DNA of 64,000 nt from Desulfobacteraceae bacterium (lineage in GTDB: Bacteria > Desulfobacterota > DSM-4660 > Desulfatiglandales > Desulfatiglandaceae). Position numbers and translations under genes: made by a program. The stretch spans positions 1 to 64,000 of the forward strand of contig JAUWMR010000010.1 of NCBI GenBank assembly GCA_030613055.1, given 5' to 3'. The first letter of the stretch is position 1. Every line of letters begins with the position of its first letter. The notes beneath the pieces were generated by a model, which saw nothing but the letters and a program-made list of their open reading frames with translations, made no database searches and had not been told where the DNA came from. This document shows positions 1-64,000 of the stretch, in pieces.

Positions 1-854
1 GCAAATTTATATTGTTGACGTTGCGGCAGACCAATGATGTTGAAAAGGATGTCAGCCCCCGCTTTTTGGTTAGAAACTGGCCCCCTGCCTTCATAGAATG
101 GAGCTCCAGGGCTGTGCGGGACGCATTTTTCGCATCACCGAAATTTCCACGCCTCTTAAATGCAGAAGCCATAAAGGACACCATCGTCCGTGGTGTTAGC
201 GAAGGCCACTTAGCCTATGTCGGAAAATCGCCGGATGGCGGTTATTCCCCGTTCCTGTATAAAAAACCAATAGATATTCTTGATGTGGAAATATCGGAGG
301 CCATGTTCATCATCACCTCCGAAGAGGCGGAAAAGCATGTAAAGCCGCCTGAATTAGCCAAAATTATGGTTGCGCCATCACAGACTCAATTAAAGCCGGG
401 AGCAAAGCAGACCTTTCCTGTTAGGGGCCTCGACCAGTTTGGTCGTGATATAGAGACGGGAATAGTTGAATGGTCGGCAACGGGTGGAGAAATCGCGCAG
501 GATGGTGTTTTTAAAGCCGCTGAAGACGAAGGGAATTTTGTCGTTAGCGCAAAGGCTGGTAAAGTTTCGGGGGCTGGAGATGTCCAGATTGGCAAAGAAC
601 CTAAACCTCCTCCGCCTCCCACACCTCCTCCGTCGGATAAATTACAGAGGTTGATCTGGTCCGGTGAAGTCACTCCACAGAAATGGATGAATTTTTACAC
701 AAAGGTCCTGACAAAATTCGTAAAGGCCGGTAGTCTCAAACTTAATGTAAGCATTGAAGCAGCGCCTAAAGATGGTGTTACCGACCATCAAATTGAGGAA
801 ACCAAGGCCGCACTTCGGGAACTTGGCTTAAATAACAATGTCCATAAAGAATAA
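1..854 (+). CDS. DUF499-type ATPase, C-terminal part (5' end outside window)
   Basis: The reading frame is open to the left edge, so this is the tail of a longer protein. The visible part has a conserved segment RNWPPAFIEWSSRAVRDAFF followed by FIITSEEAEKHV. After it come an Ig-like beta domain (about residues 115-195 of the visible part), a proline-rich linker (PPPPPTPPP), and a closing domain with PQKWMNFYTKVLTKF. This order matches my recollection of the C-terminus of DUF499 proteins, large P-loop ATPases usually found with a DUF1156 DNA methylase and a helicase in phage-defence islands. The ATPase core and the expected partners lie outside the window, so the defence role is an inference from the family. 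No partner gene follows downstream, so this would be the right edge of such an island. Confidence 0.65.
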   Translation, partial: KFILLTLRQTNDVEKDVSPRFLVRNWPPAFIEWSSRAVRDAFFASPKFPRLLNAEAIKDTIVRGVSEGHLAYVGKSPDGGYSPFLYKKPIDILDVEISEAMFIITSEEAEKHVKPPELAKIMVAPSQTQLKPGAKQTFPVRGLDQFGRDIETGIVEWSATGGEIAQDGVFKAAEDEGNFVVSAKAGKVSGAGDVQIGKEPKPPPPPTPPPSDKLQRLIWSGEVTPQKWMNFYTKVLTKFVKAGSLKLNVSIEAAPKDGVTDHQIEETKAALRELGLNNNVHKE

Positions 855-860
855 ATTAGT

Positions 861-1163
861 ACCTGAATCTTGCACGCTTTTGATCAAATTTCGTGCAAGA
901 ACTTTTTTGCACGTGTTATTTTATAAATATTAACACCGCGTTAGGCAATGCGTAAAAATACCCCCCTCTGAAAGCGCCGATTCTACTGGCTTCCCGGAGG
1001 GCCGTCATAGGACTTATTTAAAAAGGTTTTCCCAATGACATGTATATACTTTTGTACCCAGATTGTTAAAACCCGGATTTATTTGCATCTGAGAATAATC
1101 AGCAACAGTAAGTCTCAAAAAATCATACTGCATTTTTAGCTCTGTTCCGTGCAAGATTCAGGT
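861..1163. repeat. Short inverted-repeat element (MITE-like), 16-bp perfect termini
   Basis: The sequence acctgaatcttgcacg at 861-876 is the exact reverse complement of 1148-1163, so the arms bound a segment of about 303 bp with no transposase gene. The trinucleotide AGT flanks both ends (858-860 and 1164-1166), which could be a target duplication but is too short to be certain. The right arm lies inside the small minus-strand frame at 1123-1275. The element follows directly after the DUF499 stop codon. Confidence 0.6.
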
Positions 1164-1275
1164 AGTACATTGCTCCTTTGTGACCTTTGTCATCAACGGC
1201 AAGACCTATACCGACGATCTCATAATCCATCCTGACAGCAAAATCCTGAAATCGTGGTAGCGTAAAAGGAGCCAT
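1123..1275 (-). pseudogene. Small open frame, probable gene remnant
   Basis: A 50-residue minus-strand frame beginning MAPFTLPRFQDFAVRMDY and continuing with EIVGIGLAVDDKGHKGAMYY has protein-like composition but no recognisable family. It runs into the right end of the inverted-repeat element and stops there, which suggests a gene truncated by the element. There is no good Shine-Dalgarno sequence. The rest of 855-1470 outside the element shows nothing I can assign. Confidence 0.25.
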
Positions 1276-1470
1276 CAGCGCACCATGGATGATTTACGGG
1301 AATTGATTGATGCTGCAACGGAGGTCATTGTGGCGGAGACACGGGTTGCGATATATGATATGGATCACAACCCTACCCAAAACTGTGATAAGAGAGTGAT
1401 CTCTAAATTCTTTGTGCCACTAAGTCGCGTTACACTAATTTGTTGTATTTGCTACTGGAGACAGAAAAAC

Positions 1471-3297
1471 TCAAATATACTGCCGGGCGTATTTGCGCAC
1501 GTGATGCCCGTCCAAGACATGAAATTGCCGGATTTTTTTTAGTGTGACCGGAGAAAAGGTGCCGATTGGCAGGTAAATGATCTTTTTTCCCAGGTGGGCC
1601 GCTATGCTCCGGCATCGTCCTGAAGGCGGGGTAGCCGCTACATAGACCACGTGCTTCTCTATGCTGTAATCAAGGGCCGCCATAAGAAGGCGCTCCGGCT
1701 TGTTCCTGGCCATATCAAAGAATGGATCTCTCCATATATCGTAGACGCGCAGGGGAGGATAGGTGAGCATGAAACCGCCATACTGGCACCTGGAGATTGC
1801 TGGTCCGTCCATGACCGCCCCTGCCGGAGTGCTGTAAAAGGCCATGTCTGATTCCTGATCGTGCTCCCCAAGCCATGTGACACACCACGGAAAATCATCC
1901 TTTCCTTCTTCGTCAGGAAAATCGGGATCAAAAATCACCACTACCGAACCCACTTTGCCTGTAAGCGGCTTTTCCTCTTTCACGTAGACCTTTCCGCTTG
2001 TCCAGTCCCTGATGGTCTCCCTGATGTCCAGGCCTTCCATCATGGAACAGGTAAAGGGTACGATCCTGGTGTTCTCTTCGGATTTAATCTCAATGGCCTT
2101 TTTCTGGAGATATTGGCCATATCCTTCAATGACCACGTCCTCGGGGGGATAAGAACATATGGAGAATCCCTTGAATGACTCACGCCACTGGCCAGGATAT
2201 TTTTCCCTCTTCTTTTTCCTGACAGGGACCGGTATCAGGCGCCTCCGCATGGTCTTTAGTTGCCTGTGAAACCTGATCCGCCGATGATCCAAAAAAAGGT
2301 CCTCCCCCTTTAATCGCAGTATGGGAAGACCCGGTTCCTCTGTCTGCCAGGGATATTCACTTCCTTTTTCCCAGACCTCATATGAAAAGTTGTCGTCGGC
2401 CGCTCCCCGGGCAGCAACTATAAGTTGATAGAAATTGGGGACAAGCTGGCCCGATAACAGGGCATAGTTTCTGGCGAATTTGTTCAGGATTTTAGTCTGG
2501 CTGCGCGACAGTTCCTCTTTGTTGTTCTTCCAGTGGCTTTTTTTAGCAATTTCTATTAATCCGCTGTTGATCTTAAGACGGTCTAATTCATCAGGATTGC
2601 CCTTGGATCTGGCATGTTCATACGCCGCGGCGAGACAGGGCATCTCGGTCATGATCTCCCTGCTTGAATCCCTGTGCAGATGGGCGAGCCCGACGCCTTC
2701 ACGTTTTCTCCGCCCGATAACCTGGGTCTGCGGTTGATTAAGCAGTTCCAGGATTCCCGGCAGATGAGACAATCCTCCAACAAAAAGAATCCGCTCGCCC
2801 TTCTTGCTTAAACGTCTAAGATGAAAGGCCATGGTTTTTTCGCGGAGAACATCTTCAGGGAAGGCGTAATATTCGTGAACTTTAAGGTATGCCTGGCAGA
2901 AGATGAAGTGCCCGATTTTTCTGACTACATAGGGGTCTGGCATCGGGGAGAAGTCAAGGGGGTAATCTTCCGTATCGCGGTCAATGAAGTTAACAGGGGT
3001 GCCTGCAGCAAGGGCAAGCCGGATGGCCTCAATCTGACCATCGGTCGGCTCTATCAGAAGATAAGTAAATTCGCCCTCTATTTCCTCGTAGTAGACTACC
3101 GACAAATACGGGAGGCGTTTAACACCTTTCAGTATTTTGGACTCCAGCGTATCCGGGTACTCCACTGCCACGTGATCCGGCCTGAATTCATCAAACTGCC
3201 TTCTTACTTCTATGGCAAACTCCATCCTGTTATGGAGGATAGGGACAAAGCGGATATTTCCCCACTGGATATTATTCTTCGAACTCGATTTCATCAT
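1471..3297 (-). CDS. TraB/PrgY (ChaN/DUF5682-like) protein, partner of MoxR ATPase
   Basis: The 608-residue protein opens with a segment like the TraB/PrgY fold: VPILHNRMEFAIEVRRQFDE, then FRPDHVAVEYPDTL (residues about 18-51). A second family-like motif, ILFVGGLSHLPGILELL, lies near residue 170. The remaining 400 residues, basic in the middle (a RRRLIPVPVRKKKREK stretch near residue 350), are not recognisable to me. The start overlaps the end of the MoxR gene by 26 bp, so the two are surely co-translated. Known relatives of this pairing are the MoxR-DUF5682-vWA systems such as YehL-YehM-YehP; here no von Willebrand A gene follows. Function is unknown; a conflict or chaperone role is inference only. 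Confidence 0.5.
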   Translation of the reverse strand: MMKSSSKNNIQWGNIRFVPILHNRMEFAIEVRRQFDEFRPDHVAVEYPDTLESKILKGVKRLPYLSVVYYEEIEGEFTYLLIEPTDGQIEAIRLALAAGTPVNFIDRDTEDYPLDFSPMPDPYVVRKIGHFIFCQAYLKVHEYYAFPEDVLREKTMAFHLRRLSKKGERILFVGGLSHLPGILELLNQPQTQVIGRRKREGVGLAHLHRDSSREIMTEMPCLAAAYEHARSKGNPDELDRLKINSGLIEIAKKSHWKNNKEELSRSQTKILNKFARNYALLSGQLVPNFYQLIVAARGAADDNFSYEVWEKGSEYPWQTEEPGLPILRLKGEDLFLDHRRIRFHRQLKTMRRRLIPVPVRKKKREKYPGQWRESFKGFSICSYPPEDVVIEGYGQYLQKKAIEIKSEENTRIVPFTCSMMEGLDIRETIRDWTSGKVYVKEEKPLTGKVGSVVVIFDPDFPDEEGKDDFPWCVTWLGEHDQESDMAFYSTPAGAVMDGPAISRCQYGGFMLTYPPLRVYDIWRDPFFDMARNKPERLLMAALDYSIEKHVVYVAATPPSGRCRSIAAHLGKKIIYLPIGTFSPVTLKKIRQFHVLDGHHVRKYARQYI

Positions 3298-4153
3298 TTA
3301 CAATTTCAACAAAGTACTCGGAGGCAGTAGTATCCAGAATCATAAACGCGGCTTCTTTTAGATACTCTGCTGTCCTCCTTTTTTTATCCGCGTGGGTCAA
3401 ACGTTCACTACTTTCCACCAACCGTTTCAGGGCATAGCGGGCAATATTTATGCCATCCCTGACCGAGTAGCGCTCGTCGGCTTCATGGGCCGTCTGCAGG
3501 AATTCAACCACATACTCAAGAATTTCATCGTCAGCAAATGGAAGGTTGCTTTTCAGAATCAAGAGCTCCTCATCTCTTTCAGGGAAATCAATATAGATCT
3601 GTGGCTGAAGTCTGGAATGGATATATTCAGGGAGTTCAAATGTGCTTGCGTCGTCATTCATGGTAGTGCACAGGCGAAAGTTAGGATGTGCCTTGACCTT
3701 AATGCCCGCTACAATAGATTCCACATACCGCCTGCTGTCCATGAGAGGCGCAAGCGAGGCCCAGCTCTTTTCGCTCATCCTGTTTCCTTCATCGATGATA
3801 GCAACACCGCCCTTGATCATTGCGGAAACAACAGCGCTGGCCATGTATTTGATTTTGCCTTGATCTGAAATAACAGGGGTTATGATCAGGTCTTCAGGCC
3901 GTGTATCCATGGTGGCCTGAAAAAGATAAACGGGTAGATGAAGGTTCCTTCCCGCATGATAGGCCAGGGTTGTTTTTCCGACACCTGGCTTACCAACAAG
4001 CCTTGGATAAAGAGGAAGATCTTCATCCCCAATTACCAGCCAGGCGGCTAAGACCTGGGTGACCAGTTCCTCCTGACCTACCCAGGTCATGGGTACGTCG
4101 TCAGGCTCACTTATGTGAATTTCCACGCCATCTATTACAATTTTTTCCATCAT
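3272..4153 (-). CDS. MoxR-family AAA+ ATPase
   Basis: The protein of about 293 residues has a Walker A motif GKPGVGKTT near residue 54, a Walker B GGVAIIDEGNR near 115, and a sensor-1-like TTMND near 163. This is the layout of MoxR-type AAA+ ATPases, which remodel or activate partner proteins, usually with von Willebrand A proteins. I chose ATG 4153 because AAGGA lies eight bases upstream; a TTG two codons earlier is less likely. Its 3' end overlaps the TraB-like gene, pointing to one operon and probably one complex. The substrate cannot be told from the sequence. Confidence 0.85.
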   Translation of the reverse strand: MMEKIVIDGVEIHISEPDDVPMTWVGQEELVTQVLAAWLVIGDEDLPLYPRLVGKPGVGKTTLAYHAGRNLHLPVYLFQATMDTRPEDLIITPVISDQGKIKYMASAVVSAMIKGGVAIIDEGNRMSEKSWASLAPLMDSRRYVESIVAGIKVKAHPNFRLCTTMNDDASTFELPEYIHSRLQPQIYIDFPERDEELLILKSNLPFADDEILEYVVEFLQTAHEADERYSVRDGINIARYALKRLVESSERLTHADKKRRTAEYLKEAAFMILDTTASEYFVEIVNDEIEFEE

Positions 4154-4387
4154 TGCCAAAATCCTTATTAATACAATTATTAAAAGAATTATGTTATCAA
4201 TTCCAGTAACTTCATAAGTAAATGAAATTCCAAGATTTATCGTTTCTTACAGGACACGCAACTTAATCTCTTTATTATAATCAAACTACAGACATAAATC
4301 AAAACTTAAAGCTGTTTTTATCAGCAAATAAATTTTTGACAGTAAGGAATTTTCAAAGGACGCATTTTGTGATATCCTGTTAAAGTC
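4154..4387. other. AT-rich intergenic stretch
   Basis: This stretch lies upstream of the MoxR module and is clearly AT-rich. It probably holds the promoter of the minus-strand pair, but I cannot point to one convincing -35/-10 pair. No open frame of note is present. Confidence 0.4.
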
Positions 4388-4643
4388 GTAACTGCTCAGG
4401 TAGATAGACTGAAGGTATTTAGGCTGAAGTAAGAAGGTATCAGGACTGAGGTGAAAGGACTGAGGATTGAGAAAAAAGCTTAGCCCCCGCCTGTCGGAGT
4501 GAAGCGTAGATCCCGCTATCGGGGCAGGGCGGCGGGCAGGCTTAGTCCTCAGTCCTCAGCACTTAGTCTTTATCTGTGATTCAGCCCTTTACTAATCCCG
4601 CGTTCCGCGGGACCTACAGCCTAAAAAACCTGACTAATTACAT
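4388..4643. repeat. Interspersed repeat family A, copy 1
   Basis: The copy shares the core gaaggtatcaggactgaggt and the following cccccgcctgtcggagtga segment with copies near 18442 and 53366. Its ends form imperfect inverted repeats: gtaactgctcaggt at the left and acctgactaattac at the right, with tttaggctg facing cagcctaaa just inside. An inner hairpin, cccgctatcggggcagggcggcggg, is present. It looks like a non-autonomous mobile or REP-like element. Confidence 0.8.
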
Positions 4644-4727
4644 TAAGTCAACCTTAATTAGGGTGTTATCGGGTATTTGTTCAGAATGATTTATACTCAT
4701 AATTTTAGCACTGATGGAGGTAAAAAA

Positions 4728-5117
4728 ATGCCTGCAAGTATTAGCATAAAGACCGGTACCAGGATCGATATGGTAGATATCACATCCCAGGTGCAAAAAG
4801 AGGTCTTAAACACAGGGATAAACGATGGGATTTGTGTTGTCTATGTTCCACACACAACTGCCGGAATAACAGTAAATGAAGGGGCCGATCCTGCCGTTTG
4901 CCAGGATATTATAAGAAAACTCAATGAACTGGTTCCCCCGGATGATGGTTATCGCCACATGGAAGGCAATGCAGACAGCCACATCAAGGCATCAATTATG
5001 GGCAGCTCTGTAACCGTACTGGTTGAAAATGGCCACCTTGTCTTAGGCACGTGGCAAAAGATCTTTTTCTGCGAGTTCGACGGCCCGAGAACCAGGAAGG
5101 TGTATGTTAAGGCATAA
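4728..5117 (+). CDS. yjbQ: YjbQ/UPF0047 family protein
   Basis: The 129-residue protein carries the family hallmarks: PHTTAGITVNEGADP (about residues 44-58), YRHMEGNADSHIKAS in the middle, and GTWQKIFFCEFDGPR near the C-terminus. Members form small trimers with a histidine-rich site and have been called secondary thiamine-phosphate synthases because E. coli YjbQ can replace ThiE; the true role is unsettled. The start at 4728 is set by GGAGG seven bases upstream; an in-frame upstream extension lacks such a site. It is a monocistronic gene between two repeat clusters. Confidence 0.93.
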   Translation: MPASISIKTGTRIDMVDITSQVQKEVLNTGINDGICVVYVPHTTAGITVNEGADPAVCQDIIRKLNELVPPDDGYRHMEGNADSHIKASIMGSSVTVLVENGHLVLGTWQKIFFCEFDGPRTRKVYVKA

Positions 5118-5208
5118 AGAACAGGGAAAAGGCATATTCTAATTCTGGCTATGGGACCACCTCTTATTGTGTGTTTAACCGCAAATTGACGATTTTCGAT
5201 TGAAGATT

Positions 5209-5343
5209 GACAGTCTCGTAAAAAGTCCAATTTACCGTCACTCCCGCGAAGGCGGGAGTCCAAAACTGCTTGAAATGACTGGATTCCCGCCTCCGCGGGA
5301 ATGACAAAAAAAGACAGATAAAGACTTTTTAAGAGTTCATCAA
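5209..5343. repeat. Interspersed repeat family B, copy 1
   Basis: The termini tctcgtaaaaagtc and gactttttaagagttcatca are inverted copies of each other with few mismatches. The inside contains two hairpins, actcccgcgaaggcgggagt and ttcccgcctccgcgggaa. Nearly identical copies occur at 19949 and 24214, and related ones at 28563 and 47663. Confidence 0.85.
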
Positions 5344-5351
5344 GATTGATG

Positions 5352-5459
5352 TGCTCGTAAAAAGTCAGTTAAAGAAATTTCTCTGTCTGTAACCTATTGA
5401 TTTTGTTAAATGCGATTTTAAAATTTTGCGCTTTTTGCGCCTTTTTGCGGCTTCATCAA
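5352..5459. repeat. Interspersed repeat family C, copy 1
   Basis: This 108-bp element is almost identical to 62031-62139. It runs from tcgtaaaaagtcagttaaag through ttgcgctttttgcgcctttt to ttgcggcttcatca. Its end sequences resemble those of family B, so B and C may use the same mobilising enzyme. It sits only a few bases after family B copy 1, making a tandem landing site. Confidence 0.85.
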
Positions 5460-5514
5460 GATTGATGATTTATGGAGGCGCCTTATTATTCAATAGACAA
5501 TAATCAATAGTCGA

Positions 5515-6372
5515 TTAGACGAGTCTTACGGATTTCGGGTTCAGACCTGCCTCCTTCAGCCAATACTGAATGGCCTGATAGAGGAGCATATAGTATTTTT
5601 CCGTGCCGCCCAGGCCCCGTCTGCCAAAATAATAGTTTATCTCGAGAAAAAGGGGCTCCGGGTCTTTGGCTGACATATCAAACACAAAATCAATTGCTGC
5701 GAGATTGATCCCTGTCTTTCGGGCCAATGCCCGTGCTCGTGTGTTCCCCTTTTCCTGAAGTTCGGGCTGCCATTGATGGTCAATGATTGCCCCCAGGCTG
5801 ATAGTCGTAATGAACTGGCCAGGTCTGTTGGGGCGTTTCCAGTAGGTTAAAATATTTTCTCCAATAATCACGACCCTTAGCACATTCCCGTCTGATGCGA
5901 TACATGCCTGCGTGACAAAACCGGGCATCCCTGACATTTCTCGATATTCCAGTTGCTCCAGTGCCTTAGCCAGGGAAGGGCTGTCATTAATAAGGTACAC
6001 GCCTTCTGCCTCGTGGCTTTTGTTGTCCTTGATCATGAACGGCAGGTCATGGGGAAAATCACCAGGGACCGGATATTTTGACTTGAATTCCTTTACAGCC
6101 TTCCAGCACAGGGTTTCAGGATGTGAGCAACTAAAATCCCTGAACAAGCGTGCCTGTCCTGTTTTTCCAGGATATTTAAAGCGCATTTCGTAATTCGGAA
6201 ATATCAGTGCGCCATAACTTGAACAGACGTCATAGAGTCCTGCGTGGCGTCCCTGGGGCAGGATGATGGCCTTTGCCGTCTCGATCAGTTCAAAACCATC
6301 TGGACCCAGGTCCTGATCCCCAAGTATGATTTGAACGTCTGCAGCAAAACATGGATGAAATGAAAGGATCAT
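5515..6372 (-). CDS. RimK-like ATP-grasp protein of unknown substrate
   Basis: The 285-residue protein has the C-terminal ATP-grasp pattern: LAAIDFVFDM, then PLFLEINYYFGRRGLGG, with the Glu and Asn that bind magnesium-ATP in this fold. A central segment, DLPFMIKDNKSHEAEGVYL, fits the lysine/glycine-loop part. ATP-grasp enzymes join a carboxylate to an amine or thiol. There is no neighbouring biosynthetic gene on the same strand to suggest the substrate. The length is close to that of other short ATP-grasp ligases. No strong ribosome-binding site is seen before the ATG. Confidence 0.7.
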   Translation of the reverse strand: MILSFHPCFAADVQIILGDQDLGPDGFELIETAKAIILPQGRHAGLYDVCSSYGALIFPNYEMRFKYPGKTGQARLFRDFSCSHPETLCWKAVKEFKSKYPVPGDFPHDLPFMIKDNKSHEAEGVYLINDSPSLAKALEQLEYREMSGMPGFVTQACIASDGNVLRVVIIGENILTYWKRPNRPGQFITTISLGAIIDHQWQPELQEKGNTRARALARKTGINLAAIDFVFDMSAKDPEPLFLEINYYFGRRGLGGTEKYYMLLYQAIQYWLKEAGLNPKSVRLV

Positions 6373-6443
6373 GGTTTGACTTTAGTCTTTTTGGTGACTA
6401 TAGTTTCTGAAAATATTTTACTCCATAAAAGGGGAGCAAAACA

Positions 6444-6689
6444 ATGCCAATCTTTGAATTTAGATGTCTTGAGTGCGGTGACATATTTGAAAAACTGTTT
6501 ATGAATTCAAATGATGAAGTGGACATGGCATGTCCCCAGTGCAAATCCCAGTCAATTGAACGGATGGTAAGCAGGACCAACTATGCCGTGGGTGTGGGCC
6601 CGGGCGGAAATCAGCCGAAAATGACGACCCAACACTGCGGCCCTTCGAATCAATGTACGACCCTTGAGCTGCCAGGGCATACCAAATGA
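6444..6689 (+). CDS. FmdB-type zinc-ribbon protein
   Basis: The 81-residue protein begins MPIFEFRCLECGDIFEKLF and has two Cys-x2-Cys pairs (C9/C12 and, about 20 residues on, CPQC). This is the layout of FmdB-family putative regulatory proteins, which bind zinc. A Gly-rich C-terminal tail holds two more cysteines. It overlaps the next gene by four bases (ATGA), so it starts a small plus-strand operon leading towards the dsr region. The function of the family is not settled. Confidence 0.85.
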   Translation: MPIFEFRCLECGDIFEKLFMNSNDEVDMACPQCKSQSIERMVSRTNYAVGVGPGGNQPKMTTQHCGPSNQCTTLELPGHTK

Positions 6690-6943
6690 CTGGCAAAAAA
6701 ACCCATACAGACCTTCAACATGAACTTGATGATGATGATAAGGCGTTCATCACCGAGATTTTCTTTGACGAGATAGTGAAAAAACTCAAAAGGATGGATG
6801 CGCGAATCGGAACGCTTAATTGTGATTTTGCAGGAGATCAGTATAAAAACTGGAATATCTACTTCAAATCAAAAGGTCCGGGTTTTGAAATTGTCGATTT
6901 TGAATATGATGAAGATTCATTTGGTTTCAACCTTGATCCCTGA
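6686..6943 (+). CDS. Small acidic protein of unknown function
   Basis: The 85-residue protein is rich in Asp/Glu and aromatic residues, with the stretch FITEIFFDEIVKKLKRMDAR and the C-terminal YDEDSFGFNLDP. I do not recognise a family. The start codon overlaps the stop of the zinc-ribbon gene, and the HEAT-repeat gene follows after 15 bases, so it is clearly part of the operon and very likely real. Confidence 0.7.
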   Translation: MTGKKTHTDLQHELDDDDKAFITEIFFDEIVKKLKRMDARIGTLNCDFAGDQYKNWNIYFKSKGPGFEIVDFEYDEDSFGFNLDP

Positions 6944-6958
6944 ATATTTTTATCAGAT

Positions 6959-8068
6959 ATGATACCAAACAAATTATTAGGTAGAGAAATTTTTAAGAGG
7001 CCTACCTGTCCATTTTGCGGATTGCCCATTGAAAGGCCAAAGGAGCTAACCACTCGAATGCCGGGAGAAATGCCTGTGGGGGCCTGTTCCTGCGGCGCGG
7101 TCTATGCATGCGATGAAACCGGTCATAATCTGGGCTCTGCCATGATCGAGGCATTAATGTTCGGGTGTGATCTTGACCCTGACCTGGCCTGGGGGCTTTT
7201 GCCTGAAGAGGATTATCGGGACGAAATCGTTGAGCATTATGATTATGTGAATCACCTTATTGTTCCCGGAGGTGCCCTTGAGAGCAGGCGAATATCCGGA
7301 GCCCTTTTTTTTATCAAGCTGCATGAAGATGTTCTGGAGGTTACCGCAGAAGGCGTTAAACAAAGGCTGGAAAAGGCAGATCACGTTTCCCCAAAACCAC
7401 AGGTCAAGCCTAACAGGGAAAAGCCTCTCACCAAGAAAGAGGTTGAGCTATTGGTGAGAGAGTTCAGGTTTGATCAGATTGTAAGCGTTGCAGGGGGGGA
7501 TAAGAGACTGATCAGCAAACTCCAGCGCCTACTCTATTCCGGAGATGATCTCTTCCGCAAAAGGGCCGCGGAAACACTGGGCCGGGTATCGGCGGTCATT
7601 AGTGAGAGTGATCCCGGGGCCATTTCCAAACTCCTTCAACGCCTATTCACTGCCATTCAGGATACGGCAGCTTTTACCTGGGGAGCATTTGAGGCCATCG
7701 GGGAGATCATCAGATTCAGGCCTGATTTGTTTGCCGGATACATCCCCCAGCTTTACAATTATCTCTCTGATGGGACGCTACGCGCACAGGTAGTTGAGGT
7801 GATCGGAAGAATTGCCCGGTCAAGACCCGATCTGTTTCGCAAATCTACCTTTCATTTTATCCCTTTCCTTTCTGACCCGGATCCCCTGGTCCGCGGGTAC
7901 ACGGCATGGGTTTTGGGAAATATTGGCGCCTATGAGTGGAAGGAGGACCTGGAAAGACTCGTGGAGGACTCCCATGAAATGAATATATATGAGAACGGGA
8001 TGCTTGAGGAAAAGACTGTAGGGCAACTGGCATCAGAGGCCATTGAGAAGATAAATGAACTAAAATGA
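6959..8068 (+). CDS. HEAT-repeat protein with N-terminal zinc-finger-like domain
   Basis: The 369-residue protein starts with a cysteine cluster, CPFCGLPIERP then GACSCGAVYACDE (residues about 17-58), suited to one metal ion. After a linker it has helical repeats of the PBS-lyase HEAT type from about residue 180 to the end. Examples are FRKRAAETLGRVSAVI and DPLVRGYTAWVLGNIGAYE. HEAT repeats are protein-docking scaffolds. The gene lies in the plus-strand operon that runs up to the dsr cluster, so a role in assembling a redox complex is possible but unproven. Confidence 0.75.
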   Translation: MIPNKLLGREIFKRPTCPFCGLPIERPKELTTRMPGEMPVGACSCGAVYACDETGHNLGSAMIEALMFGCDLDPDLAWGLLPEEDYRDEIVEHYDYVNHLIVPGGALESRRISGALFFIKLHEDVLEVTAEGVKQRLEKADHVSPKPQVKPNREKPLTKKEVELLVREFRFDQIVSVAGGDKRLISKLQRLLYSGDDLFRKRAAETLGRVSAVISESDPGAISKLLQRLFTAIQDTAAFTWGAFEAIGEIIRFRPDLFAGYIPQLYNYLSDGTLRAQVVEVIGRIARSRPDLFRKSTFHFIPFLSDPDPLVRGYTAWVLGNIGAYEWKEDLERLVEDSHEMNIYENGMLEEKTVGQLASEAIEKINELK

Positions 8069-8115
8069 AATAAGGTGCCTAAAGTTGTTAAAATGCACCC
8101 CTGTAAACTGGAATT

Positions 8116-9267
8116 ATGATAACAGAATATCTTTTTTCTGCTCCAAAAGGGGATATTCCCGTTGGCCCAGATGAGCTTATCTCACCTTTTAGGCTTACCC
8201 CTTCCAAGAATCATTCTTTTTTAACCTTGGGCAACTACTTCGATTCTATTAAGAGCTTTATTTTAAGAGACAATGGCATCACTCTGAGTCGTGTTTTGGG
8301 CGGGCTCTTAGGTGAGCGAATAAGTCTCAACAGCATTCACAAGATTCTGATCCGAAGTGAAAAGCATGGTGTCCTGTATCATGTTGCAAGCGCAGAGTTT
8401 TTTTTCAAGGGGCATACCATTAAGCTGGCGGTCAGCACCGCTGTCTCAGAAAAAGGAAAAATGTGGCTGGATCGTGAATATAATGTTCTCAATTATTTAA
8501 GAGGAACCTTTAATCTCCCTTATCTGCCAAAGCCGTACTTCAAAGGAGAGATAGAACAACAGGTCGGAGCTGATAAGGTGGTCATGGCTATGTTTATAAC
8601 TGATTGGTTTGAGGATTACCATGAATGGCACCTGTCCAATGATGAAGATATGAGAGGGCAACGGGTCTGTATCTGGGACACAAAAAACGGAAACCGTTTT
8701 GCAACCAGGGAGGAAAGCTCTGAGATATTCAAGCAGGCATCCAAAATCCTCACCCTGTATTATAATACTCAAGATTTCAGCCAGGTCTATCCCTGGCACC
8801 ACGCGGCCGGAGATTTTGTTGTAAAAAGCAAGGATGGAGTGATCAAAATTAAACTTGCTTCAGCCAGGGGATACAAACCAGTCATGGTCTTCATGTCAGA
8901 AGAGGCCCTCAATCCCATGGTTTCTCTTATCTACTTTTTTCTTGATCTTACAATGAAAATGCGACTTGATAAGCTGGATGGAGTTGGGGAAACTGTATGG
9001 GCAGACGATTTTTCCGTAAACGCAACGACCACAGGGTTCTTCGATGGGTTACTCATCATGGAGTCAGAGGGCCGGTACAACCTGGGCAGTGTCGAGGACT
9101 TGCTTTCTCTCCTAAAGGGTTTCAACGGTGACGAACTCAGAAAGCTTTATGATTCATTGCTGGATCTGTACCGGGATAAAGATCCAGGTGATCTGGCCGT
9201 CATCCAGGCAAACCTGGACAAACATATCAGGCATCTTCACCACGTTGTGCAAAGATTTCGTTTATAA
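8116..9267 (+). CDS. Conserved-looking protein of unknown function
   Basis: The 383-residue protein is soluble-looking, with no signal peptide or membrane segment. It has a motif VYPWHHAAGDFVVK near residue 225 and aspartate-rich helices afterwards. The layout loosely recalls a protein-kinase-like fold, but I cannot identify catalytic residues, so no function is given. It is the last gene of the plus-strand group from 6444, and its 3' end overlaps the convergent YkgJ-type gene by 41 bp. Confidence 0.6.
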   Translation: MITEYLFSAPKGDIPVGPDELISPFRLTPSKNHSFLTLGNYFDSIKSFILRDNGITLSRVLGGLLGERISLNSIHKILIRSEKHGVLYHVASAEFFFKGHTIKLAVSTAVSEKGKMWLDREYNVLNYLRGTFNLPYLPKPYFKGEIEQQVGADKVVMAMFITDWFEDYHEWHLSNDEDMRGQRVCIWDTKNGNRFATREESSEIFKQASKILTLYYNTQDFSQVYPWHHAAGDFVVKSKDGVIKIKLASARGYKPVMVFMSEEALNPMVSLIYFFLDLTMKMRLDKLDGVGETVWADDFSVNATTTGFFDGLLIMESEGRYNLGSVEDLLSLLKGFNGDELRKLYDSLLDLYRDKDPGDLAVIQANLDKHIRHLHHVVQRFRL

Positions 9268-9877
9268 GGATATCTAAAGGCGTGCTTATGGTCTTTGAGA
9301 TGGAAATTAGAAACGATGCCTTTTCAAGGTCTGCAATTCCTGAGCTTTTTAGAAGCTCTTTAGACAGGGCATAGAGATCTCGATAGACGCCGTCAAGATC
9401 AAAGACAGGGTAATCCTTACCTTCAATGAAATCCGCCTTTCCGCAGAACCGTGCCGTCCCATGGATTCTGGTCGGTATCCCATAGACCCGGCAGGTGATA
9501 GGCCTGTATGGATATAGGACGCAGTCCTGGTTTTTATCTAAAAGCGGACACCTGATCCTTTCCCTTGCCAGCACATAGGCCCTCATCTGTGGATCGTTTT
9601 CGTGGGATTGCAGCTTTTTCTCTATTTTGTTAAAATCAGCATCGGCCCTATCGCCCATCAGGAAGGCTGAACCCATCAAACTTTTATCCAGTTTTCCAAA
9701 ATGCTGCTTAAGATATGCGACTTCGATGAGAAACAGGCCGAAAACGGCATGGCAGCAGTCGGAACAATGGCGTTCACACTTGATACATTCGCCGTGTTCC
9801 TGCTCCATCTTCAGGAAGGCCTGGTCCGCCTTGTCTACTAAGAGTTCATAGCTGTGAAATAATTGGGTGAGATTCAT
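9227..9877 (-). CDS. YkgJ-family cysteine-cluster (Fe/Zn-binding) protein
   Basis: The 216-residue protein has the YkgJ/UPF0153 signature: C31, C34, C38, C41 and C42 near the N-terminus (CIKCERHCSDCC), then CPLLDKNQDCVLYPYRPITC followed by RVYG. The family binds iron or zinc; its reaction is unknown. Its ATG overlaps the stop of the TPR gene, so the two are co-translated. The pair lies downstream of dsrABD on the same strand but after a terminator, so it may be transcribed separately. Confidence 0.85.
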   Translation of the reverse strand: MNLTQLFHSYELLVDKADQAFLKMEQEHGECIKCERHCSDCCHAVFGLFLIEVAYLKQHFGKLDKSLMGSAFLMGDRADADFNKIEKKLQSHENDPQMRAYVLARERIRCPLLDKNQDCVLYPYRPITCRVYGIPTRIHGTARFCGKADFIEGKDYPVFDLDGVYRDLYALSKELLKSSGIADLEKASFLISISKTISTPLDILINEIFAQRGEDA

Positions 9878-10500
9878 GTTTGACGGTGGGGCTCAAGTTT
9901 TTTCAGGAATTCCGGATGGACCTCGAAACCGAGAGAATCTGCCTTATCAAGATGTTTAATGGCCTTTTCATATTCTCCCCTGCTATAATATGCAAAGGCA
10001 AGGTTGTTCTGCCCGAGCGCAAAGTCAGGTGCAATTTCCACTAATTTGTTTCCGATCTCAATTGCCTTTTCTTCGTCCTCTTTCTGGAGATAGGCATTTA
10101 TCAGATTACTCCATGCCTGTATGATATCCGGATTCAGTTCAATTGCCTTCTCGAGTGCCTGGATGGCTTCATCCGCCCTGGTCATCTGAAGATAGGCAAA
10201 CCCCAGATTAGCGTACCCACGGGCATATCGTGGCTCTATCTCTATGGCCTTTTTGTTGGCTTCAACAACCCTTTCAAGATCCCCCTTTTTGAAATAGATG
10301 TAACCAAGGTTGACATAGCCCTCGAACATCCTGCCGCTGTTGGCAATAGCTTCTTCGAAAAACGGGATGGCTTCATCCAGTTTGCCCTGCTGCATGAAAG
10401 AAACCCCCAGATTATAGCTTGAATTGGCACACTCCGGATTTTCCGCAAGTATTTTCCTTTGTTCCGCAATAAATTCTTCAGCTCCTTGCGGCGTTTTCAT
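9874..10500 (-). CDS. Tetratricopeptide (TPR) repeat protein
   Basis: The 208-residue protein is almost entirely TPR units, about five in a row between residues 20 and 190. Examples are SSYNLGVSFMQQGKLDEAI, GYVNLGYIYFKKGDLE and GYANLGFAYLQMTRADEAI. TPRs form a protein-binding groove. There is no signal peptide, so it is cytoplasmic. A good ribosome site (GGAGG, then ggtatt, then ATG) fixes the start. It forms an operon with the YkgJ-type gene behind it. Confidence 0.85.
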   Translation of the reverse strand: MKTPQGAEEFIAEQRKILAENPECANSSYNLGVSFMQQGKLDEAIPFFEEAIANSGRMFEGYVNLGYIYFKKGDLERVVEANKKAIEIEPRYARGYANLGFAYLQMTRADEAIQALEKAIELNPDIIQAWSNLINAYLQKEDEEKAIEIGNKLVEIAPDFALGQNNLAFAYYSRGEYEKAIKHLDKADSLGFEVHPEFLKKLEPHRQT

Positions 10501-10604
10501 AATACCCCTCCGAAATTATCAGTATCCGTGTAGGCGTTCCAAGGTTCAGCAAACAACCTTGAATCCCGCTTTCAGCGGGAAAATTTAAACCTGTATAGTT
10601 ACAA

Positions 10605-10643
10605 CACAAAAAGAGGTCGCAATCCACCCGGATAGCGACCTCT
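10605..10643 (-). terminator. Rho-independent terminator after dsrD
   Basis: Read on the minus strand, AGAGGTCGC and GCGACCTCT form a perfect 9-bp stem with a 14-base loop, followed by a run of T. It lies 37 bases after the dsrD stop codon and closes the dsrABD operon. Confidence 0.88.
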
Positions 10644-10679
10644 AATGCTACACATCATGTTTCAGTTGTTATCACAGCA

Positions 10680-10910
10680 CTAAAAATCCTCGGTTTGACC
10701 CCGTCCTTTCAGCCCGTACATGGTAGTGCTTCCGGTAGAGAAATAGATCAATTTTTCTTCATTAATCAAGGCAGTCGCAGCCTTCTTGACCGCCCTGGCT
10801 TTGGTATCCGGAAGCACCTTCCTAACGGCCTTTTCCATTTCATTAAAATAGAACTTGGTCTTTTTGGTTTTTTCGGCAAATTCAAGGATGGCCTTTTTTA
10901 TGTCCTCCAT
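10680..10910 (-). CDS. dsrD: Dissimilatory sulfite reductase subunit/effector D
   Basis: The 76-residue protein begins MEDIKKAILEFAEKTKKTKF and ends with a winged-helix-like strand pair around LIYFSTGSTTMYGLKG, the usual DsrD form and size. DsrD stimulates sulfite reduction by DsrAB and is regarded as a marker of the reductive direction. AAGGAG upstream fixes the start. It follows dsrB after 33 bases and ends at the strong terminator. Confidence 0.95.
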   Translation of the reverse strand: MEDIKKAILEFAEKTKKTKFYFNEMEKAVRKVLPDTKARAVKKAATALINEEKLIYFSTGSTTMYGLKGRGQTEDF

Positions 10911-10943
10911 AATATTGCTCCTTTGCTCTATATGGGTTTGAGA

Positions 10944-12131
10944 TTATTCAATCCCACCCGCTGCCCTTGAGACCTCCCAGGCCGCCTCTGTATATTTAAA
11001 CTGGGTAGAGGTTCTGTAGGTATCATAGGCCAATCGATAATCGTCTATAAGATGATCGGTAAAGGGCAGATCGCATTTCTCGAAAAACATCTCCCACCCA
11101 ATCCTCTCTGCCCAGTCGCCTAATCGCTCATATTTATTGGCGTCCGCGTCATATGCCTCAACGATCTTCTTCACGTCTCTACAGACTTCAGGAAATCTAG
11201 GGAAGTTATTGGGTAGCCAGGGAACGACTACCTTGGAAAACTTGGGTGTGCTAATCCGGTTGGAGACCTTTCCACCCGCCATAATCGTCACCCCGTCACC
11301 CTCTTTGTCAGATAGAGGAACGGCCATACACATGGTGTAACAGTTGCCGCAGAACATGCAGCGTTCGTTTTTGATTTTTATACTCTTTTTGCCATCCTCG
11401 GTCTTGGTCGGCGAAATGGCCGCAGTGGGGCAGGCTGCAATAACGAGGGGAATCTCGCACAGAGAATCCATGACCTCGTGGTCAATAACGGGCGGTTTAC
11501 GATGATAGCCAAGAAGGGCAATGTCAGAACAATGGACCGCGCCGCACATATTAAGACAGCAGGCCATAGAAATCCTGACCTGGGCAGGAAGGGTCATGCC
11601 CTGAAAATAGTCAAAGAGATCGTCTAAGACGGCCTTGACCATGGACGAGGCATCTGTAGCCGGCGTATGGCAATGCAGATATCCCTGGGTGTGGACAATA
11701 TTTGTAATTCCCGCGCCGGTTCCCCCGATAGGGAATTTATAACTTCCGGTCACATGTTTTCTGCTTATCAGGTCTTTTTTAAGGGCCTCCATCTTGTCCT
11801 GGCTGTCCACCATAAATTCAATATTGTTTCGGGTTGTGAATCGGACATATCCGTCACAGTGTTTGTCTGCAATATCACAGATCTCCCGGACATGTTCTGC
11901 ACTTACAAACCGGCATCCGCCGCACCTGATCGTAAAGACCTTGTCACCGGTTTCCGATACGTGGACCAGAATGCCGGGTTCCAGGATCTCATGATATTTC
12001 CACTTCCCGTAGTTATTCTGAATAATGGGAGGGAAATACTGCCAGTAATGCCTTGGGCCAAGGTCCGTAAGCCTGTTTTCCATGGGTTTGTCCGGGTTAA
12101 ATAGTCCCAATCTTTCTTGAGATAATGCCAT
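10944..12131 (-). CDS. dsrB: Dissimilatory sulfite reductase beta subunit
   Basis: The 395-residue protein has the siroheme/[4Fe-4S] cysteine region ([20 protein letters not shown], about residues 188-207). An inserted ferredoxin domain follows, with CPTAAIS and [15 protein letters not shown]. DsrAB reduces sulfite with electrons delivered through DsrC and DsrMKJOP. A GGAGG eight bases before the ATG supports the start, and dsrA ends 23 bases upstream. Length is normal for the family (about 380-400). Confidence 0.97.
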
Positions 12132-12154
12132 AATTTTTGCCTCCTATTCTAAAT

Positions 12155-13573
12155 CTATCTCATATGTTTGATTCTGTAGTCTTCGATTTTTCGATCCCAT
12201 CCGCCTTCCACATCTTCTTCTTTCCAGAAGATATAAGGATTGCTCCTCGGTTCTTTCACCATCTGCGGCATGGGCGGTAAATCTAATACTTCCAAGAATT
12301 TAGGAACACCCCAACGCTGGATCAACTCGCCTAAGCGTTCACGATTCTTGCCCTCTTCCATCCACCAATCCCAGACTTTCTCCACGAGTTCTTTAATGTT
12401 GTCGTAAGGCGGTTCGCACCTCATAAAGGGGACAGTCAGCATCGACATCTGTGCGCCTTCCAAAATGGGCGCTTTGGCTCCGAAAAGAATGGAGCAGCCC
12501 GTATCGGTTCCAGGCCTCAGGGCCCTGGGCATGACATTAATGCAGTGCATGCATCGTGTACATTCTTTATCATTGATTACGAGCTTGCCGTCTTCCAAAC
12601 GCATACAGTTTGTCGGGCAGAGATTGATGACTTCTTTCTCAATGTCAAATTTACCCCAGTCTCTGCCTGCATGGGCGCCAGCGTTGGGCGGGATTTCACC
12701 GCCGATATATGCCTGGACCGCTTCCTGATCGATTCGGATATTGTCCTTCCATGTCCCGATGTAGGACATATCAGCCCGGGCAATGGAGGCCACACAGCAA
12801 TTTGGGCAGCCGTCAAATTTGAATTTAAATTTATAGGGAAAGGCAGGACGATGTAATTCATCCTGGTAGTAGTGGGTCAGTTCATAGCACATATCCTGCG
12901 TATCAATACAGGACCACTCACAGCGGGCCTTGCCCAGACAGCAGGAGGGAGAACGCAGATTGGAACCGGATCCACCGAGGTCCTGTTGCAGAACGTGACC
13001 CAACTCATAAAATGTGGGTTCTAATTGTTCCGTAAAGGTCCCTAAGAAAATGATATCACCGGTAGAACCATGGAAGTTCATCAGACCGCTGCCGCGGTAC
13101 TCCCACAGGTCACAAATGCTCCTTAGATAATCACTGCTGTAAAATTTGCTGGCAGGCTGGTTAACGCGCATAGTATGAAAATGGGCAATGGATGGAAATT
13201 TTTTCTGTAGATCCGAATATCTCCCTATAACGCCGCCGCCGTAACCGAATACACCGACGATACCGCCGTGCTTCCAGTGGGTTTCCCCATCGACAAATGA
13301 CTCTTCGAGTTGGCCCAGAGTATCTTCTACTACATCGCAATCAATCATCATTCGATCTTTAGCAAGATTTTTTCTGTGAAGGGCTTCTCTCTTTGAATCG
13401 GCCACAAAACTTGGCCATGGACCTTTTTCCAGGTCGTCGCACATGGGAATGTCATGTTTGATCTTGAAATTTTTGAGCTCCTCTTCCGTGTAATTATTTA
13501 GCTCTTCATCGGAATAGATCCTGAGCTCATCATATTTTAGTTCTTTTTGCTCTTCTCTTGGTTCAAAAGCCAT
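12155..13573 (-). CDS. dsrA: Dissimilatory sulfite reductase alpha subunit
   Basis: The 472-residue protein carries the siroheme-cluster ligands in the order C-x5-C (CLGKARC) and C-x3-C (CPNCC), and an inserted ferredoxin domain with CPTNCMRLE and CTRCMHCINVMP. I place the start at 13573 (MAFEPREEQ) because GGAGG lies just upstream; the open frame extends 19 codons further but without a site. It is the first gene of dsrABD and faces dsrN across a 382-bp divergent control region. Confidence 0.97.
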   Translation of the reverse strand: MAFEPREEQKELKYDELRIYSDEELNNYTEEELKNFKIKHDIPMCDDLEKGPWPSFVADSKREALHRKNLAKDRMMIDCDVVEDTLGQLEESFVDGETHWKHGGIVGVFGYGGGVIGRYSDLQKKFPSIAHFHTMRVNQPASKFYSSDYLRSICDLWEYRGSGLMNFHGSTGDIIFLGTFTEQLEPTFYELGHVLQQDLGGSGSNLRSPSCCLGKARCEWSCIDTQDMCYELTHYYQDELHRPAFPYKFKFKFDGCPNCCVASIARADMSYIGTWKDNIRIDQEAVQAYIGGEIPPNAGAHAGRDWGKFDIEKEVINLCPTNCMRLEDGKLVINDKECTRCMHCINVMPRALRPGTDTGCSILFGAKAPILEGAQMSMLTVPFMRCEPPYDNIKELVEKVWDWWMEEGKNRERLGELIQRWGVPKFLEVLDLPPMPQMVKEPRSNPYIFWKEEDVEGGWDRKIEDYRIKHMR

Positions 13574-13757
13574 TATTCCTGCCTCCTTTTGCTTAGCTAT
13601 ATTTGTATTTTTTTTAAGGAGTAAATCCAAAAAAAATCTAATGTGGTTACGTTTACCTCCTCCCTTAAAAGATTATATAATAGGTTTAAATATCAAATCT
13701 TATATTGCCTTGCCCGACCCTCGCTTCTTTCGTTGGCAAAGGGTAAATATTTTCTGG

Positions 13758-13802
13758 TAACTATTTGTGAAAATTGGAATTAGTTAATTTTTCAAATAGT
13801 TA
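13758..13802. promoter_or_regulatory. Palindrome in the dsrA-dsrN divergent region (1)
   Basis: TAACTATTTG and its exact inverted copy CAAATAGTTA flank a 25-base spacer whose own ends (tgaaaatt/aattttt) extend the pairing. It is central between the divergent dsrA and dsrN starts, so it may be an operator or, in RNA, a hairpin. No regulator for it is visible in the window. Confidence 0.45.
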
Positions 13803-13834
13803 ACATGAGACTTATAATCAAAACGTTTGTTGAC

Positions 13835-13871
13835 TGTCAATAAAAAAATAGTCCAATTTTTTTTATTGACA
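13835..13871. promoter_or_regulatory. Palindrome in the dsrA-dsrN divergent region (2)
   Basis: TGTCAATAAAAAAA and a near-exact inverted partner ending in TTATTGACA form a 14-bp-arm palindrome. The right arm holds a TTGACA hexamer that could serve as a -35 box for dsrN. The rest of 13574-13955 shows no gene. Confidence 0.4.
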
Positions 13872-13955
13872 ATCTTTTTGAGCCATGTTCCTAATCCACA
13901 ACAACTTTATTTACAAAATCGGCTGATGCGCCATCAGATTCAAGGGAATACAATA

Positions 13956-15386
13956 ATGTCTTTCAACCAACCTCGTATTATGATTTCAGCCTTAAAAGGG
14001 GGGTCAGGCAAGACTATCCTGTCACTGGGACTTATCGCCGCGTGGCGGGAGATGGACTACCGGATCGCACCCTTTAAAAAGGGGCCCGATTTTATTGACG
14101 CCGGCTGGCTGGGATTCGCGGCGGCGCGAACCTGCTACAATCTTGACCATTTTTTGATGGATAAGGAGCAGATTTTTGAATCGTTTCTTACCCATTCTAA
14201 TCAGGCTGACCTCTCTCTTATTGAAGGAAACCGCGGCCTTTATGACGGATTTGACCTGGATGGGAGTTGCAGCACGGCAGAACTGTCCAAACTTCTCAAT
14301 ACGCCGGTAATTATTATAATTGATGTGACCATGGCCACCCGGACCGTTGCAGCGGTCGTCAAGGGATGCCAGGCGTTTGATCCGGATGTAAATATTGCAG
14401 GGGTTATTCTAAACCGTGTAGCCGGTTCGCGGCAGGAGACGCTTATCAGAGGTGCTATTAAAAAATACTGTGATACGATAGTTATAGGATCGGTTCCGAA
14501 GCTGAAGGCAGGTGTTTTTCCTGAAAGGCATATGGGCCTTGTTCCACATCAGGAAAGAGAGCAGGCCAAAAAGGCGATTTTATGGGCCAGAAAGATAGTC
14601 AAGGAAAATCTCGATTTGGATAAGATTTGGAAAACAGCCAACAATGTCGAAGATTTTGAGATACAACTGCAGGATCAGAAGTTAAAGTCAACCGCTACTG
14701 TTGTTAATGAAGCCCCACGGATCGGTTTTATCAGGGACAGGGCTTTCTGGTTTTACTACCCTGAAAATTTAGAGCAGTTAAAAAACATGGGTTCCATTCT
14801 GGTTGAAATGAACGCTATTACGAATAGCAAGCTGCCACAACTGGATGCCCTCTATATCGGAGGGGGGTTTCCCGAGACCCAGGCCCTGGCACTGGCGGAT
14901 AATAGTGTCTTCCGGAACGCCTTGAAGCAGGAAATTGAAAACGGCCTGCCTGTTTACGCTGAATGCGGCGGGTTTATGTATTTAGGGGAAAGCCTCCTGG
15001 TAGATGGCAGGAGCTATCCAATGGTCGGAGCAGTGCCTTTTAAATTTATTCTTCAAGAAAAACCTCAGGGGCATGGATATACGATTATGGAAGTTGATGG
15101 GCCAAATCCATATTATCCGGTAGGCCAGGTCTTGAAAGGACATGAATTTCACTATTCGAAGGCTGTGATGACCGGCGAAGAAGACGTAAGGTTTGCCTTT
15201 CAGGTGAGCCGTGGCAGTGGCGTGGATGGCGTAAGAGATGGTATTTGCAAGAAAAATCTCCTGGCCACATTTACACATGTGCACGCGGCCGGCAACCAGA
15301 CGTGGGCAAAGGGCCTTTTTGACGCTGCATCTGCTCATTGGAGAAAAAGACAGGATTTTGTGAAGAAGATTGAAAAGAATAATTGA
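13956..15386 (+). CDS. dsrN: Siroheme amidase-like CobB/CbiA family protein (DsrN)
   Basis: The 476-residue protein has an N-terminal P-loop SALKGGSGKTILSLGL and a C-terminal class I glutamine amidotransferase-like half, with YAECGGFMYLG (cysteine nucleophile) and HVHAAGNQTWA (histidine). This is the CbiA/CobB architecture. CbiA amidates cobyrinate; the dsr-linked homologue DsrN is thought to amidate siroheme to siroamide for DsrAB. No cobalamin gene is nearby while dsrA and dsrC flank it, so DsrN is the better call. I take ATG 13956 (MSFNQPRIM); upstream in-frame codons give an extension unlike the family. Confidence 0.85.
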   Translation: MSFNQPRIMISALKGGSGKTILSLGLIAAWREMDYRIAPFKKGPDFIDAGWLGFAAARTCYNLDHFLMDKEQIFESFLTHSNQADLSLIEGNRGLYDGFDLDGSCSTAELSKLLNTPVIIIIDVTMATRTVAAVVKGCQAFDPDVNIAGVILNRVAGSRQETLIRGAIKKYCDTIVIGSVPKLKAGVFPERHMGLVPHQEREQAKKAILWARKIVKENLDLDKIWKTANNVEDFEIQLQDQKLKSTATVVNEAPRIGFIRDRAFWFYYPENLEQLKNMGSILVEMNAITNSKLPQLDALYIGGGFPETQALALADNSVFRNALKQEIENGLPVYAECGGFMYLGESLLVDGRSYPMVGAVPFKFILQEKPQGHGYTIMEVDGPNPYYPVGQVLKGHEFHYSKAVMTGEEDVRFAFQVSRGSGVDGVRDGICKKNLLATFTHVHAAGNQTWAKGLFDAASAHWRKRQDFVKKIEKNN

Positions 15387-15499
15387 CAATTAAAAAAAAC
15401 TGAATTATGAGTACACAATTAATTTTGCTTTGAGCATTAAAATAAATTGTCTGCCTATTAGGTTAGGATATTTCTTAAAAAAAAGGAGGGTTTTAGATT

Positions 15500-15817
15500 A
15501 TGCCAACAGTAGAGTTTGAAGGGAACACCTTCAATATTGATGAAGATGGCTTCATCGACGATTTTAACAACTGGAGTGAAGCGTGGGTCAGACATGTAAA
15601 GACAACTGAAGGTATCGAGGAACTCACCGATGAGCACTGGAAGGTTATTAAAGTGCTCCAGGACTATTATAAGAAGAACGGTATTGCCCCGATGGTCAGG
15701 ATTCTCTCGAAGGTTACGGGCTTCAAGCTGAAGTACATCTATGAATTATTTCCATCCGGACCAGGCAAAGGCGCCTGCAAGATGGCAGGTCTGCCAAAGC
15801 CAACAGGGTGCGTCTAA
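15500..15817 (+). CDS. dsrC: DsrC sulfur-carrier protein
   Basis: The 105-residue protein begins MPTVEFEGNTFNIDEDGF and ends with the flexible arm carrying both essential cysteines, C93 and C104 (GACKMAGLPKPTGCV). These two form the DsrC trisulfide that links DsrAB to the membrane complex DsrMKJOP. TusE relatives keep only the last cysteine, so this is a true DsrC. A strong AGGAGG precedes the start and a terminator follows. Many sulfate reducers keep dsrC away from dsrAB; here it lies next to dsrN. Confidence 0.97.
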   Translation: MPTVEFEGNTFNIDEDGFIDDFNNWSEAWVRHVKTTEGIEELTDEHWKVIKVLQDYYKKNGIAPMVRILSKVTGFKLKYIYELFPSGPGKGACKMAGLPKPTGCV

Positions 15818-15860
15818 TTAGTATAGATTCGACAAGTAGCCTGTCCGTTTGAAACTTAAT

Positions 15861-15899
15861 AGGCGCAATAGGTGCCGGAAGGGCCTTTGCGCCTTTTTC
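15861..15899 (+). terminator. Rho-independent terminator after dsrC
   Basis: aggcgcaa and ttgcgcct pair around a short spacer and are followed by TTTTTCTTT, 44 bases after the dsrC stop. On the other strand it could also end the nitrilase transcript. Confidence 0.8.
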
Positions 15900-15920
15900 T
15901 TTATCTTAGCTTGAGAAACT

Positions 15921-16742
15921 TTAGCGCTCCACGAGCTTTCTATACAGGTCCGGTCTTCTGTGGGGAAGAAAGTACTTCATCCTGTGTTGTCTTATTTCAG
16001 ACAGTGTTTCAGCCTTGAGATCTGCAAAAAGGATGTTTTCCTTTTTTCCCTCATATTTAGCCAGAATTTGACCATCCGGACCTAAAAAAAGGGCAATTCC
16101 CGGAAAAGAAAAACCCTCACTTGTTTTCCCTGCCTGATTGCAAGCCACAAGGAAAATGCCATTATCAAAGGCCCGGGCCGTAAGGTGTCTCAGCCAGCTT
16201 TTTAGCTTTTCCTTCGGGGCTCCCCTTGGAGAAGCATGGGGGACAAACAGGATGTCAGCGCCCTTGAGGGCCATAATGGTGCTTATCTCGGGAAAATGCG
16301 CATCATAGCAGAGCTGCACCCCGAAAGACGTGTCTTTATAGGAAAAGATACTGGCCTGTTGGCCTGCCTGGTAGACATCTTTCTCAGCAGGAGAAAGGTG
16401 GGTTTTCCGGTAAAGGCCGATTAAGCCATGAGGGCCTGTGACAACCTGTGTAATGTATGGTTTTGCCCCGTCCGAAATTTCTATCAGGCCGACGATAATA
16501 AGCACGCGCCCTTCTTGGGCTATATGGATCAACCGGTTCATGACCTCATCAGGATTAATATGCGTGTAAACATCGTCGGGGCGCTTTAAGGTATATCCTG
16601 TAACACAGAGTTCCGGGAAACAGACGATATTGGCCCCTATTCGCGCGGCATCCGACACAAAGGACTGGATCCTGTCAAGGTTTTTTTCTATCTGGCCCGG
16701 AGCAGCATTCATGCAGACAGCGGCCACTTTAAGATCTTTCAC
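15921..16742 (-). CDS. Carbon-nitrogen hydrolase (nitrilase superfamily)
   Basis: The 273-residue protein shows the nitrilase catalytic set: E44 in FPELCVTGY, K113 in YRKTHLSP and C145 in LCYDAHFPE. Such enzymes cleave amides or nitriles of small metabolites; the substrate is not clear, though omega-amidase or N-carbamoyl-type activity would fit the size. It starts at GTG with GGGAGA upstream and follows leuB after 17 bases, so it appears to be the last gene of the leu operon. Confidence 0.85.
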   Translation of the reverse strand: MKDLKVAAVCMNAAPGQIEKNLDRIQSFVSDAARIGANIVCFPELCVTGYTLKRPDDVYTHINPDEVMNRLIHIAQEGRVLIIVGLIEISDGAKPYITQVVTGPHGLIGLYRKTHLSPAEKDVYQAGQQASIFSYKDTSFGVQLCYDAHFPEISTIMALKGADILFVPHASPRGAPKEKLKSWLRHLTARAFDNGIFLVACNQAGKTSEGFSFPGIALFLGPDGQILAKYEGKKENILFADLKAETLSEIRQHRMKYFLPHRRPDLYRKLVER

Positions 16743-16759
16743 GAGTTCTCCCAGGTAAT

Positions 16760-17818
16760 TTAAATATAGCTGACAACCAGGTCTCCTGCTTCGCTCGTGG
16801 TGGGGCCCATTTTGCCGGCCTCCAGGCTTTCGAGATCATTTTTTAAAACCCTTTTTATGGCCTTAAGGAGAAGCCCCGCGGCCTGTTTTTCTTCAAGGTG
16901 GTCCAACATCATCTGGGCCGCAGAGATTGCAGCTATCGGATTTATTTTATTTTGTCCCGTATACTTGGGAGCTGATCCCCCGATGGGCTCGAACATGGCT
17001 ACACCTTCAGGATTAATATTTCCACCGGCAGCAATTCCCAGGCCGCCCTGGATAATAGCCCCGATGTCGGTGATGATATCCCCGAACATATTGTTAGTGA
17101 CAATAACATCAAACTGTTCCGGGTTTTTTATCATCCACATACACAGGGCATCCACATGCTGATAGTCTGTCTTAATATCCGGGTAATCCAGATGCACTTC
17201 TTCAAAAACCCGGTTCCAGAGATCAGACTCATATATCAGGACATTGGTCTTGGCACACAGGGTCAGGTGCCTGTCTTTATTTCTCTTTTCGCAATATTCA
17301 AAGGCATAGCGGACACAGCGCTCCACCCCTTTTCTTGTATTAATCGATTCCTGTATTGCCACTTCATGGGGAGATCCCTTCTTAAAGAAGCCACCACCCC
17401 CGGCGTAGACTCCTTCAGTGTTTTCCCTCACTATTACGAAATCTATATCATCCGGCCGTTTATCTTTAAGTGGTGTTTTCACACCGGGAAACAGGATCAC
17501 CGGTCTCAAGTTGATATAGAGATCCAGCTCAAAGCGCAGTTTCAGGAGGATTTCTCTTTCAAGAATTCCCGGCTTTACGTCCGGATGCCCGATTGCGCCT
17601 AAGAATATGGCGTCCATGGTTTTCAGTTCCTCAAGAATGTCCTCCGGCAGAAGCATACCGCTTTTTAGATACTGAGTGCCTCCAAGGCTGAATTCCTTGA
17701 ATTGTAGACTCACTCCGCACTTCCGGGAAACGGCATCCAGCGCCTTAATACTCTCGGCAACCACCTCCGGGCCCGTGCCATCTCCGGGTATCACTGCAAT
17801 GTTGTACTTTTTTTTCAT
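16760..17818 (-). CDS. leuB: 3-isopropylmalate dehydrogenase
   Basis: The 352-residue protein has the isocitrate/isopropylmalate dehydrogenase pattern: VIPGDGTGPEVV at the N-terminus, VIVRENTEGVYAG in the middle, TNNMFGDIITDIGA (metal-binding aspartates) and EPIGGSAPKYTGQ near the NAD site. It oxidises 3-isopropylmalate for leucine. With CimA in the operon it probably also oxidises 3-methylmalate towards isoleucine. The ATG has AAAGG upstream. An isocitrate or homoisocitrate specificity is less likely given the leu context. Confidence 0.88.
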   Translation of the reverse strand: MKKKYNIAVIPGDGTGPEVVAESIKALDAVSRKCGVSLQFKEFSLGGTQYLKSGMLLPEDILEELKTMDAIFLGAIGHPDVKPGILEREILLKLRFELDLYINLRPVILFPGVKTPLKDKRPDDIDFVIVRENTEGVYAGGGGFFKKGSPHEVAIQESINTRKGVERCVRYAFEYCEKRNKDRHLTLCAKTNVLIYESDLWNRVFEEVHLDYPDIKTDYQHVDALCMWMIKNPEQFDVIVTNNMFGDIITDIGAIIQGGLGIAAGGNINPEGVAMFEPIGGSAPKYTGQNKINPIAAISAAQMMLDHLEEKQAAGLLLKAIKRVLKNDLESLEAGKMGPTTSEAGDLVVSYI

Positions 17819-17844
17819 GATGTACCTTTCACAACCTGTAAAAT

Positions 17845-17922
17845 CCGTAAGTGTTCACAGGTTCAGACCTGCCCGGAGGTTTTAGGTTAACCCTGAACCT
17901 CTGAACCCGTGAACGGTTACGC
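17845..17922. repeat. Large imperfect inverted repeat between leuD and leuB
   Basis: gttcacaggttcaga (left) and tctgaacccgtgaac (right) pair with one mismatch, and flanking cgtaa/ttacg extends the stem. The right arm overlaps the leuD stop codon. It could form a stable RNA hairpin that changes expression or decay between leuD and leuB, or it could be a repeat insertion. Confidence 0.6.
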
Positions 17923-18420
17923 CGGATTTAGTAGCCCATGGTTTTTGATATAATCCACAAGCCCTCCAGCTTGAATTATTTTTATCATGAAATCGGGAAT
18001 TGGCTTTGAAAAAAAGATTTCACTACTGCCTAAATCTTTGATCTTGCCCGATACTAAATCAACGAAGAGTACAGTGCCCTCCGAAAGACCGGCCACAGCC
18101 TCTTCAGATTCCAGGATAGGCAGGCCAATGTTAATAGCATTTCTGTAAAAAATCCTCGAGAAACTCCTGGCGATAATCACGCTGATTCCCGCACCCTTGA
18201 TTGCTAAGGGCGCATGCTCCCTGGACGAACCGCATCCGAAATTTGAACCCGCGACAATGATATCTCCCCGTTGGACATTTTTTACAAAATCCGGCCTAAG
18301 GTCAGCAAAACAATTGCTAGCCAGCACGCTATTATCCGATACGTTTAGAAATTTCGCGGGGATAATCAAATCCGTATCCACATGATCCCCGAATTTCCAT
18401 ACCCTGCCTTTGAATTCCAT
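17917..18420 (-). CDS. leuD: 3-isopropylmalate dehydratase, small subunit
   Basis: The protein of about 167 residues shows the LeuD swivel domain: GRVWKFGDHVDTDLIIPAKF at the start and VAGSNFGCGSSREHAPLAIK, the substrate-specificity loop region, near residue 56. It pairs with LeuC to isomerise 2-isopropylmalate (and, in the citramalate route, citramalate). ATG 18420 is preferred over an upstream TTG, with GAGG some 12 bases before it. A family A repeat separates it from leuC. Confidence 0.93.
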   Translation of the reverse strand: MEFKGRVWKFGDHVDTDLIIPAKFLNVSDNSVLASNCFADLRPDFVKNVQRGDIIVAGSNFGCGSSREHAPLAIKGAGISVIIARSFSRIFYRNAINIGLPILESEEAVAGLSEGTVLFVDLVSGKIKDLGSSEIFFSKPIPDFMIKIIQAGGLVDYIKNHGLLNPA

Positions 18421-18441
18421 GGTTTCTGATATCCTCAATAA

Positions 18442-18571
18442 TCGTGACTACTCACGTTGTCAGGCTGAAGGTGTTTAGACTGAAGGTAGAAGGTATCAGG
18501 ACTGAGGTGAAAGGACTGAGGACTGAGAAAAAAGCTTAGCCCCCGCCTGTCGGAGTGAAGCGTAGATCCCC
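18442..18571. repeat. Interspersed repeat family A, copy 2 (3'-truncated)
   Basis: It matches the copy at 53366 from gtgactact onward through the tgtcggagtgaagcgtagatcc segment and then breaks off. It lacks the right-hand inverted end. It lies inside the leu operon between leuC and leuD, so it must be transcribed with them or interrupt the transcript. The rest of the gap to leuC holds nothing recognisable. Confidence 0.78.
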
Positions 18572-18648
18572 GTGCCCCTTCCAGTGCTGTTTTATAAAGC
18601 TAAAGTATTAAATTGATTCTAAATACCGGAATCATTTATTTAACAACA

Positions 18649-19914
18649 CTATAGTTCCTCCGGTGCCCCGATTCTTCCGAGAACTGCCGAGGCGGCAGCA
18701 ATAGCCGGACTTGCAAGATATACCTCGCTTTTTGGGTGGCCCATCCGCCCTCTAAAATTCCGGTTTGACGTGGAAAGGCCTTTTTCTCCCTCTGCCAGGA
18801 CCCCCATATGCCCACCTAAGCAAGGACCGCAAGTGGGCGGACCGATCACTGCCCCGGCATCCAATAGAATCTCAAGAACCCCCTCCCTGATGGCCTGTTT
18901 ATAAATAAGGGGTGATCCGGGTATAACAATTAGCCTTGTGTCGCGTGCTACAGATCTGCCTTTCAGTATCCCCGCCGCAACGCGCAGGTCTTCACTGCGG
19001 CCATTGGTGCATGACCCGATGAAGACCTGATCGAGCCTGACCGGATCAACTTCGGATATGGGACGGACATTATCGGGAGAATGGGGAATCGCCACCTGTG
19101 GTTCAATCTCATTTACATTAATATTAACAACCTGGTCATAGACTGCCCCTTTGTCACTATAATAAAATGAGCCTTTGCGGTCGGTCAGATGTTCCAGATA
19201 AGCATGAGTTATGTCATCAGGTTCGAATATGCCGTTCTTGGCTCCGCATTCTACGGCCATATTGGCCATAGTAAACCGCTGGTCCATGGAAAGTCTTTTT
19301 ATAAGCTCTCCGGAAAATTCCAGGGCCTTATAAACTGCTCCAGCCGTGCCTAACCGGCCTAATGTGAAAAGAATCAGGTCCTTCCCTTCCACCCATGGGC
19401 GCAAATGACCTTCGTATACGAGTTTAATCGTAGCAGGGACTTTTAGCCATATCCGGCCGGTTACCATTATGATGCCCAGATCCGTACTCCCCACACCGGC
19501 GGAAAAGGCGCCCAGAGCCCCGTAGGTACAGGTATGGCTGTCCGCGCCTATGACCAGATCGCCGGGTAAAACAAGCCCTTTTTCTGGCAGGATAACATGT
19601 TCGATGCCAGATTCACCCGATTCAAAATAATGCTTGATGTTATAACCCCGGGCAAATTCCTTCATGGTTTTCGCCTGCCGGGCTGATTCGATGTCCTTAT
19701 TGGGTACAAAATGATCAGCTACAAGCGCAATCTTTTCAGGATCAAAGACCCGATTTGCGCCTAACTCCTTAACAACACCAATGGCCAGGGGCGCAGTGAT
19801 GTCATTGGCCAGGGCGAGATCCACGTTGACTTCGATTAAGTCCCCAGGACTGACTGAATCCTGTCCAGCATGTGAGGCCAAAATTTTTTCGGTAATGGTC
19901 ATTTGAGGTGTCAT
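18649..19914 (-). CDS. leuC: 3-isopropylmalate dehydratase, large subunit
   Basis: The aconitase-type protein of about 421 residues has the iron-sulfur ligands in FIGSCTNGRSEDL and PPTCGPCLGGHMG, and DSHTCTYGALGAFSAGVG earlier. It belongs to the shorter, archaeal/LeuC2-like group by length. The [4Fe-4S] cluster binds the substrate hydroxy acid. The start is uncertain: GTG 19929, ATG 19914 and ATG 19902 are all in frame; I use 19914. A family B repeat lies between it and leuA. Confidence 0.92.
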   Translation of the reverse strand: MTPQMTITEKILASHAGQDSVSPGDLIEVNVDLALANDITAPLAIGVVKELGANRVFDPEKIALVADHFVPNKDIESARQAKTMKEFARGYNIKHYFESGESGIEHVILPEKGLVLPGDLVIGADSHTCTYGALGAFSAGVGSTDLGIIMVTGRIWLKVPATIKLVYEGHLRPWVEGKDLILFTLGRLGTAGAVYKALEFSGELIKRLSMDQRFTMANMAVECGAKNGIFEPDDITHAYLEHLTDRKGSFYYSDKGAVYDQVVNINVNEIEPQVAIPHSPDNVRPISEVDPVRLDQVFIGSCTNGRSEDLRVAAGILKGRSVARDTRLIVIPGSPLIYKQAIREGVLEILLDAGAVIGPPTCGPCLGGHMGVLAEGEKGLSTSNRNFRGRMGHPKSEVYLASPAIAAASAVLGRIGAPEEL

Positions 19915-19948
19915 TGCCTGCTCACTCACATTTTACAATTGCTAATTT

Positions 19949-20084
19949 TGACGGCTTCGCAAAAAGTCGAATTTACCGTCACTCCCGCGAAGGCGGGAGT
20001 CCAAAACTGCCTGAAATGACTGGATTCCCGCCTCCGCGGGAATGACAAAAAAAGACAGATAAAGACTTTTTACGAGTTCATCAA
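19949..20084. repeat. Interspersed repeat family B, copy 2
   Basis: Nearly identical to 5209-5343 in the centre, with ends acggcttcgcaaaaagtcg and gactttttacgagttcatca. It lies inside the leu operon between leuA and leuC. Confidence 0.85.
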
Positions 20085-20133
20085 TTTTGATTAACGATTA
20101 TCGTAGCATTTGTTCAATCGTCAGTCATCAATA

Positions 20134-21675
20134 TCAGAGCCTACTCTCATCAGGTGTCAGGGAGGGGTTCCGTTTCATATATTCAAGCCTGTTCAGACCA
20201 TTTATATAAGCCTTTGCACTTGCAGTGATGATGTCCGGATCAGCTCCCCTTCCGAGTGCTATTAGCCGATTTTCTTTAAGGCGCACAGTAACCTCACCCT
20301 GCGCATCCATGCCCCCGCTGATTGAATTGACTGTGAAACGCAGCAGCCTTGATCGAGTGCCGGTCATCTTGGCAATGGTATTGAAGGTTGCGTCAACCGG
20401 TCCAACTCCAAACCCGGCATTCTGGGCCGCTTTTCCGCGGATTTTCATTTTGACCGTGGCGGTAGGAACGGCGACTGTGCCGCTTACCACATTCAGATAA
20501 TCCAGCTCATAGGTGCCTGGAACACGAAAAATTTCCTCCGCTACCAGGACCTCGATATCCTCGTCAAGTATCTCTTTTCGTTTATCACACAGTTCCTTGA
20601 ATTTTTCAAACAGGCCATTTAGTTCTTTTTCAGTCAGGTCATAGCCCAGTTCCCCGAGCTTCTGCCTGAAGGCGTGTCTACCCGAGTGTTTGCCCAATAC
20701 CAGACGGTTGCTTACTATTCCTACAGTCTCAGGTTCCATGATCTCGTAAGTCATCCGGTTTTTCAGCACACCATCCTGATGGATGCCTGCCTCATGTGCG
20801 AAGGCATTGGCCCCCACGACGGCCTTATTGGGCTGCACAACAATACCTGTAACCATACTCACAAGCCGGCTGGCAGGATAAATTTCCGCGGTAGTTATCC
20901 GGGTATTGAGCCCCACGTGCTCCCGGCGCGTATAAAGGCCCATCACCAGTTCTTCGAGAGATGTGTTTCCTGCCCTCTCCCCGATCCCATTGATGGTCAC
21001 CTCTGCCTGACGAGCACCTGCCCTGAGACCCGCCAAGGTGTTTGCCGTGGCCAGGCCTAAGTCATTATGACAGTGGACACTTAACACTGCTCGATGAATG
21101 TTGGGGGTATGGTCCCGGACAAAAGAGATAAGCTCTGCGAATTCATCAGGCATTGCATAGCCGACTGTATCCGGGAGATTAACGGTGGTAGCGCCGGCCT
21201 CGATGGCTGCCTCGAAAACCTTGCAGAGAAAATCCCTTCTACTCCGTGAGCCGTCCTCGGCCGAAAATTCCACGTTGTCCGTAAAAGTCCTGGCATATCG
21301 GACCGAATTTACGGCAGCCTCAATTACCTGCTCACGTGTCATTTTCAACTTATGTTCGAGATGGATATCCGATGTGGCAATAAAGGTATGGATTCTGGGC
21401 CGAGCAGCCTTTTTGATAGCCTCCCAGGCACGATCAATATCTTCCTTGGAAGCCCTGGCCAGGGCTACCACGTCAGTGTTCCGGATTTTTTCGGCAATGA
21501 GTTTTACCGCTTCAAAATCGCCCTTCGATGCGGCCGGAAATCCGGCTTCAATGGCATCCACGCCCAGTTTCTCTAGTTGTATTGCCAGTCTCAGTTTCTC
21601 AGCCTGGTTCATACTGGCGCCAGGCGACTGCTCACCGTCGCGAAGTGTTGTATCAAAAATAATCACTCGTTCCAT
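20134..21675 (-). CDS. leuA: 2-isopropylmalate synthase
   Basis: The protein of about 513 residues begins MERVIIFDTTLRDGEQSPG, the DRE-TIM metallolyase signature with the metal-binding Asp. It has SVHCHNDLGLATANTLAGL with the His-x-His ligands and GIGERAGNTSLEE, and ends in the LeuA dimer/regulatory domain. It condenses acetyl-CoA with 2-oxoisovalerate. ATG 21675 with GGGGG upstream is preferred to a TTG 11 codons earlier. The regulatory C-terminal domain suggests leucine feedback inhibition, as in the family. Confidence 0.95.
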   Translation of the reverse strand: MERVIIFDTTLRDGEQSPGASMNQAEKLRLAIQLEKLGVDAIEAGFPAASKGDFEAVKLIAEKIRNTDVVALARASKEDIDRAWEAIKKAARPRIHTFIATSDIHLEHKLKMTREQVIEAAVNSVRYARTFTDNVEFSAEDGSRSRRDFLCKVFEAAIEAGATTVNLPDTVGYAMPDEFAELISFVRDHTPNIHRAVLSVHCHNDLGLATANTLAGLRAGARQAEVTINGIGERAGNTSLEELVMGLYTRREHVGLNTRITTAEIYPASRLVSMVTGIVVQPNKAVVGANAFAHEAGIHQDGVLKNRMTYEIMEPETVGIVSNRLVLGKHSGRHAFRQKLGELGYDLTEKELNGLFEKFKELCDKRKEILDEDIEVLVAEEIFRVPGTYELDYLNVVSGTVAVPTATVKMKIRGKAAQNAGFGVGPVDATFNTIAKMTGTRSRLLRFTVNSISGGMDAQGEVTVRLKENRLIALGRGADPDIITASAKAYINGLNRLEYMKRNPSLTPDESRL

Positions 21676-21764
21676 TGTGGAGTAACCCCCTTTACTATTC
21701 TTCGCCAAGCTATCTGGAATCTGTGGCGTGGTTCTTCGTTACAGTATTTTGTCTTATTCATCTT

Positions 21765-23339
21765 TCAATTTTTGTTCATCTCCTTGGAAAGCTTGTACTG
21801 AACGCTATCCACAAGTGCCTGCCAGCTCGCTTCAATGATGTTTTCAGATACACCAATAGTAGACCAGATCTCACGAGCGTCCCGGGTCTCTATCTGGACC
21901 CTGACCTTGGCCGCGGTTGCATCGCTGCCGTCAATGACTCGCACTTTGTAATCTACCAGCGCCATCTCCTTAATATGCGGGAAAAATTTGGCCAGCGCCT
22001 TTCTCAGGGCATTATCAAGGGCATTAACCGGTCCGTCTCCTTCGGCGGCTGTGATTTCCTGGTCATCTCCGACTGAAATTTTTATGGTCGCCTGGGAAGT
22101 GCTCGGACCTGATTGGTTTTTTTCGACGGTTACACGAAAAGATTCAAGAATAAAGGGCTCTTCAAACTGGCCGCTGGCCTTTTTTATTAAAAGCTCAAGG
22201 GATCCCTCTGCCGCATCAAACTGATACCCCTTATCTTCGAGTTTCTTAATCTCATGAACAATATCCCGGCTATCATACCCGTTATCTCCAAGTGTTATGT
22301 CCATCTCCCGCAACTTGTAATCAATGTTGCTTTTTCCGGATAGATCGGAAACCAGCACCCGGCGCCGGTTTCCGATCTTTTTCGGATCAATATGTTCGTA
22401 TGATTCAGGGCTTTTCATGATGGCGCTCACATGGACCCCGCCCTTGTGTGCAAAGGCACTTTTTCCGACAAAGGGCCTCTGATTCAGAGGCGGGACATTC
22501 GCGACTTCACTCACGTACCGGGACAGCTCGGTCAGTTGTTTCAACTTTTCAGGCCCAACGCAGCAATATCCCATTTTTAGCTCGAGATTCCCGATAACTG
22601 CTATGAGATCCGCGTTTCCGCACCGTTCACCGTAGCCGTTGACAGTTCCCTGGACCATTGTGGCCCCCAACTGAACGGCCTCCAGGGAATTACCCAGCGC
22701 CAGACCGCAATCATTATGCGCGTGAATCCCAACAGGAACGCCTATTTCCGGCATTACATCCGCCATGATGGTCTGTAACTCGTGAGGCAATGTACCCCCG
22801 GTTGTATCGCATAACACGATCATGTCAGCACCGCCGTTTATGGCTGCCTGAAGGGTTTTTAGCGCATAGTCAGTGTTGTCTTTATATCCGGAAAAAAAGT
22901 GTTCTGCGTCGTAGATGACCTCCCTGTCCTGTTTTTTTAGATAGGCAATAGTATCATCAATCATAGCCAGATTTTCATCTAATGTTACATCAAGTATCTT
23001 CCGGGCATGAAGGTCCCAGCTCTTGCCAAAAATAGTGACCGTTTCCGTTCCCGTATTCAAAAGCGCTTTTATGTTTTCGTCGTTTTCTATTAGCGTTTGC
23101 GCGCGGCGCGTGCTCCCGAAGGCGGTGAGCTTTGCCCCGCGCAATGAGATGTTTTTGGCCATTTCAAAGAAACGGGCGTCTTTTGGGTTGGAGCCGGGCC
23201 ATCCGCCTTCTATATACTGTATGCCGAATTCATCTAACTTACGGGCAATACGAAGTTTGTCCTCGGCAGAAAGATTGATCTGCTCTCCCTGAGTTCCATC
23301 CCTCAGCGTGGTGTCATAAATGATGATTTTCTTGGACAT
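21765..23339 (-). CDS. cimA: (R)-citramalate synthase
   Basis: The 524-residue DRE-TIM metallolyase has YDTTLRDGTQGEQINLS at the start and GIHAHNDCGLALGNSLEA and GTVNGYGERCGNADL further on. The variant GTQGEQ and the C-terminal arrangement fit CimA, not LeuA. It condenses pyruvate with acetyl-CoA to citramalate, the threonine-independent entry to isoleucine, whose next steps use LeuCD and LeuB from this operon. GGAGA before the ATG fixes the start. It is the first structural gene after the attenuator. Confidence 0.92.
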   Translation of the reverse strand: MSKKIIIYDTTLRDGTQGEQINLSAEDKLRIARKLDEFGIQYIEGGWPGSNPKDARFFEMAKNISLRGAKLTAFGSTRRAQTLIENDENIKALLNTGTETVTIFGKSWDLHARKILDVTLDENLAMIDDTIAYLKKQDREVIYDAEHFFSGYKDNTDYALKTLQAAINGGADMIVLCDTTGGTLPHELQTIMADVMPEIGVPVGIHAHNDCGLALGNSLEAVQLGATMVQGTVNGYGERCGNADLIAVIGNLELKMGYCCVGPEKLKQLTELSRYVSEVANVPPLNQRPFVGKSAFAHKGGVHVSAIMKSPESYEHIDPKKIGNRRRVLVSDLSGKSNIDYKLREMDITLGDNGYDSRDIVHEIKKLEDKGYQFDAAEGSLELLIKKASGQFEEPFILESFRVTVEKNQSGPSTSQATIKISVGDDQEITAAEGDGPVNALDNALRKALAKFFPHIKEMALVDYKVRVIDGSDATAAKVRVQIETRDAREIWSTIGVSENIIEASWQALVDSVQYKLSKEMNKN

Positions 23340-23360
23340 GGCTGTTCTCCAGTTGTATTC

Positions 23361-23398
23361 AAAAAAAATCCGTTACCAGGTGCCTGATAACGGATTTT
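23361..23398 (-). terminator. Attenuator terminator upstream of cimA
   Basis: On the minus strand AAATCCGTTA(T)CAGG pairs with CCTGGTAACGGATTT around a three-base loop and is followed by eight T. It sits between the leader peptide and the cimA start, 20 bases short of cimA, exactly where a transcription attenuator belongs. Confidence 0.88.
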
Positions 23399-23418
23399 AA
23401 AGATCTTATAAGGAAATG

Positions 23419-23535
23419 TTACATCATCAGGCATGGATATTTGAGTTTCATCAACAATAGGACGAGCAACAGAGATAGACTGGTCCCTGCTGCTCTGATA
23501 ATGCCGATTATGTTGTTGTACCTTTGACGCATCAT
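23419..23535 (-). CDS. Leu/Ile-rich leader peptide of the cimA-leu operon
   Basis: A 38-residue frame starts at a double ATG with ggatcagga upstream. It contains NNIIGIIRAAG, then SLSLLLVLLLMKL. That is nine leucines, four isoleucines and one valine in 38 codons, with most of the leucines within ten codons. The leader is followed by a perfect terminator hairpin and then cimA. In the classic leuL/ilvL mechanism, ribosome stalling at scarce Leu-tRNA or Ile-tRNA prevents the terminator from forming. Here both end products of the operon's enzymes are represented. I read the codons directly; the antiterminator pairing is not worked out. Confidence 0.88.
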   Translation of the reverse strand: MMRQRYNNIIGIIRAAGTSLSLLLVLLLMKLKYPCLMM

Positions 23536-23688
23536 GGTTCCTGATCCAATGTCAAGAAAAAATAAATTTAATCAATAATCTTTAACCAAATGAGATTTAA
23601 TTATCAATCAGTGCCCGGCTATTTACAGCCGAATTAATTCAAGCTAAAAGCGGTTGTCTATATTCTGTCAAACTTGAGTCGCCATCTG

Positions 23689-24012
23689 TTAATGGACTTT
23701 GGACCGAAGGCTTTTACCTGCAAGAGGATTATAGAGTTTGTTAATAGCAAACTTCATAACATCGAGTCTCTTGTTCTCCGTAATAAAACCCATCAGGGTA
23801 TTTTCCGCATCGTCCGGTAGCACGCAGGCATTTGAATCGTCGAAAGTCATATCCTGGAACCCTTTGCAGATTTTTTTCTGCTCTTTTTTGCTCATTTCAA
23901 CCTGGATCGCCTTTTTTCCGTCTATTTCCTTAATTTCGCCGCTCAACCCGGCACCTTCGATTATTTTTAATTTTTCATCATCCAAAAAAACATTGATATA
24001 ATAGTCTGCCAT
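23689..24012 (-). CDS. Small protein of unknown function
   Basis: The 107-residue protein starts MADYYINVFLDDEKLKIIEG and contains a basic KKEQKKICKGF segment and an acidic LPDDAENTLMG segment. No family is recognised; no signal or membrane segment is present. A strong GGAGGT seven bases before ATG supports translation. It stands alone between the cimA leader and the divergent radical SAM gene. Confidence 0.65.
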   Translation of the reverse strand: MADYYINVFLDDEKLKIIEGAGLSGEIKEIDGKKAIQVEMSKKEQKKICKGFQDMTFDDSNACVLPDDAENTLMGFITENKRLDVMKFAINKLYNPLAGKSLRSKVH

Positions 24013-24213
24013 TGAAATACCTCCTGCTGATTAAGTTTGAATGCCTCTAATGCGCCTGAAGGGTGCCTGTTTCAGTGTAATAACGCATCCCTTTTACTGC
24101 TTAGGCATGTCAATCCGGCACATTACAGTCTTGCGATACCGGATTACTTTATAGTATGAGGATTTTTAAATTGTCAACATATTTGTCGTTATGGATTTTA
24201 TTTGGTTTATTTG
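24013..24213. other. Intergenic stretch, probably promoter of the 107-aa gene
   Basis: No open frame or clear hairpin is visible. It is upstream of two divergent genes, so it should hold promoters, but no confident pair of boxes can be named. Confidence 0.3.
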
Positions 24214-24373
24214 TTGACAGTCTCATAAAAAGTCCAATTTACTGTCACTCCCGCGAAGAGCTTGCCCCAGCGAAGGGAGGGGCGGGAGTCCAAAACTGCC
24301 TGAAATGACTGGATTCCCGCCTCCGCGGGAATGCCAAAAAAAGACAGATAAAGACTTTTTACGAGTTCATCAT
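24214..24373. repeat. Interspersed repeat family B, copy 3 (with insertion)
   Basis: Same ends and core as copies 1 and 2, but the first inner hairpin carries about 25 extra bases (agcttgccccagcgaaggga plus a few), lengthening its loop. The right end gactttttacgagttcatca is intact. Confidence 0.85.
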
Positions 24374-24415
24374 TTGTTAACCCATGATTAAATATTTGGA
24401 TGCCTCTATACGGGG

Positions 24416-26158
24416 ATGATTAAGAAGATGAAGATATTGCTGATATATCCGTATTGTCTTGAAGACAGGCTTTACGCGGAAGACGTAAGTATTGTCCCTA
24501 TAGGTGTTTATTGCGTCGGAGCCCTATTAAAGGAAAATAATTATGATGTGGAAATATTGAACTGGCATAATATCAACGAGACGCCGGGGAAAATCGAGGA
24601 GGTACTCAGTGAAAAAAAAGCAGATGTGATCGGGTTTTCCATCCTGCACGCAAACCGCTGGGGCGGCATAGAGGTTTCACGGATTGCCAGGAAGGTAAAT
24701 CCTGAAGTGAAATGCGTTTTTGGAGGGATTGGCGCAACTTTTTTGTGGCAACATTTTTTGACCCATTTTCAGGAAATTGACTTCGTCGTTATTGGAGAAG
24801 GAGAATACAGCTTTTTAAACCTGGTAAAGTGTATTGAGGAAAATGATTATGATAATCTGGATAAAATAAAGGGCATTGCTTTCAGAAAGAACGGTGAAGT
24901 TATAAGGACTGCGCCGGCTGAAATAATTCAAGATCTTGATAAATTGCCCGTTCCGGCAAGGTATTTTGAGTTCCAACATGTTTCGTCAACACGGGGATGC
25001 CCTGGCAACTGTTCATTTTGCGGATCACCCGGCTTTTGGGGTCATAAGGTAAGATTTTATTCTAAAGAGTATTTTGTCAATCAATTGGAGTTTCTTTACA
25101 GAAAGGGAATCAACTTTTTCTATTTTTCAGACGACACCTTCACAATTAAAAAAGAGCGGGTGATCGAGATTTGCAAGGAAATAATCAAACGTGATCTCAA
25201 TATCACGTGGGCGGCTATCTCACGGGTCAATTATGTGAGCGAAGAAATCCTTGAATGGATGAGAAAGGCCGGGTGTACTCAGATAAGTTACGGGGTGGAG
25301 AGTGGTTCCGAGAAAATAAGAAACACAATTCTGAAGAAGAATACAAAGACGGCCCAGATTAAGAGGGCATTTGCGCTAACCACTTCATACGGCATATTGG
25401 CCCGTGCCTATTTTATCTATGGATCGCCAGGGGAGAGCTGGGACACGATACAAAAAACAATTGATTTAATACGTGAGATCAAACCATTAAGCATTATTTT
25501 TTACATCCTTGATATATTTCCGGGAACCGGGCTTTACGAAGATTTTATAAGACGATCCGGAGTTTCAGATGATATCTGGCTGAAACGAATAGAAGATATC
25601 ATGTATTTTGAAACCGATCCCCGTCTGGACCAGCAATTGATATTGGCCTTTGGTGATAGGCTCAGGACGGATTACTATGAAAATCTGAGCGGCTTTGTGG
25701 ATTCGATTGAGCTGGTAGAGAAAAATAATTTTTCCAAGATGCATTCCGATTTTCTCTCAAGGCTGGCAATGACCTTCAGCCACGGTGATTATGCCCGGAT
25801 AGAGGACATCAAAGAAAAAGACAAAATTGCCGAGAGATTATATGAAAAAGCACTCGAATATCATCCTGACCACAGGGCTTATTTAGGATTGGGCATTATC
25901 CGGCAAAAAACCAGGGCGTATAAAGAATCAATAAGGATACTCACCCAGGGTGTTGAGCACTTCCCCGAAAGCGAGACCCTAAATATATGTTTGGGGACAA
26001 GTCTTATTAATTTTGGGGAACCTAACAGGGCGCTTGAGTATTTTATGAAGGTACGAGATTCAAAAGAGAAATTTCAATATATGGCAATATGTTACAGGGC
26101 GTTGGGCGAGATTGAAAAAGAGTCCGCCTGCCTCAAGAAATTCCATATAGTGACCTAA
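24416..26158 (+). CDS. B12-binding-domain radical SAM protein with C-terminal TPR
   Basis: The 580-residue protein begins with a cobalamin-binding-like Rossmann domain (residues about 5-140, KILLIYPYCLEDRLYAEDV). The radical SAM core follows, with the cluster motif GCPGNCSFC (Cys-x3-Cys-x2-Cys) near residue 195. From about residue 470 it has TPR-like helices (ERLYEKALEYHPDHRAYLGL). The canonical cobalamin-ligating DxHxxG is not clear, so B12 binding is uncertain. Proteins of this type methylate or rearrange lipids, sugars or antibiotics; the substrate is unknown. It is not in an obvious operon. Confidence 0.75.
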   Translation: MIKKMKILLIYPYCLEDRLYAEDVSIVPIGVYCVGALLKENNYDVEILNWHNINETPGKIEEVLSEKKADVIGFSILHANRWGGIEVSRIARKVNPEVKCVFGGIGATFLWQHFLTHFQEIDFVVIGEGEYSFLNLVKCIEENDYDNLDKIKGIAFRKNGEVIRTAPAEIIQDLDKLPVPARYFEFQHVSSTRGCPGNCSFCGSPGFWGHKVRFYSKEYFVNQLEFLYRKGINFFYFSDDTFTIKKERVIEICKEIIKRDLNITWAAISRVNYVSEEILEWMRKAGCTQISYGVESGSEKIRNTILKKNTKTAQIKRAFALTTSYGILARAYFIYGSPGESWDTIQKTIDLIREIKPLSIIFYILDIFPGTGLYEDFIRRSGVSDDIWLKRIEDIMYFETDPRLDQQLILAFGDRLRTDYYENLSGFVDSIELVEKNNFSKMHSDFLSRLAMTFSHGDYARIEDIKEKDKIAERLYEKALEYHPDHRAYLGLGIIRQKTRAYKESIRILTQGVEHFPESETLNICLGTSLINFGEPNRALEYFMKVRDSKEKFQYMAICYRALGEIEKESACLKKFHIVT

Positions 26159-26262
26159 TAGATGAGATATAGCTCCGTATTAAAAGGTCACAGGCTGAAG
26201 GCTGACTGCTGATCGCTGTAGGCTCCCTGATTGAGTTTTGACTCAATTAGGGTATAATTTTG

Positions 26263-26290
26263 TTGACAATTGTATATATTTGTATACAAA
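26263..26290 (+). promoter_or_regulatory. Candidate promoter/operator of the polysaccharide locus
   Basis: TTGACA at 26263 is followed 16 bases later by TACAAA and overlaps the palindrome ttgtatacaa. A further hairpin, ttgagttttgactcaa, lies just upstream (26231-26246). It precedes the first genes of the long plus-strand polysaccharide locus. Confidence 0.4.
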
Positions 26291-26313
26291 TAGATAGTAA
26301 CCGTTCTCCGTCT

Positions 26314-26355
26314 CCTTTAGGAGCGGATGTATCCGCGATTAAAATCGCTCCTGCA
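26314..26355. repeat. REP-like hairpin
   Basis: aggagcg and cgctcct bracket an inner gcggatgtatccgc hairpin. This resembles short REP-type palindromes seen in many proteobacterial genomes. No second copy was noticed in this window. It lies in the leader of the small helix-turn-helix gene. Confidence 0.5.
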
Positions 26356-26421
26356 GCAGATTGGAGTTTAAACCGGTCAATTAATACGACCTCTGTTTAT
26401 TTTTATTTAGGAGATTTTATT

Positions 26422-26610
26422 ATGGCAATAGATCTTAGGAAAATCGATCCCGAGTTGAGCTATCCTTTAAAACAGGTTGCCCAGTTTCTTGAAATATCCT
26501 ACGGGACAATCTTGAAACTCAAAGGGGATGGCAAGTTAAAATCTATCAGGATAGGCAAAAGGTATTATGTCAAGGGGGCTGATATCCTGGCTTATATTGA
26601 GAAGGGATAA
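26422..26610 (+). CDS. Small helix-turn-helix (excisionase-type) DNA-binding protein
   Basis: The 62-residue protein contains a MerR/excisionase-like winged helix: YPLKQVAQFLEISYGTILKL followed by IGKRYYVKGADILAYIEKG. The start at 26422 is set by AGGAG nine bases upstream; the open frame extends further but without a site. No integrase is nearby, so it is more likely a regulator of the polysaccharide locus that begins 79 bases downstream than a phage excisionase. Confidence 0.75.
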   Translation: MAIDLRKIDPELSYPLKQVAQFLEISYGTILKLKGDGKLKSIRIGKRYYVKGADILAYIEKG

Positions 26611-26689
26611 GATGTCACCGGTTAAAAGCTCTTTCAAATAACCAGAATAGACTATATTTTAAACACTTCGCACAAAATCAGAGTTTGTT

Positions 26690-27487
26690 ATGTATTTGGA
26701 ATATTGGGGATTTAAGAAAACCCCGTTTGACAATGTGCCTGATCCTGACTTTTTCTACATGTCCAAACCGCATAAGGAGGGTTTAACGCGGCTGATATAT
26801 GCCGTTGAGATGAGGAAAGGGTGCGCATTGTTGTCCGGGGACATTGGTTGCGGTAAAACAACTTTGAGCAGGGTGTTTATTCAGAGGATATCGGGAGAAG
26901 GGTTTCATGTTGGTGTGATATCAAATCCATGTTTGGACTCCACTGAGTTTCTGCAGGATGTGTTGTATAAATTGAAAATTGCGGAGGTTCCTGACACGAA
27001 AGTTGAGATACTAAAGGTTTTAAGTGACAAGTTGACCGACAATGTCAAGGGAAACAGGGAAACACTTCTCATTATTGATGAGGCCCAGTTATTGACGGAT
27101 GCCACATTAGAGGAGGTCAGGCTTCTTCTTAATTTTCAATTATCGGATCGGTTCTTGATCACCATTATTCTCCTTGGTCAGCCGGAATTAATTGACAAAA
27201 TAAAAAGGATCAGACAGCTTGAGCAAAGGATAGCCATTCGATATCTTTTAAAACCGTTTAACCTTGAAGAAACGATAAGCTATGTCCTGTTCCGGCAGAA
27301 AAGGGCGGGTGCCGATAGAAACGTTTTCAGCCGCCAGGCCATTGAGGCTGTGTATAAACATTCCGGTGGGTTGCCAAGAATGATCAATAACCTATGTGAT
27401 TTGGCCCTTTTGATCGGTTATTCAGAAAAAAGGGTGATCACATCAGATATCATAAAAGAGGTTATAGAGGATGGTGCAATTTTCTGA
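26690..27487 (+). CDS. ExeA/GspA-type AAA ATPase
   Basis: The 265-residue protein starts MYLEYWGFKKTPFDNVPDP, typical of the ExeA group. It has Walker A SGDIGCGKTTLS (near residue 50), Walker B TLLIIDEAQLL (near 125) and GGLPRMINNLCD near the end. ExeA-type ATPases are linked to secretion and to polysaccharide export loci, including exosortase-associated ones. It lacks the C-terminal peptidoglycan-binding domain of true ExeA. It overlaps the next gene by 17 bp. Confidence 0.85.
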   Translation: MYLEYWGFKKTPFDNVPDPDFFYMSKPHKEGLTRLIYAVEMRKGCALLSGDIGCGKTTLSRVFIQRISGEGFHVGVISNPCLDSTEFLQDVLYKLKIAEVPDTKVEILKVLSDKLTDNVKGNRETLLIIDEAQLLTDATLEEVRLLLNFQLSDRFLITIILLGQPELIDKIKRIRQLEQRIAIRYLLKPFNLEETISYVLFRQKRAGADRNVFSRQAIEAVYKHSGGLPRMINNLCDLALLIGYSEKRVITSDIIKEVIEDGAIF

Positions 27488-28514
27488 TATAATATCAACG
27501 GGACCAAAAAAGAGAAATAAAGAAGCATCATCAAGGAAGGATAGCAGGGGCGGAAAACTGTGGATGAGCGACTCGCAGATAATGGATATAGGGGACTTGC
27601 AGGGCACACCGGATCCTCTTTCAATTGCCGGACATACCGGCAGGGCAAAGGAATATTACGACGCGTTACTCGAAAAGGCTATAGAGGTGCGCAACAGGGT
27701 CAAGAGAACCCAGGGGATATCCCCTTCACCGGTTATCTCCATACTCCATCGTGCCATAGAAGAAGACCTAATTGATGCAATATACGAATATTGCGCTTCA
27801 GTTATAAGTGATGATCAACCAGCCGAAAGTATTTCTATCACATTTGGCGCATTGAGGGTAGGTAAAGGTTTAGGGTACGACACAGAAAGACTTATAAAAC
27901 TGGGACTTGCGGCCTTCCTCGAGAATGTTGGAATGTACCAGATCCCAGACCAAATTTTGCAGCAAGAGCGGAAACTCAGCCGGGAAGAAATGGAAATGAT
28001 CAGAGACCATCCTGAAATGAGCGCGCAAATTGTTGGAAGGATGGGAAATGCATATAAGTGGCTGGCAGAGGTCGTCCGGCAGGTTCATGAAAGATATGAT
28101 GGATCGGGTTATCCTGAAGGACTGAAAGGGAAAGATATTTCAGAGCTTGCGTCAATAATCGGGATCATAGATATCTATGTAGCCATGACAAAGGACAGGC
28201 CGTATCGGAATAAATTTTTACAAACAGATGCCGTAAAATCCGTTATCGGCATTGAAAAAGACAAATTTTCGCCCCGGGTGATCAAGGAATTCCTGAATCA
28301 GATTTCCCTTTTTCCCGTCAATGCCTGTGTAAGGCTGAATAACAAATCGATTGGACGCGTGGTTTCCACCGATAAGCGCCAGCCCATGAGGCCCGCTATC
28401 GAGCTTCTTTATGACGGGCTGGGCCGGAGAATGGAGAAAGGAACAATAGTACATTTAAGCGATTCTCCTCTACTGCATATTGTGGGCACTGTTGATGAAA
28501 AGGAGCTGCATTAG
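27471..28514 (+). CDS. HD-GYP-like protein with degenerate metal site
   Basis: The 347-residue protein keeps the GYP part (HERYDGSGYP, near residue 208) and the TKDRPYR segment of HD-GYP cyclic-di-GMP phosphodiesterases. However, the canonical HD dyad reads EN (FLENVGMYQIPD, near residue 150), the usual HH before ERYDGSGYP reads VH, and the DVYDA aspartate region reads DIYVA. Several metal ligands therefore appear lost, and it may act as a sensor, not an enzyme. It overlaps the ExeA-type gene. The start could also be the internal ATG (MSDSQIMD). Confidence 0.78.
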   Translation: MVQFSDIISTGPKKRNKEASSRKDSRGGKLWMSDSQIMDIGDLQGTPDPLSIAGHTGRAKEYYDALLEKAIEVRNRVKRTQGISPSPVISILHRAIEEDLIDAIYEYCASVISDDQPAESISITFGALRVGKGLGYDTERLIKLGLAAFLENVGMYQIPDQILQQERKLSREEMEMIRDHPEMSAQIVGRMGNAYKWLAEVVRQVHERYDGSGYPEGLKGKDISELASIIGIIDIYVAMTKDRPYRNKFLQTDAVKSVIGIEKDKFSPRVIKEFLNQISLFPVNACVRLNNKSIGRVVSTDKRQPMRPAIELLYDGLGRRMEKGTIVHLSDSPLLHIVGTVDEKELH

Positions 28515-28562
28515 GCAGGATTTAGCGAATATATTTCACGCAGAGAAATTTATATTCAAATT

Positions 28563-28718
28563 TGATGAACTCGTAAAAAGTCATTTTAACGCATGGATAC
28601 CCGCATTCGCGGGTATGATGGCTATCGTATCTGCTTGATATTAAATGCTTTATTGTCATTCCCGCGTAGGCGGGAATCCAGATAAATAGGAAAATTCGAC
28701 TTTTTACGAAGCCGTCAA
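28563..28718. repeat. Interspersed repeat family B, divergent copy 4
   Basis: The ends tgatgaactcgtaaaaagtc and gactttttacgaagccgtca match family B, but the interior is different, with hairpins tacccgcattcgcgggta and ttcccgcgtaggcgggaa. It lies just before the wza-like gene. Confidence 0.8.
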
Positions 28719-28736
28719 ATTTAAAGGTCTAAGATT

Positions 28737-29912
28737 ATGCACAAAGTTAGGAAAAACAATCAAGCGTTCTCCTTGAAATCTCTTTTCTGTTTTTTGTATC
28801 TCATTCCCGCCGTTTTTATGATCCAGTCATGCTACTCTACTACCGCGGTGAAGGGAACACCAGTGAAAGATATTGCAGTTATTAAAGAGAAAGCAGCCAG
28901 CAAGAAAGCGCAAAGAGAGGCACAAAGAAAAGAAATCCTGAAAATGAGCAGGGTAAGGGAAAACGAAACCTTTGTAGTAATTGACGGTATTCCCGAATAT
29001 CGAATCGGGCCTCTGGATGTCCTGGAAGTCACTTCGCGTATTGGAGCCAAGTCCACGACAACTACCGTCAAGGTAGGAAACAGGGGAAAGATATCCTATT
29101 CATTTGTAGATGATCTGGAGGTGTCAGGGTTAAGCCCCAGCGAAGTGGATGCAATATTGACCAATAGCTTAAAAAGATACATAAAAAACCCCAGGATTGA
29201 TGTCCTGGTAAAGGAATTTAAGAGCAAGAGTGCGCTGATCTTAGGAGAGCTTACTGCCATTCGAGGAACTCTTTATGGCGCTAAAGGCGCGAGCGGGAAA
29301 ATATATCTCGAAGGAAAAACATCTTTGATGGACCTTATCGCATTAGCAGGCGGTTATACGGTCGATGCAGATATAAGAAACGTAAAGCTTATCAGGCGGG
29401 CGAAAACCTACCTTATAAACTTATATGATATTATTGAAAAGGCTGATGATAGATTTAATGTCATCATTGATAGTGGGGATGTTGTAGATATTCCTGAGCT
29501 GCCAGAATATGGGGAAAGGATTTATGTGATGGGGGAGGTTTACAGCCAGGGGGTCTATTCTCTCAAGGACGCCAAGGATCTTTTAGGCGCCATTGCTCTT
29601 GCAGGCAGCTTCACCCCTTTGGCCAAGGAGGAAAACACCCTGATTGTAAGGGCTCTCGAACCCGGGAAAAAACCGTTAGTCATGATGGCAGACCTTAAGG
29701 CTCTTTTCAGAAAGGCCGACCTGGCCCAGAATACGCCTCTTGAAGACGGAGATTTAGTCTATGTGCCACGGATGCTCATAGGGGATATTAACGACTGGAT
29801 CGCCAATACAATGCCATTATTGAGTTTGATCCTTTACCCGGCAGAATTTGAGTCAAAATATTTCCTTAAAAGGCATCTCCATTTTGACCGAAAGAAGTCA
29901 ACATCTGAATAA
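28737..29912 (+). CDS. Polysaccharide export outer-membrane lipoprotein (Wza family)
   Basis: The 391-residue protein has a lipoprotein signal with the lipobox IQSC at C32, a polysaccharide-export domain starting at YRIGPLDVLEVTSRIG (near residue 84), and two SLBB-like domains (GKIYLEGKTSLMDLIALAGG and IYVMGEVYSQGVYSLKDA). Wza-type proteins form the outer-membrane channel that exports polysaccharide, working with the Wzc-like kinase encoded next. Size agrees with the family (about 360-400). Confidence 0.9.
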   Translation: MHKVRKNNQAFSLKSLFCFLYLIPAVFMIQSCYSTTAVKGTPVKDIAVIKEKAASKKAQREAQRKEILKMSRVRENETFVVIDGIPEYRIGPLDVLEVTSRIGAKSTTTTVKVGNRGKISYSFVDDLEVSGLSPSEVDAILTNSLKRYIKNPRIDVLVKEFKSKSALILGELTAIRGTLYGAKGASGKIYLEGKTSLMDLIALAGGYTVDADIRNVKLIRRAKTYLINLYDIIEKADDRFNVIIDSGDVVDIPELPEYGERIYVMGEVYSQGVYSLKDAKDLLGAIALAGSFTPLAKEENTLIVRALEPGKKPLVMMADLKALFRKADLAQNTPLEDGDLVYVPRMLIGDINDWIANTMPLLSLILYPAEFESKYFLKRHLHFDRKKSTSE

Positions 29913-30089
29913 GTCAAAATAATGTTTCATGGATTCTCCCCAGTTTAAGCCATGGGCAGGCTTTTTGTTAGGATCACGAATAAACTAACATGCATGTCGT
30001 TACCATATAAAACATACCACAGTAAGTGGAGGGGCGGGAGCCTGGACACGTATATTTGTTAAGAACATGAGAGAAAATAAGGAATTATC

Positions 30090-33000
30090 GTGGCGCAATA
30101 CGACGTAGATCTCAGGGAATACTGGCGTATTCTCAAAAAGCGCAAGGTTACTGTCATTATTACAGTTATTGCATTAGGCGCTTTCAGCACTTTTTTTGCC
30201 ATTTTCAAAGCACCTACTCCCCTTTACACCTCTATTTGCAGCATAAAATTTGAAAAAGAACAAACCGTGGAAGGGCTCTATGCCAGGACGCTTTCGTGGT
30301 CTGGCAGTGACGACATTGAGTCTCTGATCTCTGTGCTTAAGAGTCATTCTATTATACAAAAGGTCGCTGAAAAGTTAGGGAAAATCCCTAAAGGCTCAAG
30401 CATGGGCGGTTCTGTGTTGAAACCGAAAATCGCAGCCATCGTTAATAGCCTGCAGCAAAAAATCAAAGTCACAAGGGAACAGTTCACCAACATTATAAAC
30501 ATTGAGGTTACCGATACAACACCCGCCTTCGCGCAAAGACTCGCCCATACCATTGCCATAACCTATAAGGAGCAACACGCTGAAGCACAGAATAGAAGAA
30601 CCGTAGAGGCCATGAAATATATTGCCGAACAGTTAAAAGAAACGCTGCACAAGCTCAGGGAATCCGAAGATGAATTCAACAGGTTTACACAGGAAAACCA
30701 GTTGGTTTCTATTGATCTGCAGAGTGAAAGCCTGTTGTTACACGCCAAAGAAGTTAGAGGTATAATACGACAGTTCGAAGAGGCAAACAGGGAGCTCAAT
30801 GAATTGCTCTTGAAACTGGCCCAATTCATAAATGATCCTTCAGGTTCCGGCGGTGATCTTTATTCAACATATGCAAATAAGCAGTACCAGGATATCCATA
30901 ATGTACTGGTAGGGTTTTTGCTCAAAAGGGACTCCTTGCTTGAAGATTATACAGCAAGACATCCTGAGGTCATAGATATAAGGCGTAGAATAATCGAAAA
31001 TGCGCGGAAGATGGAAATAATCGCCCGGTCTCAGATCAACGATATAGAGAAAAGGAAAAAGGATTCAGAAGAGGATCTGGCAAAGGTTAACAAAAAGACC
31101 GGTGAGTTAATGGAAAAAAAGCTTGAATTCAATCGACTAAAGAGAAAAGTCGATTCCTATAATGATATGACCGCGCTTTTGGAGCGGAAAAACCAGGAAG
31201 CATTAATCAGAAAGGCTGAAAAACCTGATGAAATCACAATCGTCAGGCCTGCCCTTTTGCCAACTTTTCCCATTAATCCCCCCAAAACTGTGGCCACAGG
31301 GGCAATGGGTGTGGTTGTTGGCCTTATACTCGGGATAGTCATCGCGTTCATCGTGGAGACCTTTGATACCTCTCTTGGCGCTATTGAAGACGTGGAAGAG
31401 ACGCTTGGGACCCAGGTCTTGGGCGTTATCCCGCAAGGGGACATGAAAGGTATTTTAGAGAGCCTGAAAGGCAGGGATCAGGAGGGAGGCCACGAAGATA
31501 CCTTTAGACAGGAAATGGCCCTTGTGTCTCATTTTGTGCCCCAGTCCATGTTAGCGGAGAGTTTCAGGGCGCTCAGGACAAATATCCAGTTTCATGATCT
31601 GGAAAAAAAGGTAAAAACAATTGCTATTACCAGCGCTTCTCCGCAGGAAGGCAAAACATCGGCTGCCGTCAACTTAGCCATAACAATGGCACAGTCCGGA
31701 ATGAAAACTCTTCTTGTAGAATCTGATTTGAGAAAACCAGCAGTGGCGAAAGTGTTTGGTATTGAATCCAGCCCGGGATTGACCGATGTCCTCCTCGGGA
31801 ATTATTCCTGGCGTGATGTAGTAAAGACAATTACCGATATTATAATTGGAAAAATGGATTTAAGTGAGGCGATGATTACACCCGGTCTTGACAACCTTAA
31901 TATAATAACAAGTGGCACAATCCCTCCCAATCCCTCTGAATTGATCGATTCAAACCGCGTCATAGATTTTATTGAAGAGATAAAAGAAGATTATGACATG
32001 GTTATTTTTGATACCCCTCCAATCCTTTCTACGGCCGATCCCATGATATTGGGTGCCAAGGTGGATGCCGTTGTCCTTGTGTATCGTATAGGAAGTGTAT
32101 CGAAAGGTCTTCTCAAAAGGGCCACGCTTCAGATGTCGCAGGCCAAAGGCAATCTTATGGGAGTTGTTTTAAACGGAATGAAGGCCGAGGTGAGTCCTGA
32201 TTTTCAGGACTTTAAATACTATAAATATTACTATTCATACGGGCAAGAGGGGAAAGAAAAGAAGAAGAGGAAGGTGAGAAAACAGAAGGGGACATTTTTG
32301 AAATTGCTGATAACCCTGATTGCCCTGGGTCTTTTGGTTCTTGGCCTGCTGTGGCAAAGGGGTCTTTTGCCGGTTGAAAAATACCTGTTCAAGAAGCCGG
32401 CCGTTTCCAGGGAGCGAAAAAAGATTGTATCCCAAAAGATCCCCACGCAATCTGCCGAGAAGCGCCTGGCGGAATCAGTTCCTGTAAAGGAGGCGCAAAT
32501 TATCACTCCTGGCACAGCCTCTACGAGTAAGCAGGATAATGGGGCTGTATTATTCAAGAAGCCGCGCCAGCGTGCAAAAATACCTGTGTCGATGTTCAGC
32601 CCAGAAAAAGAGGATATTTCTCCTCCTGAACAGAAAGCAGAAACAAGGAAACCTGCCAGTCCACCTGAGTTAACGCCGAAGGTTATTTCCCCTGCCAATC
32701 AGAAGGATATAGAGACCGATTTAGTTTTTGCCCATGCCGATGAAAGATATCCGTATTCCATTCAAATGGGGGCTTATAAAACGATCAAAGAAGTGAAAAA
32801 TGCTGTTGCATTTATTGAAAAGCACGGTCTTTTTCCCTACTGGAACCTGGTTGATCTGGGAGGGAAAGGAAAGTGGTACAGGGTTTTTGTTGGGGCTTTT
32901 TTTAGTGTGGACGGCGCGAAAAATTTCATTCAAAAATATGGATTTTCCACCACACGTGTTTTGAAAACTGCGTACGCCGTCCAGATAGAATCATATCCGG

Positions 33001-33758
33001 AGAACAGGGAATTGAGCCAACAGCTGTCCATGGTGGAGAAAACCGGTTACTCACCCTACATTGTTAAAGATTTCAGGGGAACGATGACTTCAGTTATAGA
33101 CGAGTCATCATTAGAGAAAAAAGTCGGACCGCTTGGAAAGACGGCTGTTATAAATGTTTCCGCCGGTAATATACGGACAAGGCCGACAAAGAACTCTTCC
33201 ATAATGGACAAACTCGCAAGAGGGGAAAAGGTTACACTAATAAAAAAGAAAGACGAATGGCATGTTGTCGGTCTTCAAGATGGCAGGGTGGGCTGGGCCC
33301 ATCAAAGGCTTTTTTTGGAAAAGGATTTTTCGCCCGACAAGATTTTTTTACAGCTTTTTGCAGCAGCCGAAGACACGGCTACTATCAGAGTGAACATTGG
33401 CCGTGTTCGTGAAAAACCTTCTGCCGGTTCAAAAATAATATCCCTCCTGAAAAAAGGAGACCCCGTGTCAGTTATCGCGGCGAAGGGGGACTGGTTTATC
33501 GTAGAGCTTGAGGACGGGAAATTGGGCTGGGCCCATAAGATCCTTTTTACGGACAAAAGCAACATAAGTAAATCCAAAAAGACCAATGCCTCTCCGGTCG
33601 GTGTGCCGTTACCCGTTCTTAAAGACGGCAGTATCGTTGAAGACTTCCAAAAAGGCAATCACATTCTAATTGGGGCCTTTGTGACACAAAAGGCCGCGAT
33701 AAATCTTGCTCGCAAGCTTAAAGAGACCGGCATTGATTGCAGAGTCGTCTTGAGATAA
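30090..33758 (+). CDS. Wzz/BY-kinase (Wzc-like) with C-terminal SPOR and SH3 domains
   Basis: This 1222-residue protein combines several domains. A Wzz chain-length domain lies between two membrane segments (about residues 19-38 and 399-420). A bacterial tyrosine kinase follows, with Walker A SASPQEGKTS near 515 and the Walker A' / B region VIFDTPPIL near 640. Next is a tyrosine cluster (YYKYYYSYG, near 712). Unlike Wzc, which ends there, a third membrane helix follows (about 736-757), then a SPOR-like domain (about 887-955), two SH3-like domains (about 1020-1075 and 1100-1152) and a final half SPOR. The extra part should lie in the periplasm and bind peptidoglycan. It controls polymer length and export with the Wza-like lipoprotein. 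Confidence 0.88.
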   Translation: MAQYDVDLREYWRILKKRKVTVIITVIALGAFSTFFAIFKAPTPLYTSICSIKFEKEQTVEGLYARTLSWSGSDDIESLISVLKSHSIIQKVAEKLGKIPKGSSMGGSVLKPKIAAIVNSLQQKIKVTREQFTNIINIEVTDTTPAFAQRLAHTIAITYKEQHAEAQNRRTVEAMKYIAEQLKETLHKLRESEDEFNRFTQENQLVSIDLQSESLLLHAKEVRGIIRQFEEANRELNELLLKLAQFINDPSGSGGDLYSTYANKQYQDIHNVLVGFLLKRDSLLEDYTARHPEVIDIRRRIIENARKMEIIARSQINDIEKRKKDSEEDLAKVNKKTGELMEKKLEFNRLKRKVDSYNDMTALLERKNQEALIRKAEKPDEITIVRPALLPTFPINPPKTVATGAMGVVVGLILGIVIAFIVETFDTSLGAIEDVEETLGTQVLGVIPQGDMKGILESLKGRDQEGGHEDTFRQEMALVSHFVPQSMLAESFRALRTNIQFHDLEKKVKTIAITSASPQEGKTSAAVNLAITMAQSGMKTLLVESDLRKPAVAKVFGIESSPGLTDVLLGNYSWRDVVKTITDIIIGKMDLSEAMITPGLDNLNIITSGTIPPNPSELIDSNRVIDFIEEIKEDYDMVIFDTPPILSTADPMILGAKVDAVVLVYRIGSVSKGLLKRATLQMSQAKGNLMGVVLNGMKAEVSPDFQDFKYYKYYYSYGQEGKEKKKRKVRKQKGTFLKLLITLIALGLLVLGLLWQRGLLPVEKYLFKKPAVSRERKKIVSQKIPTQSAEKRLAESVPVKEAQIITPGTASTSKQDNGAVLFKKPRQRAKIPVSMFSPEKEDISPPEQKAETRKPASPPELTPKVISPANQKDIETDLVFAHADERYPYSIQMGAYKTIKEVKNAVAFIEKHGLFPYWNLVDLGGKGKWYRVFVGAFFSVDGAKNFIQKYGFSTTRVLKTAYAVQIESYPENRELSQQLSMVEKTGYSPYIVKDFRGTMTSVIDESSLEKKVGPLGKTAVINVSAGNIRTRPTKNSSIMDKLARGEKVTLIKKKDEWHVVGLQDGRVGWAHQRLFLEKDFSPDKIFLQLFAAAEDTATIRVNIGRVREKPSAGSKIISLLKKGDPVSVIAAKGDWFIVELEDGKLGWAHKILFTDKSNISKSKKTNASPVGVPLPVLKDGSIVEDFQKGNHILIGAFVTQKAAINLARKLKETGIDCRVVLR

Positions 33759-33772
33759 GGCATGGCCTCCCA

Positions 33773-35143
33773 ATGAAAAAGACATCCGGCCAGACTAATG
33801 TTCAACTCCTCATTCCATTAGTGATCCTGCTGGTCATAACCATTAGCTTTGCCTATATGATGCCTGTACTGTCAACAATCCAGGCATTCGCGTTGGGCGG
33901 AGGAATAATATTCTTTATTGTTTGTTTAGCCAGCACGGAAGCTGCCCTTTATGTTCTTATCTTTTCCATGCTGCTCAGCCCGGAATTCATTGTTGGGACC
34001 ACCGAAGGTGCATCTTTAGGCCGGGGTGTGACCATAAGGGTTGATGACTTTGTGATCATAATTATCGGATTTAGCTGGCTGGCAAAAATGGCTATCAACA
34101 AGAAATTGGGGCTTTTCCTTAAAACACCTCTTAACAGGCCTATCGGCTATTATATTATCATCTGTCTAACCTCCACGCTTTTAGGAGCAGTATTTGCGGA
34201 TGTACATTTAAAGACAGGATTCCTTTTTGTACTGAAATACTTTGAATACATACTAATCTATTTCATGGTGGCCAATCATCTGACGACCAAAAGGCAGATA
34301 CGAAATTATTTATGGGCCATATTAATCACCTGTGTCATTGTTTCTATAATAGGAATCGCCCAGATTCCGGAAGGTGGAAGGGTTTCAGCCCCTTTTGAGG
34401 GGGAAGTGGGGGAACCCAATACCTTTGGGGGATATCTGGTTTTTATGATTTGTATCACCACCGGTCTGTTTTTCACCGCAACTTCCTTCAGAGGTCACCT
34501 CACATACGGATTTCTGGTGATGTTGTTTTTTATACCGCTGTTTTATACCCAGTCCAGGAGTTCCTATCTTGCCGTGATTCCCGCCATGCTGTCCTTTATC
34601 TGGTTATCTGATAAAAGGCAGTGGGTCCTTATGGGACTCATTTTTGTTGGTGTTCTCATGCCGTTTATTGCTCCGAATCCTGCAAAAGAAAGAGTTTTAT
34701 TTACTTTTGAGCAGGGCAAGGAGAGGACAGATGTGGTAGAGGTCTTTGGCGTTAAAATGGATACCTCAACTTCTGCCCGATTGAACAGCATGAAAAATAT
34801 TGCCGGAGATTGGATCAAGCATCCCTTTTTTGGTTATGGAGTAACCGGCTATGGATTTGTAGACGCACAGTATTTTCGGGTCCTTATCGAAACAGGGGCC
34901 CTTGGCCTGTTGACATTTTTTATCCTTGTGTCAAGGATATTTGGCGAAACGTATCATAACTTAAAAAGAGTTCGTGAGCCCTTTGAAAAGGGCCTTTGCA
35001 TGGGTTTTTTAGCAGGTTTTGTCGGGTTGCTGGTCCATGCGATAGGTGCAAACACATTTATCATTGTACGGATAATGGAACCGTTCTGGTTCGTATTGGC
35101 GATGGTCATCATGATACCGGAACTGGAAGGGGAAAGCCATTAG
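33773..35143 (+). CDS. O-antigen polymerase/ligase-like membrane protein (Wzy_C type)
   Basis: The 456-residue protein has ten or more hydrophobic segments and the Wzy/WaaL-type loop FYTQSRSSYLAVIPAMLSF. A long periplasmic loop follows (FEQGKERTDVVEVFGVKMD) with HPFFGYGVTGYGF. This suits a polymerase acting on lipid-linked repeat units in the periplasm. I place the start at ATG 33773, after the kinase stop; an upstream TTG would overlap the kinase gene. Polymerase versus ligase cannot be separated by sequence alone. Confidence 0.8.
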   Translation: MKKTSGQTNVQLLIPLVILLVITISFAYMMPVLSTIQAFALGGGIIFFIVCLASTEAALYVLIFSMLLSPEFIVGTTEGASLGRGVTIRVDDFVIIIIGFSWLAKMAINKKLGLFLKTPLNRPIGYYIIICLTSTLLGAVFADVHLKTGFLFVLKYFEYILIYFMVANHLTTKRQIRNYLWAILITCVIVSIIGIAQIPEGGRVSAPFEGEVGEPNTFGGYLVFMICITTGLFFTATSFRGHLTYGFLVMLFFIPLFYTQSRSSYLAVIPAMLSFIWLSDKRQWVLMGLIFVGVLMPFIAPNPAKERVLFTFEQGKERTDVVEVFGVKMDTSTSARLNSMKNIAGDWIKHPFFGYGVTGYGFVDAQYFRVLIETGALGLLTFFILVSRIFGETYHNLKRVREPFEKGLCMGFLAGFVGLLVHAIGANTFIIVRIMEPFWFVLAMVIMIPELEGESH

Positions 35144-35175
35144 CAGGGAGCATGGAGAGGGGAGTGAGATGCCCA

Positions 35176-36690
35176 ATGATCGTAGCTCTCGGCCGTCAAT
35201 CAATTAAACCAATGGCTCAAATTCATCCAACCAGGCCAACTTCATCTGAAGCTCTTTCAAAAAGAGTTGTGAGGGCTGGGATATGGCTTTTTGTCCTGAG
35301 GATTACCAATCGCGGACTTGGTTTTATCCGAACAATAATACTTGCACGACTGCTTGCTCCGGAAGATTTTGGGCTTCTCGGCATTGCTATGCTTGCCATA
35401 TCAACTCTGGAAGTTCTCTCACAGACAGGATTTCAGGCGGCATTGATTCAAAAAAAAGAGAATGTTGAATCATATCTTGATACCGCCTGGACGGTTTCAG
35501 CAATTCGAGGAATTGTTCTATTTTTGATCCTGTTTTTTTCCGCACCATTAATCGCGGAATTCTTCGATTCAACGGCGGCTATACTGGTAATAAGGGTCAT
35601 CGCTATATCCACGCTCCTTTCAGGATTTAGAAACATAGGCATTCTGTTTTTCCAGAAGGAACTGGAGTTTAATAAACAATTTTTTTATGAACTCTCAGCA
35701 ACTTTAGTTGATTTGACGGTTGCCATCACTTTAGCCTTTATGCTGCGAAATGTCTGGGCCCTGGTCTGGGGAGGTCTTGCAGCCAACTTTGTTAGACTTT
35801 TCATGTCTTATATCCTTCACTCATATCGGCCTCAAATCAGATTTGATAATGAAAAATTTCGCGATTTATTTGGATTTGGGATATGGGTATTGGGCTCCAG
35901 TATACTAATTTTTCTTGTTACTCAGGGAGACGACATTTTTGTGGGTAAAATGGTTGGCGTAACAGGTTTGGGTCTTTATCAGATGGCTTACCTCATATCC
36001 AATTTACCAGCCACAGAAATAACCCATGTTATTTCTCAAGTTACATTCCCTGCGTATTCAAAGTTACAGGAGGATTTATCGAAACTAAGGGAGGCGTATC
36101 TCGAGGTTTTAAAGCTTACCGCTTTTTTATCGATACCATTAGCCGGAGGAATATTAATTCTCGCTCCTGAGGCCATAAAACTTTTTTTGGGCGACAAATG
36201 GATGTCGATAGTGTCACCTATTCAAGTATTAGTCTTAGCAGGATTAATAAGGTCTATAGCCGCTACAACCGGGCCGGTTTTTTATGGTGTCGGAAAACCT
36301 GAAATAGACACTGTATGGCAGATAGTTCGATTAATTGTGTTGATCATCTTAATTTATCCTTTTACTATGCACTGGGGTATATTGGGGACTTCTATCGCCG
36401 TATTGTTAAGCATCTTAATATCAACCATTGGGTTTAGCTATAGAGTCATACGAATTACAAAATGCGGGATCGGTAATTTCGGAAAAATGATAATTCTACC
36501 TCTGTCAAACGGAGGGTTTATGTTGCTAATTATATTTATCTCAAAGGGCAGCATACAATTAACCGGGTTTTTCCAATTCTTCATACTTATTGGCCTTGGT
36601 TTCATAACCTATATATTTGTAGCATACTTGTTTGACAGGTTTCAAAACTATGGGATACAGAAACTTATAAAAGAAAGATTAGCATTCTGA
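35176..36690 (+). CDS. Oligosaccharide flippase (Wzx, MOP family)
   Basis: The protein of about 504 residues has 12-14 hydrophobic helices and the typical MOP start WLFVLRITNRGLGFIRTIIL followed by ARLLAPEDFGLLGIA. It should move lipid-linked oligosaccharide across the inner membrane. Of several in-frame starts, ATG 35176 has GGGGAG upstream; ATG 35212 would give a 492-residue protein. The frame is open far upstream into the polymerase gene, but those residues are not membrane-like and are not counted. Confidence 0.87.
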   Translation: MIVALGRQSIKPMAQIHPTRPTSSEALSKRVVRAGIWLFVLRITNRGLGFIRTIILARLLAPEDFGLLGIAMLAISTLEVLSQTGFQAALIQKKENVESYLDTAWTVSAIRGIVLFLILFFSAPLIAEFFDSTAAILVIRVIAISTLLSGFRNIGILFFQKELEFNKQFFYELSATLVDLTVAITLAFMLRNVWALVWGGLAANFVRLFMSYILHSYRPQIRFDNEKFRDLFGFGIWVLGSSILIFLVTQGDDIFVGKMVGVTGLGLYQMAYLISNLPATEITHVISQVTFPAYSKLQEDLSKLREAYLEVLKLTAFLSIPLAGGILILAPEAIKLFLGDKWMSIVSPIQVLVLAGLIRSIAATTGPVFYGVGKPEIDTVWQIVRLIVLIILIYPFTMHWGILGTSIAVLLSILISTIGFSYRVIRITKCGIGNFGKMIILPLSNGGFMLLIIFISKGSIQLTGFFQFFILIGLGFITYIFVAYLFDRFQNYGIQKLIKERLAF

Positions 36691-36731
36691 TGACATAGAT
36701 TTTTATCGGTCTGCCTATCATACGGTTTTAT

Positions 36732-36803
36732 GTAATACTTCAGCTTTTAAAAAAGAGATCACCGCGACCCTTTAAACCTTGTTTTAAAGGGCTAAAGTAT
36801 TAC
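36732..36803. repeat. Nested inverted repeat between wzx-like and methyltransferase genes
   Basis: gtaatacttcagc (36732) and gctaaagtattac (36791) pair with one mismatch, and inside them ccctttaaa pairs exactly with tttaaaggg. It may be a terminator-like hairpin or a small insertion element. Confidence 0.55.
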
Positions 36804-36853
36804 GGTTTATTAAAAAGACTTGAGTGATATAAAAACAGTTTTTCAGATTGAAA

Positions 36854-37498
36854 ATGTCAGATAATAATGAAACAATGAAATGGTTCCAGAAACCGGATCC
36901 GTATTTTAGTACCGATTACGATAGTAAGGAACGTTTTTGCAGCTATTGGCACCAGATTAATGAAATCATTCAACTCAGACCAAATAAATTGCTTGAAGTT
37001 GGTATAGGGACTGGATTTGTTACAAAATATTTAAAAGACAAAAGGATAAATGTTACTTCTTTAGATATTGCCTATCCCTTAATACCTGATGTAGCCGGAT
37101 CTGTTTTAGAAATCCCGTTCGCTGATGACACTTTTGATGTTGTCGCATGTTATGAAGTTTTAGAGCATTTGCCTTACAGCGATTTCCCAAAAGCGCTAAA
37201 AGAGATATATCGTGTTTCACGAAGACATGTGGCTTTATCGCTACCTGATGTTACCACTATCTATAGGATCAATATTGAATTGCCAAGAATTAAGCCAATA
37301 AAGAAACTTATTCCACATCCCTTTCATAGACCAACTCGTTATATGCTTGATGGTGAACATTGTTGGGAAATAGGGAAGACAGGTTATCCATTAAAAAAAA
37401 TACAGGATGGTATAGCTTGCTCAGGCTTTAACGTGCTGAAAACATTTAGGGTTTTTGAGTTTTATTATCATAGGTTTTTTATATTGGAAAAAGAGTGA
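36854..37498 (+). CDS. Class I SAM-dependent methyltransferase
   Basis: The 214-residue protein has motif I LLEVGIGTGFVTKYL and the motif IV region FDVVACYEVLEHL, typical of Methyltransf_11 proteins. Its place among glycosyltransferases suggests it methylates a sugar or a lipid-linked intermediate. ATG 36854 is chosen over a TTG two codons earlier. Confidence 0.85.
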   Translation: MSDNNETMKWFQKPDPYFSTDYDSKERFCSYWHQINEIIQLRPNKLLEVGIGTGFVTKYLKDKRINVTSLDIAYPLIPDVAGSVLEIPFADDTFDVVACYEVLEHLPYSDFPKALKEIYRVSRRHVALSLPDVTTIYRINIELPRIKPIKKLIPHPFHRPTRYMLDGEHCWEIGKTGYPLKKIQDGIACSGFNVLKTFRVFEFYYHRFFILEKE

Positions 37499-37592
37499 TG
37501 TAACTCCTCTCTGTAAACTAAGGTTGGATTGTAGAGCCTGAACATCCGATACAACTTTCGGAAGCGATAGGAGTAATTCAATTAATACTAAC

Positions 37593-38498
37593 ATGCCAAA
37601 AGTTAGCGTAATTATACCTACATACAATTATGGAAAATATATCGATAAGGCCATAGATAGCGTTCTCGCTCAGACCTATCAGAATTTTGAGATCATTGTC
37701 GTAGATGACGGCTCAACTGATAATACTGAAGAAATTGTTCTTGGAAGATACAAAGATAATGTAAGATACTTCTATCAAGAGAACAGAGGTGCTCCAGCCG
37801 CGAGAAATAGTGGTACGAAGAGGGTGAGGGGAAGATATTTGGTTTTTTTGGATGCAGACGATTTTCTACACCATGAGTATTTGCAAAAAATGGTGGCCGG
37901 TTTAAACAGCAGCAAAGAAGCCGGGTGGATCTACTGTCGGTGGCAATATGTTGATACCAAAGGGAATATACAAGAAAGTGCCTTCTCAAATACACCTTTC
38001 GCATACAGGAAAAAGTTGCGTGGAAATATTTTTATGGAAATGCTCAGCGGTAGCCTTATTTGCTGTTGCGCTGTTCTAATTAAAAGTGAATGCGTGGAAG
38101 AGGTCGGGGGGTTCGACGAACGACTGACCGCATTTCAAGACTACGATCTATGGCTGCGTATCGCGCGTCGTTATGAGGTAGAATACATTGATGACGTGCT
38201 GGCATTTGTTACACTGCATGAAGGCTCAATCAGCACTAAGGGAAAGCCTTATCCTTCAAGATCGATAATAAACAGTAAGATTGAAGAAAATTATAGTGAT
38301 TATATAGTTCGATTAGGTGTCAAATGGAGGAAAATTAAGGCAGCCGAGTACTACTATCTGGGAAACAAAATGTTGAAAAATGGCGGAATTGATGACGCCA
38401 TGAAATTTTTCAAATACTCTATCCGTCAATACCCCCTTCAAAAACGGATATATTTTGAAATATTACTCGGATTTCTGAAAAAATACAAAATATTATGA
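37593..38498 (+). CDS. Glycosyltransferase family 2
   Basis: The 301-residue protein shows the GT-A fold: VSVIIPTYNYGKYIDKAIDS at the N-terminus, VVDDGSTDNTEEIV, and the DXD-type LVFLDADDFLHHEYL. Near residue 180 FDERLTAFQDYDLWLRIARR marks the acceptor side. It adds one sugar to the growing repeat unit, donor unknown. Its stop overlaps the next start by four bases. Confidence 0.92.
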   Translation: MPKVSVIIPTYNYGKYIDKAIDSVLAQTYQNFEIIVVDDGSTDNTEEIVLGRYKDNVRYFYQENRGAPAARNSGTKRVRGRYLVFLDADDFLHHEYLQKMVAGLNSSKEAGWIYCRWQYVDTKGNIQESAFSNTPFAYRKKLRGNIFMEMLSGSLICCCAVLIKSECVEEVGGFDERLTAFQDYDLWLRIARRYEVEYIDDVLAFVTLHEGSISTKGKPYPSRSIINSKIEENYSDYIVRLGVKWRKIKAAEYYYLGNKMLKNGGIDDAMKFFKYSIRQYPLQKRIYFEILLGFLKKYKIL

Positions 38499-39604
38499 AG
38501 ATTGGATTAGACATAAGCAGAATTCAATATGGCCGAGGTGTCTCAAATTACATTCAGCAATTACTTGGGAATTTTATAAAGCTTGCTCCGGAAAATGAGT
38601 ACAGGCTATTTTACAATTCCTTTGAACCGCTAAAACTATCCCTTAATCACCCGTGCATCAGTATCAAGTCCATGAAAATTCCACGAAGATTATTAGAGCT
38701 TTTTTGGTTGGATTTCGGCGTTCCCCGGATAGAATGGTTAATAGGAGATATTTCACTGTTTCATAGCCCTGCGCATTCACCCGTTTACGCCATTTGTCCT
38801 CCGGCAAAGCGTTGGGTTGTAACCGTGCATGATCTTTTCACATTTAAGCTGAATTACGCGGAGACGACACAGAGAAAGGAGCTGAAAATACTGAAAAGAA
38901 TGGAAGAGAGGGCGTCACATGTCATAACTGTATCTGATAGCACGAGGAGAGATCTTTTGGACCTTGCACCTTCTTTACAAGATAGAGTATCAGTGATCTA
39001 TGAAGGAGTCCATGAACGGTATAGAGTAATAAAAGACTACAGGTCGGTTATTAAAAAATACAGTTTGAATACCCCATATTTGTTATACGTCGGAGGTGCT
39101 GATGCGAACAAAAATATCCCGAGATTATTAGCGGCTTTCAAAAACATTCACAAAAAGATAGAGCAAAATCTTGTACTGGTTGGTGATACTAACTGGCGTT
39201 ATAAACCAATTATTGAATGGGTCCGGAATAATGAAATGGAAGATAGAATTTTATTTACCGGATTTATTCCGGAAAACGATTTGCCTGCTGTGTATAACGG
39301 TGCTGATGCATCCGTGTGTCCTTCTCTATATGAAGGTTTTGGTCTGACAGTTCTTGAAGCTATGGCGTGCGGAATACCTGTGGTTGTGTCCAATGTTTCT
39401 TCATTACCGGAAATAGCAGGTGATACTGCGGTTTACTGTGATCCGCATGAAGTCGACAGCTTATCAAACGCATTACTTCGTGTCTCTTTGGATAGTGATT
39501 TAAGAAAGGTTTTGTCTGCGAAAGGACTTGAAAGAGCAAAATATTTTTCCTGGGAGTCAGCAGCTAAGGAAACCCTCGATATTTACAATAAGGTCCTGAG
39601 CTAA
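38495..39604 (+). CDS. Glycosyltransferase family 4 (group 1)
   Basis: The 369-residue GT-B protein has GRGVSNYIQQLLGNF near the start, LLYVGGADANKNIPRLLAAF at the hinge and the E-x7-E region YEGFGLTVLEAMACGIPVVV, which is the donor site of family 4. It overlaps the family 2 gene by four bases (ATGA), so the two probably act in sequence. Confidence 0.92.
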   Translation: MKIGLDISRIQYGRGVSNYIQQLLGNFIKLAPENEYRLFYNSFEPLKLSLNHPCISIKSMKIPRRLLELFWLDFGVPRIEWLIGDISLFHSPAHSPVYAICPPAKRWVVTVHDLFTFKLNYAETTQRKELKILKRMEERASHVITVSDSTRRDLLDLAPSLQDRVSVIYEGVHERYRVIKDYRSVIKKYSLNTPYLLYVGGADANKNIPRLLAAFKNIHKKIEQNLVLVGDTNWRYKPIIEWVRNNEMEDRILFTGFIPENDLPAVYNGADASVCPSLYEGFGLTVLEAMACGIPVVVSNVSSLPEIAGDTAVYCDPHEVDSLSNALLRVSLDSDLRKVLSAKGLERAKYFSWESAAKETLDIYNKVLS

Positions 39605-39755
39605 AAACCACTTTGTGCAGGTCAACGCATTACCCTTATAAAAGGAGTAATGTGTTACCCTGATTGAATAAAAACGTTCAATTCTGCATCTTTCAGCACT
39701 CAGCCATTAGCAATAAGAATCTTCTATTCGGAAAAGATATTCATTTGGGTGATTT

Positions 39756-40922
39756 ATGATATTTTTCTTGTATGCCTATTGGCACAGCCCAAGGTTTGAA
39801 AAGCAAGTTGGAGGTCCGATAAAAGTCTATGAACTGGCTACGAATTTAGCAGAGCGAGATAATATTGTTTATTTGTTTATTCCTAAAATAGGCTATCCGG
39901 AACGTCAAACATCAGCAAAAGTTGTAGCAATTCCCTTTATTAATTTACCGGTACTGAGATTTATTTCATTCCAAACCCTTAATTTTTTAATGAGCTTATG
40001 GTTTATTATTAAGAAGGGTCGCCCGAATATTTTGTATGTGAGGATAATGTGGTCGTTTCTGCCGATGCTTATTGGTAAACTGCTCCGTATTCCGGCTATT
40101 TTGGAGGTCAATGACAGCCCGCATCGCAGCTATGCCGGCATAAAGAACGGTATTAAAAGGAATCTTGCACATATGATTGACAGGATCAGTTATTATTTTA
40201 GTGACCACATATTACCGGTAACTCAAAAGATAGCTGAAGATTTGCATAGCATTGAAGGTGTCCCGTGGAATATCATGACGGTTGTTCCAAGTGGCACAAA
40301 CACTGATCTTTTCCGGCCCCTGGATAAAGCATATTGTTGCGAGAAACTGGGTTTTGATTCGGACTTAAAATATATTGGGTTCACCGGGACCTTTTTTCAA
40401 TATCAGGGTATCGATGTGCTTATCGAAAGTGCATCGTTTGTTGTTCAAAGATTTCAGGATGCGAGGTTCCTTCTGGTTGGAGACGGCCCTCAGAAATCGA
40501 CTTGGGAAAATATGGTAAAAGAAATGGGTTTGAACAACTATTTTAGCTTCACTGGTCAGATTCGTTACAGGGAAGTTCCATTTTATTGTGGCATAATGGA
40601 TATTTGTGTCGCTCCCTTTCGGAGAGAAGCTATGGAGAGTTCACCGGTAAAAGTTTTCGATTATTTATCCAGTGGAAAACCCGTAGTGATGAGCGATATT
40701 TTCAATACTGGAAAGCAGTTCCTGGAAAGCGGAGCTGTCTGCCTTGTGCGCCCGGAAGATCCTGTAACCCTTTCCGAAAGTATTATCCGATTACTTAAAA
40801 ATGAGAAACTGTGCAGGGAAATGGGACAAAAAGGCAGGGAATATATAGTTTTAAAATATGACAGGAAAAAATTGGCCGCGGATATTTATCGATTGTGCCT
40901 AAAAGTCAGCAGCCGCGGATAA
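39756..40922 (+). CDS. Glycosyltransferase family 4
   Basis: The 388-residue GT-B protein begins MIFFLYAYWHSPRFEKQVGG and has a C-terminal donor region (APFRREAMESSPVKVFDYLS, then SGKPVVMSD) with the expected glutamates. A membrane-contact helix may be present around FLMSLWFIIKKGRPNILYV. Its acceptor and donor are not known. Confidence 0.9.
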   Translation: MIFFLYAYWHSPRFEKQVGGPIKVYELATNLAERDNIVYLFIPKIGYPERQTSAKVVAIPFINLPVLRFISFQTLNFLMSLWFIIKKGRPNILYVRIMWSFLPMLIGKLLRIPAILEVNDSPHRSYAGIKNGIKRNLAHMIDRISYYFSDHILPVTQKIAEDLHSIEGVPWNIMTVVPSGTNTDLFRPLDKAYCCEKLGFDSDLKYIGFTGTFFQYQGIDVLIESASFVVQRFQDARFLLVGDGPQKSTWENMVKEMGLNNYFSFTGQIRYREVPFYCGIMDICVAPFRREAMESSPVKVFDYLSSGKPVVMSDIFNTGKQFLESGAVCLVRPEDPVTLSESIIRLLKNEKLCREMGQKGREYIVLKYDRKKLAADIYRLCLKVSSRG

Positions 40923-41071
40923 TCTCATGGCAATGTTGATATATTTTATTGAAGTCCAAAAGGCGTGTCGTAAAATCACTTCGAAACGGATTTTCAAAAT
41001 GGTTTAGGCGTAAAAGGGGAACAAAAAAGTGGAACTGACATTACATTGCGTGCAAGCAGGTGATCATTAAT

Positions 41072-42211
41072 ATGAACAAAAAGAGCATAGCCGTAATTTG
41101 CTATAATATAAGAGATTTTTCAAAAAATTCCGTTTCTTATAATCGGTATTTATATTTATGTAAGTCATTCGATGTATATTTGGTCTCCCAGACCTATTCA
41201 TCTCATGAGACCGAGAATCAGGCCAAAAGGGTTAGGCATTGTCCCGGCAGGGCCTGGTATTTGGACCGAATATTTTACCCTATATGGGCCGCAATATATG
41301 TGTCGATTATCAACAGAAAGAAAAGAATCGATTTTGTATATACGCCATATCATAATTTGGCTTTGGTAGCAGGCTTTTTGCTGAAAAAAATGGGCTTCAA
41401 CTGGGTCGCAGATATATATGATGATCCCGGTAAGACGTTAAATGATTCTAAATATGTTCAACTAACAACTTTAGAATATTATTTTTTCTATGTTATTTAT
41501 GTAATAGCCAGATCATGTCTAAAACATGCCGATTTAATCATTTGTGCAATGGTTCCAACTATACTTGCGAAGTATAATGTTGACAAAGGTAAAGTATTAG
41601 CAATTACAAATGGCATTAATGTCAAGCTCACTAAGAGAGAAAATCCCGGAATTGGGAAAGACGATTTTAAGATTATATATGTCGGCGAAATGAATGAGGC
41701 ACGTGGAACAGATGTCATATTGTCGACCGTAGCATATTTAAAGGAAAAAATTACCAATTTCAAATGTATATTAGTGGGTGAAGCTAATGCGGTATTGATT
41801 TCAACTATTAATCAGATGGGACTGTCGCAATACATCACAGTCAGTGGAATGATCGAACATGAGAAAACATTGGATTTCATTTCTGAATCAGATGTGTGTT
41901 TGTGTCCTTTATTGAATGACGGAGATTATCCATATACTTATCCTATAAAAATTTTTGAATACATGGCTTTAGGCAAAGTTATTGTGGCAACAAATTTGAC
42001 CGGCATAAGAAGTATTATTAAAGATGGGTACAATGGATTGTTGGTCACTGCCGGGGATCCTAAGGATATGGGAGATGCCATTTTGAAGCTCTATCAAAAC
42101 AGGGAAATGATAAAACAGATGGGGGACAATAACCTGAAAGATATTGATAAATATGACTGGGAAAATATTAATAGCAAGGTACATAGTAGAATATTGAAAC
42201 TTATAAGATAA
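41072..42211 (+). CDS. Glycosyltransferase family 4
   Basis: The 379-residue protein ends with the donor-binding region CPLLNDGDYPYTYPIKIFEY and ALGKVIVATN; the central IIYVGEMNEARGTDVIL marks the start of the second Rossmann domain. ATG 41072 is preferred to a GTG four codons earlier because AGGTG lies at usable distance. Base composition is notably AT-rich compared with the leu and dsr genes. Confidence 0.87.
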   Translation: MNKKSIAVICYNIRDFSKNSVSYNRYLYLCKSFDVYLVSQTYSSHETENQAKRVRHCPGRAWYLDRIFYPIWAAIYVSIINRKKRIDFVYTPYHNLALVAGFLLKKMGFNWVADIYDDPGKTLNDSKYVQLTTLEYYFFYVIYVIARSCLKHADLIICAMVPTILAKYNVDKGKVLAITNGINVKLTKRENPGIGKDDFKIIYVGEMNEARGTDVILSTVAYLKEKITNFKCILVGEANAVLISTINQMGLSQYITVSGMIEHEKTLDFISESDVCLCPLLNDGDYPYTYPIKIFEYMALGKVIVATNLTGIRSIIKDGYNGLLVTAGDPKDMGDAILKLYQNREMIKQMGDNNLKDIDKYDWENINSKVHSRILKLIR

Positions 42212-42325
42212 TTATTGAGTATATCCGATGTTTAAATTGTTAAGCAGATAATGATTACATCTTAGTTTGGAGATTCACAACAAGGAATTATAGAAAAAGA
42301 TGATAGGTGCTTGGAGAAATAAGGC

Positions 42326-43465
42326 TTGAATAACGCATTAAAAAAAATATCAATTCTTTTTGTAATTGACGGTGTTGAATTTGGTGGTGGAGAGCGTGTT
42401 TTTTTTCAACTGGCAGATGGTTTGAAAGACCGATATAAAGTATTTGTAGCTACTATGCCGGGCCGGTTTTTTGAACGGGAACTCAGAGGATTGGGAATAA
42501 AGGTATTTTCTGTAGATATGAAAAGAAGGCTTTCACTGAAGCCGATTAATAGGATAAGAGAGATTATTCGAAATAACGAGATTGATATCCTGCACAGCCA
42601 GGGAGCGCGAGCCGATTTTTTTGCGAGGATAGCGGGTAGAAAAGCCAATGTACCCCATATCGTCTGTACTGTAGCAATGCCTGTGGAGGGGTTTGATGTG
42701 GGGCCTTTGAGAAAAATGGTTTATCGGTTTACGGACTGGTTTTCAGAGCGTTATGTTGACCGCTTTATAGTGGTATCCGATTCCTTGAAACGTGCACTAA
42801 TTGAGGGGCGCGGGATTGTAGCCCAAGGTGTCATCAGGATATATAACGGGATTGAAGTGGATCAATTTCATCCGGGCATTCAGAGAAATAATTTGAGAGC
42901 AGAATTTAAAATTCCCACGGATGCCCCGTTGATTGGGGCTATAGGCAGAATGGTCTGGCAGAAAGGATTTAAATACTTGCTTGATGCTGCACCGGAAATT
43001 GTGCGTGCTGTTCCGGATGTGAGGTTTTTGTTTGTGGGAGACGGGCCACTAAAGGACAAGTTGAAAGAAAAAAGTGAAAAGTTAAAAGTAACAGATAGAT
43101 TAATATTTGCAGGTTTTAGAACTGATATAAAAGCAATTTTATCTACAATAGACCTTCTGGTCGTTCCTTCGCTTCTGGAGGGTTTTCCCATGGTTACTTT
43201 GGAGGCTATGGCAATGGCTAAACCTGTTATTGCAACAAACATCGATGGAATAACTGAACAGATAATAACGGGACAGGATGGAATTTTGGTTCCGCCAAAA
43301 GATAATGGAGCTTTAGCGAGAGCTATTATTAAAGTTCTCAATGATAGAGAGAGCGCGAAAAGAATGGGATTGGCAGCGAGGGAAAAGGTGGAAAAACATT
43401 TTTCGATTGAAAAGATGGTAAATGAAACAGAAAAGGTCTATTTGTCTCTCATTAAATCAAATTAA
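42326..43465 (+). CDS. Glycosyltransferase family 4
   Basis: The 379-residue protein has GVEFGGGERVFFQLADGL, IGAIGRMVWQKGFKYLLDAA and the E-x7-E segment SLLEGFPMVTLEAMAMAKPV. It starts at TTG with GGAG nine bases upstream. Its 3' end overlaps possible upstream codons of the next gene but not its likely start. Confidence 0.92.
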   Translation: MNNALKKISILFVIDGVEFGGGERVFFQLADGLKDRYKVFVATMPGRFFERELRGLGIKVFSVDMKRRLSLKPINRIREIIRNNEIDILHSQGARADFFARIAGRKANVPHIVCTVAMPVEGFDVGPLRKMVYRFTDWFSERYVDRFIVVSDSLKRALIEGRGIVAQGVIRIYNGIEVDQFHPGIQRNNLRAEFKIPTDAPLIGAIGRMVWQKGFKYLLDAAPEIVRAVPDVRFLFVGDGPLKDKLKEKSEKLKVTDRLIFAGFRTDIKAILSTIDLLVVPSLLEGFPMVTLEAMAMAKPVIATNIDGITEQIITGQDGILVPPKDNGALARAIIKVLNDRESAKRMGLAAREKVEKHFSIEKMVNETEKVYLSLIKSN

Positions 43466-43466
43466 G

Positions 43467-44324
43467 ATGAAAAATTGTCCCTATTGCGGAAATAATGGTA
43501 AGTTTTACCTCAAAGTCTATTCAAGGATATATCACCGTTGTTCAAAATGTGATCTAATCTATAAAGATTTTCAGGAGTCTTATGACAAGTCGGTAGCTGT
43601 TTATCGTGATAAATATTTCAGTAAATATTCATCTGAACAGCTCCGGGGAAACAGGAACAAGCTGTTTGAGAGCATATTGAATAGGATAGAGAGAAAGAGA
43701 CAGGTCGGCAGGTTGCTTGATGTTGGTACGGGATGCGGATTTTTCCTTGTTGCCGCCCAAAAGAGAGGGTGGAAGCCGGCAGGTATTGAACCATCGATGC
43801 AATCCGTCGAATTTGGGCGCAAAAAAAGCCGATTGGATATTTTTCATGGCACACTTATGGAATATGCCGGTGATGCCAAATTAGACGCGATCACTTTTAT
43901 AAATGTACTGGAACATTCTGTGGAGCCATGGCAAGAAATTGAGCGGGCCGGGAAATTTCTTAAGCCGGGAGGCCTTATCTATATCCGCTTTCCAAACGGC
44001 CTGGTGCATGGTAAAATTCAACTCTTGGCTTCGCGAATCGGACTGAGTAACCGGGTTGGCCGGTTTTTAGTTTTTCATAAATACTCTTTTACACCCGGAT
44101 ATATAAGGAGGCTGCTTTCGGATTCGGGTTTCTCGGAAATTACCTTTCAAAATTCTCAACTGTCAGAGGGAGATCCCGGTGGGCTTTTCTCCAACGTTTT
44201 CGTTACGCGAGCTGCCAAGAGATCTTTTTATCTGGTGGCTAAGGCAATCGAAATCATAACCCATAAACAATTATTGCTTGGCCCGTCACTGGAGGTTACA
44301 GCTACCAAGCGGTATGCAGGATAA
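43467..44324 (+). CDS. Methyltransferase with N-terminal zinc ribbon
   Basis: The 285-residue protein starts MKNCPYCGNNGKFYLKVYSR and CSKCDLIYKDF, a Cys4 zinc ribbon, followed by a SAM-binding domain with LLDVGTGCGFFLVAAQKRG and ITFINVLEHS. The design resembles Methyltransf_23 proteins of polysaccharide loci. The start directly follows the previous stop (TAAG ATG), which indicates coupling. Confidence 0.87.
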   Translation: MKNCPYCGNNGKFYLKVYSRIYHRCSKCDLIYKDFQESYDKSVAVYRDKYFSKYSSEQLRGNRNKLFESILNRIERKRQVGRLLDVGTGCGFFLVAAQKRGWKPAGIEPSMQSVEFGRKKSRLDIFHGTLMEYAGDAKLDAITFINVLEHSVEPWQEIERAGKFLKPGGLIYIRFPNGLVHGKIQLLASRIGLSNRVGRFLVFHKYSFTPGYIRRLLSDSGFSEITFQNSQLSEGDPGGLFSNVFVTRAAKRSFYLVAKAIEIITHKQLLLGPSLEVTATKRYAG

Positions 44325-44414
44325 ATAACCTTGTAGAAAAAACAGGGATATTCAATGGCATAAGTATCAGTGTTTTTATGGACAGGAATTTGGCCGGCAT
44401 TAAGGAGTAATTAC

Positions 44415-45629
44415 TTGAACATCCTCTTCGTTGCTGATGTTTCTATTGCAAATGTGATTGGTGGAGCCGAGAGGGTCCTGTTTGAGCAGAGTACACGCCT
44501 GGCAAAACGGGGCCATGATGTTCATATACTCACCCGCAGGCTGCCGGAACACAAGAAAGACAGGGATACTATTCAGAATGTCACGGAATGGAGGTACGAC
44601 GCTGATCAGAAAAGCAGCATTTCATTTATCAGGGCCACGATGCGAAACAGCAGGCCGCTGTTTGAATTTCTGAATAAAAGATACAGCTTTGATTGTATCA
44701 ATTTTCACCAGCCATTTTCGGCTTTTGGCGTCATTCAATCACCTGTCAGCAAAAGAATAAGGAAGATATATACGTGCCATTCCCTGTCTTTTGAGGAATT
44801 TGTATCCAGAAACACCATCCCGGACATATTTTATAAAAAGGGTTTGTATTTAATAAACATCTTTGTACGGAGGTGGATAGAAAAGCGAGCCTTAAAGGGG
44901 TCGAATGAGATAGTCGCTCTGAGCCAATTCACAAGGGACAGGATAAAAAGAACTTACAGAATTCCATCCAATAAGATCACAGTGATTTCTGGTGGGGTAG
45001 ATCTCGAAAGATTCTTTCCAGCTGATAATAAAGAAGATATTAGACGTAGATTAGATATTCCCCCTGGAAAAGTTATATTATTTACTGTCAGAAACATTGT
45101 GCAGAGAATGGGACTGGAGAACTTGATCGCCGCTATTCACCAGGCGATCAAAATAGCCCCCGACATCTACCTCGTCCTTGGCGGGGACGGGCCACTAAAA
45201 GAAAATCTCATTGACCAGACAGAAAGGCTGGGTATTAGGAAGTATATAAGTTTTACTGGCTTTATCACGGAGGAAGATCTTCCTGATTATTACCGGATGG
45301 CCGATATCTTTGTTTTGTCCACCCTGGAACTGGAAGGATTCGGTCTGGTTACACTGGAATCCATGGCCTCGGGAGTTCCGGTTCTTGGAACTCCGGTTGG
45401 AGGAACAAAGGAAATTCTTTACGAATTTGACCCGGGGTTTTTATTCAAGGATACTGATCCTTACTCTATGGCTGATCTAATTATTGATACTTGTCGTAAA
45501 ATTAAAGAAAATCCGGAGAGCTGGGATAAAATTTCGCATCAGTGCAGAATATTTGTAGCCAGTAATTTTTCATGGGAAAAGAATGTGGATTTGCTTGAAA
45601 AGAAATTTTGGGTCACGAGGCAGGATTGA
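44415..45629 (+). CDS. Glycosyltransferase family 4
   Basis: The 404-residue GT-B protein begins (M)NILFVADVSIANVIGGAERV and has LFTVRNIVQRMGLENLIAAI and ELEGFGLVTLESMASGVPVL as donor-side motifs. AAGGAG seven bases before TTG 44415 sets the start; the longer frame upstream has no site. Donor and acceptor unknown. Confidence 0.9.
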   Translation: MNILFVADVSIANVIGGAERVLFEQSTRLAKRGHDVHILTRRLPEHKKDRDTIQNVTEWRYDADQKSSISFIRATMRNSRPLFEFLNKRYSFDCINFHQPFSAFGVIQSPVSKRIRKIYTCHSLSFEEFVSRNTIPDIFYKKGLYLINIFVRRWIEKRALKGSNEIVALSQFTRDRIKRTYRIPSNKITVISGGVDLERFFPADNKEDIRRRLDIPPGKVILFTVRNIVQRMGLENLIAAIHQAIKIAPDIYLVLGGDGPLKENLIDQTERLGIRKYISFTGFITEEDLPDYYRMADIFVLSTLELEGFGLVTLESMASGVPVLGTPVGGTKEILYEFDPGFLFKDTDPYSMADLIIDTCRKIKENPESWDKISHQCRIFVASNFSWEKNVDLLEKKFWVTRQD

Positions 45630-45672
45630 ATAAGTGATTGCCTGATTAATTTATTGTGGAATAGTTAGTGTC

Positions 45673-47619
45673 ATGTGTGGAATTTGCGGGAAAATAAATT
45701 ACGATAGTGCGCCTGTTGAGGAGGGATTGCTCAGGAAGATGTGCCGGTCCTTTTCATACCGCGGTCCGGATGATGAGGGTATCTATGTCAAATCGGGCAC
45801 AGGTAACAAAGGACGTAAGGTCAGCGCGGGGCTTGGTCATAAGAGGCTTTCAATTCTTGACCTGTCCCCGGCCGGTCACCAGCCAATGTCTAACGAAGAC
45901 GGCACCATATGGATTACATATAATGGCGAGATCTACAATTTTAAGGAACTCAGGGTCGGTTTAAAGAGAAAAGGACATATTTTCAGAAGCGATTCGGACA
46001 CGGAAGTCATTCTTCACCTATACGAAGAAGAGGGGGTTGAGTGTGTAAATCACCTTAATGGCATGTTCGCCTTTGGCCTGTGGGATGAAAAGGCATCAAG
46101 GCTGTGGATCTGTCGTGACCGCATAGGTGTCAAGCCCCTTGTGTATTACTGGGATGGGGCGCATTTTGTATTTGCTTCTGAAATAAAGGCCTTGTTAAAT
46201 GATCCGGAAGTCCCAAAAGAGATGGATTATAACGCCCTTCTTCTTTACCTCACTTTTAGTTATGTGCCTGCTCCACATACGATCTTTAAAGGCATAAAAA
46301 AACTTATGCCCGGACACTATCTGTGCCTTGAAAACGGGAAGCTGGAAGAAACGCAGTACTGGGATGTTCCTCAGACACTGGATGAGGATATCTCTTCCAT
46401 GCCGTTTTCAGAACAGGAGGGGTTCTATAAAAAGCGGCTTTTGGAGTCTATGAGTGAAGCCGTGAGCATGAGAATGATTGCTGATGTCCCTCTTGGCGCC
46501 TTCCTGAGCGGGGGAATCGATTCGAGTATTATCGTGGCCCTTATGGCGAACCATGCAAAAGAGCCGGTTAAGACGTTTTCAATAGGCTTTAAAGACAACA
46601 AATTGTTTGATGAAACGCACTATGCGCGTGAAGTGTCCAATCGCTTTAATACTGAACATCACGAGTTCAAGTTGACTTACAGGGATATGCTTGATGTCCT
46701 TCCGGATGTTCTTTCTACATTTGACGAACCCTTTTCGGATTCGTCTGCTCTTCCCACCTATATCGTATCAAGAGAAACAAAGGGATATGTGACGGTAGCC
46801 CTGTCAGGTGATGGAGGCGATGAGCTTTTTGCCGGATATCGATTCTATCTGGGTGAATACTGGTACAAAAGGTATATGATGATCCCGGCCCTAATTAGAG
46901 ATGGCCTGATTGAAAAATTGATTCCAGCATTTCCCGACTCCAGAGACGTAAAAATAATGGAATACGTCCGTCGCCTGAAAAAATTCGTAAAAGGCACGAA
47001 AGGGTCTTTTCCGGAACGGATTCTCGCATGGAAGGAGATTTTTCCACCGGATATGCGGGACAAACTCCTTTTGGAGTCAGGATATAGTGGAAACCCTATG
47101 AAGGAAGACATGGCCCTTGGATTGGTGCGAAGTAACCTGGCTTCCTACAGAGGAGACCGGATCAACAAAATTCTTTATTCGGATGTGAAGGATTCCCTTC
47201 CAGGGGATATGCTCACAAAAGTTGATTGGATGAGTATGAAAAACTCCCTTGAGGTCAGGGTGCCTTTCTTAGACCATCGGGTAGTGGAGTTGGCATTCGG
47301 AATGCAAGGCTCCCTAAAACTCCATCAGGGAAAAACCAAGTATATCCTTAAGGAAACCTTCAGGGATTTGCTTCCTTCAAGCCTCTATAACAGACCCAAG
47401 GCCGGATTTGAGGTTCCGATCAGCCAGTGGCTTAAAACCGATCTGAAATTCCTCATAGACGAATACCTTTCCGAAAAGAGGATAACGGAGCAGGGCCTTT
47501 TCGATTATGGAATTATAGAAAATCTGATCCACGATCTGCTTGCCAACCGGACGGACACGTCATGGATGCTCTGGAATCTTATCGTGTTTGGATACTGGTA
47601 TGAGAATTATCTTGAATGA
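45673..47619 (+). CDS. asnB: Asparagine synthase (glutamine-hydrolysing) family amidotransferase
   Basis: The 648-residue protein has the class II glutaminase with the nucleophile C2 (MCGICGKINYD) and SYRGPDDEGIY. The synthetase domain has the PP-loop GAFLSGGIDSSIIVALM. In polysaccharide loci such AsnB homologues often amidate a sugar acid or peptide, not aspartate. The position among glycosyltransferases suggests that here, though plain asparagine synthesis cannot be excluded. It is not adjacent to the RiPP locus. Confidence 0.92.
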   Translation: MCGICGKINYDSAPVEEGLLRKMCRSFSYRGPDDEGIYVKSGTGNKGRKVSAGLGHKRLSILDLSPAGHQPMSNEDGTIWITYNGEIYNFKELRVGLKRKGHIFRSDSDTEVILHLYEEEGVECVNHLNGMFAFGLWDEKASRLWICRDRIGVKPLVYYWDGAHFVFASEIKALLNDPEVPKEMDYNALLLYLTFSYVPAPHTIFKGIKKLMPGHYLCLENGKLEETQYWDVPQTLDEDISSMPFSEQEGFYKKRLLESMSEAVSMRMIADVPLGAFLSGGIDSSIIVALMANHAKEPVKTFSIGFKDNKLFDETHYAREVSNRFNTEHHEFKLTYRDMLDVLPDVLSTFDEPFSDSSALPTYIVSRETKGYVTVALSGDGGDELFAGYRFYLGEYWYKRYMMIPALIRDGLIEKLIPAFPDSRDVKIMEYVRRLKKFVKGTKGSFPERILAWKEIFPPDMRDKLLLESGYSGNPMKEDMALGLVRSNLASYRGDRINKILYSDVKDSLPGDMLTKVDWMSMKNSLEVRVPFLDHRVVELAFGMQGSLKLHQGKTKYILKETFRDLLPSSLYNRPKAGFEVPISQWLKTDLKFLIDEYLSEKRITEQGLFDYGIIENLIHDLLANRTDTSWMLWNLIVFGYWYENYLE

Positions 47620-47662
47620 TCCTCACTGTGCGGGGGCACCATGAGGTAGCGGTAAAATCAAC

Positions 47663-47748
47663 TGCTTCTGGACTCCCGCCGTAGTTTATCCCGCACTTGA
47701 TGCGGGGCGGGAGTGACGGCCTTGGAGATTTTTTGCGAGACTGTCATA
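47663..47748. repeat. Degenerate family B-like repeat
   Basis: ggactcccgcc and ggcgggagt form the typical hairpin around cccgcacttgatgcgg, and the right end ttttttgcgagactgtcat resembles the family B terminus. The left end is missing. The rest of 47620-47884 holds nothing recognisable. Confidence 0.65.
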
Positions 47749-47884
47749 ATTAGCAGAAAAGCAATTCGTCCGCGTTATATTTCTCCAGGGTTCTATGGCA
47801 GGCGGATGAGGTTGTTATAAATGCAGTCATGGGATGTCAAGTTATTATGACGTCTCATATTTAGAGGCTTGAGTCCAGAGTATC

Positions 47885-49084
47885 ATGCATAAGATTGTTC
47901 ATATTATTACCCGCCTGGACATGGGAGGTTCTGCTCAAAACACATTACTCACCTGCCATGGGTTGAGCAAAAGATATGAAATGGTTCTGGTCCATGGCCT
48001 GTCCCTTGAATCTCAGATGACCGATCGGGAGAAAGAGTCGGTTGATCGTGGAATTGAAAAGGCTGAAAAATCCGGTGTAAAGGTTTTGTCTATCCCATCT
48101 TTGATTCGAAGGATAGATCCTGTTTGCGATCTTCGGGCATTTATTTCATTATTAAGATTATTGATTCATGAAAGACCCGCTATCGTTCACACACATACTT
48201 CCAAGACAGGGCTATTAGGCCGCTGGGCCGCTAAGATGGCCGGCGTACCTATAATCGTCCACACTCCTCATGGCCATGTCTTCTATGGCCACTTCGGCAA
48301 TGTGATTTCCAGATTTTTTCTTGTGCTTGAAAAAATAACATCGCCTATTACTGATGTCATTATCGCCCTGACTGAAGGTGAAAAAAACGACTATACAGCA
48401 TTTTCCGTTTTAAATCCTGATAAGATTATCACGGTTCACAGCGGGGTTGATACAGATAGATTCGTGATGCCACATATGAATATTAAAGAAAAAAAGAGAT
48501 CCTTAGGGCTGGATCCGGATGAACCGGTTGTTGCTGCCGTGGGCTGGTTGCTTTCCATCAAAGGACCTGAATACCTGCTCAAGTCTATGGCAGACATATG
48601 GCCGGGCCATCCTGAAGCGAGGCTGGTCTTTGCAGGAAAAGGCGAGTTAGAAGATGAATTAAAGGCGGAGACCTCTCGCATGGGTGTATCAGACAGGGTT
48701 TTATTTTTGGGCTGGCGCGATGACATACCTGAAATAATGCAAATCATAGACGTTTTTGTTCTGCCATCATTAAACGAAGGCATGGGCAGGGTACTGGTTG
48801 AGGCCATGGCGGCCGGAAAACCGGTTGTTGCAAGCCGTACAGGTGGCATCCCGGACCTTATTAAAAATGGGAAAAATGGTTTTCTTGTAGAGCCCGGTGA
48901 TGTAAAGGACCTGTCTTTTGCCATCAATAGACTGCTGGCCGACAGGAAATTGCGGGATGAAATGGGAAACAGGGGCAGAGCCATGGCCAGGAACTTCGGC
49001 GTTGAAAAGATGGTCGAAAAGATTGATGGCCTCTATTGCGCCCTCTTATCAGATAAAAAACCCGGTGATAGAAAATGTGTTTGA
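47885..49084 (+). CDS. Glycosyltransferase family 4
   Basis: The 399-residue protein starts MHKIVHIITRLDMGGSAQNT, has HTHTSKTGLLGRWAAKMAGV in the first domain, and LPSLNEGMGRVLVEAMAAGK in the donor domain. This form resembles GT4 enzymes acting on undecaprenyl-linked sugars (PglA/Cps-like). The gene end overlaps the next gene by ten bases. Confidence 0.92.
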   Translation: MHKIVHIITRLDMGGSAQNTLLTCHGLSKRYEMVLVHGLSLESQMTDREKESVDRGIEKAEKSGVKVLSIPSLIRRIDPVCDLRAFISLLRLLIHERPAIVHTHTSKTGLLGRWAAKMAGVPIIVHTPHGHVFYGHFGNVISRFFLVLEKITSPITDVIIALTEGEKNDYTAFSVLNPDKIITVHSGVDTDRFVMPHMNIKEKKRSLGLDPDEPVVAAVGWLLSIKGPEYLLKSMADIWPGHPEARLVFAGKGELEDELKAETSRMGVSDRVLFLGWRDDIPEIMQIIDVFVLPSLNEGMGRVLVEAMAAGKPVVASRTGGIPDLIKNGKNGFLVEPGDVKDLSFAINRLLADRKLRDEMGNRGRAMARNFGVEKMVEKIDGLYCALLSDKKPGDRKCV

Positions 49085-50505
49085 AAAAGCTGGTTTTTTT
49101 GATACACGCATTTGTTCTTTTTGGTTTTTTTCCGGCGATGGCTGACGAATATTTTCAGGTCGGCGGTCTTATTGACCTAAGGACAACCTACAGTGACGGG
49201 AAGCTTGATCTGGACTCCATTGTTCTGCTTGCAAGAACGAGAGGTTTTGAAGTTGTTTTTATTAACGATCATGATCGGCTGGCCATGGAATATGGTATCT
49301 TCCCGTTAAGAAACATACTTAAAAAAAGAGTGGAATTAAACTCAATCAACAAAGGCGGAGCAGAAAGATTTCTGGATGGTATCCGGAAAATACAGGATAA
49401 ATATCCGGATATAATCATTATTCCGGGCTCTGAAACAGCCCCTTATTATTACTGGTCAGGCTCGTATTTCAAGGACAATCTCACGGCTCATAACCATGAA
49501 AGGCGCATTTTGTCCGTAGGGTTAGAAAGGCCCGAGGACTATATGGATCTCCCCATGCTGCACAATGGTTTTTGCACTCGCTATGTAAAGAATTTTTTGC
49601 CGATGTTGTTAGTGTTCCTGATCACATTTGTTCTTGGGCTTTTGCTTTTAGGACAAAAAGGATTTTTCAGGATATGCGGGATTCTCATTTCCAGCGCTTC
49701 TTTCCTGTTAATGATAAATACAAACCCCTTTCGGAGTTCACCGTTTGATCAGTATCATGGTGACCAGGGAATAGCACCTTACCAGTTGCTTATTGATTAC
49801 GTGGAATCCATAGGCGGGCTGACGTTCTGGAATTATCCTGAGACGAAATCAGGTATCAGAAGAATGGGGTCTGTTTTTGTAAATACACCTCCGTATCCAG
49901 AGGTTCTGGAGCAATCCAGGGATTATACCGGATTTGCCGCACTGTATGGGGATAATATAACGGTAACTGACCCAGGTAATATATGGGACAGTGTTTTATT
50001 GGAATATTGTGAAGGGCGAAGAAGTAGACCGGCATGGGGAATTTCAACGGCCGATTTTCATGATGATACCGAGAGCGCGGGGAGATTGGGAGATTTTCCC
50101 ACTATGTTTTTTGTCCGGGAAAAAACAAAGCGTGAGATTCTTTTTGCCATGAGAGAAGGAAAAATGTATGCTTATCAGGGCAAATACCCCCAACAAATAA
50201 TCCTTGATGAGTTTTATATTTTCTCAGCCGGATCTGAAGCCAGGGCGATTTCAGGCGATGAAATTGTATTAAGGAAAAACCCCAAGATTCATATTTCTCT
50301 TTCTTCAAAAGGACATGCTCAAAACCGTGTGGAGATACGGTTGATAAGATTAGGCAAGCTGATCAAATCCTTCAGCGGTTTCTTACCAATGGAAATTGAC
50401 TTTGAAGATAAATACTCCAAGCCAGGCCAGAAGATATATTACAGGATTGATGTAAGAGGATACGGAAAACTGGTTTCTAATCCCATCTTTGTAATCTTTC
50501 GCTAA
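49075..50505 (+). CDS. PHP-like hydrolase interrupted by a membrane hairpin
   Basis: The 476-residue protein has a signal peptide (LVFLIHAFVLFGFFPAMA), then a PHP-like start DLRTTYSDGKLDLDSIVLLA and VVFINDHDRLAM. The usual first His-x-His is replaced by Arg-Thr-Thr. Two hydrophobic helices (about residues 176-214) split the domain, after which GGLTFWNYPETKSG and GISTADFHDD supply further metal-site-like residues. The C-terminal 100 residues are a beta-rich domain. It is probably membrane-bound with the catalytic part in the periplasm; the substrate may be the polysaccharide or a phosphate ester, which is inference only. Confidence 0.65.
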   Translation: MCLKKLVFLIHAFVLFGFFPAMADEYFQVGGLIDLRTTYSDGKLDLDSIVLLARTRGFEVVFINDHDRLAMEYGIFPLRNILKKRVELNSINKGGAERFLDGIRKIQDKYPDIIIIPGSETAPYYYWSGSYFKDNLTAHNHERRILSVGLERPEDYMDLPMLHNGFCTRYVKNFLPMLLVFLITFVLGLLLLGQKGFFRICGILISSASFLLMINTNPFRSSPFDQYHGDQGIAPYQLLIDYVESIGGLTFWNYPETKSGIRRMGSVFVNTPPYPEVLEQSRDYTGFAALYGDNITVTDPGNIWDSVLLEYCEGRRSRPAWGISTADFHDDTESAGRLGDFPTMFFVREKTKREILFAMREGKMYAYQGKYPQQIILDEFYIFSAGSEARAISGDEIVLRKNPKIHISLSSKGHAQNRVEIRLIRLGKLIKSFSGFLPMEIDFEDKYSKPGQKIYYRIDVRGYGKLVSNPIFVIFR

Positions 50506-50580
50506 ACTGGATTATTTTTTCTAATTTTATCTTGACCGGATTGCGAATTTTCGGGCAAAGCCGGAGAAAGGAGGGAAAAA

Positions 50581-50916
50581 ATGAAAAAGGATGAAATGGG
50601 TGATATTTTTTTAAGGCATCTTATCATGGCAATCCCTTGGGGCATCATCTTTCTTGTGGTGCTTTTTATCGCATCAATATGTATAAAGCAGCAAGTGAAA
50701 GAGGGGATACAATATACAGTCCGGACGGCTGTTTATGAGACCGCCAATCTTGCCTTTAATCCTCGCGTAATTGATGGTGTCAAGCAGAATGTCAAGGAGG
50801 GCATTGAATTTATAGCGAAGACTGCCCAAAATGAGCTGAAAAAACTCATTAGTGATCCACAGATCAAACAGGATGTTAAAGAAGCCTTGGAATACGGGGG
50901 ACAGAAGCTTCAGTAG
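50581..50916 (+). CDS. Small single-helix membrane protein with amphipathic repeats
   Basis: The 111-residue protein has one membrane helix (HLIMAIPWGIIFLVVLFIAS) and then repeated segments: KQQVKEGIQYTVRTAVYE, VKQNVKEGIEFIAKTAQNE and IKQDVKEALEYGGQ. A very strong AGGAGG supports the start. I do not recognise the family; the repeats look like amphipathic helices that could coat a membrane or bind a partner. Confidence 0.65.
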   Translation: MKKDEMGDIFLRHLIMAIPWGIIFLVVLFIASICIKQQVKEGIQYTVRTAVYETANLAFNPRVIDGVKQNVKEGIEFIAKTAQNELKKLISDPQIKQDVKEALEYGGQKLQ

Positions 50917-50947
50917 TGGCATTATGTGTGAGCTGAGCAGGTAAAAA

Positions 50948-51634
50948 ATGATGGTAGTGGCCGTGCATCAACCCCAGTATTTGCCATGGCTGGGTTACTT
51001 TGATAAGATTGACAGGGCGGATATCTTTGTCCTGCTGGATAATGTGCAGTTTAAGAAAAATGAATGGCAGAATAGAAATAAGATCAAGACGGCCCAGGGG
51101 TGGCAATGGCTTACAGTTCCTGTAAGGTATAAGCACCCGCAGTTGATATATGAAGTAGAGATCAATAATGCTGTAAGATGGCAGCATAAGCAGAGACAGT
51201 CTCTTCTGTCTAATTACAAAAAGGCGATCTACTATGACTACCTGCTTGATTTTCTTGAGGAGATTTTATCCCGCACATGGCAGGGGATCTCCCAGTTAAA
51301 TATTGATGTTGTTAAAAGGCTGGTCGATCTTTTAGGAATAGATACGCCCCTGTATGTCGCCTCACAGATCGGCGAGTTTTCCAGGGACCCGGATGAGAGG
51401 CTTGTTGCCATAATCCGGTATTTCGGAGCAGATACATATCTGGCAGGCAGTGGTGGGAGGCAGTATATGGATCTGGATAAATACAGGGAAAATGGCATAG
51501 AGGTCATATTCCAGAACTATGAACACCCTGTATATGATCAGCTTTATGGTAAATTTGAGCCATACATGTCGGTCATTGATCTGATCTTTAATCATGGCCA
51601 TCGTAGTCTAAATATCCTTCGGGGGAACGAATGA
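50948..51634 (+). CDS. WbqC family protein
   Basis: The 228-residue protein has the clear family start VAVHQPQYLPWLGYFDKIDR and DNVQFKKNEWQNRN. WbqC-like proteins occur in O-antigen and lipid modification loci and are thought to act with amidation or amino-acyl transfer to sugars, but the reaction is not established. It overlaps the PIG-L gene by four bases. Confidence 0.9.
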   Translation: MMVVAVHQPQYLPWLGYFDKIDRADIFVLLDNVQFKKNEWQNRNKIKTAQGWQWLTVPVRYKHPQLIYEVEINNAVRWQHKQRQSLLSNYKKAIYYDYLLDFLEEILSRTWQGISQLNIDVVKRLVDLLGIDTPLYVASQIGEFSRDPDERLVAIIRYFGADTYLAGSGGRQYMDLDKYRENGIEVIFQNYEHPVYDQLYGKFEPYMSVIDLIFNHGHRSLNILRGNE

Positions 51635-52251
51635 ATATACTCGCCATAGGGCCGCATCCCGATGACATTGAAATAGGTTGTGCAGGCACATTGATCAAAT
51701 ATGCACAACAGGGTCATAATGTTTTTCTCCTGCTTGTCACAAGGGGTGAAAAAGGTGGTAACGCTGAACTTAGATATAAAGAGCAACTGAAATCAGCAGA
51801 AATTATTGGTGCGAAAGAGATTTTTTGGGGTGGTTTTAAGGATACTGAATTGCTTGATAAGGGAAATGAGATTATTCATAAAGTTGAACAGCATATTGAC
51901 TCGATCAGACCTGACTTTATTTTTGTTAATTTTTATGACGATACGCATCAGGATCACCGCACCGTGAATCGTTCCGTTCTTTCCGCAGCGAGGCACATAA
52001 AAAATGTGATGTTTTATGAGGTTCCGACCAGCAATAATTTTACGCCAAATGTGTTTGTGGATATAGACGCCGTTTTTGATAAAAAATTAGATGCATTAAA
52101 GGCGCATGTTTCGCAAATAACCAAGACAAATATAGAGGGTCTTTCAATTATTGATATTGCCACGGCTTCCGCCCACTTCAGGGGTGTGCAGGGGAGGGTC
52201 GCCCTGGCCGAGGGATTTGTTTCTGAGAGGCTGTTCATTAATATTGATTGA
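51631..52251 (+). CDS. PIG-L/LmbE family deacetylase
   Basis: The 206-residue protein has the zinc site IGPHPDDIEIGCAGTL (residues about 6-21) and the distal DDTHQDHRTVNRSVLSAARH. Such enzymes remove acetyl groups from N-acetyl sugars. Translationally coupled to WbqC and followed by an aminotransferase, it probably makes or exposes an amino sugar in the polymer. Confidence 0.92.
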   Translation: MNILAIGPHPDDIEIGCAGTLIKYAQQGHNVFLLLVTRGEKGGNAELRYKEQLKSAEIIGAKEIFWGGFKDTELLDKGNEIIHKVEQHIDSIRPDFIFVNFYDDTHQDHRTVNRSVLSAARHIKNVMFYEVPTSNNFTPNVFVDIDAVFDKKLDALKAHVSQITKTNIEGLSIIDIATASAHFRGVQGRVALAEGFVSERLFINID

Positions 52252-52258
52252 ATGAAAG

Positions 52259-52289
52259 AGTGCCTAAAATTTAGCTCACTTTAGGCACT
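52259..52289 (+). terminator. Hairpin after the PIG-L gene (possible weak terminator)
   Basis: agtgcctaaa and tttaggcact form a 10-bp stem with an 11-base loop. There is only a short T-rich run afterwards, so termination may be partial. Confidence 0.4.
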
Positions 52290-52314
52290 TTAGTTCACTC
52301 AAATCAGGTAAGAA

Positions 52315-53355
52315 ATGATTACACACTCAAAGGTAGTTCTCGACGAAGATGATATTATTGGTGTAGAAGGAGTCTTGCGATCGGGCCTGTTAGCCCAGGG
52401 AAAGAACGTCTCATCCCTTGAGGATGAATTTGCCTCTTTCATAGGCGTAAATCATGCGGTTGCCGTCAGTTCGGGCACGGCTGCGCTTCATCTCTCACTC
52501 CTTGCCCTTGGGATTGCCAATGGTTCAGAAGTTATCGTGCCGAGCTTTGTATGTACAGCACTCTTAAATGCTGTTTATTATTTAAAAGCAACGCCCATTG
52601 TGGTGGACATTGATCCAGGCACCTACAATATCAGCGCCGATCAAGTAAAAAGGGCCGTCAGTGCGAAGACCGGGGCAATAATTGTGCCGCATATGTTCGG
52701 TCTGCCGGCAGATATGGATGGAATTCTTTCCCTCGGGGTTCCTGTAATAGAAGACTGCGCGCAGTCAGTCGGGGCAAAATACAATGAGAAATATACAGGA
52801 AGTCTTGGCATTATGTCCGTTTTTTCCCTTTATGCCACAAAGATGCTCTGTGCCGGGGAAGGAGGACTTGTACTATCCAACGATATCGAGGTGATTGAAC
52901 GCGTAAGAGATCTCAGAGACTATGATGAAAGAGAAAGTTATGCCGTCAGGCATAATTATAAGCTAACCGATATGCAGGCCGCTTTGGGCAGGAGCCAGCT
53001 TGCGAAACTACCCCAATTTATCCGGAAAAGGCAAAAGATTGCCGGAATTTACAATAACGGCCTGTCGGGAGGAGTCCCTCGCATTCCGATGTCTGCTGAA
53101 GGAAAAGAACATATTTATTATCGCTATGTAATACCTGTTGATGACCCAATTGCTTTAATAAAAGGCATGATGAAAAAAGGGATAGAGTGCAGGAGACCGG
53201 TATTCAAGCCCCTGCATAAGTATTTAAACCTGAGTGGGTATACAAGAACGGAGCAGGCGTGGTCAATGGCCGTATCCATCCCTATATATCCCTCCCTCAC
53301 ACAAAGTGATGCCCATGAAATCGTGGGTGCGATAAGAGCGGTTTTAAAAATTTAA
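52315..53355 (+). CDS. DegT/DnrJ/EryC1/StrS aminotransferase
   Basis: The 346-residue PLP enzyme has VSSGTAALHLSLLALGIANG, VVDIDPGTYNIS and the lysine region SLYATKMLCAGEGGLVLS, where the K forms the Schiff base. It transfers an amino group to a keto-sugar nucleotide. With the PIG-L protein this indicates an amino sugar in the polymer. A strong-ish AGGTAAGAA precedes the ATG. Confidence 0.93.
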   Translation: MITHSKVVLDEDDIIGVEGVLRSGLLAQGKNVSSLEDEFASFIGVNHAVAVSSGTAALHLSLLALGIANGSEVIVPSFVCTALLNAVYYLKATPIVVDIDPGTYNISADQVKRAVSAKTGAIIVPHMFGLPADMDGILSLGVPVIEDCAQSVGAKYNEKYTGSLGIMSVFSLYATKMLCAGEGGLVLSNDIEVIERVRDLRDYDERESYAVRHNYKLTDMQAALGRSQLAKLPQFIRKRQKIAGIYNNGLSGGVPRIPMSAEGKEHIYYRYVIPVDDPIALIKGMMKKGIECRRPVFKPLHKYLNLSGYTRTEQAWSMAVSIPIYPSLTQSDAHEIVGAIRAVLKI

Positions 53356-53365
53356 GACAATATTT

Positions 53366-53549
53366 GTGACTACTAACGTAGTCAGGCTGAAGGTGTTTAG
53401 ACTGAAGGTAGAAGGTATCAGGACTGAGGTGAAAGGACTGAGGACTGAAAAAAAAGCTTAGCCCCCGCCTGTCGGAGTGAAGCGTAGATCCCGCTATCGG
53501 GGCAGGACGGCGGGCAGCCTTCAGCCTAAATAACCTGTGTAGTTACATG
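53366..53549. repeat. Interspersed repeat family A, copy 3
   Basis: The full copy runs from gtgactactaacgtagtcag to the inverted end cagcctaaataacctgtgta. The inner core equals copies at 4388 and 18442. It lies between the aminotransferase and the initiating transferase. Confidence 0.82.
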
Positions 53550-53586
53550 TTTTTTATAAAAGCTATATAAACCGGAGCCATAAGAG

Positions 53587-54741
53587 ATGTTGGGCCATAA
53601 GAACATATTCGGTCTTAGAATCTTCAACCTGCCTGCGATTATCCTTTTTCTCTTTCTCAACATTCCTTTCATACGTTCCTATTTTCTGTATTATGGCCTG
53701 AGATGGATCTATATCTTCCTTTTTTCCTTTTGCCTTTCCTTTATTTTAACGCCCGTAATAAGGCGTATTGCCATCAGGCTTGGCATTCTTGATATTCCAG
53801 ATAAAAGAAAAATACACGGGAGCAGCACTCCTCTGTTAGGAGGCCTGGTTATTATGATCTCCCTTTCTGCCTCGTTGACTGCCAATATGGTTCTTGAGAG
53901 GGAGATGGTCGTCCTGTTATTAGGGGGATTAGTGCTGGGCTTTGTTGGGCTTCTTGATGACTGGAAAGGCCTTTCGGCAAGGCTGAAGCTTTTCATCCAG
54001 GTTGCTGTTGTACTGATTCTCATCTACAATGGAATCATATTGGACCTGCTTCCACCCAGGACCACATGGGGATATATATGCAATCTTATCCTGACCGTTA
54101 TCTGGATTGTAGGAATAACCAATGCTATGAATTTTTTTGACGGGATGGATGGACTGGCTACCGGGTTGAGCGCTGTCATCGCTGTATTTATTGGAATCGC
54201 CTCATTTCAGACCTCCCAGCATGTTATGGGGTGGATTGCCATTGCCGTCCTGGGAAGTTGTCTTGGATTCTTCCCTTTCAATTTCAAACTGAGATCTCCG
54301 GCAGCAATCTTTCTGGGGGACGCAGGGAGCACGTTCCTCGGTTTTGTTTTAGCCGCATTGGCAATACAGGGGTACTGGTCTGATAACAGTCGCATAGTGT
54401 CCTTTGCCATGCCCACACTGATATTCTGGATACTTATATTTGATATGGTCTATATAACCATGGAAAGAGTAATTACCGGCAAGGTAAAGACCGTAGGGGA
54501 ATGGATTCGCTATGTTGGCACAGATCATTTGCATCACCGGCTTGCCCATGTTCTTGGAGGACAGAAGAGGAGCGTGCTTTTTATCTACTTTCTCAGTTCA
54601 TGCCTGGGTATAAGTGCCATTGTACTCAGGTACGCAAGGACTATTGACGCAATTTTGTTGATTATTCAGGCATTAATTATTGTGGTTCTCCTTACCATTC
54701 TTGAAAGACGTGGGCATGGGCTGTCTGAAATCGAAAAATAA
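53587..54741 (+). CDS. Undecaprenyl-phosphate GlcNAc-1-phosphate transferase (WecA/TagO-like)
   Basis: The 384-residue membrane protein has about ten helices and the MraY/WecA signature: KRKIHGSSTPLLGGLVIMIS, GLLDDWKGL, NAMNFFDGMDGLATGLSA and FLGDAGSTFLGFV, the aspartates binding magnesium. It transfers a sugar-1-phosphate to the lipid carrier and so starts the repeat unit. GGAG eight bases before the ATG fixes the start. It is the last gene of the polysaccharide locus. Confidence 0.93.
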   Translation: MLGHKNIFGLRIFNLPAIILFLFLNIPFIRSYFLYYGLRWIYIFLFSFCLSFILTPVIRRIAIRLGILDIPDKRKIHGSSTPLLGGLVIMISLSASLTANMVLEREMVVLLLGGLVLGFVGLLDDWKGLSARLKLFIQVAVVLILIYNGIILDLLPPRTTWGYICNLILTVIWIVGITNAMNFFDGMDGLATGLSAVIAVFIGIASFQTSQHVMGWIAIAVLGSCLGFFPFNFKLRSPAAIFLGDAGSTFLGFVLAALAIQGYWSDNSRIVSFAMPTLIFWILIFDMVYITMERVITGKVKTVGEWIRYVGTDHLHHRLAHVLGGQKRSVLFIYFLSSCLGISAIVLRYARTIDAILLIIQALIIVVLLTILERRGHGLSEIEK

Positions 54742-54812
54742 CCCGGGGGTTTTGGAGAGTTTTTAGGGAGGCTATCCCTGACTTATACCCGAGGTGTTGT
54801 GTTTACCCTGAT

Positions 54813-55925
54813 ATGGCTATGGAAATCATGAAAACGCCAATGTCCGTGGATTTGTCGATAACGAATGAATGTAACCTGCGGTGTAAATACTGCAGTCATT
54901 TTACGAGTGCGGGCGATGTGGGCCAGGATCTATCCAGGGATGAATGGCTCAAGTTCTTTGAAGAATTGAACCGTTGCGCGGTCATGTGGGTGACGCTTCA
55001 GGGAGGTGAAGCCTTTTGCCGGGAGGATCTTAAAGAACTTATAGAAGGAATTGTTCGCAACCGGATGCGGTTTGATATCCTGAGTAACGGTACCTTGATC
55101 ACGGACGAGACAGCGGCTTTTCTCGCTTCAACCGGGCGCTGTGACGGAGTGCAAGTCTCTATTGACGGTTCAATACCCATGACCCACGATGCCTTTAGGG
55201 GAAAAGGGAATTTCCTCAAGGCGGTTCAGGGTATCGAACGTCTCCAAAGATACGATGTCCCTGTGTCAGTGAGGGTAACCATTCACAGAAAAAATGTCAG
55301 GGAGCTTGATGAAATTGCAAAATTCCTGCTTGAAGATATCGGCCTTTCAAATTTTTCTACCAATGCGGCTTCTTACATGGGACTTTGCCGGCAGAACGCC
55401 GACATGGTCCAGCTCACTACCGAAGAACGATCCATTGCCATGGAATCCCTCCTGGGGCTTGATAAAAAATACAACGGACGCATTAGCGCTGATGCCGGTC
55501 CGCTGGCTGAAGCGAGAACCTTCCTCGAGATGGAAGACGCGCGCCGACAAGGCATAAAGCGTATACCTGGCAGAGGCTATCTAACGGCCTGCAGTGGACC
55601 GATGAAGACAATTGCCGTTCGTGCCGACGGCATCATGGTCCCCTGTATTCAACTGAGCCACATAGACTTGGGGCGGATTAATCAGGACGATCTTAAAGAT
55701 ATCTGGCAGAATCATTTGGAACTGAAGAGGCTACGGGATCGGCACAGTATACCGTTGAGCGATTTTGAATTTTGTCGGGGCTGCGATTATATCAACTATT
55801 GTACAGGGAACTGTCCTGCCCTGGCGTATTTGATTACAGGTGATGAAAATCATCCAAGCCCCGATGCATGTTTCAAGCGATTTCTCGAAGATGGGGGGAG
55901 ACTTCCGGATGAGGACTTATTGTAA
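54813..55925 (+). CDS. Radical SAM/SPASM peptide maturase, RiPP locus (first)
   Basis: The 370-residue protein has the radical SAM motif C20-x3-C24-x2-C27 (CNLRCKYC) and LQGGEAFCREDL. It also has a full SPASM cysteine set near the C-terminus: ACSGPMKTIAVRADGIMVPC, then CRGCDYINYCTGNC and a last C in DACFKRF. SPASM enzymes form thioether or C-C bonds in peptides or activate sulfatases. The next gene is joined by a one-base overlap. The neighbouring precursor is the obvious substrate candidate, which is inference. Confidence 0.88.
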   Translation: MAMEIMKTPMSVDLSITNECNLRCKYCSHFTSAGDVGQDLSRDEWLKFFEELNRCAVMWVTLQGGEAFCREDLKELIEGIVRNRMRFDILSNGTLITDETAAFLASTGRCDGVQVSIDGSIPMTHDAFRGKGNFLKAVQGIERLQRYDVPVSVRVTIHRKNVRELDEIAKFLLEDIGLSNFSTNAASYMGLCRQNADMVQLTTEERSIAMESLLGLDKKYNGRISADAGPLAEARTFLEMEDARRQGIKRIPGRGYLTACSGPMKTIAVRADGIMVPCIQLSHIDLGRINQDDLKDIWQNHLELKRLRDRHSIPLSDFEFCRGCDYINYCTGNCPALAYLITGDENHPSPDACFKRFLEDGGRLPDEDLL

Positions 55926-57100
55926 TGGTACGCTGGCGTGATATAAATCAGTTTATCCGGTGTATATCAAGGGCTCACCTTACGCATATTGAAAGAGATT
56001 ATGTCTTTCGTTTTATCAAAAAGGATGTTCCCTGGGATAACCTTGTTGCTTTGGCAAATATGCAAGACGTCGACGGATTTATTTATTATCATTTGAGAGA
56101 TTTAGGCCTCCTTAATTTTCTCCCCAAATCCGCCTTAAGGAACCTGAAGAATAGTTACTCCCGGACCCAGAAACGCACGTTTTCCATCCTAAGTGAAGCG
56201 AAAGCCCTTTCTCTCCAGTTTGAGCAGGCCCGGATTCCGGTTGTTGCCCTCCAGGGCTTACCGCTTATAAACACGGTTTACGCTGAGCCGGGTCTCAGGC
56301 AACTGGGGGATATCGATTTGATGGTCAAACCGGGCAACAAACAGAGGTTCGAGGAATTGCTATATCAAGTGGGATACACGGCGCCGTATCCCTTTTATCC
56401 GGACCTGCTTTATAAAAATGACATTTTAATTGACATCCATACCCACGTCCTCAACCTGGAGAGAGTCCGGAGCAGGCGATACCTGTTTCCCGAGGACCTC
56501 ACCCCAATGTGGGAAAAGGCCACACCCATGTTTAATAGACATAACGGTCTTTTGATATTAGACCCATATGATAATTTCGTGGCCCTGGCCGCCCACGCGC
56601 TGAAGCACAGCTATTCTCGTCTGATATGGCTTGCAGATCTCCACGAGTGCTTACTGAAATGTGCCAACAATACCAAAGGATGGAAGGAGATGGTAGAGCG
56701 CGCACGATTCTGGCGCCAGGAAAGAGTGGTCCTTTATTCTCTTGTTCTGGTGGAAAAGATTTTTTGTCTGGATGTACCCTCCTGGGTAAAGCATCAGCTG
56801 GGGATAAACAGGCTGGGCATGTTGGAAAGACATCTCATTCGCCTGAAACTTAGAGGCTTTTCCTCATCCATTCTATGTCACGTCTTATGGCTTATAAATA
56901 TCAAGAGGGCAGGGGACAAGCTGAAGTTCATTAAAGAAACCGTCTTTCCCGCAGGAGATATCATGGCCCAGATATTCGGGCAGAGACCTCAGCATATTAA
57001 AGGGGCGGTTTACGCCAAACGGCTGGGAAAAGCTGTTATCATAATGTGTGAGGATTTATATAAGGCCTTGCGTTTTTCTTTCAGGCCAAACGGAAATTAA
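55925..57100 (+). CDS. Nucleotidyltransferase family protein (PF14907-like), RiPP locus
   Basis: The 391-residue protein has the family pattern: an N-terminal helical part, PVVALQGLPLINTVYAEPG, then the nucleotidyltransferase motif LRQLGDIDLMVKP (near residue 125). Related genes occur in lasso and other RiPP loci beside HPr-kinase-like genes; in pseudomycoidin such a protein acts on the phosphorylated tail. It is directly coupled to the first radical SAM gene. Its precise reaction here is unknown. Confidence 0.82.
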   Translation: MVRWRDINQFIRCISRAHLTHIERDYVFRFIKKDVPWDNLVALANMQDVDGFIYYHLRDLGLLNFLPKSALRNLKNSYSRTQKRTFSILSEAKALSLQFEQARIPVVALQGLPLINTVYAEPGLRQLGDIDLMVKPGNKQRFEELLYQVGYTAPYPFYPDLLYKNDILIDIHTHVLNLERVRSRRYLFPEDLTPMWEKATPMFNRHNGLLILDPYDNFVALAAHALKHSYSRLIWLADLHECLLKCANNTKGWKEMVERARFWRQERVVLYSLVLVEKIFCLDVPSWVKHQLGINRLGMLERHLIRLKLRGFSSSILCHVLWLINIKRAGDKLKFIKETVFPAGDIMAQIFGQRPQHIKGAVYAKRLGKAVIIMCEDLYKALRFSFRPNGN

Positions 57101-57104
57101 TTAC

Positions 57105-57632
57105 TTATACCATACACTCTCCGATTGAAAATTTATTTAAAACAAGCTTTGCTTTTTCCAGGTATTTTGAAACCAGTGTCATATCAAGTTCTTTTCTTAG
57201 TTTGTCACAGAAATATTGAATGCATAAATAGCTTCTACAATCAACGGGTAGGACGCAGCCGTCTTTCCAAAAAGGGCATAAATTCTTTTCCACATTGTCA
57301 TAATAAGGCTCGGGCAAGACAGTATCACACCTTATCAACAGGTAATCGACAATACTAAACCCGCCCACAGTTCCCGCTACATAGATTGATAGTTCTGGAG
57401 AAGATAAATGACAACAGTTTATATTACACGTTGGACAATTTCTCTTAATAGAAGGCAGGATTATTTTTTGAATATTCGATAAGATTTGTTTGTATTTTCC
57501 GGAAAGGCTCTTCAGGTATTTTATTCCATTGTCACTCAGAGTCCGATAGAACTTCTCATATAATTCAAATTCTTTGATAGCTTTTGTAAAATCCGACGTT
57601 ATCCTATTCTTTTGGTTATCTGTCTCAATCAT
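57105..57632 (-). CDS. Cysteine-cluster protein (distant YkgJ relative), RiPP locus
   Basis: The 175-residue protein has C66, C69, C73, C74 (CPTCNINCC) and then CPFWKDGCVLPVDCRSYLCI. The spacing C-x2-C-x3-CC and CP-x5-C-x5-C matches the YkgJ-type protein at 9227. I therefore think it binds iron or zinc. It lies 110 bases behind the precursor peptide on the same strand and faces the nucleotidyltransferase gene tail to tail, four bases apart. It may modify or protect the peptide; no ribosome site stands out. Confidence 0.7.
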   Translation of the reverse strand: MIETDNQKNRITSDFTKAIKEFELYEKFYRTLSDNGIKYLKSLSGKYKQILSNIQKIILPSIKRNCPTCNINCCHLSSPELSIYVAGTVGGFSIVDYLLIRCDTVLPEPYYDNVEKNLCPFWKDGCVLPVDCRSYLCIQYFCDKLRKELDMTLVSKYLEKAKLVLNKFSIGECMV

Positions 57633-57742
57633 TTTCGAGTATCAATAGTTGAAAGTGATACATACGGCAGGGTTCATCAAATAGTATGTATTCCAGGCAA
57701 TCGATTACCGATCAAGAATGTATTATAGATAGCGGATGCTTA

Positions 57743-58120
57743 TTAGCTTGGGGAACCACCCGCATTACAGCTGTTACCCGCCGTACCACCGGCATGGCAG
57801 TTGTTACTTGCCATTCCACCTGTTTGACAATTTCCCCCTTGCGCCATTTGCCCGCTTTGGCATTTATCTCCCGCCGAAGCCCCTGTGTTGCACTGACCAC
57901 CTATTGCCATTTGCCCGCTTTGGCATTTACTGCCCGCCGAAATTCCCGTTCTGCATTGGTTTCCCGTTGCTGATATGCCAGTTTTGCATTGGGAACCGCT
58001 GGGGCTCCCACCCGGCTTGCATGGGGCGGCAGCATAGGCAACCCCTCCTCCAAGGTCAAACAACCGGGGGGGGTCATAGGGAATTCGGGTCGCACTATCA
58101 TTGTCCTTTGATCCTGACAT
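57743..58120 (-). CDS. Cys-repeat RiPP precursor peptide
   Basis: The 125-residue peptide (ATG 58120, GGAGG six bases before it) has a 30-residue leader and a repetitive core. The leader holds Y15, P18, L20 and G24 in PYDPPRLFDLGGG, exactly the YxxPxLxxxG motif bound by PqqD/RRE domains. The core has nine cysteines at 34, 45, 56, 66, 77, 87, 98, 108 and 118. They begin repeats of 10-11 residues of the form C-x-[TSA]-G-x-x-A-x-G, such as CQSGQMAIGGQ and CNTGASAGDK. The C-terminus is GGSPS. A 63-base tandem duplication is visible in the DNA. It directly follows the HPr-kinase-like gene. No other protein of this kind is known to me. Confidence 0.85.
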   Translation of the reverse strand: MSGSKDNDSATRIPYDPPRLFDLGGGVAYAAAPCKPGGSPSGSQCKTGISATGNQCRTGISAGSKCQSGQMAIGGQCNTGASAGDKCQSGQMAQGGNCQTGGMASNNCHAGGTAGNSCNAGGSPS

Positions 58121-58134
58121 TTCATCCTCCAATA

Positions 58135-59046
58135 TTATTTTCCAGTGATAACATCATAAACATTTTCGTCACGCCGAAAATGAAGATTATATAAAGGCAG
58201 ATTATCGCATACTTCGAGGAAAAGGTCAAAAATGTCCAATTTGGCCCGAGACGATAAATATGAAAAATAATGGATATACCGTTTTATGATCATGGAAACA
58301 GCCTTTTTCCTTGATATGCTTTCCAGATAGGCCCGGTTGTCCTTCATAAGGAAATAAAGACCTTTTAAACGGGCATTCATGGTACGGAACTCTTTATCTG
58401 GTTTTTTTAGACCACTAAACTGATGGAAAGGGGATGAAAACAACTTATATTGATCATCCCGTTTACAAAATATAGGGCTGTCGTCTGAAAGAACTGTGCA
58501 TTCGGTGCAGACTTCAGCCAGGGTGCTTTTCCCCGCACCAGAGTCCCCTAAAAAGAGGTGTCCTTCTCCGTTCCTTGCCAGGGCCGCGGCATGGACAAAA
58601 CAGGCCGCTTTTTCCCCCAGGATCTGGGCAAAATACATCCAGAAGAGGCGGAATATGGGTTTTAAACATCCGGGACCCTCCTTCAATAGATAGATACGTG
58701 CTAAAGCAGTATCCGGGTTAAAAAGGAGCAGCCCATCCAAACAGAATGAGGAAATGGTCTTTTCGCCTATGGGAAAATCGTCCCTGTATTTAGGGAGTTG
58801 CCGTAACCATTCAGCCACATCCCTTGTGGGAAGTCTCTGTTCAAAAACAGGTTTCCGGTCCGTTGACCTGATTGGGAATCTCAAATTTGGTTTTCCTAAG
58901 GTGCTCACCTTAACTTCAGTTTTTGTTTTCCGGTCGGTGTTAAGAAAACCCCGAAAAAACCGCTCACATAAAGGGACCGCCCTTTCTGCCTCTCCCAAAA
59001 AGACAATGCCGATGTCTGTTCCCGCCAGAGTCACTGTTAATTCCAT
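58135..59046 (-). CDS. HPr-kinase/phosphorylase-like P-loop protein, RiPP locus
   Basis: The 303-residue protein has a P-loop LFLGDSGAGKSTLAEV (near residue 165) followed by TVLSDDSPIF, the acidic region of HprK-like kinases. It lacks the N-terminal half of true HPr kinase, and no PTS gene is near. Such short kinases are part of lasso and other RiPP loci, where one (paeninodin) phosphorylates the C-terminal serine. The precursor here also ends in serine. ATG 59046 with AGGTG upstream is preferred to a GTG three codons earlier. Confidence 0.82.
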   Translation of the reverse strand: MELTVTLAGTDIGIVFLGEAERAVPLCERFFRGFLNTDRKTKTEVKVSTLGKPNLRFPIRSTDRKPVFEQRLPTRDVAEWLRQLPKYRDDFPIGEKTISSFCLDGLLLFNPDTALARIYLLKEGPGCLKPIFRLFWMYFAQILGEKAACFVHAAALARNGEGHLFLGDSGAGKSTLAEVCTECTVLSDDSPIFCKRDDQYKLFSSPFHQFSGLKKPDKEFRTMNARLKGLYFLMKDNRAYLESISRKKAVSMIIKRYIHYFSYLSSRAKLDIFDLFLEVCDNLPLYNLHFRRDENVYDVITGK

Positions 59047-59062
59047 CAATATCACCTAACCA

Positions 59063-60133
59063 CTACACATATCTCGAGGATGGAAACCGGCCGGACTCAA
59101 AGAATTCCTGACACAAAAAATAGGCCGCATAGAGATCACTGGAAAGTGCATATGCATTGGCCCTACAACTGCCCAGACATTGGAATTTGAAGATACATCG
59201 GCCGCATATGCCATTGAGCTTCCAGGGCAGGGATTGGCGCAGGTCCCTTAGGGTGGGACTGTTCTTCCAGACATCACATATGGAAACCCGACGGATATTA
59301 CCCATCCGAAGATCGTCAATGGTTTGCCCTATACCACAAATAGAAAAATCTCCATTTCCCAGGATCCCCAAGATATTGAGTATGTGGCACTCCGAAATTC
59401 CTCTTCCCTTTATATCCGAAATAGTCCTGAAGGCTATCGGAAGATCAAAAACAATCTTCAGGTTTTTATTCGAAGACCGTCTTTCTTCCACCATGCGGTA
59501 CAATCGAAGCAGGTCATTTAACTCCAGATTATGTTTATGTTCAAATGCCTCCTTCCCTCTCCCACATGGGATCAACGGGTTTATCTTTAGGGAACCGGCC
59601 CCCAGCTTTTCACTTAACCGGATAACGCCCGGTATCTCTTCCCGGTTTCTGCGCTGGAGTGTCAAAATGATCTGAAAATCGAAGGCGTATTCAGACAGGA
59701 GCCTCAGCCCTTCCAATGTTCGATGGAAACTTCCCTTTACCCCTCTGATTTCATCGTGAAGATCCTTCGTAGCGGCATCCAGGCTGACGGATATCTGGTC
59801 AATATCGCAGGATTGAAGGCGTTCGACCATATCCCTGGTAATCAGTGTTCCGTTGGTTTCGATAAGAACGGACACCTGTTCCTCGGCCAGAAACGCGATT
59901 AGTTCACCAAAATGCCGGTATAATAAGGGTTCACCGCCTGTGAGTTTTACATTTTGTAATCCTAACGGTTTGGCCTCGGAAATGGCCTTCTTAAGGTATT
60001 CAAGAGGAATGCCATTTTGCCGTTGCTGAGAATATTTTGGCGAGATCCAACAGTGACTGCAGCAAAGGTTGCAATGGTCGGTAAGGTAGAGGTAAAGGCT
60101 GGTCAGTGGGAATTCCGGTTCTTTGTTTTCCAT
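59063..60133 (-). CDS. Radical SAM/SPASM peptide maturase, RiPP locus (second)
   Basis: The protein of about 356 residues has the radical SAM motif CNLCCSHC (C-x3-C-x2-C), VKLTGGEPLLYRHF and a SPASM tail with CGRCIFKFQCLGSC and a final cysteine (YFLCQEF). It is distinct from the first radical SAM enzyme. It lies between the PqqD-type and kinase-like genes, so it is probably the main enzyme acting on the precursor. ATG 60133 (MENKEPEF) is preferred; the longer frame begins at TTG. Confidence 0.9.
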   Translation of the reverse strand: MENKEPEFPLTSLYLYLTDHCNLCCSHCWISPKYSQQRQNGIPLEYLKKAISEAKPLGLQNVKLTGGEPLLYRHFGELIAFLAEEQVSVLIETNGTLITRDMVERLQSCDIDQISVSLDAATKDLHDEIRGVKGSFHRTLEGLRLLSEYAFDFQIILTLQRRNREEIPGVIRLSEKLGAGSLKINPLIPCGRGKEAFEHKHNLELNDLLRLYRMVEERRSSNKNLKIVFDLPIAFRTISDIKGRGISECHILNILGILGNGDFSICGIGQTIDDLRMGNIRRVSICDVWKNSPTLRDLRQSLPWKLNGICGRCIFKFQCLGSCRANAYALSSDLYAAYFLCQEFFESGRFPSSRYV

Positions 60134-60165
60134 TATATTAATAAAGGAATAAAACAAAGGCTGAT

Positions 60166-60453
60166 TTATTGTCCCCTATTCAGCGGAGATATAAATCCAT
60201 TTTCTTCCAGTTCCTTGATAAAGATTTTCACATCCTTTTCGATCTCCCGGCGTCCCGTATCAGGGAATAGACCAAGCAGACGGTCGATCACCTGATCAAC
60301 CTCGGTTTGATCGTTTAGCATCAAGTACGTCTCTTTGCCGGATCGGTTCATGTATTTCAGGTTTCCGGTATCGGGATCGAACAAGAATGCCCCGTCTTCT
60401 TCTTCTCTGTAAACAATTTTTTCATCCCGCTGAAATCGCTGCGTTTTATCCAT
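60166..60453 (-). CDS. PqqD-type RiPP recognition protein
   Basis: The 95-residue protein follows the PqqD pattern: VYREEEDGAFLFDPDTGNL, then YMNRSGKETYLMLND and EKDVKIFIKELEENGFI. PqqD-like domains bind the leader of the precursor and present it to the radical SAM enzyme. The start ATG 60453 lies four bases after the stop of the Tat-PqqD gene, showing coupling. Confidence 0.85.
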   Translation of the reverse strand: MDKTQRFQRDEKIVYREEEDGAFLFDPDTGNLKYMNRSGKETYLMLNDQTEVDQVIDRLLGLFPDTGRREIEKDVKIFIKELEENGFISPLNRGQ

Positions 60454-60457
60454 GGGC

Positions 60458-60883
60458 CTACTGAATTGCTCCAATTTTTTTTAATTGCCAGAGGAAACCA
60501 AGGGTATCCAACCTTGCCCGACGCTTGGAGACAAGGTATCGATCATGGATCATTTGGGAGATCTCCTTTGGCCTGTTCTTGCCGTCACATGCTTCCCAGA
60601 TCGTTTTCCCCATCGGGTTCATGGTGCATACAGGGTCCTTTTTTCCTCTTTTTTCCCTGTAAAGGGTGCTTGTATCTTCAAGGGTGTTACAGAGCACGCC
60701 TGGAACCCTTTCAGGCCTTGATGACGGCAGTATTTCAAAATCCATTTGCCGCAAAAAATCATGTATTCCAGGTTTAGCGGCTTGCAGTCGTTTGGGGCTC
60801 GCAAGCAGAATACCGGGTAATAATCCTATAAATGTGCCGATAAATCTTCTTCTCGACCCAGCCCTATTTATCATTGTATCCAT
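60458..60883 (-). CDS. PqqD-like domain with twin-arginine signal peptide
   Basis: The 141-residue protein has a Tat-type signal at the N-terminus: S10-R-R-R-F-I-G, then a hydrophobic stretch FIGLLPGILLAS and a probable cleavage site near LQA-AKP (about residue 34). The C-terminal half matches PqqD: CTMNPMGKTIWEACDGK, KEISQMIHDRYLV and TLGFLWQLKKIGAIQ. AAAGGAG before ATG 60883 fixes the start. A recognition domain that is exported, or anchored by an uncleaved signal, is unusual. It is the first gene of the minus-strand RiPP operon. Confidence 0.78.
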   Translation of the reverse strand: MDTMINRAGSRRRFIGTFIGLLPGILLASPKRLQAAKPGIHDFLRQMDFEILPSSRPERVPGVLCNTLEDTSTLYREKRGKKDPVCTMNPMGKTIWEACDGKNRPKEISQMIHDRYLVSKRRARLDTLGFLWQLKKIGAIQ

Positions 60884-61131
60884 TGTTTTCTCCTTTAGAT
60901 AAAAAGGTTTAAAGCCGGTAAATAGATTCAATCTTAGTAATTGTTCAGGTTGATTAGGATATAGTCTATTTGCCTGAGTAGTCATCTATCCTACCATAAA
61001 AAGGAGAAGTTTTCAACACCAAACGATAAAATCGTAATTCAGACACTACTGAAGCCATAAGCCTCAGATTAGCATAATAACGGTCGGTGGGGACTTATTA
61101 CCTCCAAAGGCAGTGAGTCGTCTGTTGCGCG
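60884..61131. other. Region upstream of the RiPP operon
   Basis: About 250 bases, AT-rich, without an open frame. It should contain the promoter of the minus-strand RiPP genes, but no clear boxes or operator could be chosen. Confidence 0.3.
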
Positions 61132-61313
61132 CTAAGTTTTTAAAAGATCTTCTAATGCCTCATTGATATTCGAAAACTGAAACGAGAAGCCTGCATCTAT
61201 GAGTTGTCTGGGCAATACCCTTTGCCCGTTTAAAAGCATTAACCCAAACTCGCCCATCCTGAGCTTGATCAAAAAGCCGGGAACAGCGGATATAAAAATG
61301 GGCCCATTACCAT
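61132..61313 (-). pseudogene. C-terminal fragment of an SDR epimerase (TIGR01777/YfcH-like)
   Basis: In one frame the minus strand reads AVPGFLIKLRMGEFGLMLLN, then GQRVLPRQLIDAGFSFQFSN and EALEDLL before a stop. That is the end of the sulA/YfcH-type NAD-dependent epimerases. An in-frame stop lies at the upstream side and no start or Rossmann part exists, so about 55 residues remain from a 300-residue gene. The break is next to the LUD gene stop, suggesting a deletion or rearrangement. Confidence 0.75.
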
Positions 61314-61314
61314 A

Positions 61315-61962
61315 TTAGAAGCCTAATGCCTCATTTACAAGTATCACGGTTATATCTGTCAGCATCGGCTTCCGGTGCAGGATGGTGGTGATGCGGCAGA
61401 TGCGTTGGGGTGAATCGCAGTCACTGCAAACACCTGTTTCCGCGCAGGGCGTCTCCACACCGAAGCTCTTTGCCCTCATGGGCCCGGCGACCTCCCGTAC
61501 CCTCCTTAGGGCGGATTCAAGGTCATGGGTCACCTTGTTCATGCCTGCAACGATCATGACTTTTTTTGGGCCGAAGGCCATCGCGCTTGTGCGATTTCCC
61601 ACACCGTCCACATTGATGACCTCTCCTTCGGCAGATATGGCGTTTGCACTCGTAAAGAAACAGTCACATCTGCCCATCTGGAGGCGGAGATCCATATTTT
61701 CTTCAGGGCTCTGACTTTTTACCCAGTGGTCATAGATGGTTTTCCCCTGAGCCTTGAGCTCTTCTAAGACCCCTAACGATCTGGTTGTATCCGAACCTCC
61801 GAACCCGAAGGTGTCATACCCTGAAACCATATCAATGATCAGCTCACGGGCCTCTTCCGCGGTAGAGACAAAATGGGCGTCAAAGGCATGCTTTTTCAGA
61901 TTTTTAATGCATTTTTCCGCCAGTTTTTCCCAGAGCCATGTGCGGTAGTTCTCTTCCGTCAT
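61315..61962 (-). CDS. LUD-domain (DUF162, LutC-like) protein
   Basis: The 215-residue protein has the LUD pattern: FGFGGSDTTRSLGVLEEL, CFFTSANAISAEGEVINVDG and VMIVAGMNKVTHDLESALRR. A cysteine group TPCAETGVCSDCDSPQRIC near residue 170 is typical of stand-alone members. LutC-type proteins take part in lactate oxidation, but single LUD genes in anaerobes have unknown roles. GGAGG before the ATG fixes the start. Confidence 0.9.
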   Translation of the reverse strand: MTEENYRTWLWEKLAEKCIKNLKKHAFDAHFVSTAEEARELIIDMVSGYDTFGFGGSDTTRSLGVLEELKAQGKTIYDHWVKSQSPEENMDLRLQMGRCDCFFTSANAISAEGEVINVDGVGNRTSAMAFGPKKVMIVAGMNKVTHDLESALRRVREVAGPMRAKSFGVETPCAETGVCSDCDSPQRICRITTILHRKPMLTDITVILVNEALGF

Positions 61963-62030
61963 TGTCCCTCCATCAATATATTTTTCATGCTCAGGGTTCA
62001 GGGAACAACTATTCGGTACTTAATCATGAT

Positions 62031-62139
62031 GGTCTCGTAAAAAGTCAGTTAAAGAAATTTTTCTGTCTGTAACCTATTGATTTTGTTAAATGCGATTTTA
62101 AAATATTGCGCTTTTTGCGCCTTTTTGCGGCTTCATCAA
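62031..62139. repeat. Interspersed repeat family C, copy 2
   Basis: Nearly identical to 5352-5459 (tcgtaaaaagtcagttaaag through ttgcggcttcatca) with only a few changes. A short run of imperfect tcaatcttcgat-type repeats follows to 62170. Confidence 0.87.
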
Positions 62140-62163
62140 TCTTCAATCTTCGATCTTCAATCT

Positions 62164-63243
62164 TCAATCCTCAATCTTCCCCGCCCTCACCTTTATGATC
62201 TCAGCAACAATACTTACTGCGATCTCCTGCGGGGTTTCCGCTCCGATTCCAAGACCTATGGGGGAATAAACCCGTGAAAGGTCATCTTCGGTAAATCCCT
62301 CCTCAGAAAGCTTTTCATAGATAATATTTCTTTTCCGGCTGCTCCCAATCATCCCGATATATTTGGCATCTGTTTTCAGTGCCTGTGACAGAACGTCTTT
62401 GTCCTGCGTGTGACCCCTTGTTACAATCACCAAAAAAGATGATTCATCAACGGGCAGCCTGTTCATCACTCCATCAAATGGAAATTGATGTACTTCTGTG
62501 GCATCGGGGAAGTTCTTTGTGTTTGCAAATTCCTGGCGGTCATCTATAACAACCACTTGGAAATGCACCTTTGCTGCCAGAGGAACGATTTGCTCGGATA
62601 CGTGACCACCGCCAAACACATATAAAACGGGTTTTGCTACCAGGGGCTCTACAAAAATTTCAACCGGGTTCTTAGAACCATCCTCAAGGGTAAGAAGCAG
62701 AGGCTGTCTTGATTCGAGAATCGTTTCCAGCTTCTCCACCAGATCCTCATCCATTGCCTGCCCGCCTAAAAGGGAGCCAATCCTCTGCCCTTCCTTCTCG
62801 ATGAACATTTTGGGTACGTCACCCCATTTCCACCTGTCTTCTTTTATTACTGTTGCTATTAAACCTGCCCCGCCCCGGTTTATGATCTTAAATGCCTTTT
62901 CAAATATGGAAAGATGGCTGATATGTTTTGGAGAAACCGGTTCTAAAAAGACCTCCAAATCGCCCCCGCATAGCATATCCGTATCCGATACATCCGAGCC
63001 CTTTAAAGAAAATGGCAGGCGAACAGGCATACCTGTATCGAATACCTTCGCGGCCTCTGTAATGACTTTTGCTTCTACAATGCCGCCACCAATGGTCCCT
63101 GTAAACGAGCCATCTTCCATGATGAGGCACTTTGTTCCAATTCCTCTTGGAGACGGCCCTGCCTGCTTAATTATAGTGGCAAGGACCGAAAAACGATCAT
63201 TGTGGAACAATTCGATAATTCTTGGATATATTTCTTTCATCAT
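62164..63243 (-). CDS. XdhC/CoxI family molybdenum-hydroxylase maturation protein
   Basis: The 359-residue protein has the N-terminal XdhC domain (SVLATIIKQAGPSPRGIGTK and TGTIGGGIVEAKV) and the C-terminal Rossmann part (VLYVFGGGHVSEQIVPLAAK). It ends with IGMIGSSRKRN and SPIGLGIGAETPQEIAVS. XdhC binds the molybdenum cofactor and helps add the terminal sulfur or selenium to xanthine-dehydrogenase-type enzymes. It overlaps the YqeC-like gene by four bases. The target hydroxylase is not in the window. Confidence 0.92.
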   Translation of the reverse strand: MMKEIYPRIIELFHNDRFSVLATIIKQAGPSPRGIGTKCLIMEDGSFTGTIGGGIVEAKVITEAAKVFDTGMPVRLPFSLKGSDVSDTDMLCGGDLEVFLEPVSPKHISHLSIFEKAFKIINRGGAGLIATVIKEDRWKWGDVPKMFIEKEGQRIGSLLGGQAMDEDLVEKLETILESRQPLLLTLEDGSKNPVEIFVEPLVAKPVLYVFGGGHVSEQIVPLAAKVHFQVVVIDDRQEFANTKNFPDATEVHQFPFDGVMNRLPVDESSFLVIVTRGHTQDKDVLSQALKTDAKYIGMIGSSRKRNIIYEKLSEEGFTEDDLSRVYSPIGLGIGAETPQEIAVSIVAEIIKVRAGKIED

Positions 63244-64000
63244 GTTTTTTGGATTAACAGGTATTCGCTTTTTGTGATAGAGCCGATCACAACCCTGTCG
63301 ACCGATGCGCCTCGAGATCGTAAAATTCGATCCGCTAACTCTCTGGCCCCCTGATGGTCATCTATGAGATCGAGCTTGTTAAGGAACGCGATTCGTCTTG
63401 CCGATAACGGTGTGCCCTTGAAAAGACCGTTAGGTGATTCAAAGATCGCGACAAGGCTGTCCCTGCTGAGTCTCTCTCCTCGATGAAGTCCGGTTACCTC
63501 CTCAAACAGGTCCAATCTGAATACAAATTCCTCTTCCAGTGTTTTCCCAATGGCCTCAAGGCCGATCATTGCGATCACGAGAGTTGCCGATGAAGGGACT
63601 ACTGGCTCGTATTCCGCGGGTGCCTTTACTGGCCGGCCTGCTGCTCCATCGGCCTCAAGGACAAGGTAATCCGCGATAGGATCCTGGTAAAGATCATCCG
63701 CAAGTTCGGGGCTGATTCCTTCCACTTTCCCTGAGTCAAGGGCGCGTTGGGCAACGAAAACATGTCCGTGCCTTTGAAGCCCGTCTACTACGTTTTGATG
63801 CCATGCTGGGTTGGAAAATGCAGAAACCTCACATGGAGCAAGTGCTGCCTCTTTGCGCTGGATTTTCGTTGTAGTGGTTGTGATTACCTTATGCCCTGCC
63901 CGCTGGATCTCTCCGGCCAGGGTAAACATGAGGGTTGTTTTGCCTCCTCCGCCGACAATGGCAATATGATCCCTTTGTCTTGTGCCAAGGGCGGTTGTCA
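63240..64000 (-). CDS. yqeC: YqeC-type selenium-dependent hydroxylase accessory protein (5' end outside window)
   Basis: The frame runs to the right edge. Upstream of the first internal Met it reads IAIVGGGGKTTLMFTLA, a P-loop, so the true start lies beyond 64000 and the Met codon at 63929 is internal. Downstream are DYLVLEADGAAGRPVKAPAE and IAFLNKLDLIDD (an NKxD-like motif). The family (TIGR03172) accompanies selenium-dependent molybdenum hydroxylases. Coupled to XdhC by a four-base overlap. The substrate enzyme is unknown. Confidence 0.85.
   Translation of the reverse strand, partial: TTALGTRQRDHIAIVGGGGKTTLMFTLAGEIQRAGHKVITTTTTKIQRKEAALAPCEVSAFSNPAWHQNVVDGLQRHGHVFVAQRALDSGKVEGISPELADDLYQDPIADYLVLEADGAAGRPVKAPAEYEPVVPSSATLVIAMIGLEAIGKTLEEEFVFRLDLFEEVTGLHRGERLSRDSLVAIFESPNGLFKGTPLSARRIAFLNKLDLIDDHQGARELADRILRSRGASVDRVVIGSITKSEYLLIQKT

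Follow-up and report, generated by a model that had tools for sequence, protein, structure and literature searches.

Candidate divergent SynChlorMet-type RiPP locus with a nine-repeat Cys-Gly precursor in a sulfate-reducing bacterium

Gene content of the locus

The window (the whole 64,000-nucleotide stretch of DNA that was analysed) comes from a sulfate-reducing bacterium and carries, at 54813-60883, a compact group of eight genes; they form a plus-strand and a minus-strand operon that converge across a gap of about 5 nt. A polysaccharide cluster precedes the locus. The initial annotation had described eight genes in two facing operons around one repetitive Cys-rich peptide, and all of these were found where it had placed them:

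54813..55925, plus strand: ScmE-type radical SAM/SPASM peptide maturase, 370 aa (TIGR04250, 635 bits, cut-off 400)
55925..57100, plus strand: nucleotidyltransferase-like protein (PF14907, 147 bits)
57105..57632, minus strand: P175, a small protein with eight Cys (Cys pattern)
57743..58120, minus strand: precursor peptide, 125 aa (YxxPxL leader and nine repeats; weak ScmA match, 9.8 bits)
58135..59055, minus strand: HprK/ScmC-like kinase (TIGR04249, 24 bits)
59063..60157, minus strand: ScmF-like radical SAM/SPASM enzyme (TIGR04251, 349 bits, cut-off 400)
60166..60474, minus strand: PqqD-type RiPP recognition protein (PF05402, 39 bits, cut-off 23.4)
60458..60883, minus strand: PqqD-domain protein with an N-terminal twin-arginine signal (SRRRFIGTFIGLLPGILLA) (PF05402, 35 bits)

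All eight reading frames are intact, the catalytic residues are conserved, and the start of the nucleotidyltransferase gene shares 1 nt with the ScmE stop codon. Two start positions were corrected, that of the precursor to 58120 (GGAGG upstream) and that of the second PqqD to 60883 (AAGGAG upstream), and with the latter start the protein keeps a clean Tat-like N-terminus, MDTMINRAGSRRRFIGTFIGLLPGILLA.

The host genome encodes one full-length PF14907 protein, which is the one at the locus, and four PqqD domains, two of which lie there. Neither such a kinase nor a nucleotidyltransferase was found in eight other genome regions that hold 11 further radical SAM genes. The gene set is not a chance neighbourhood. 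A profile scan of all 64 kb bore out the earlier remark that neither a transporter nor a leader peptidase is encoded nearby: profiles built from the relatives' proteins detected no S26 peptidase and no ABC exporter. The genome as a whole has a single S26 peptidase, apparently a housekeeping enzyme, and encodes TatC (266 bits).

The precursor begins with a leader containing YDPPRL (YxxPxL) and GGGVAYA, followed by a core of nine CxxGxx[A/P] repeats spaced 10-11 residues apart. Every one of the nine core Cys has a Gly at +3; none of 20,000 shuffles reached nine (the maximum was seven), and the repeat is therefore not due to chance. The neighbouring P175 has the metal-site-like pattern CPxCx3CC...C...GCxLP...C...FC and retrieved no match in Pfam, NCBIfam, PHROG or the PDB. 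It was found in three loci only, its orthologues in loci L010 and L046 being 55% identical, and because more distant relatives occur in loci that have no radical SAM genes, we do not treat it as RiPP-specific.

Recurrence in related loci and relation to the SynChlorMet cassette

Across a comparison sample of 38 related loci with ScmE and/or ScmF, the gene set recurs far beyond chance. Where both enzymes and adequate flanks are present (19 loci), a PqqD is found in all 19, a precursor in 17, a kinase in 16 and a nucleotidyltransferase in 11, the last being absent from the other eight. The initial annotation had asked whether the eight-gene set recurs, and it does: the complete set of eight is present in L010 and L046, and L055, L082 and L147 each have seven of these genes, so the neighbours do not vary randomly. 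Related precursors, present in 26 of the 38 loci, form a family in which the leader has a lasso-type YxxPxL motif and the C-x-x-G-x-x-[A/P] repeats follow one another at intervals of 9-11 residues. Gly stands at Cys+3 for 84% of the 184 Cys outside the window.

Both radical SAM enzymes match PF04055 and PF13186, the SPASM maturase trait of sactipeptides. The ScmE-type enzyme carries a CxxxCxxC motif and seven SPASM Cys, and these 3 + 7 Cys are 97-100% conserved among 36 ScmE proteins; its identity to relatives, Omnitrophota and Planctomycetota bins included, is 64-77% over the best segment. For the ScmF-like enzyme, the 3 + 7 Cys columns are 100% conserved among 29 ScmF proteins. Assignment of the locus to a RiPP pathway, as originally proposed, is upheld by related loci from several phyla, which have a conserved precursor family, PqqD proteins and a complete pair of SPASM enzymes, and a heavily cross-linked core is plausible. 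The proposal that the peptide is also tail-modified did not hold up: when precursor tails were compared across relatives, the C-terminal Ser of the window peptide was not conserved, and C-terminal Ser phosphorylation was rejected as a general rule on these grounds. Nor does the precursor family have a conserved Ser/Thr that would point to a phosphorylation site.

The locus had been called apparently undescribed. NCBIfam, however, names a SynChlorMet cassette through models for ScmA, ScmC, ScmD, ScmE and ScmF (TIGR04248-TIGR04252), and the ScmE-type enzyme scores well above its cut-off. The other four parts fall below theirs, and our literature search found no paper on the SynChlorMet cassette, which leaves part of the original claim standing. 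The ScmF-like enzyme is below its cut-off, ScmF being its best family by far. The kinase scores 24 bits against an ScmC cut-off of 125 (205-292 bits in standard loci), the PqqD proteins score 25 and 13.5 bits against an ScmD cut-off of 100 (TIGR04248), and the precursor scores 9.8 bits against an ScmA cut-off of 35 (TIGR04252). Since even a standard locus, L012, has a precursor below this last cut-off (23.6 bits), the ScmA model is narrow. The kinase and the PqqD proteins count as divergent relatives of ScmC and ScmD, respectively. The best reading of these profile matches is a divergent variant of the named cassette. The locus shares with SynChlorMet the ScmE enzyme, a ScmF-like second radical SAM enzyme, a PqqD, a ScmC-like kinase and a ScmA-like repeat precursor. 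It differs in its extra genes for the Tat-signal PqqD and P175, in lacking a nearby S26 peptidase and ABC exporter, and in its nine repeats, whereas many standard precursors have about three.

The variant comprises seven loci, the window included, which have in common a separate kinase clade (support 100/100), a Tat-signal PqqD and an AYA-leader precursor in which Gly at +3 reaches 100%. An S26 peptidase occurs in 20 of 24 standard cassettes, often together with an ABC exporter, vs. one of the seven variant loci; the missing peptidase and exporter distinguish the variant from the standard cassette. An RRxF-like motif followed by a hydrophobic stretch was seen in 6 of 43 PqqD proteins compared to 7 of 386 long ORFs, and the six Tat-signal PqqD proteins sit in exactly the six AYA-leader loci. 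In the second PqqD of the window, the twin-arginine motif precedes an uncharged hydrophobic stretch and the host has a Tat system, as expected of a Tat substrate, and export of the protein is predicted.

The kinase and comparison with other RiPP systems

The kinase motif, H155...G170xxG173xG175K176S177...D191D192, is invariant in six variant kinases and corresponds to the H-G-G-G-K-S-D-D residues of the lasso precursor kinase BsfK. Fusions of the kinase to S26 (L053, L060, L061 and L062) and of S26 to the nucleotidyltransferase (L012 and L046) connect these three proteins to a single pathway. AlphaFold predictions for the kinase (pLDDT 41) and P175 (pLDDT 45) were too poor for fold searches, and no solved relative of the nucleotidyltransferase was found by sequence. 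A literature search for radical SAM proteins with HPr kinases retrieved only a survey of anaerobe RiPPs, where the kinase comes up in connection with lasso clusters.

Systems for phosphorylated or glycosylated lasso peptides (paeninodin, pseudomycoidin and the bsf cluster) share with the locus the YxxPxL leader and PqqD-type protein (here YDPPRL and two PF05402 matches), an HprK-like kinase with matching catalytic residues and a nucleotidyltransferase gene. In contrast to them, the locus has radical SAM/SPASM maturases, a Cys-rich repeat core and no conserved C-terminal Ser. Among the eight genes, no Pfam or NCBIfam match was found to an asparagine-synthetase-like cyclase or a transglutaminase-like leader peptidase (B2), and a lasso peptide was therefore rejected. 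Streptosactin, an unnested sactipeptide, likewise depends on a SPASM enzyme and has Cys with Gly or Ser at i+3 in separate rings along the chain, being linked from Cys to Ser/Gly at i+3 (PMC8172795), a linkage that we infer for the locus. It has one radical SAM enzyme and two links, while the locus has two such enzymes, nine units (with predicted linkages), a kinase and a transferase. The TvgA/TvgB system also has a repetitive precursor on which a radical SAM/SPASM enzyme installs one modification many times, as is predicted here, but its TVGG repeats become cyclopropylglycine and it has neither Cys nor a kinase.

Proposed pathway and alternatives

Taken as a whole, the locus is in our judgment quite likely a RiPP biosynthesis locus of a divergent SynChlorMet variant, with cross-linking by the radical SAM enzymes and decoration by the kinase and transferase, and the nine-fold repeated Cys-Gly protein would probably become a multiply cross-linked, phosphorylated peptide. 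The leader would be bound by a PqqD protein, and ScmE and ScmF would act repeatedly on the repeats. Our leading guess, by analogy with streptosactin, is one Cys-to-Gly thioether per CxxG unit, the sulfur of each Cys being bonded to the alpha carbon of the Gly at +3 in an unnested arrangement; up to nine links would lower the mass by about 18 Da. The kinase would then phosphorylate a core Ser/Thr, and the nucleotidyltransferase would attach a nucleotidyl group or a sugar to the new phosphate, in the manner of PsmK/PsmN, a kinase and a transferase that act on a leader-guided lasso peptide (PMC9266682). The leader would be removed after AYA, and the Tat-signal PqqD would occupy the place of the standard S26 peptidase and, often, of the ABC exporter. 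Judging from these sequence features, this protein may replace the usual leader removal and export. How it might do so is a tentative and rather doubtful proposal: the PqqD would bind the YxxPxL leader of the cross-linked, folded precursor and bring this hitchhiker through the Tat translocon, and general signal peptidase would cut after AYA outside. No paper joining PqqD, twin-arginine and radical SAM was found in our literature search.

Several points weigh against the preferred explanation: of the five cassette parts for which NCBIfam has a model, four score below cut-off; no phosphorylation site is marked by a conserved Ser/Thr; the nucleotidyltransferase is absent from 8 of the 19 loci with adequate flanks; and CxxG could serve thiol or metal chemistry, or its Gly merely form a turn. 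The presence of two distinct SPASM enzymes for a single kind of repeat hints at two activities, which makes a different chemistry possible, though on the unlikely side: ranthipeptide-type (beta/gamma) thioethers, or cross-linking by one enzyme and epimerisation of the conserved +6 Ala by the other. Ala stands at +6 in 42% of units overall, a share that rises to 60-77% in the variant, but Pro takes this position in 13-30% of units, making it a poor universal acceptor compared with the Gly at +3 (84-100%). A less probable alternative is a metal-binding or surface-structural peptide, with Cys that stay thiols or a peptide that decorates the surface, the locus being part of the polysaccharide cluster that it follows and yielding no antibiotic-like product. 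WbqC/PIG-L/DegT/WecA neighbours do recur in L009, and most of them also flank the cassette of L012, an Omnitrophota locus, and the Cys pattern of P175 points the same way; but polysaccharide-type neighbours are found in a minority of loci, P175 is limited to three, and unmodified Cys are unlikely given two SPASM enzymes.

The HprK-like protein could instead be a regulator like HPr kinase/phosphorylase, as its profile matches in the PDB are equally weak for HPr kinases and for other P-loop proteins. We consider this improbable, since the kinase is cassette-bound and is fused to S26 in four loci, and lasso-cluster kinases with matching residues phosphorylate the precursor (PMC10368454). Least probable, and very unlikely, is a decaying cassette that has lost its S26 peptidase and exporter and makes no product. 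The lack of both genes in the window and the apparently housekeeping role of the genome's only S26 would agree with loss, but all eight genes keep intact frames and conserved catalytic residues, and decay would not yield a Tat-PqqD and AYA leader shared by seven loci of several families.

The divergent SynChlorMet reading gives a named radical SAM cassette a clear substrate, a precursor family whose leader is of the lasso type and whose CxxG repeats can be counted. Both SPASM enzymes, the kinase and the nucleotidyltransferase can thereby be assayed on a single peptide, whose masses would form a ladder of at most nine steps. The reading also links the decoration kit of lasso peptides (kinase and nucleotidyltransferase) to radical SAM RiPPs. 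If true, the Tat route would be a new mode of RiPP export and a new job for PqqD-type proteins.

Gene layout and relation to a modelled cassette

All eight genes of the initial annotation are present, with coordinates and reading frames unchanged. Two lie on the + strand:

54813-55925, +, ScmE-type radical SAM/SPASM (rSAM) enzyme
55925-57100, +, PF14907 nucleotidyltransferase (transferase)

From 60883 downward, the - strand encodes a PqqD protein with a twin-arginine signal (Tat-PqqD), a PqqD, a ScmF-like rSAM enzyme, an HprK-like kinase, the precursor, and the eight-Cys protein P175; the two operons are convergent, with a gap of about 5 nt. The precursor start (58120) and that of the second, twin-arginine PqqD (60883) each have a good ribosome-binding site upstream.

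The system had also been called apparently undescribed, which stands only in part: NCBIfam already models a SynChlorMet cassette, yet four of its five modelled parts miss their cut-offs here. Because only ScmE passes, we regard the locus as a relative or variant of SynChlorMet rather than a strict member. No paper on that cassette was found in a literature search poor in subscription journals.

The eight-gene set is more than a chance gathering. The 4.26 Mb genome encodes one full-length PF14907 protein and four PqqD domains, half of which lie within this locus, and in eight other regions of this genome, with 11 further rSAM genes, the kinase and transferase profiles found no match and PqqD was found in one. 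In the precursor core, Gly stands at +3 for 9/9 Cys, and nine were reached in 0 of 20,000 shuffles.

This genome holds a second rSAM RiPP-like locus (L091, contig G000:C73, 3643-8000): alongside two rSAM genes and a PqqD, it encodes a precursor-like peptide of 62 aa whose leader has WHKPEL (MKKTEKKQWHKPELIVLTRNKPEEQVLTACKGCTSPP...). No kinase, transferase, or NCBIfam equivalog match was found there. Elsewhere in the window, dsrB (495 bits) and dsrA (565 bits), at 10944-13630, indicate a host with dissimilatory sulfite/sulfate metabolism and are followed by a divergent CobB/CfbB-type a,c-diamide synthase gene. An exopolysaccharide locus (26690-33758) has relatives of an XrtA-type ATPase and export protein, plus a Wzc-like kinase of 1222 aa that carries a long additional C-terminal part. 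WbqC-like, PIG-L, DegT, and WecA-type genes (50948-54741) adjoin the cassette; the same quartet lies upstream of ScmE in the related locus L009, and relatives of WbqC, PIG-L, and WecA flank ScmE in L012 (Omnitrophota). With such neighbours, a peptide-polysaccharide connection is possible.

Precursor and modifying enzymes

Precursor leaders carry [YW]-x-x-P-x-L, the lasso leader motif (PMC10368454), which alone is no proof of binding mode, since Ala substitutions in YxxPxL of the lasso precursor BsfA did not abolish phosphorylation and only a triple change weakened leader removal (PMC10368454). Cores hold 2-14 Cys, mostly spaced 9-11 residues apart. Outside the window, Cys+3 is Gly in 84% of cases (n = 184 Cys; 100% in the variant defined below), and Cys+6 is often Ala or Pro. 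Immediately before the core, 16/24 standard leaders have [A/G]-x-G, where shuffling would give 7.5. The variant leaders carry AYA or VYA, and both patterns would fit cleavage at a small-x-small site.

In the most likely scheme, PqqD presents the leader, ScmE and ScmF act along the repeat array, the core is decorated by the kinase and the transferase, and leader cleavage takes place after AYA. Both rSAM enzymes retain CxxxCxxC and the seven SPASM Cys, which are 97-100% conserved among relatives. Streptosactin is a precedent for unnested Cys-Gly or Cys-Ser linkage at i+3 by a SPASM enzyme (PMC8172795); CxxG matches that spacing exactly and would fit streptosactin-like Cys-Gly links here.

The kinase retains H155, G170, G173, G175, K176, S177, D191, and D192, the same residues that are given for BsfK, a lasso precursor kinase whose target is a ring Ser (PMC10368454). 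In other lasso systems, PsmK phosphorylates a C-terminal Ser and PsmN then attaches a hexose to it (PMC9266682). The window peptide ends in Ser and most relatives do not, so a core Ser/Thr is the expected phosphorylation target.

Relatives of P175 (L154-L157) form an apparently undescribed eight-Cys family of about 185 aa (CPYCGTVCC...CxF...GCILP...C..YFCD); in L155 the gene is flanked by a ManC-like gene on one side and a CDP-alcohol phosphatidyltransferase gene on the other, with RNA methyltransferase and PrmA genes close by.

Recurrence in sampled genomes

ScmE relatives, gathered from sampled GTDB genomes, occur in 21/395 genomes of the window's phylum, 10/85 of its class, 3/199 of Planctomycetota (the phylum of L014), and 3/237 of Omnitrophota (that of L012), a patchy distribution like that of accessory pathways. 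The neighbourhoods of 38 loci were scanned with profiles built up iteratively from the genes of the window; those for ScmE and ScmF overlap, and matches were assigned to one or the other by single-sequence scores. Nineteen loci contain both rSAM genes and have adequate flanks; among these we found PqqD in 19, a precursor in 17, a kinase in 16, an S26 (signal-peptidase-like) peptidase in 12, an ABC-type match in 12, and the nucleotidyltransferase in 11. The complete eight-gene set also occurs in L010 and L046.

A wider group with HprK-like kinase and PqqD (L149-L153, L158-L161) mostly has rSAM genes, which score under the ScmE/ScmF cut-offs or far from them, and often PF14907 and S26 genes; L150 and L151 have CxxG-repeat precursors too. 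In an Actinomycetota bin (L018), a lineage distant from the window's, a related architecture places an HprK-like kinase (407 aa), two rSAM, PqqD, and PF14907-type genes consecutively.

A variant, its possible export route, and an apparent module

The window, L010, L046, L052, L055, and L082, with L147 added later, have three features in common: their kinases group in one clade, a PqqD protein bears a twin-arginine motif together with a hydrophobic stretch, and the leader has AYA (VYA in one case). The clade has 100/100 support for the first six loci and lies far from standard ScmC; this twin-arginine signal occurs in 6/43 PqqD proteins, located in precisely the six loci with AYA leaders.

Kinase-S26 (L053, L060, L061, L062) and S26-transferase fusions (L012, L046) show that S26 is part of the pathway. 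An S26 protein is present in 20/24 standard versus 1/7 variant loci (Fisher p 0.0017); counting either S26 or a full ABC exporter, the figures are 21/24 and 1/7 (p 0.0007). These p values are no more than a guide, because loci are non-independent and some contigs short. Two of the four S26-less standard-type loci (L057, L059) are in genomes carrying the variant kinase elsewhere. The variant locus L046 has S26 and an exporter, and is a weak counter-example because a further precursor and a further kinase, both of the standard type, adjoin them. TatC is encoded in the window's genome, as is a single S26 peptidase that appears to be the housekeeping one. The boldest reading of the variant, Tat hitchhiking, we consider rather unlikely.

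The variant kinase and Tat-PqqD also occur together (L148) apart from their genome's rSAM locus, L059, and L146 has the variant kinase only. Since ScmE of the six variant loci is not a clade (four changes are needed) and L052 and L082 have a standard-type ScmF, the kinase, Tat-PqqD, and precursor seem to move as a module across cassette backbones.
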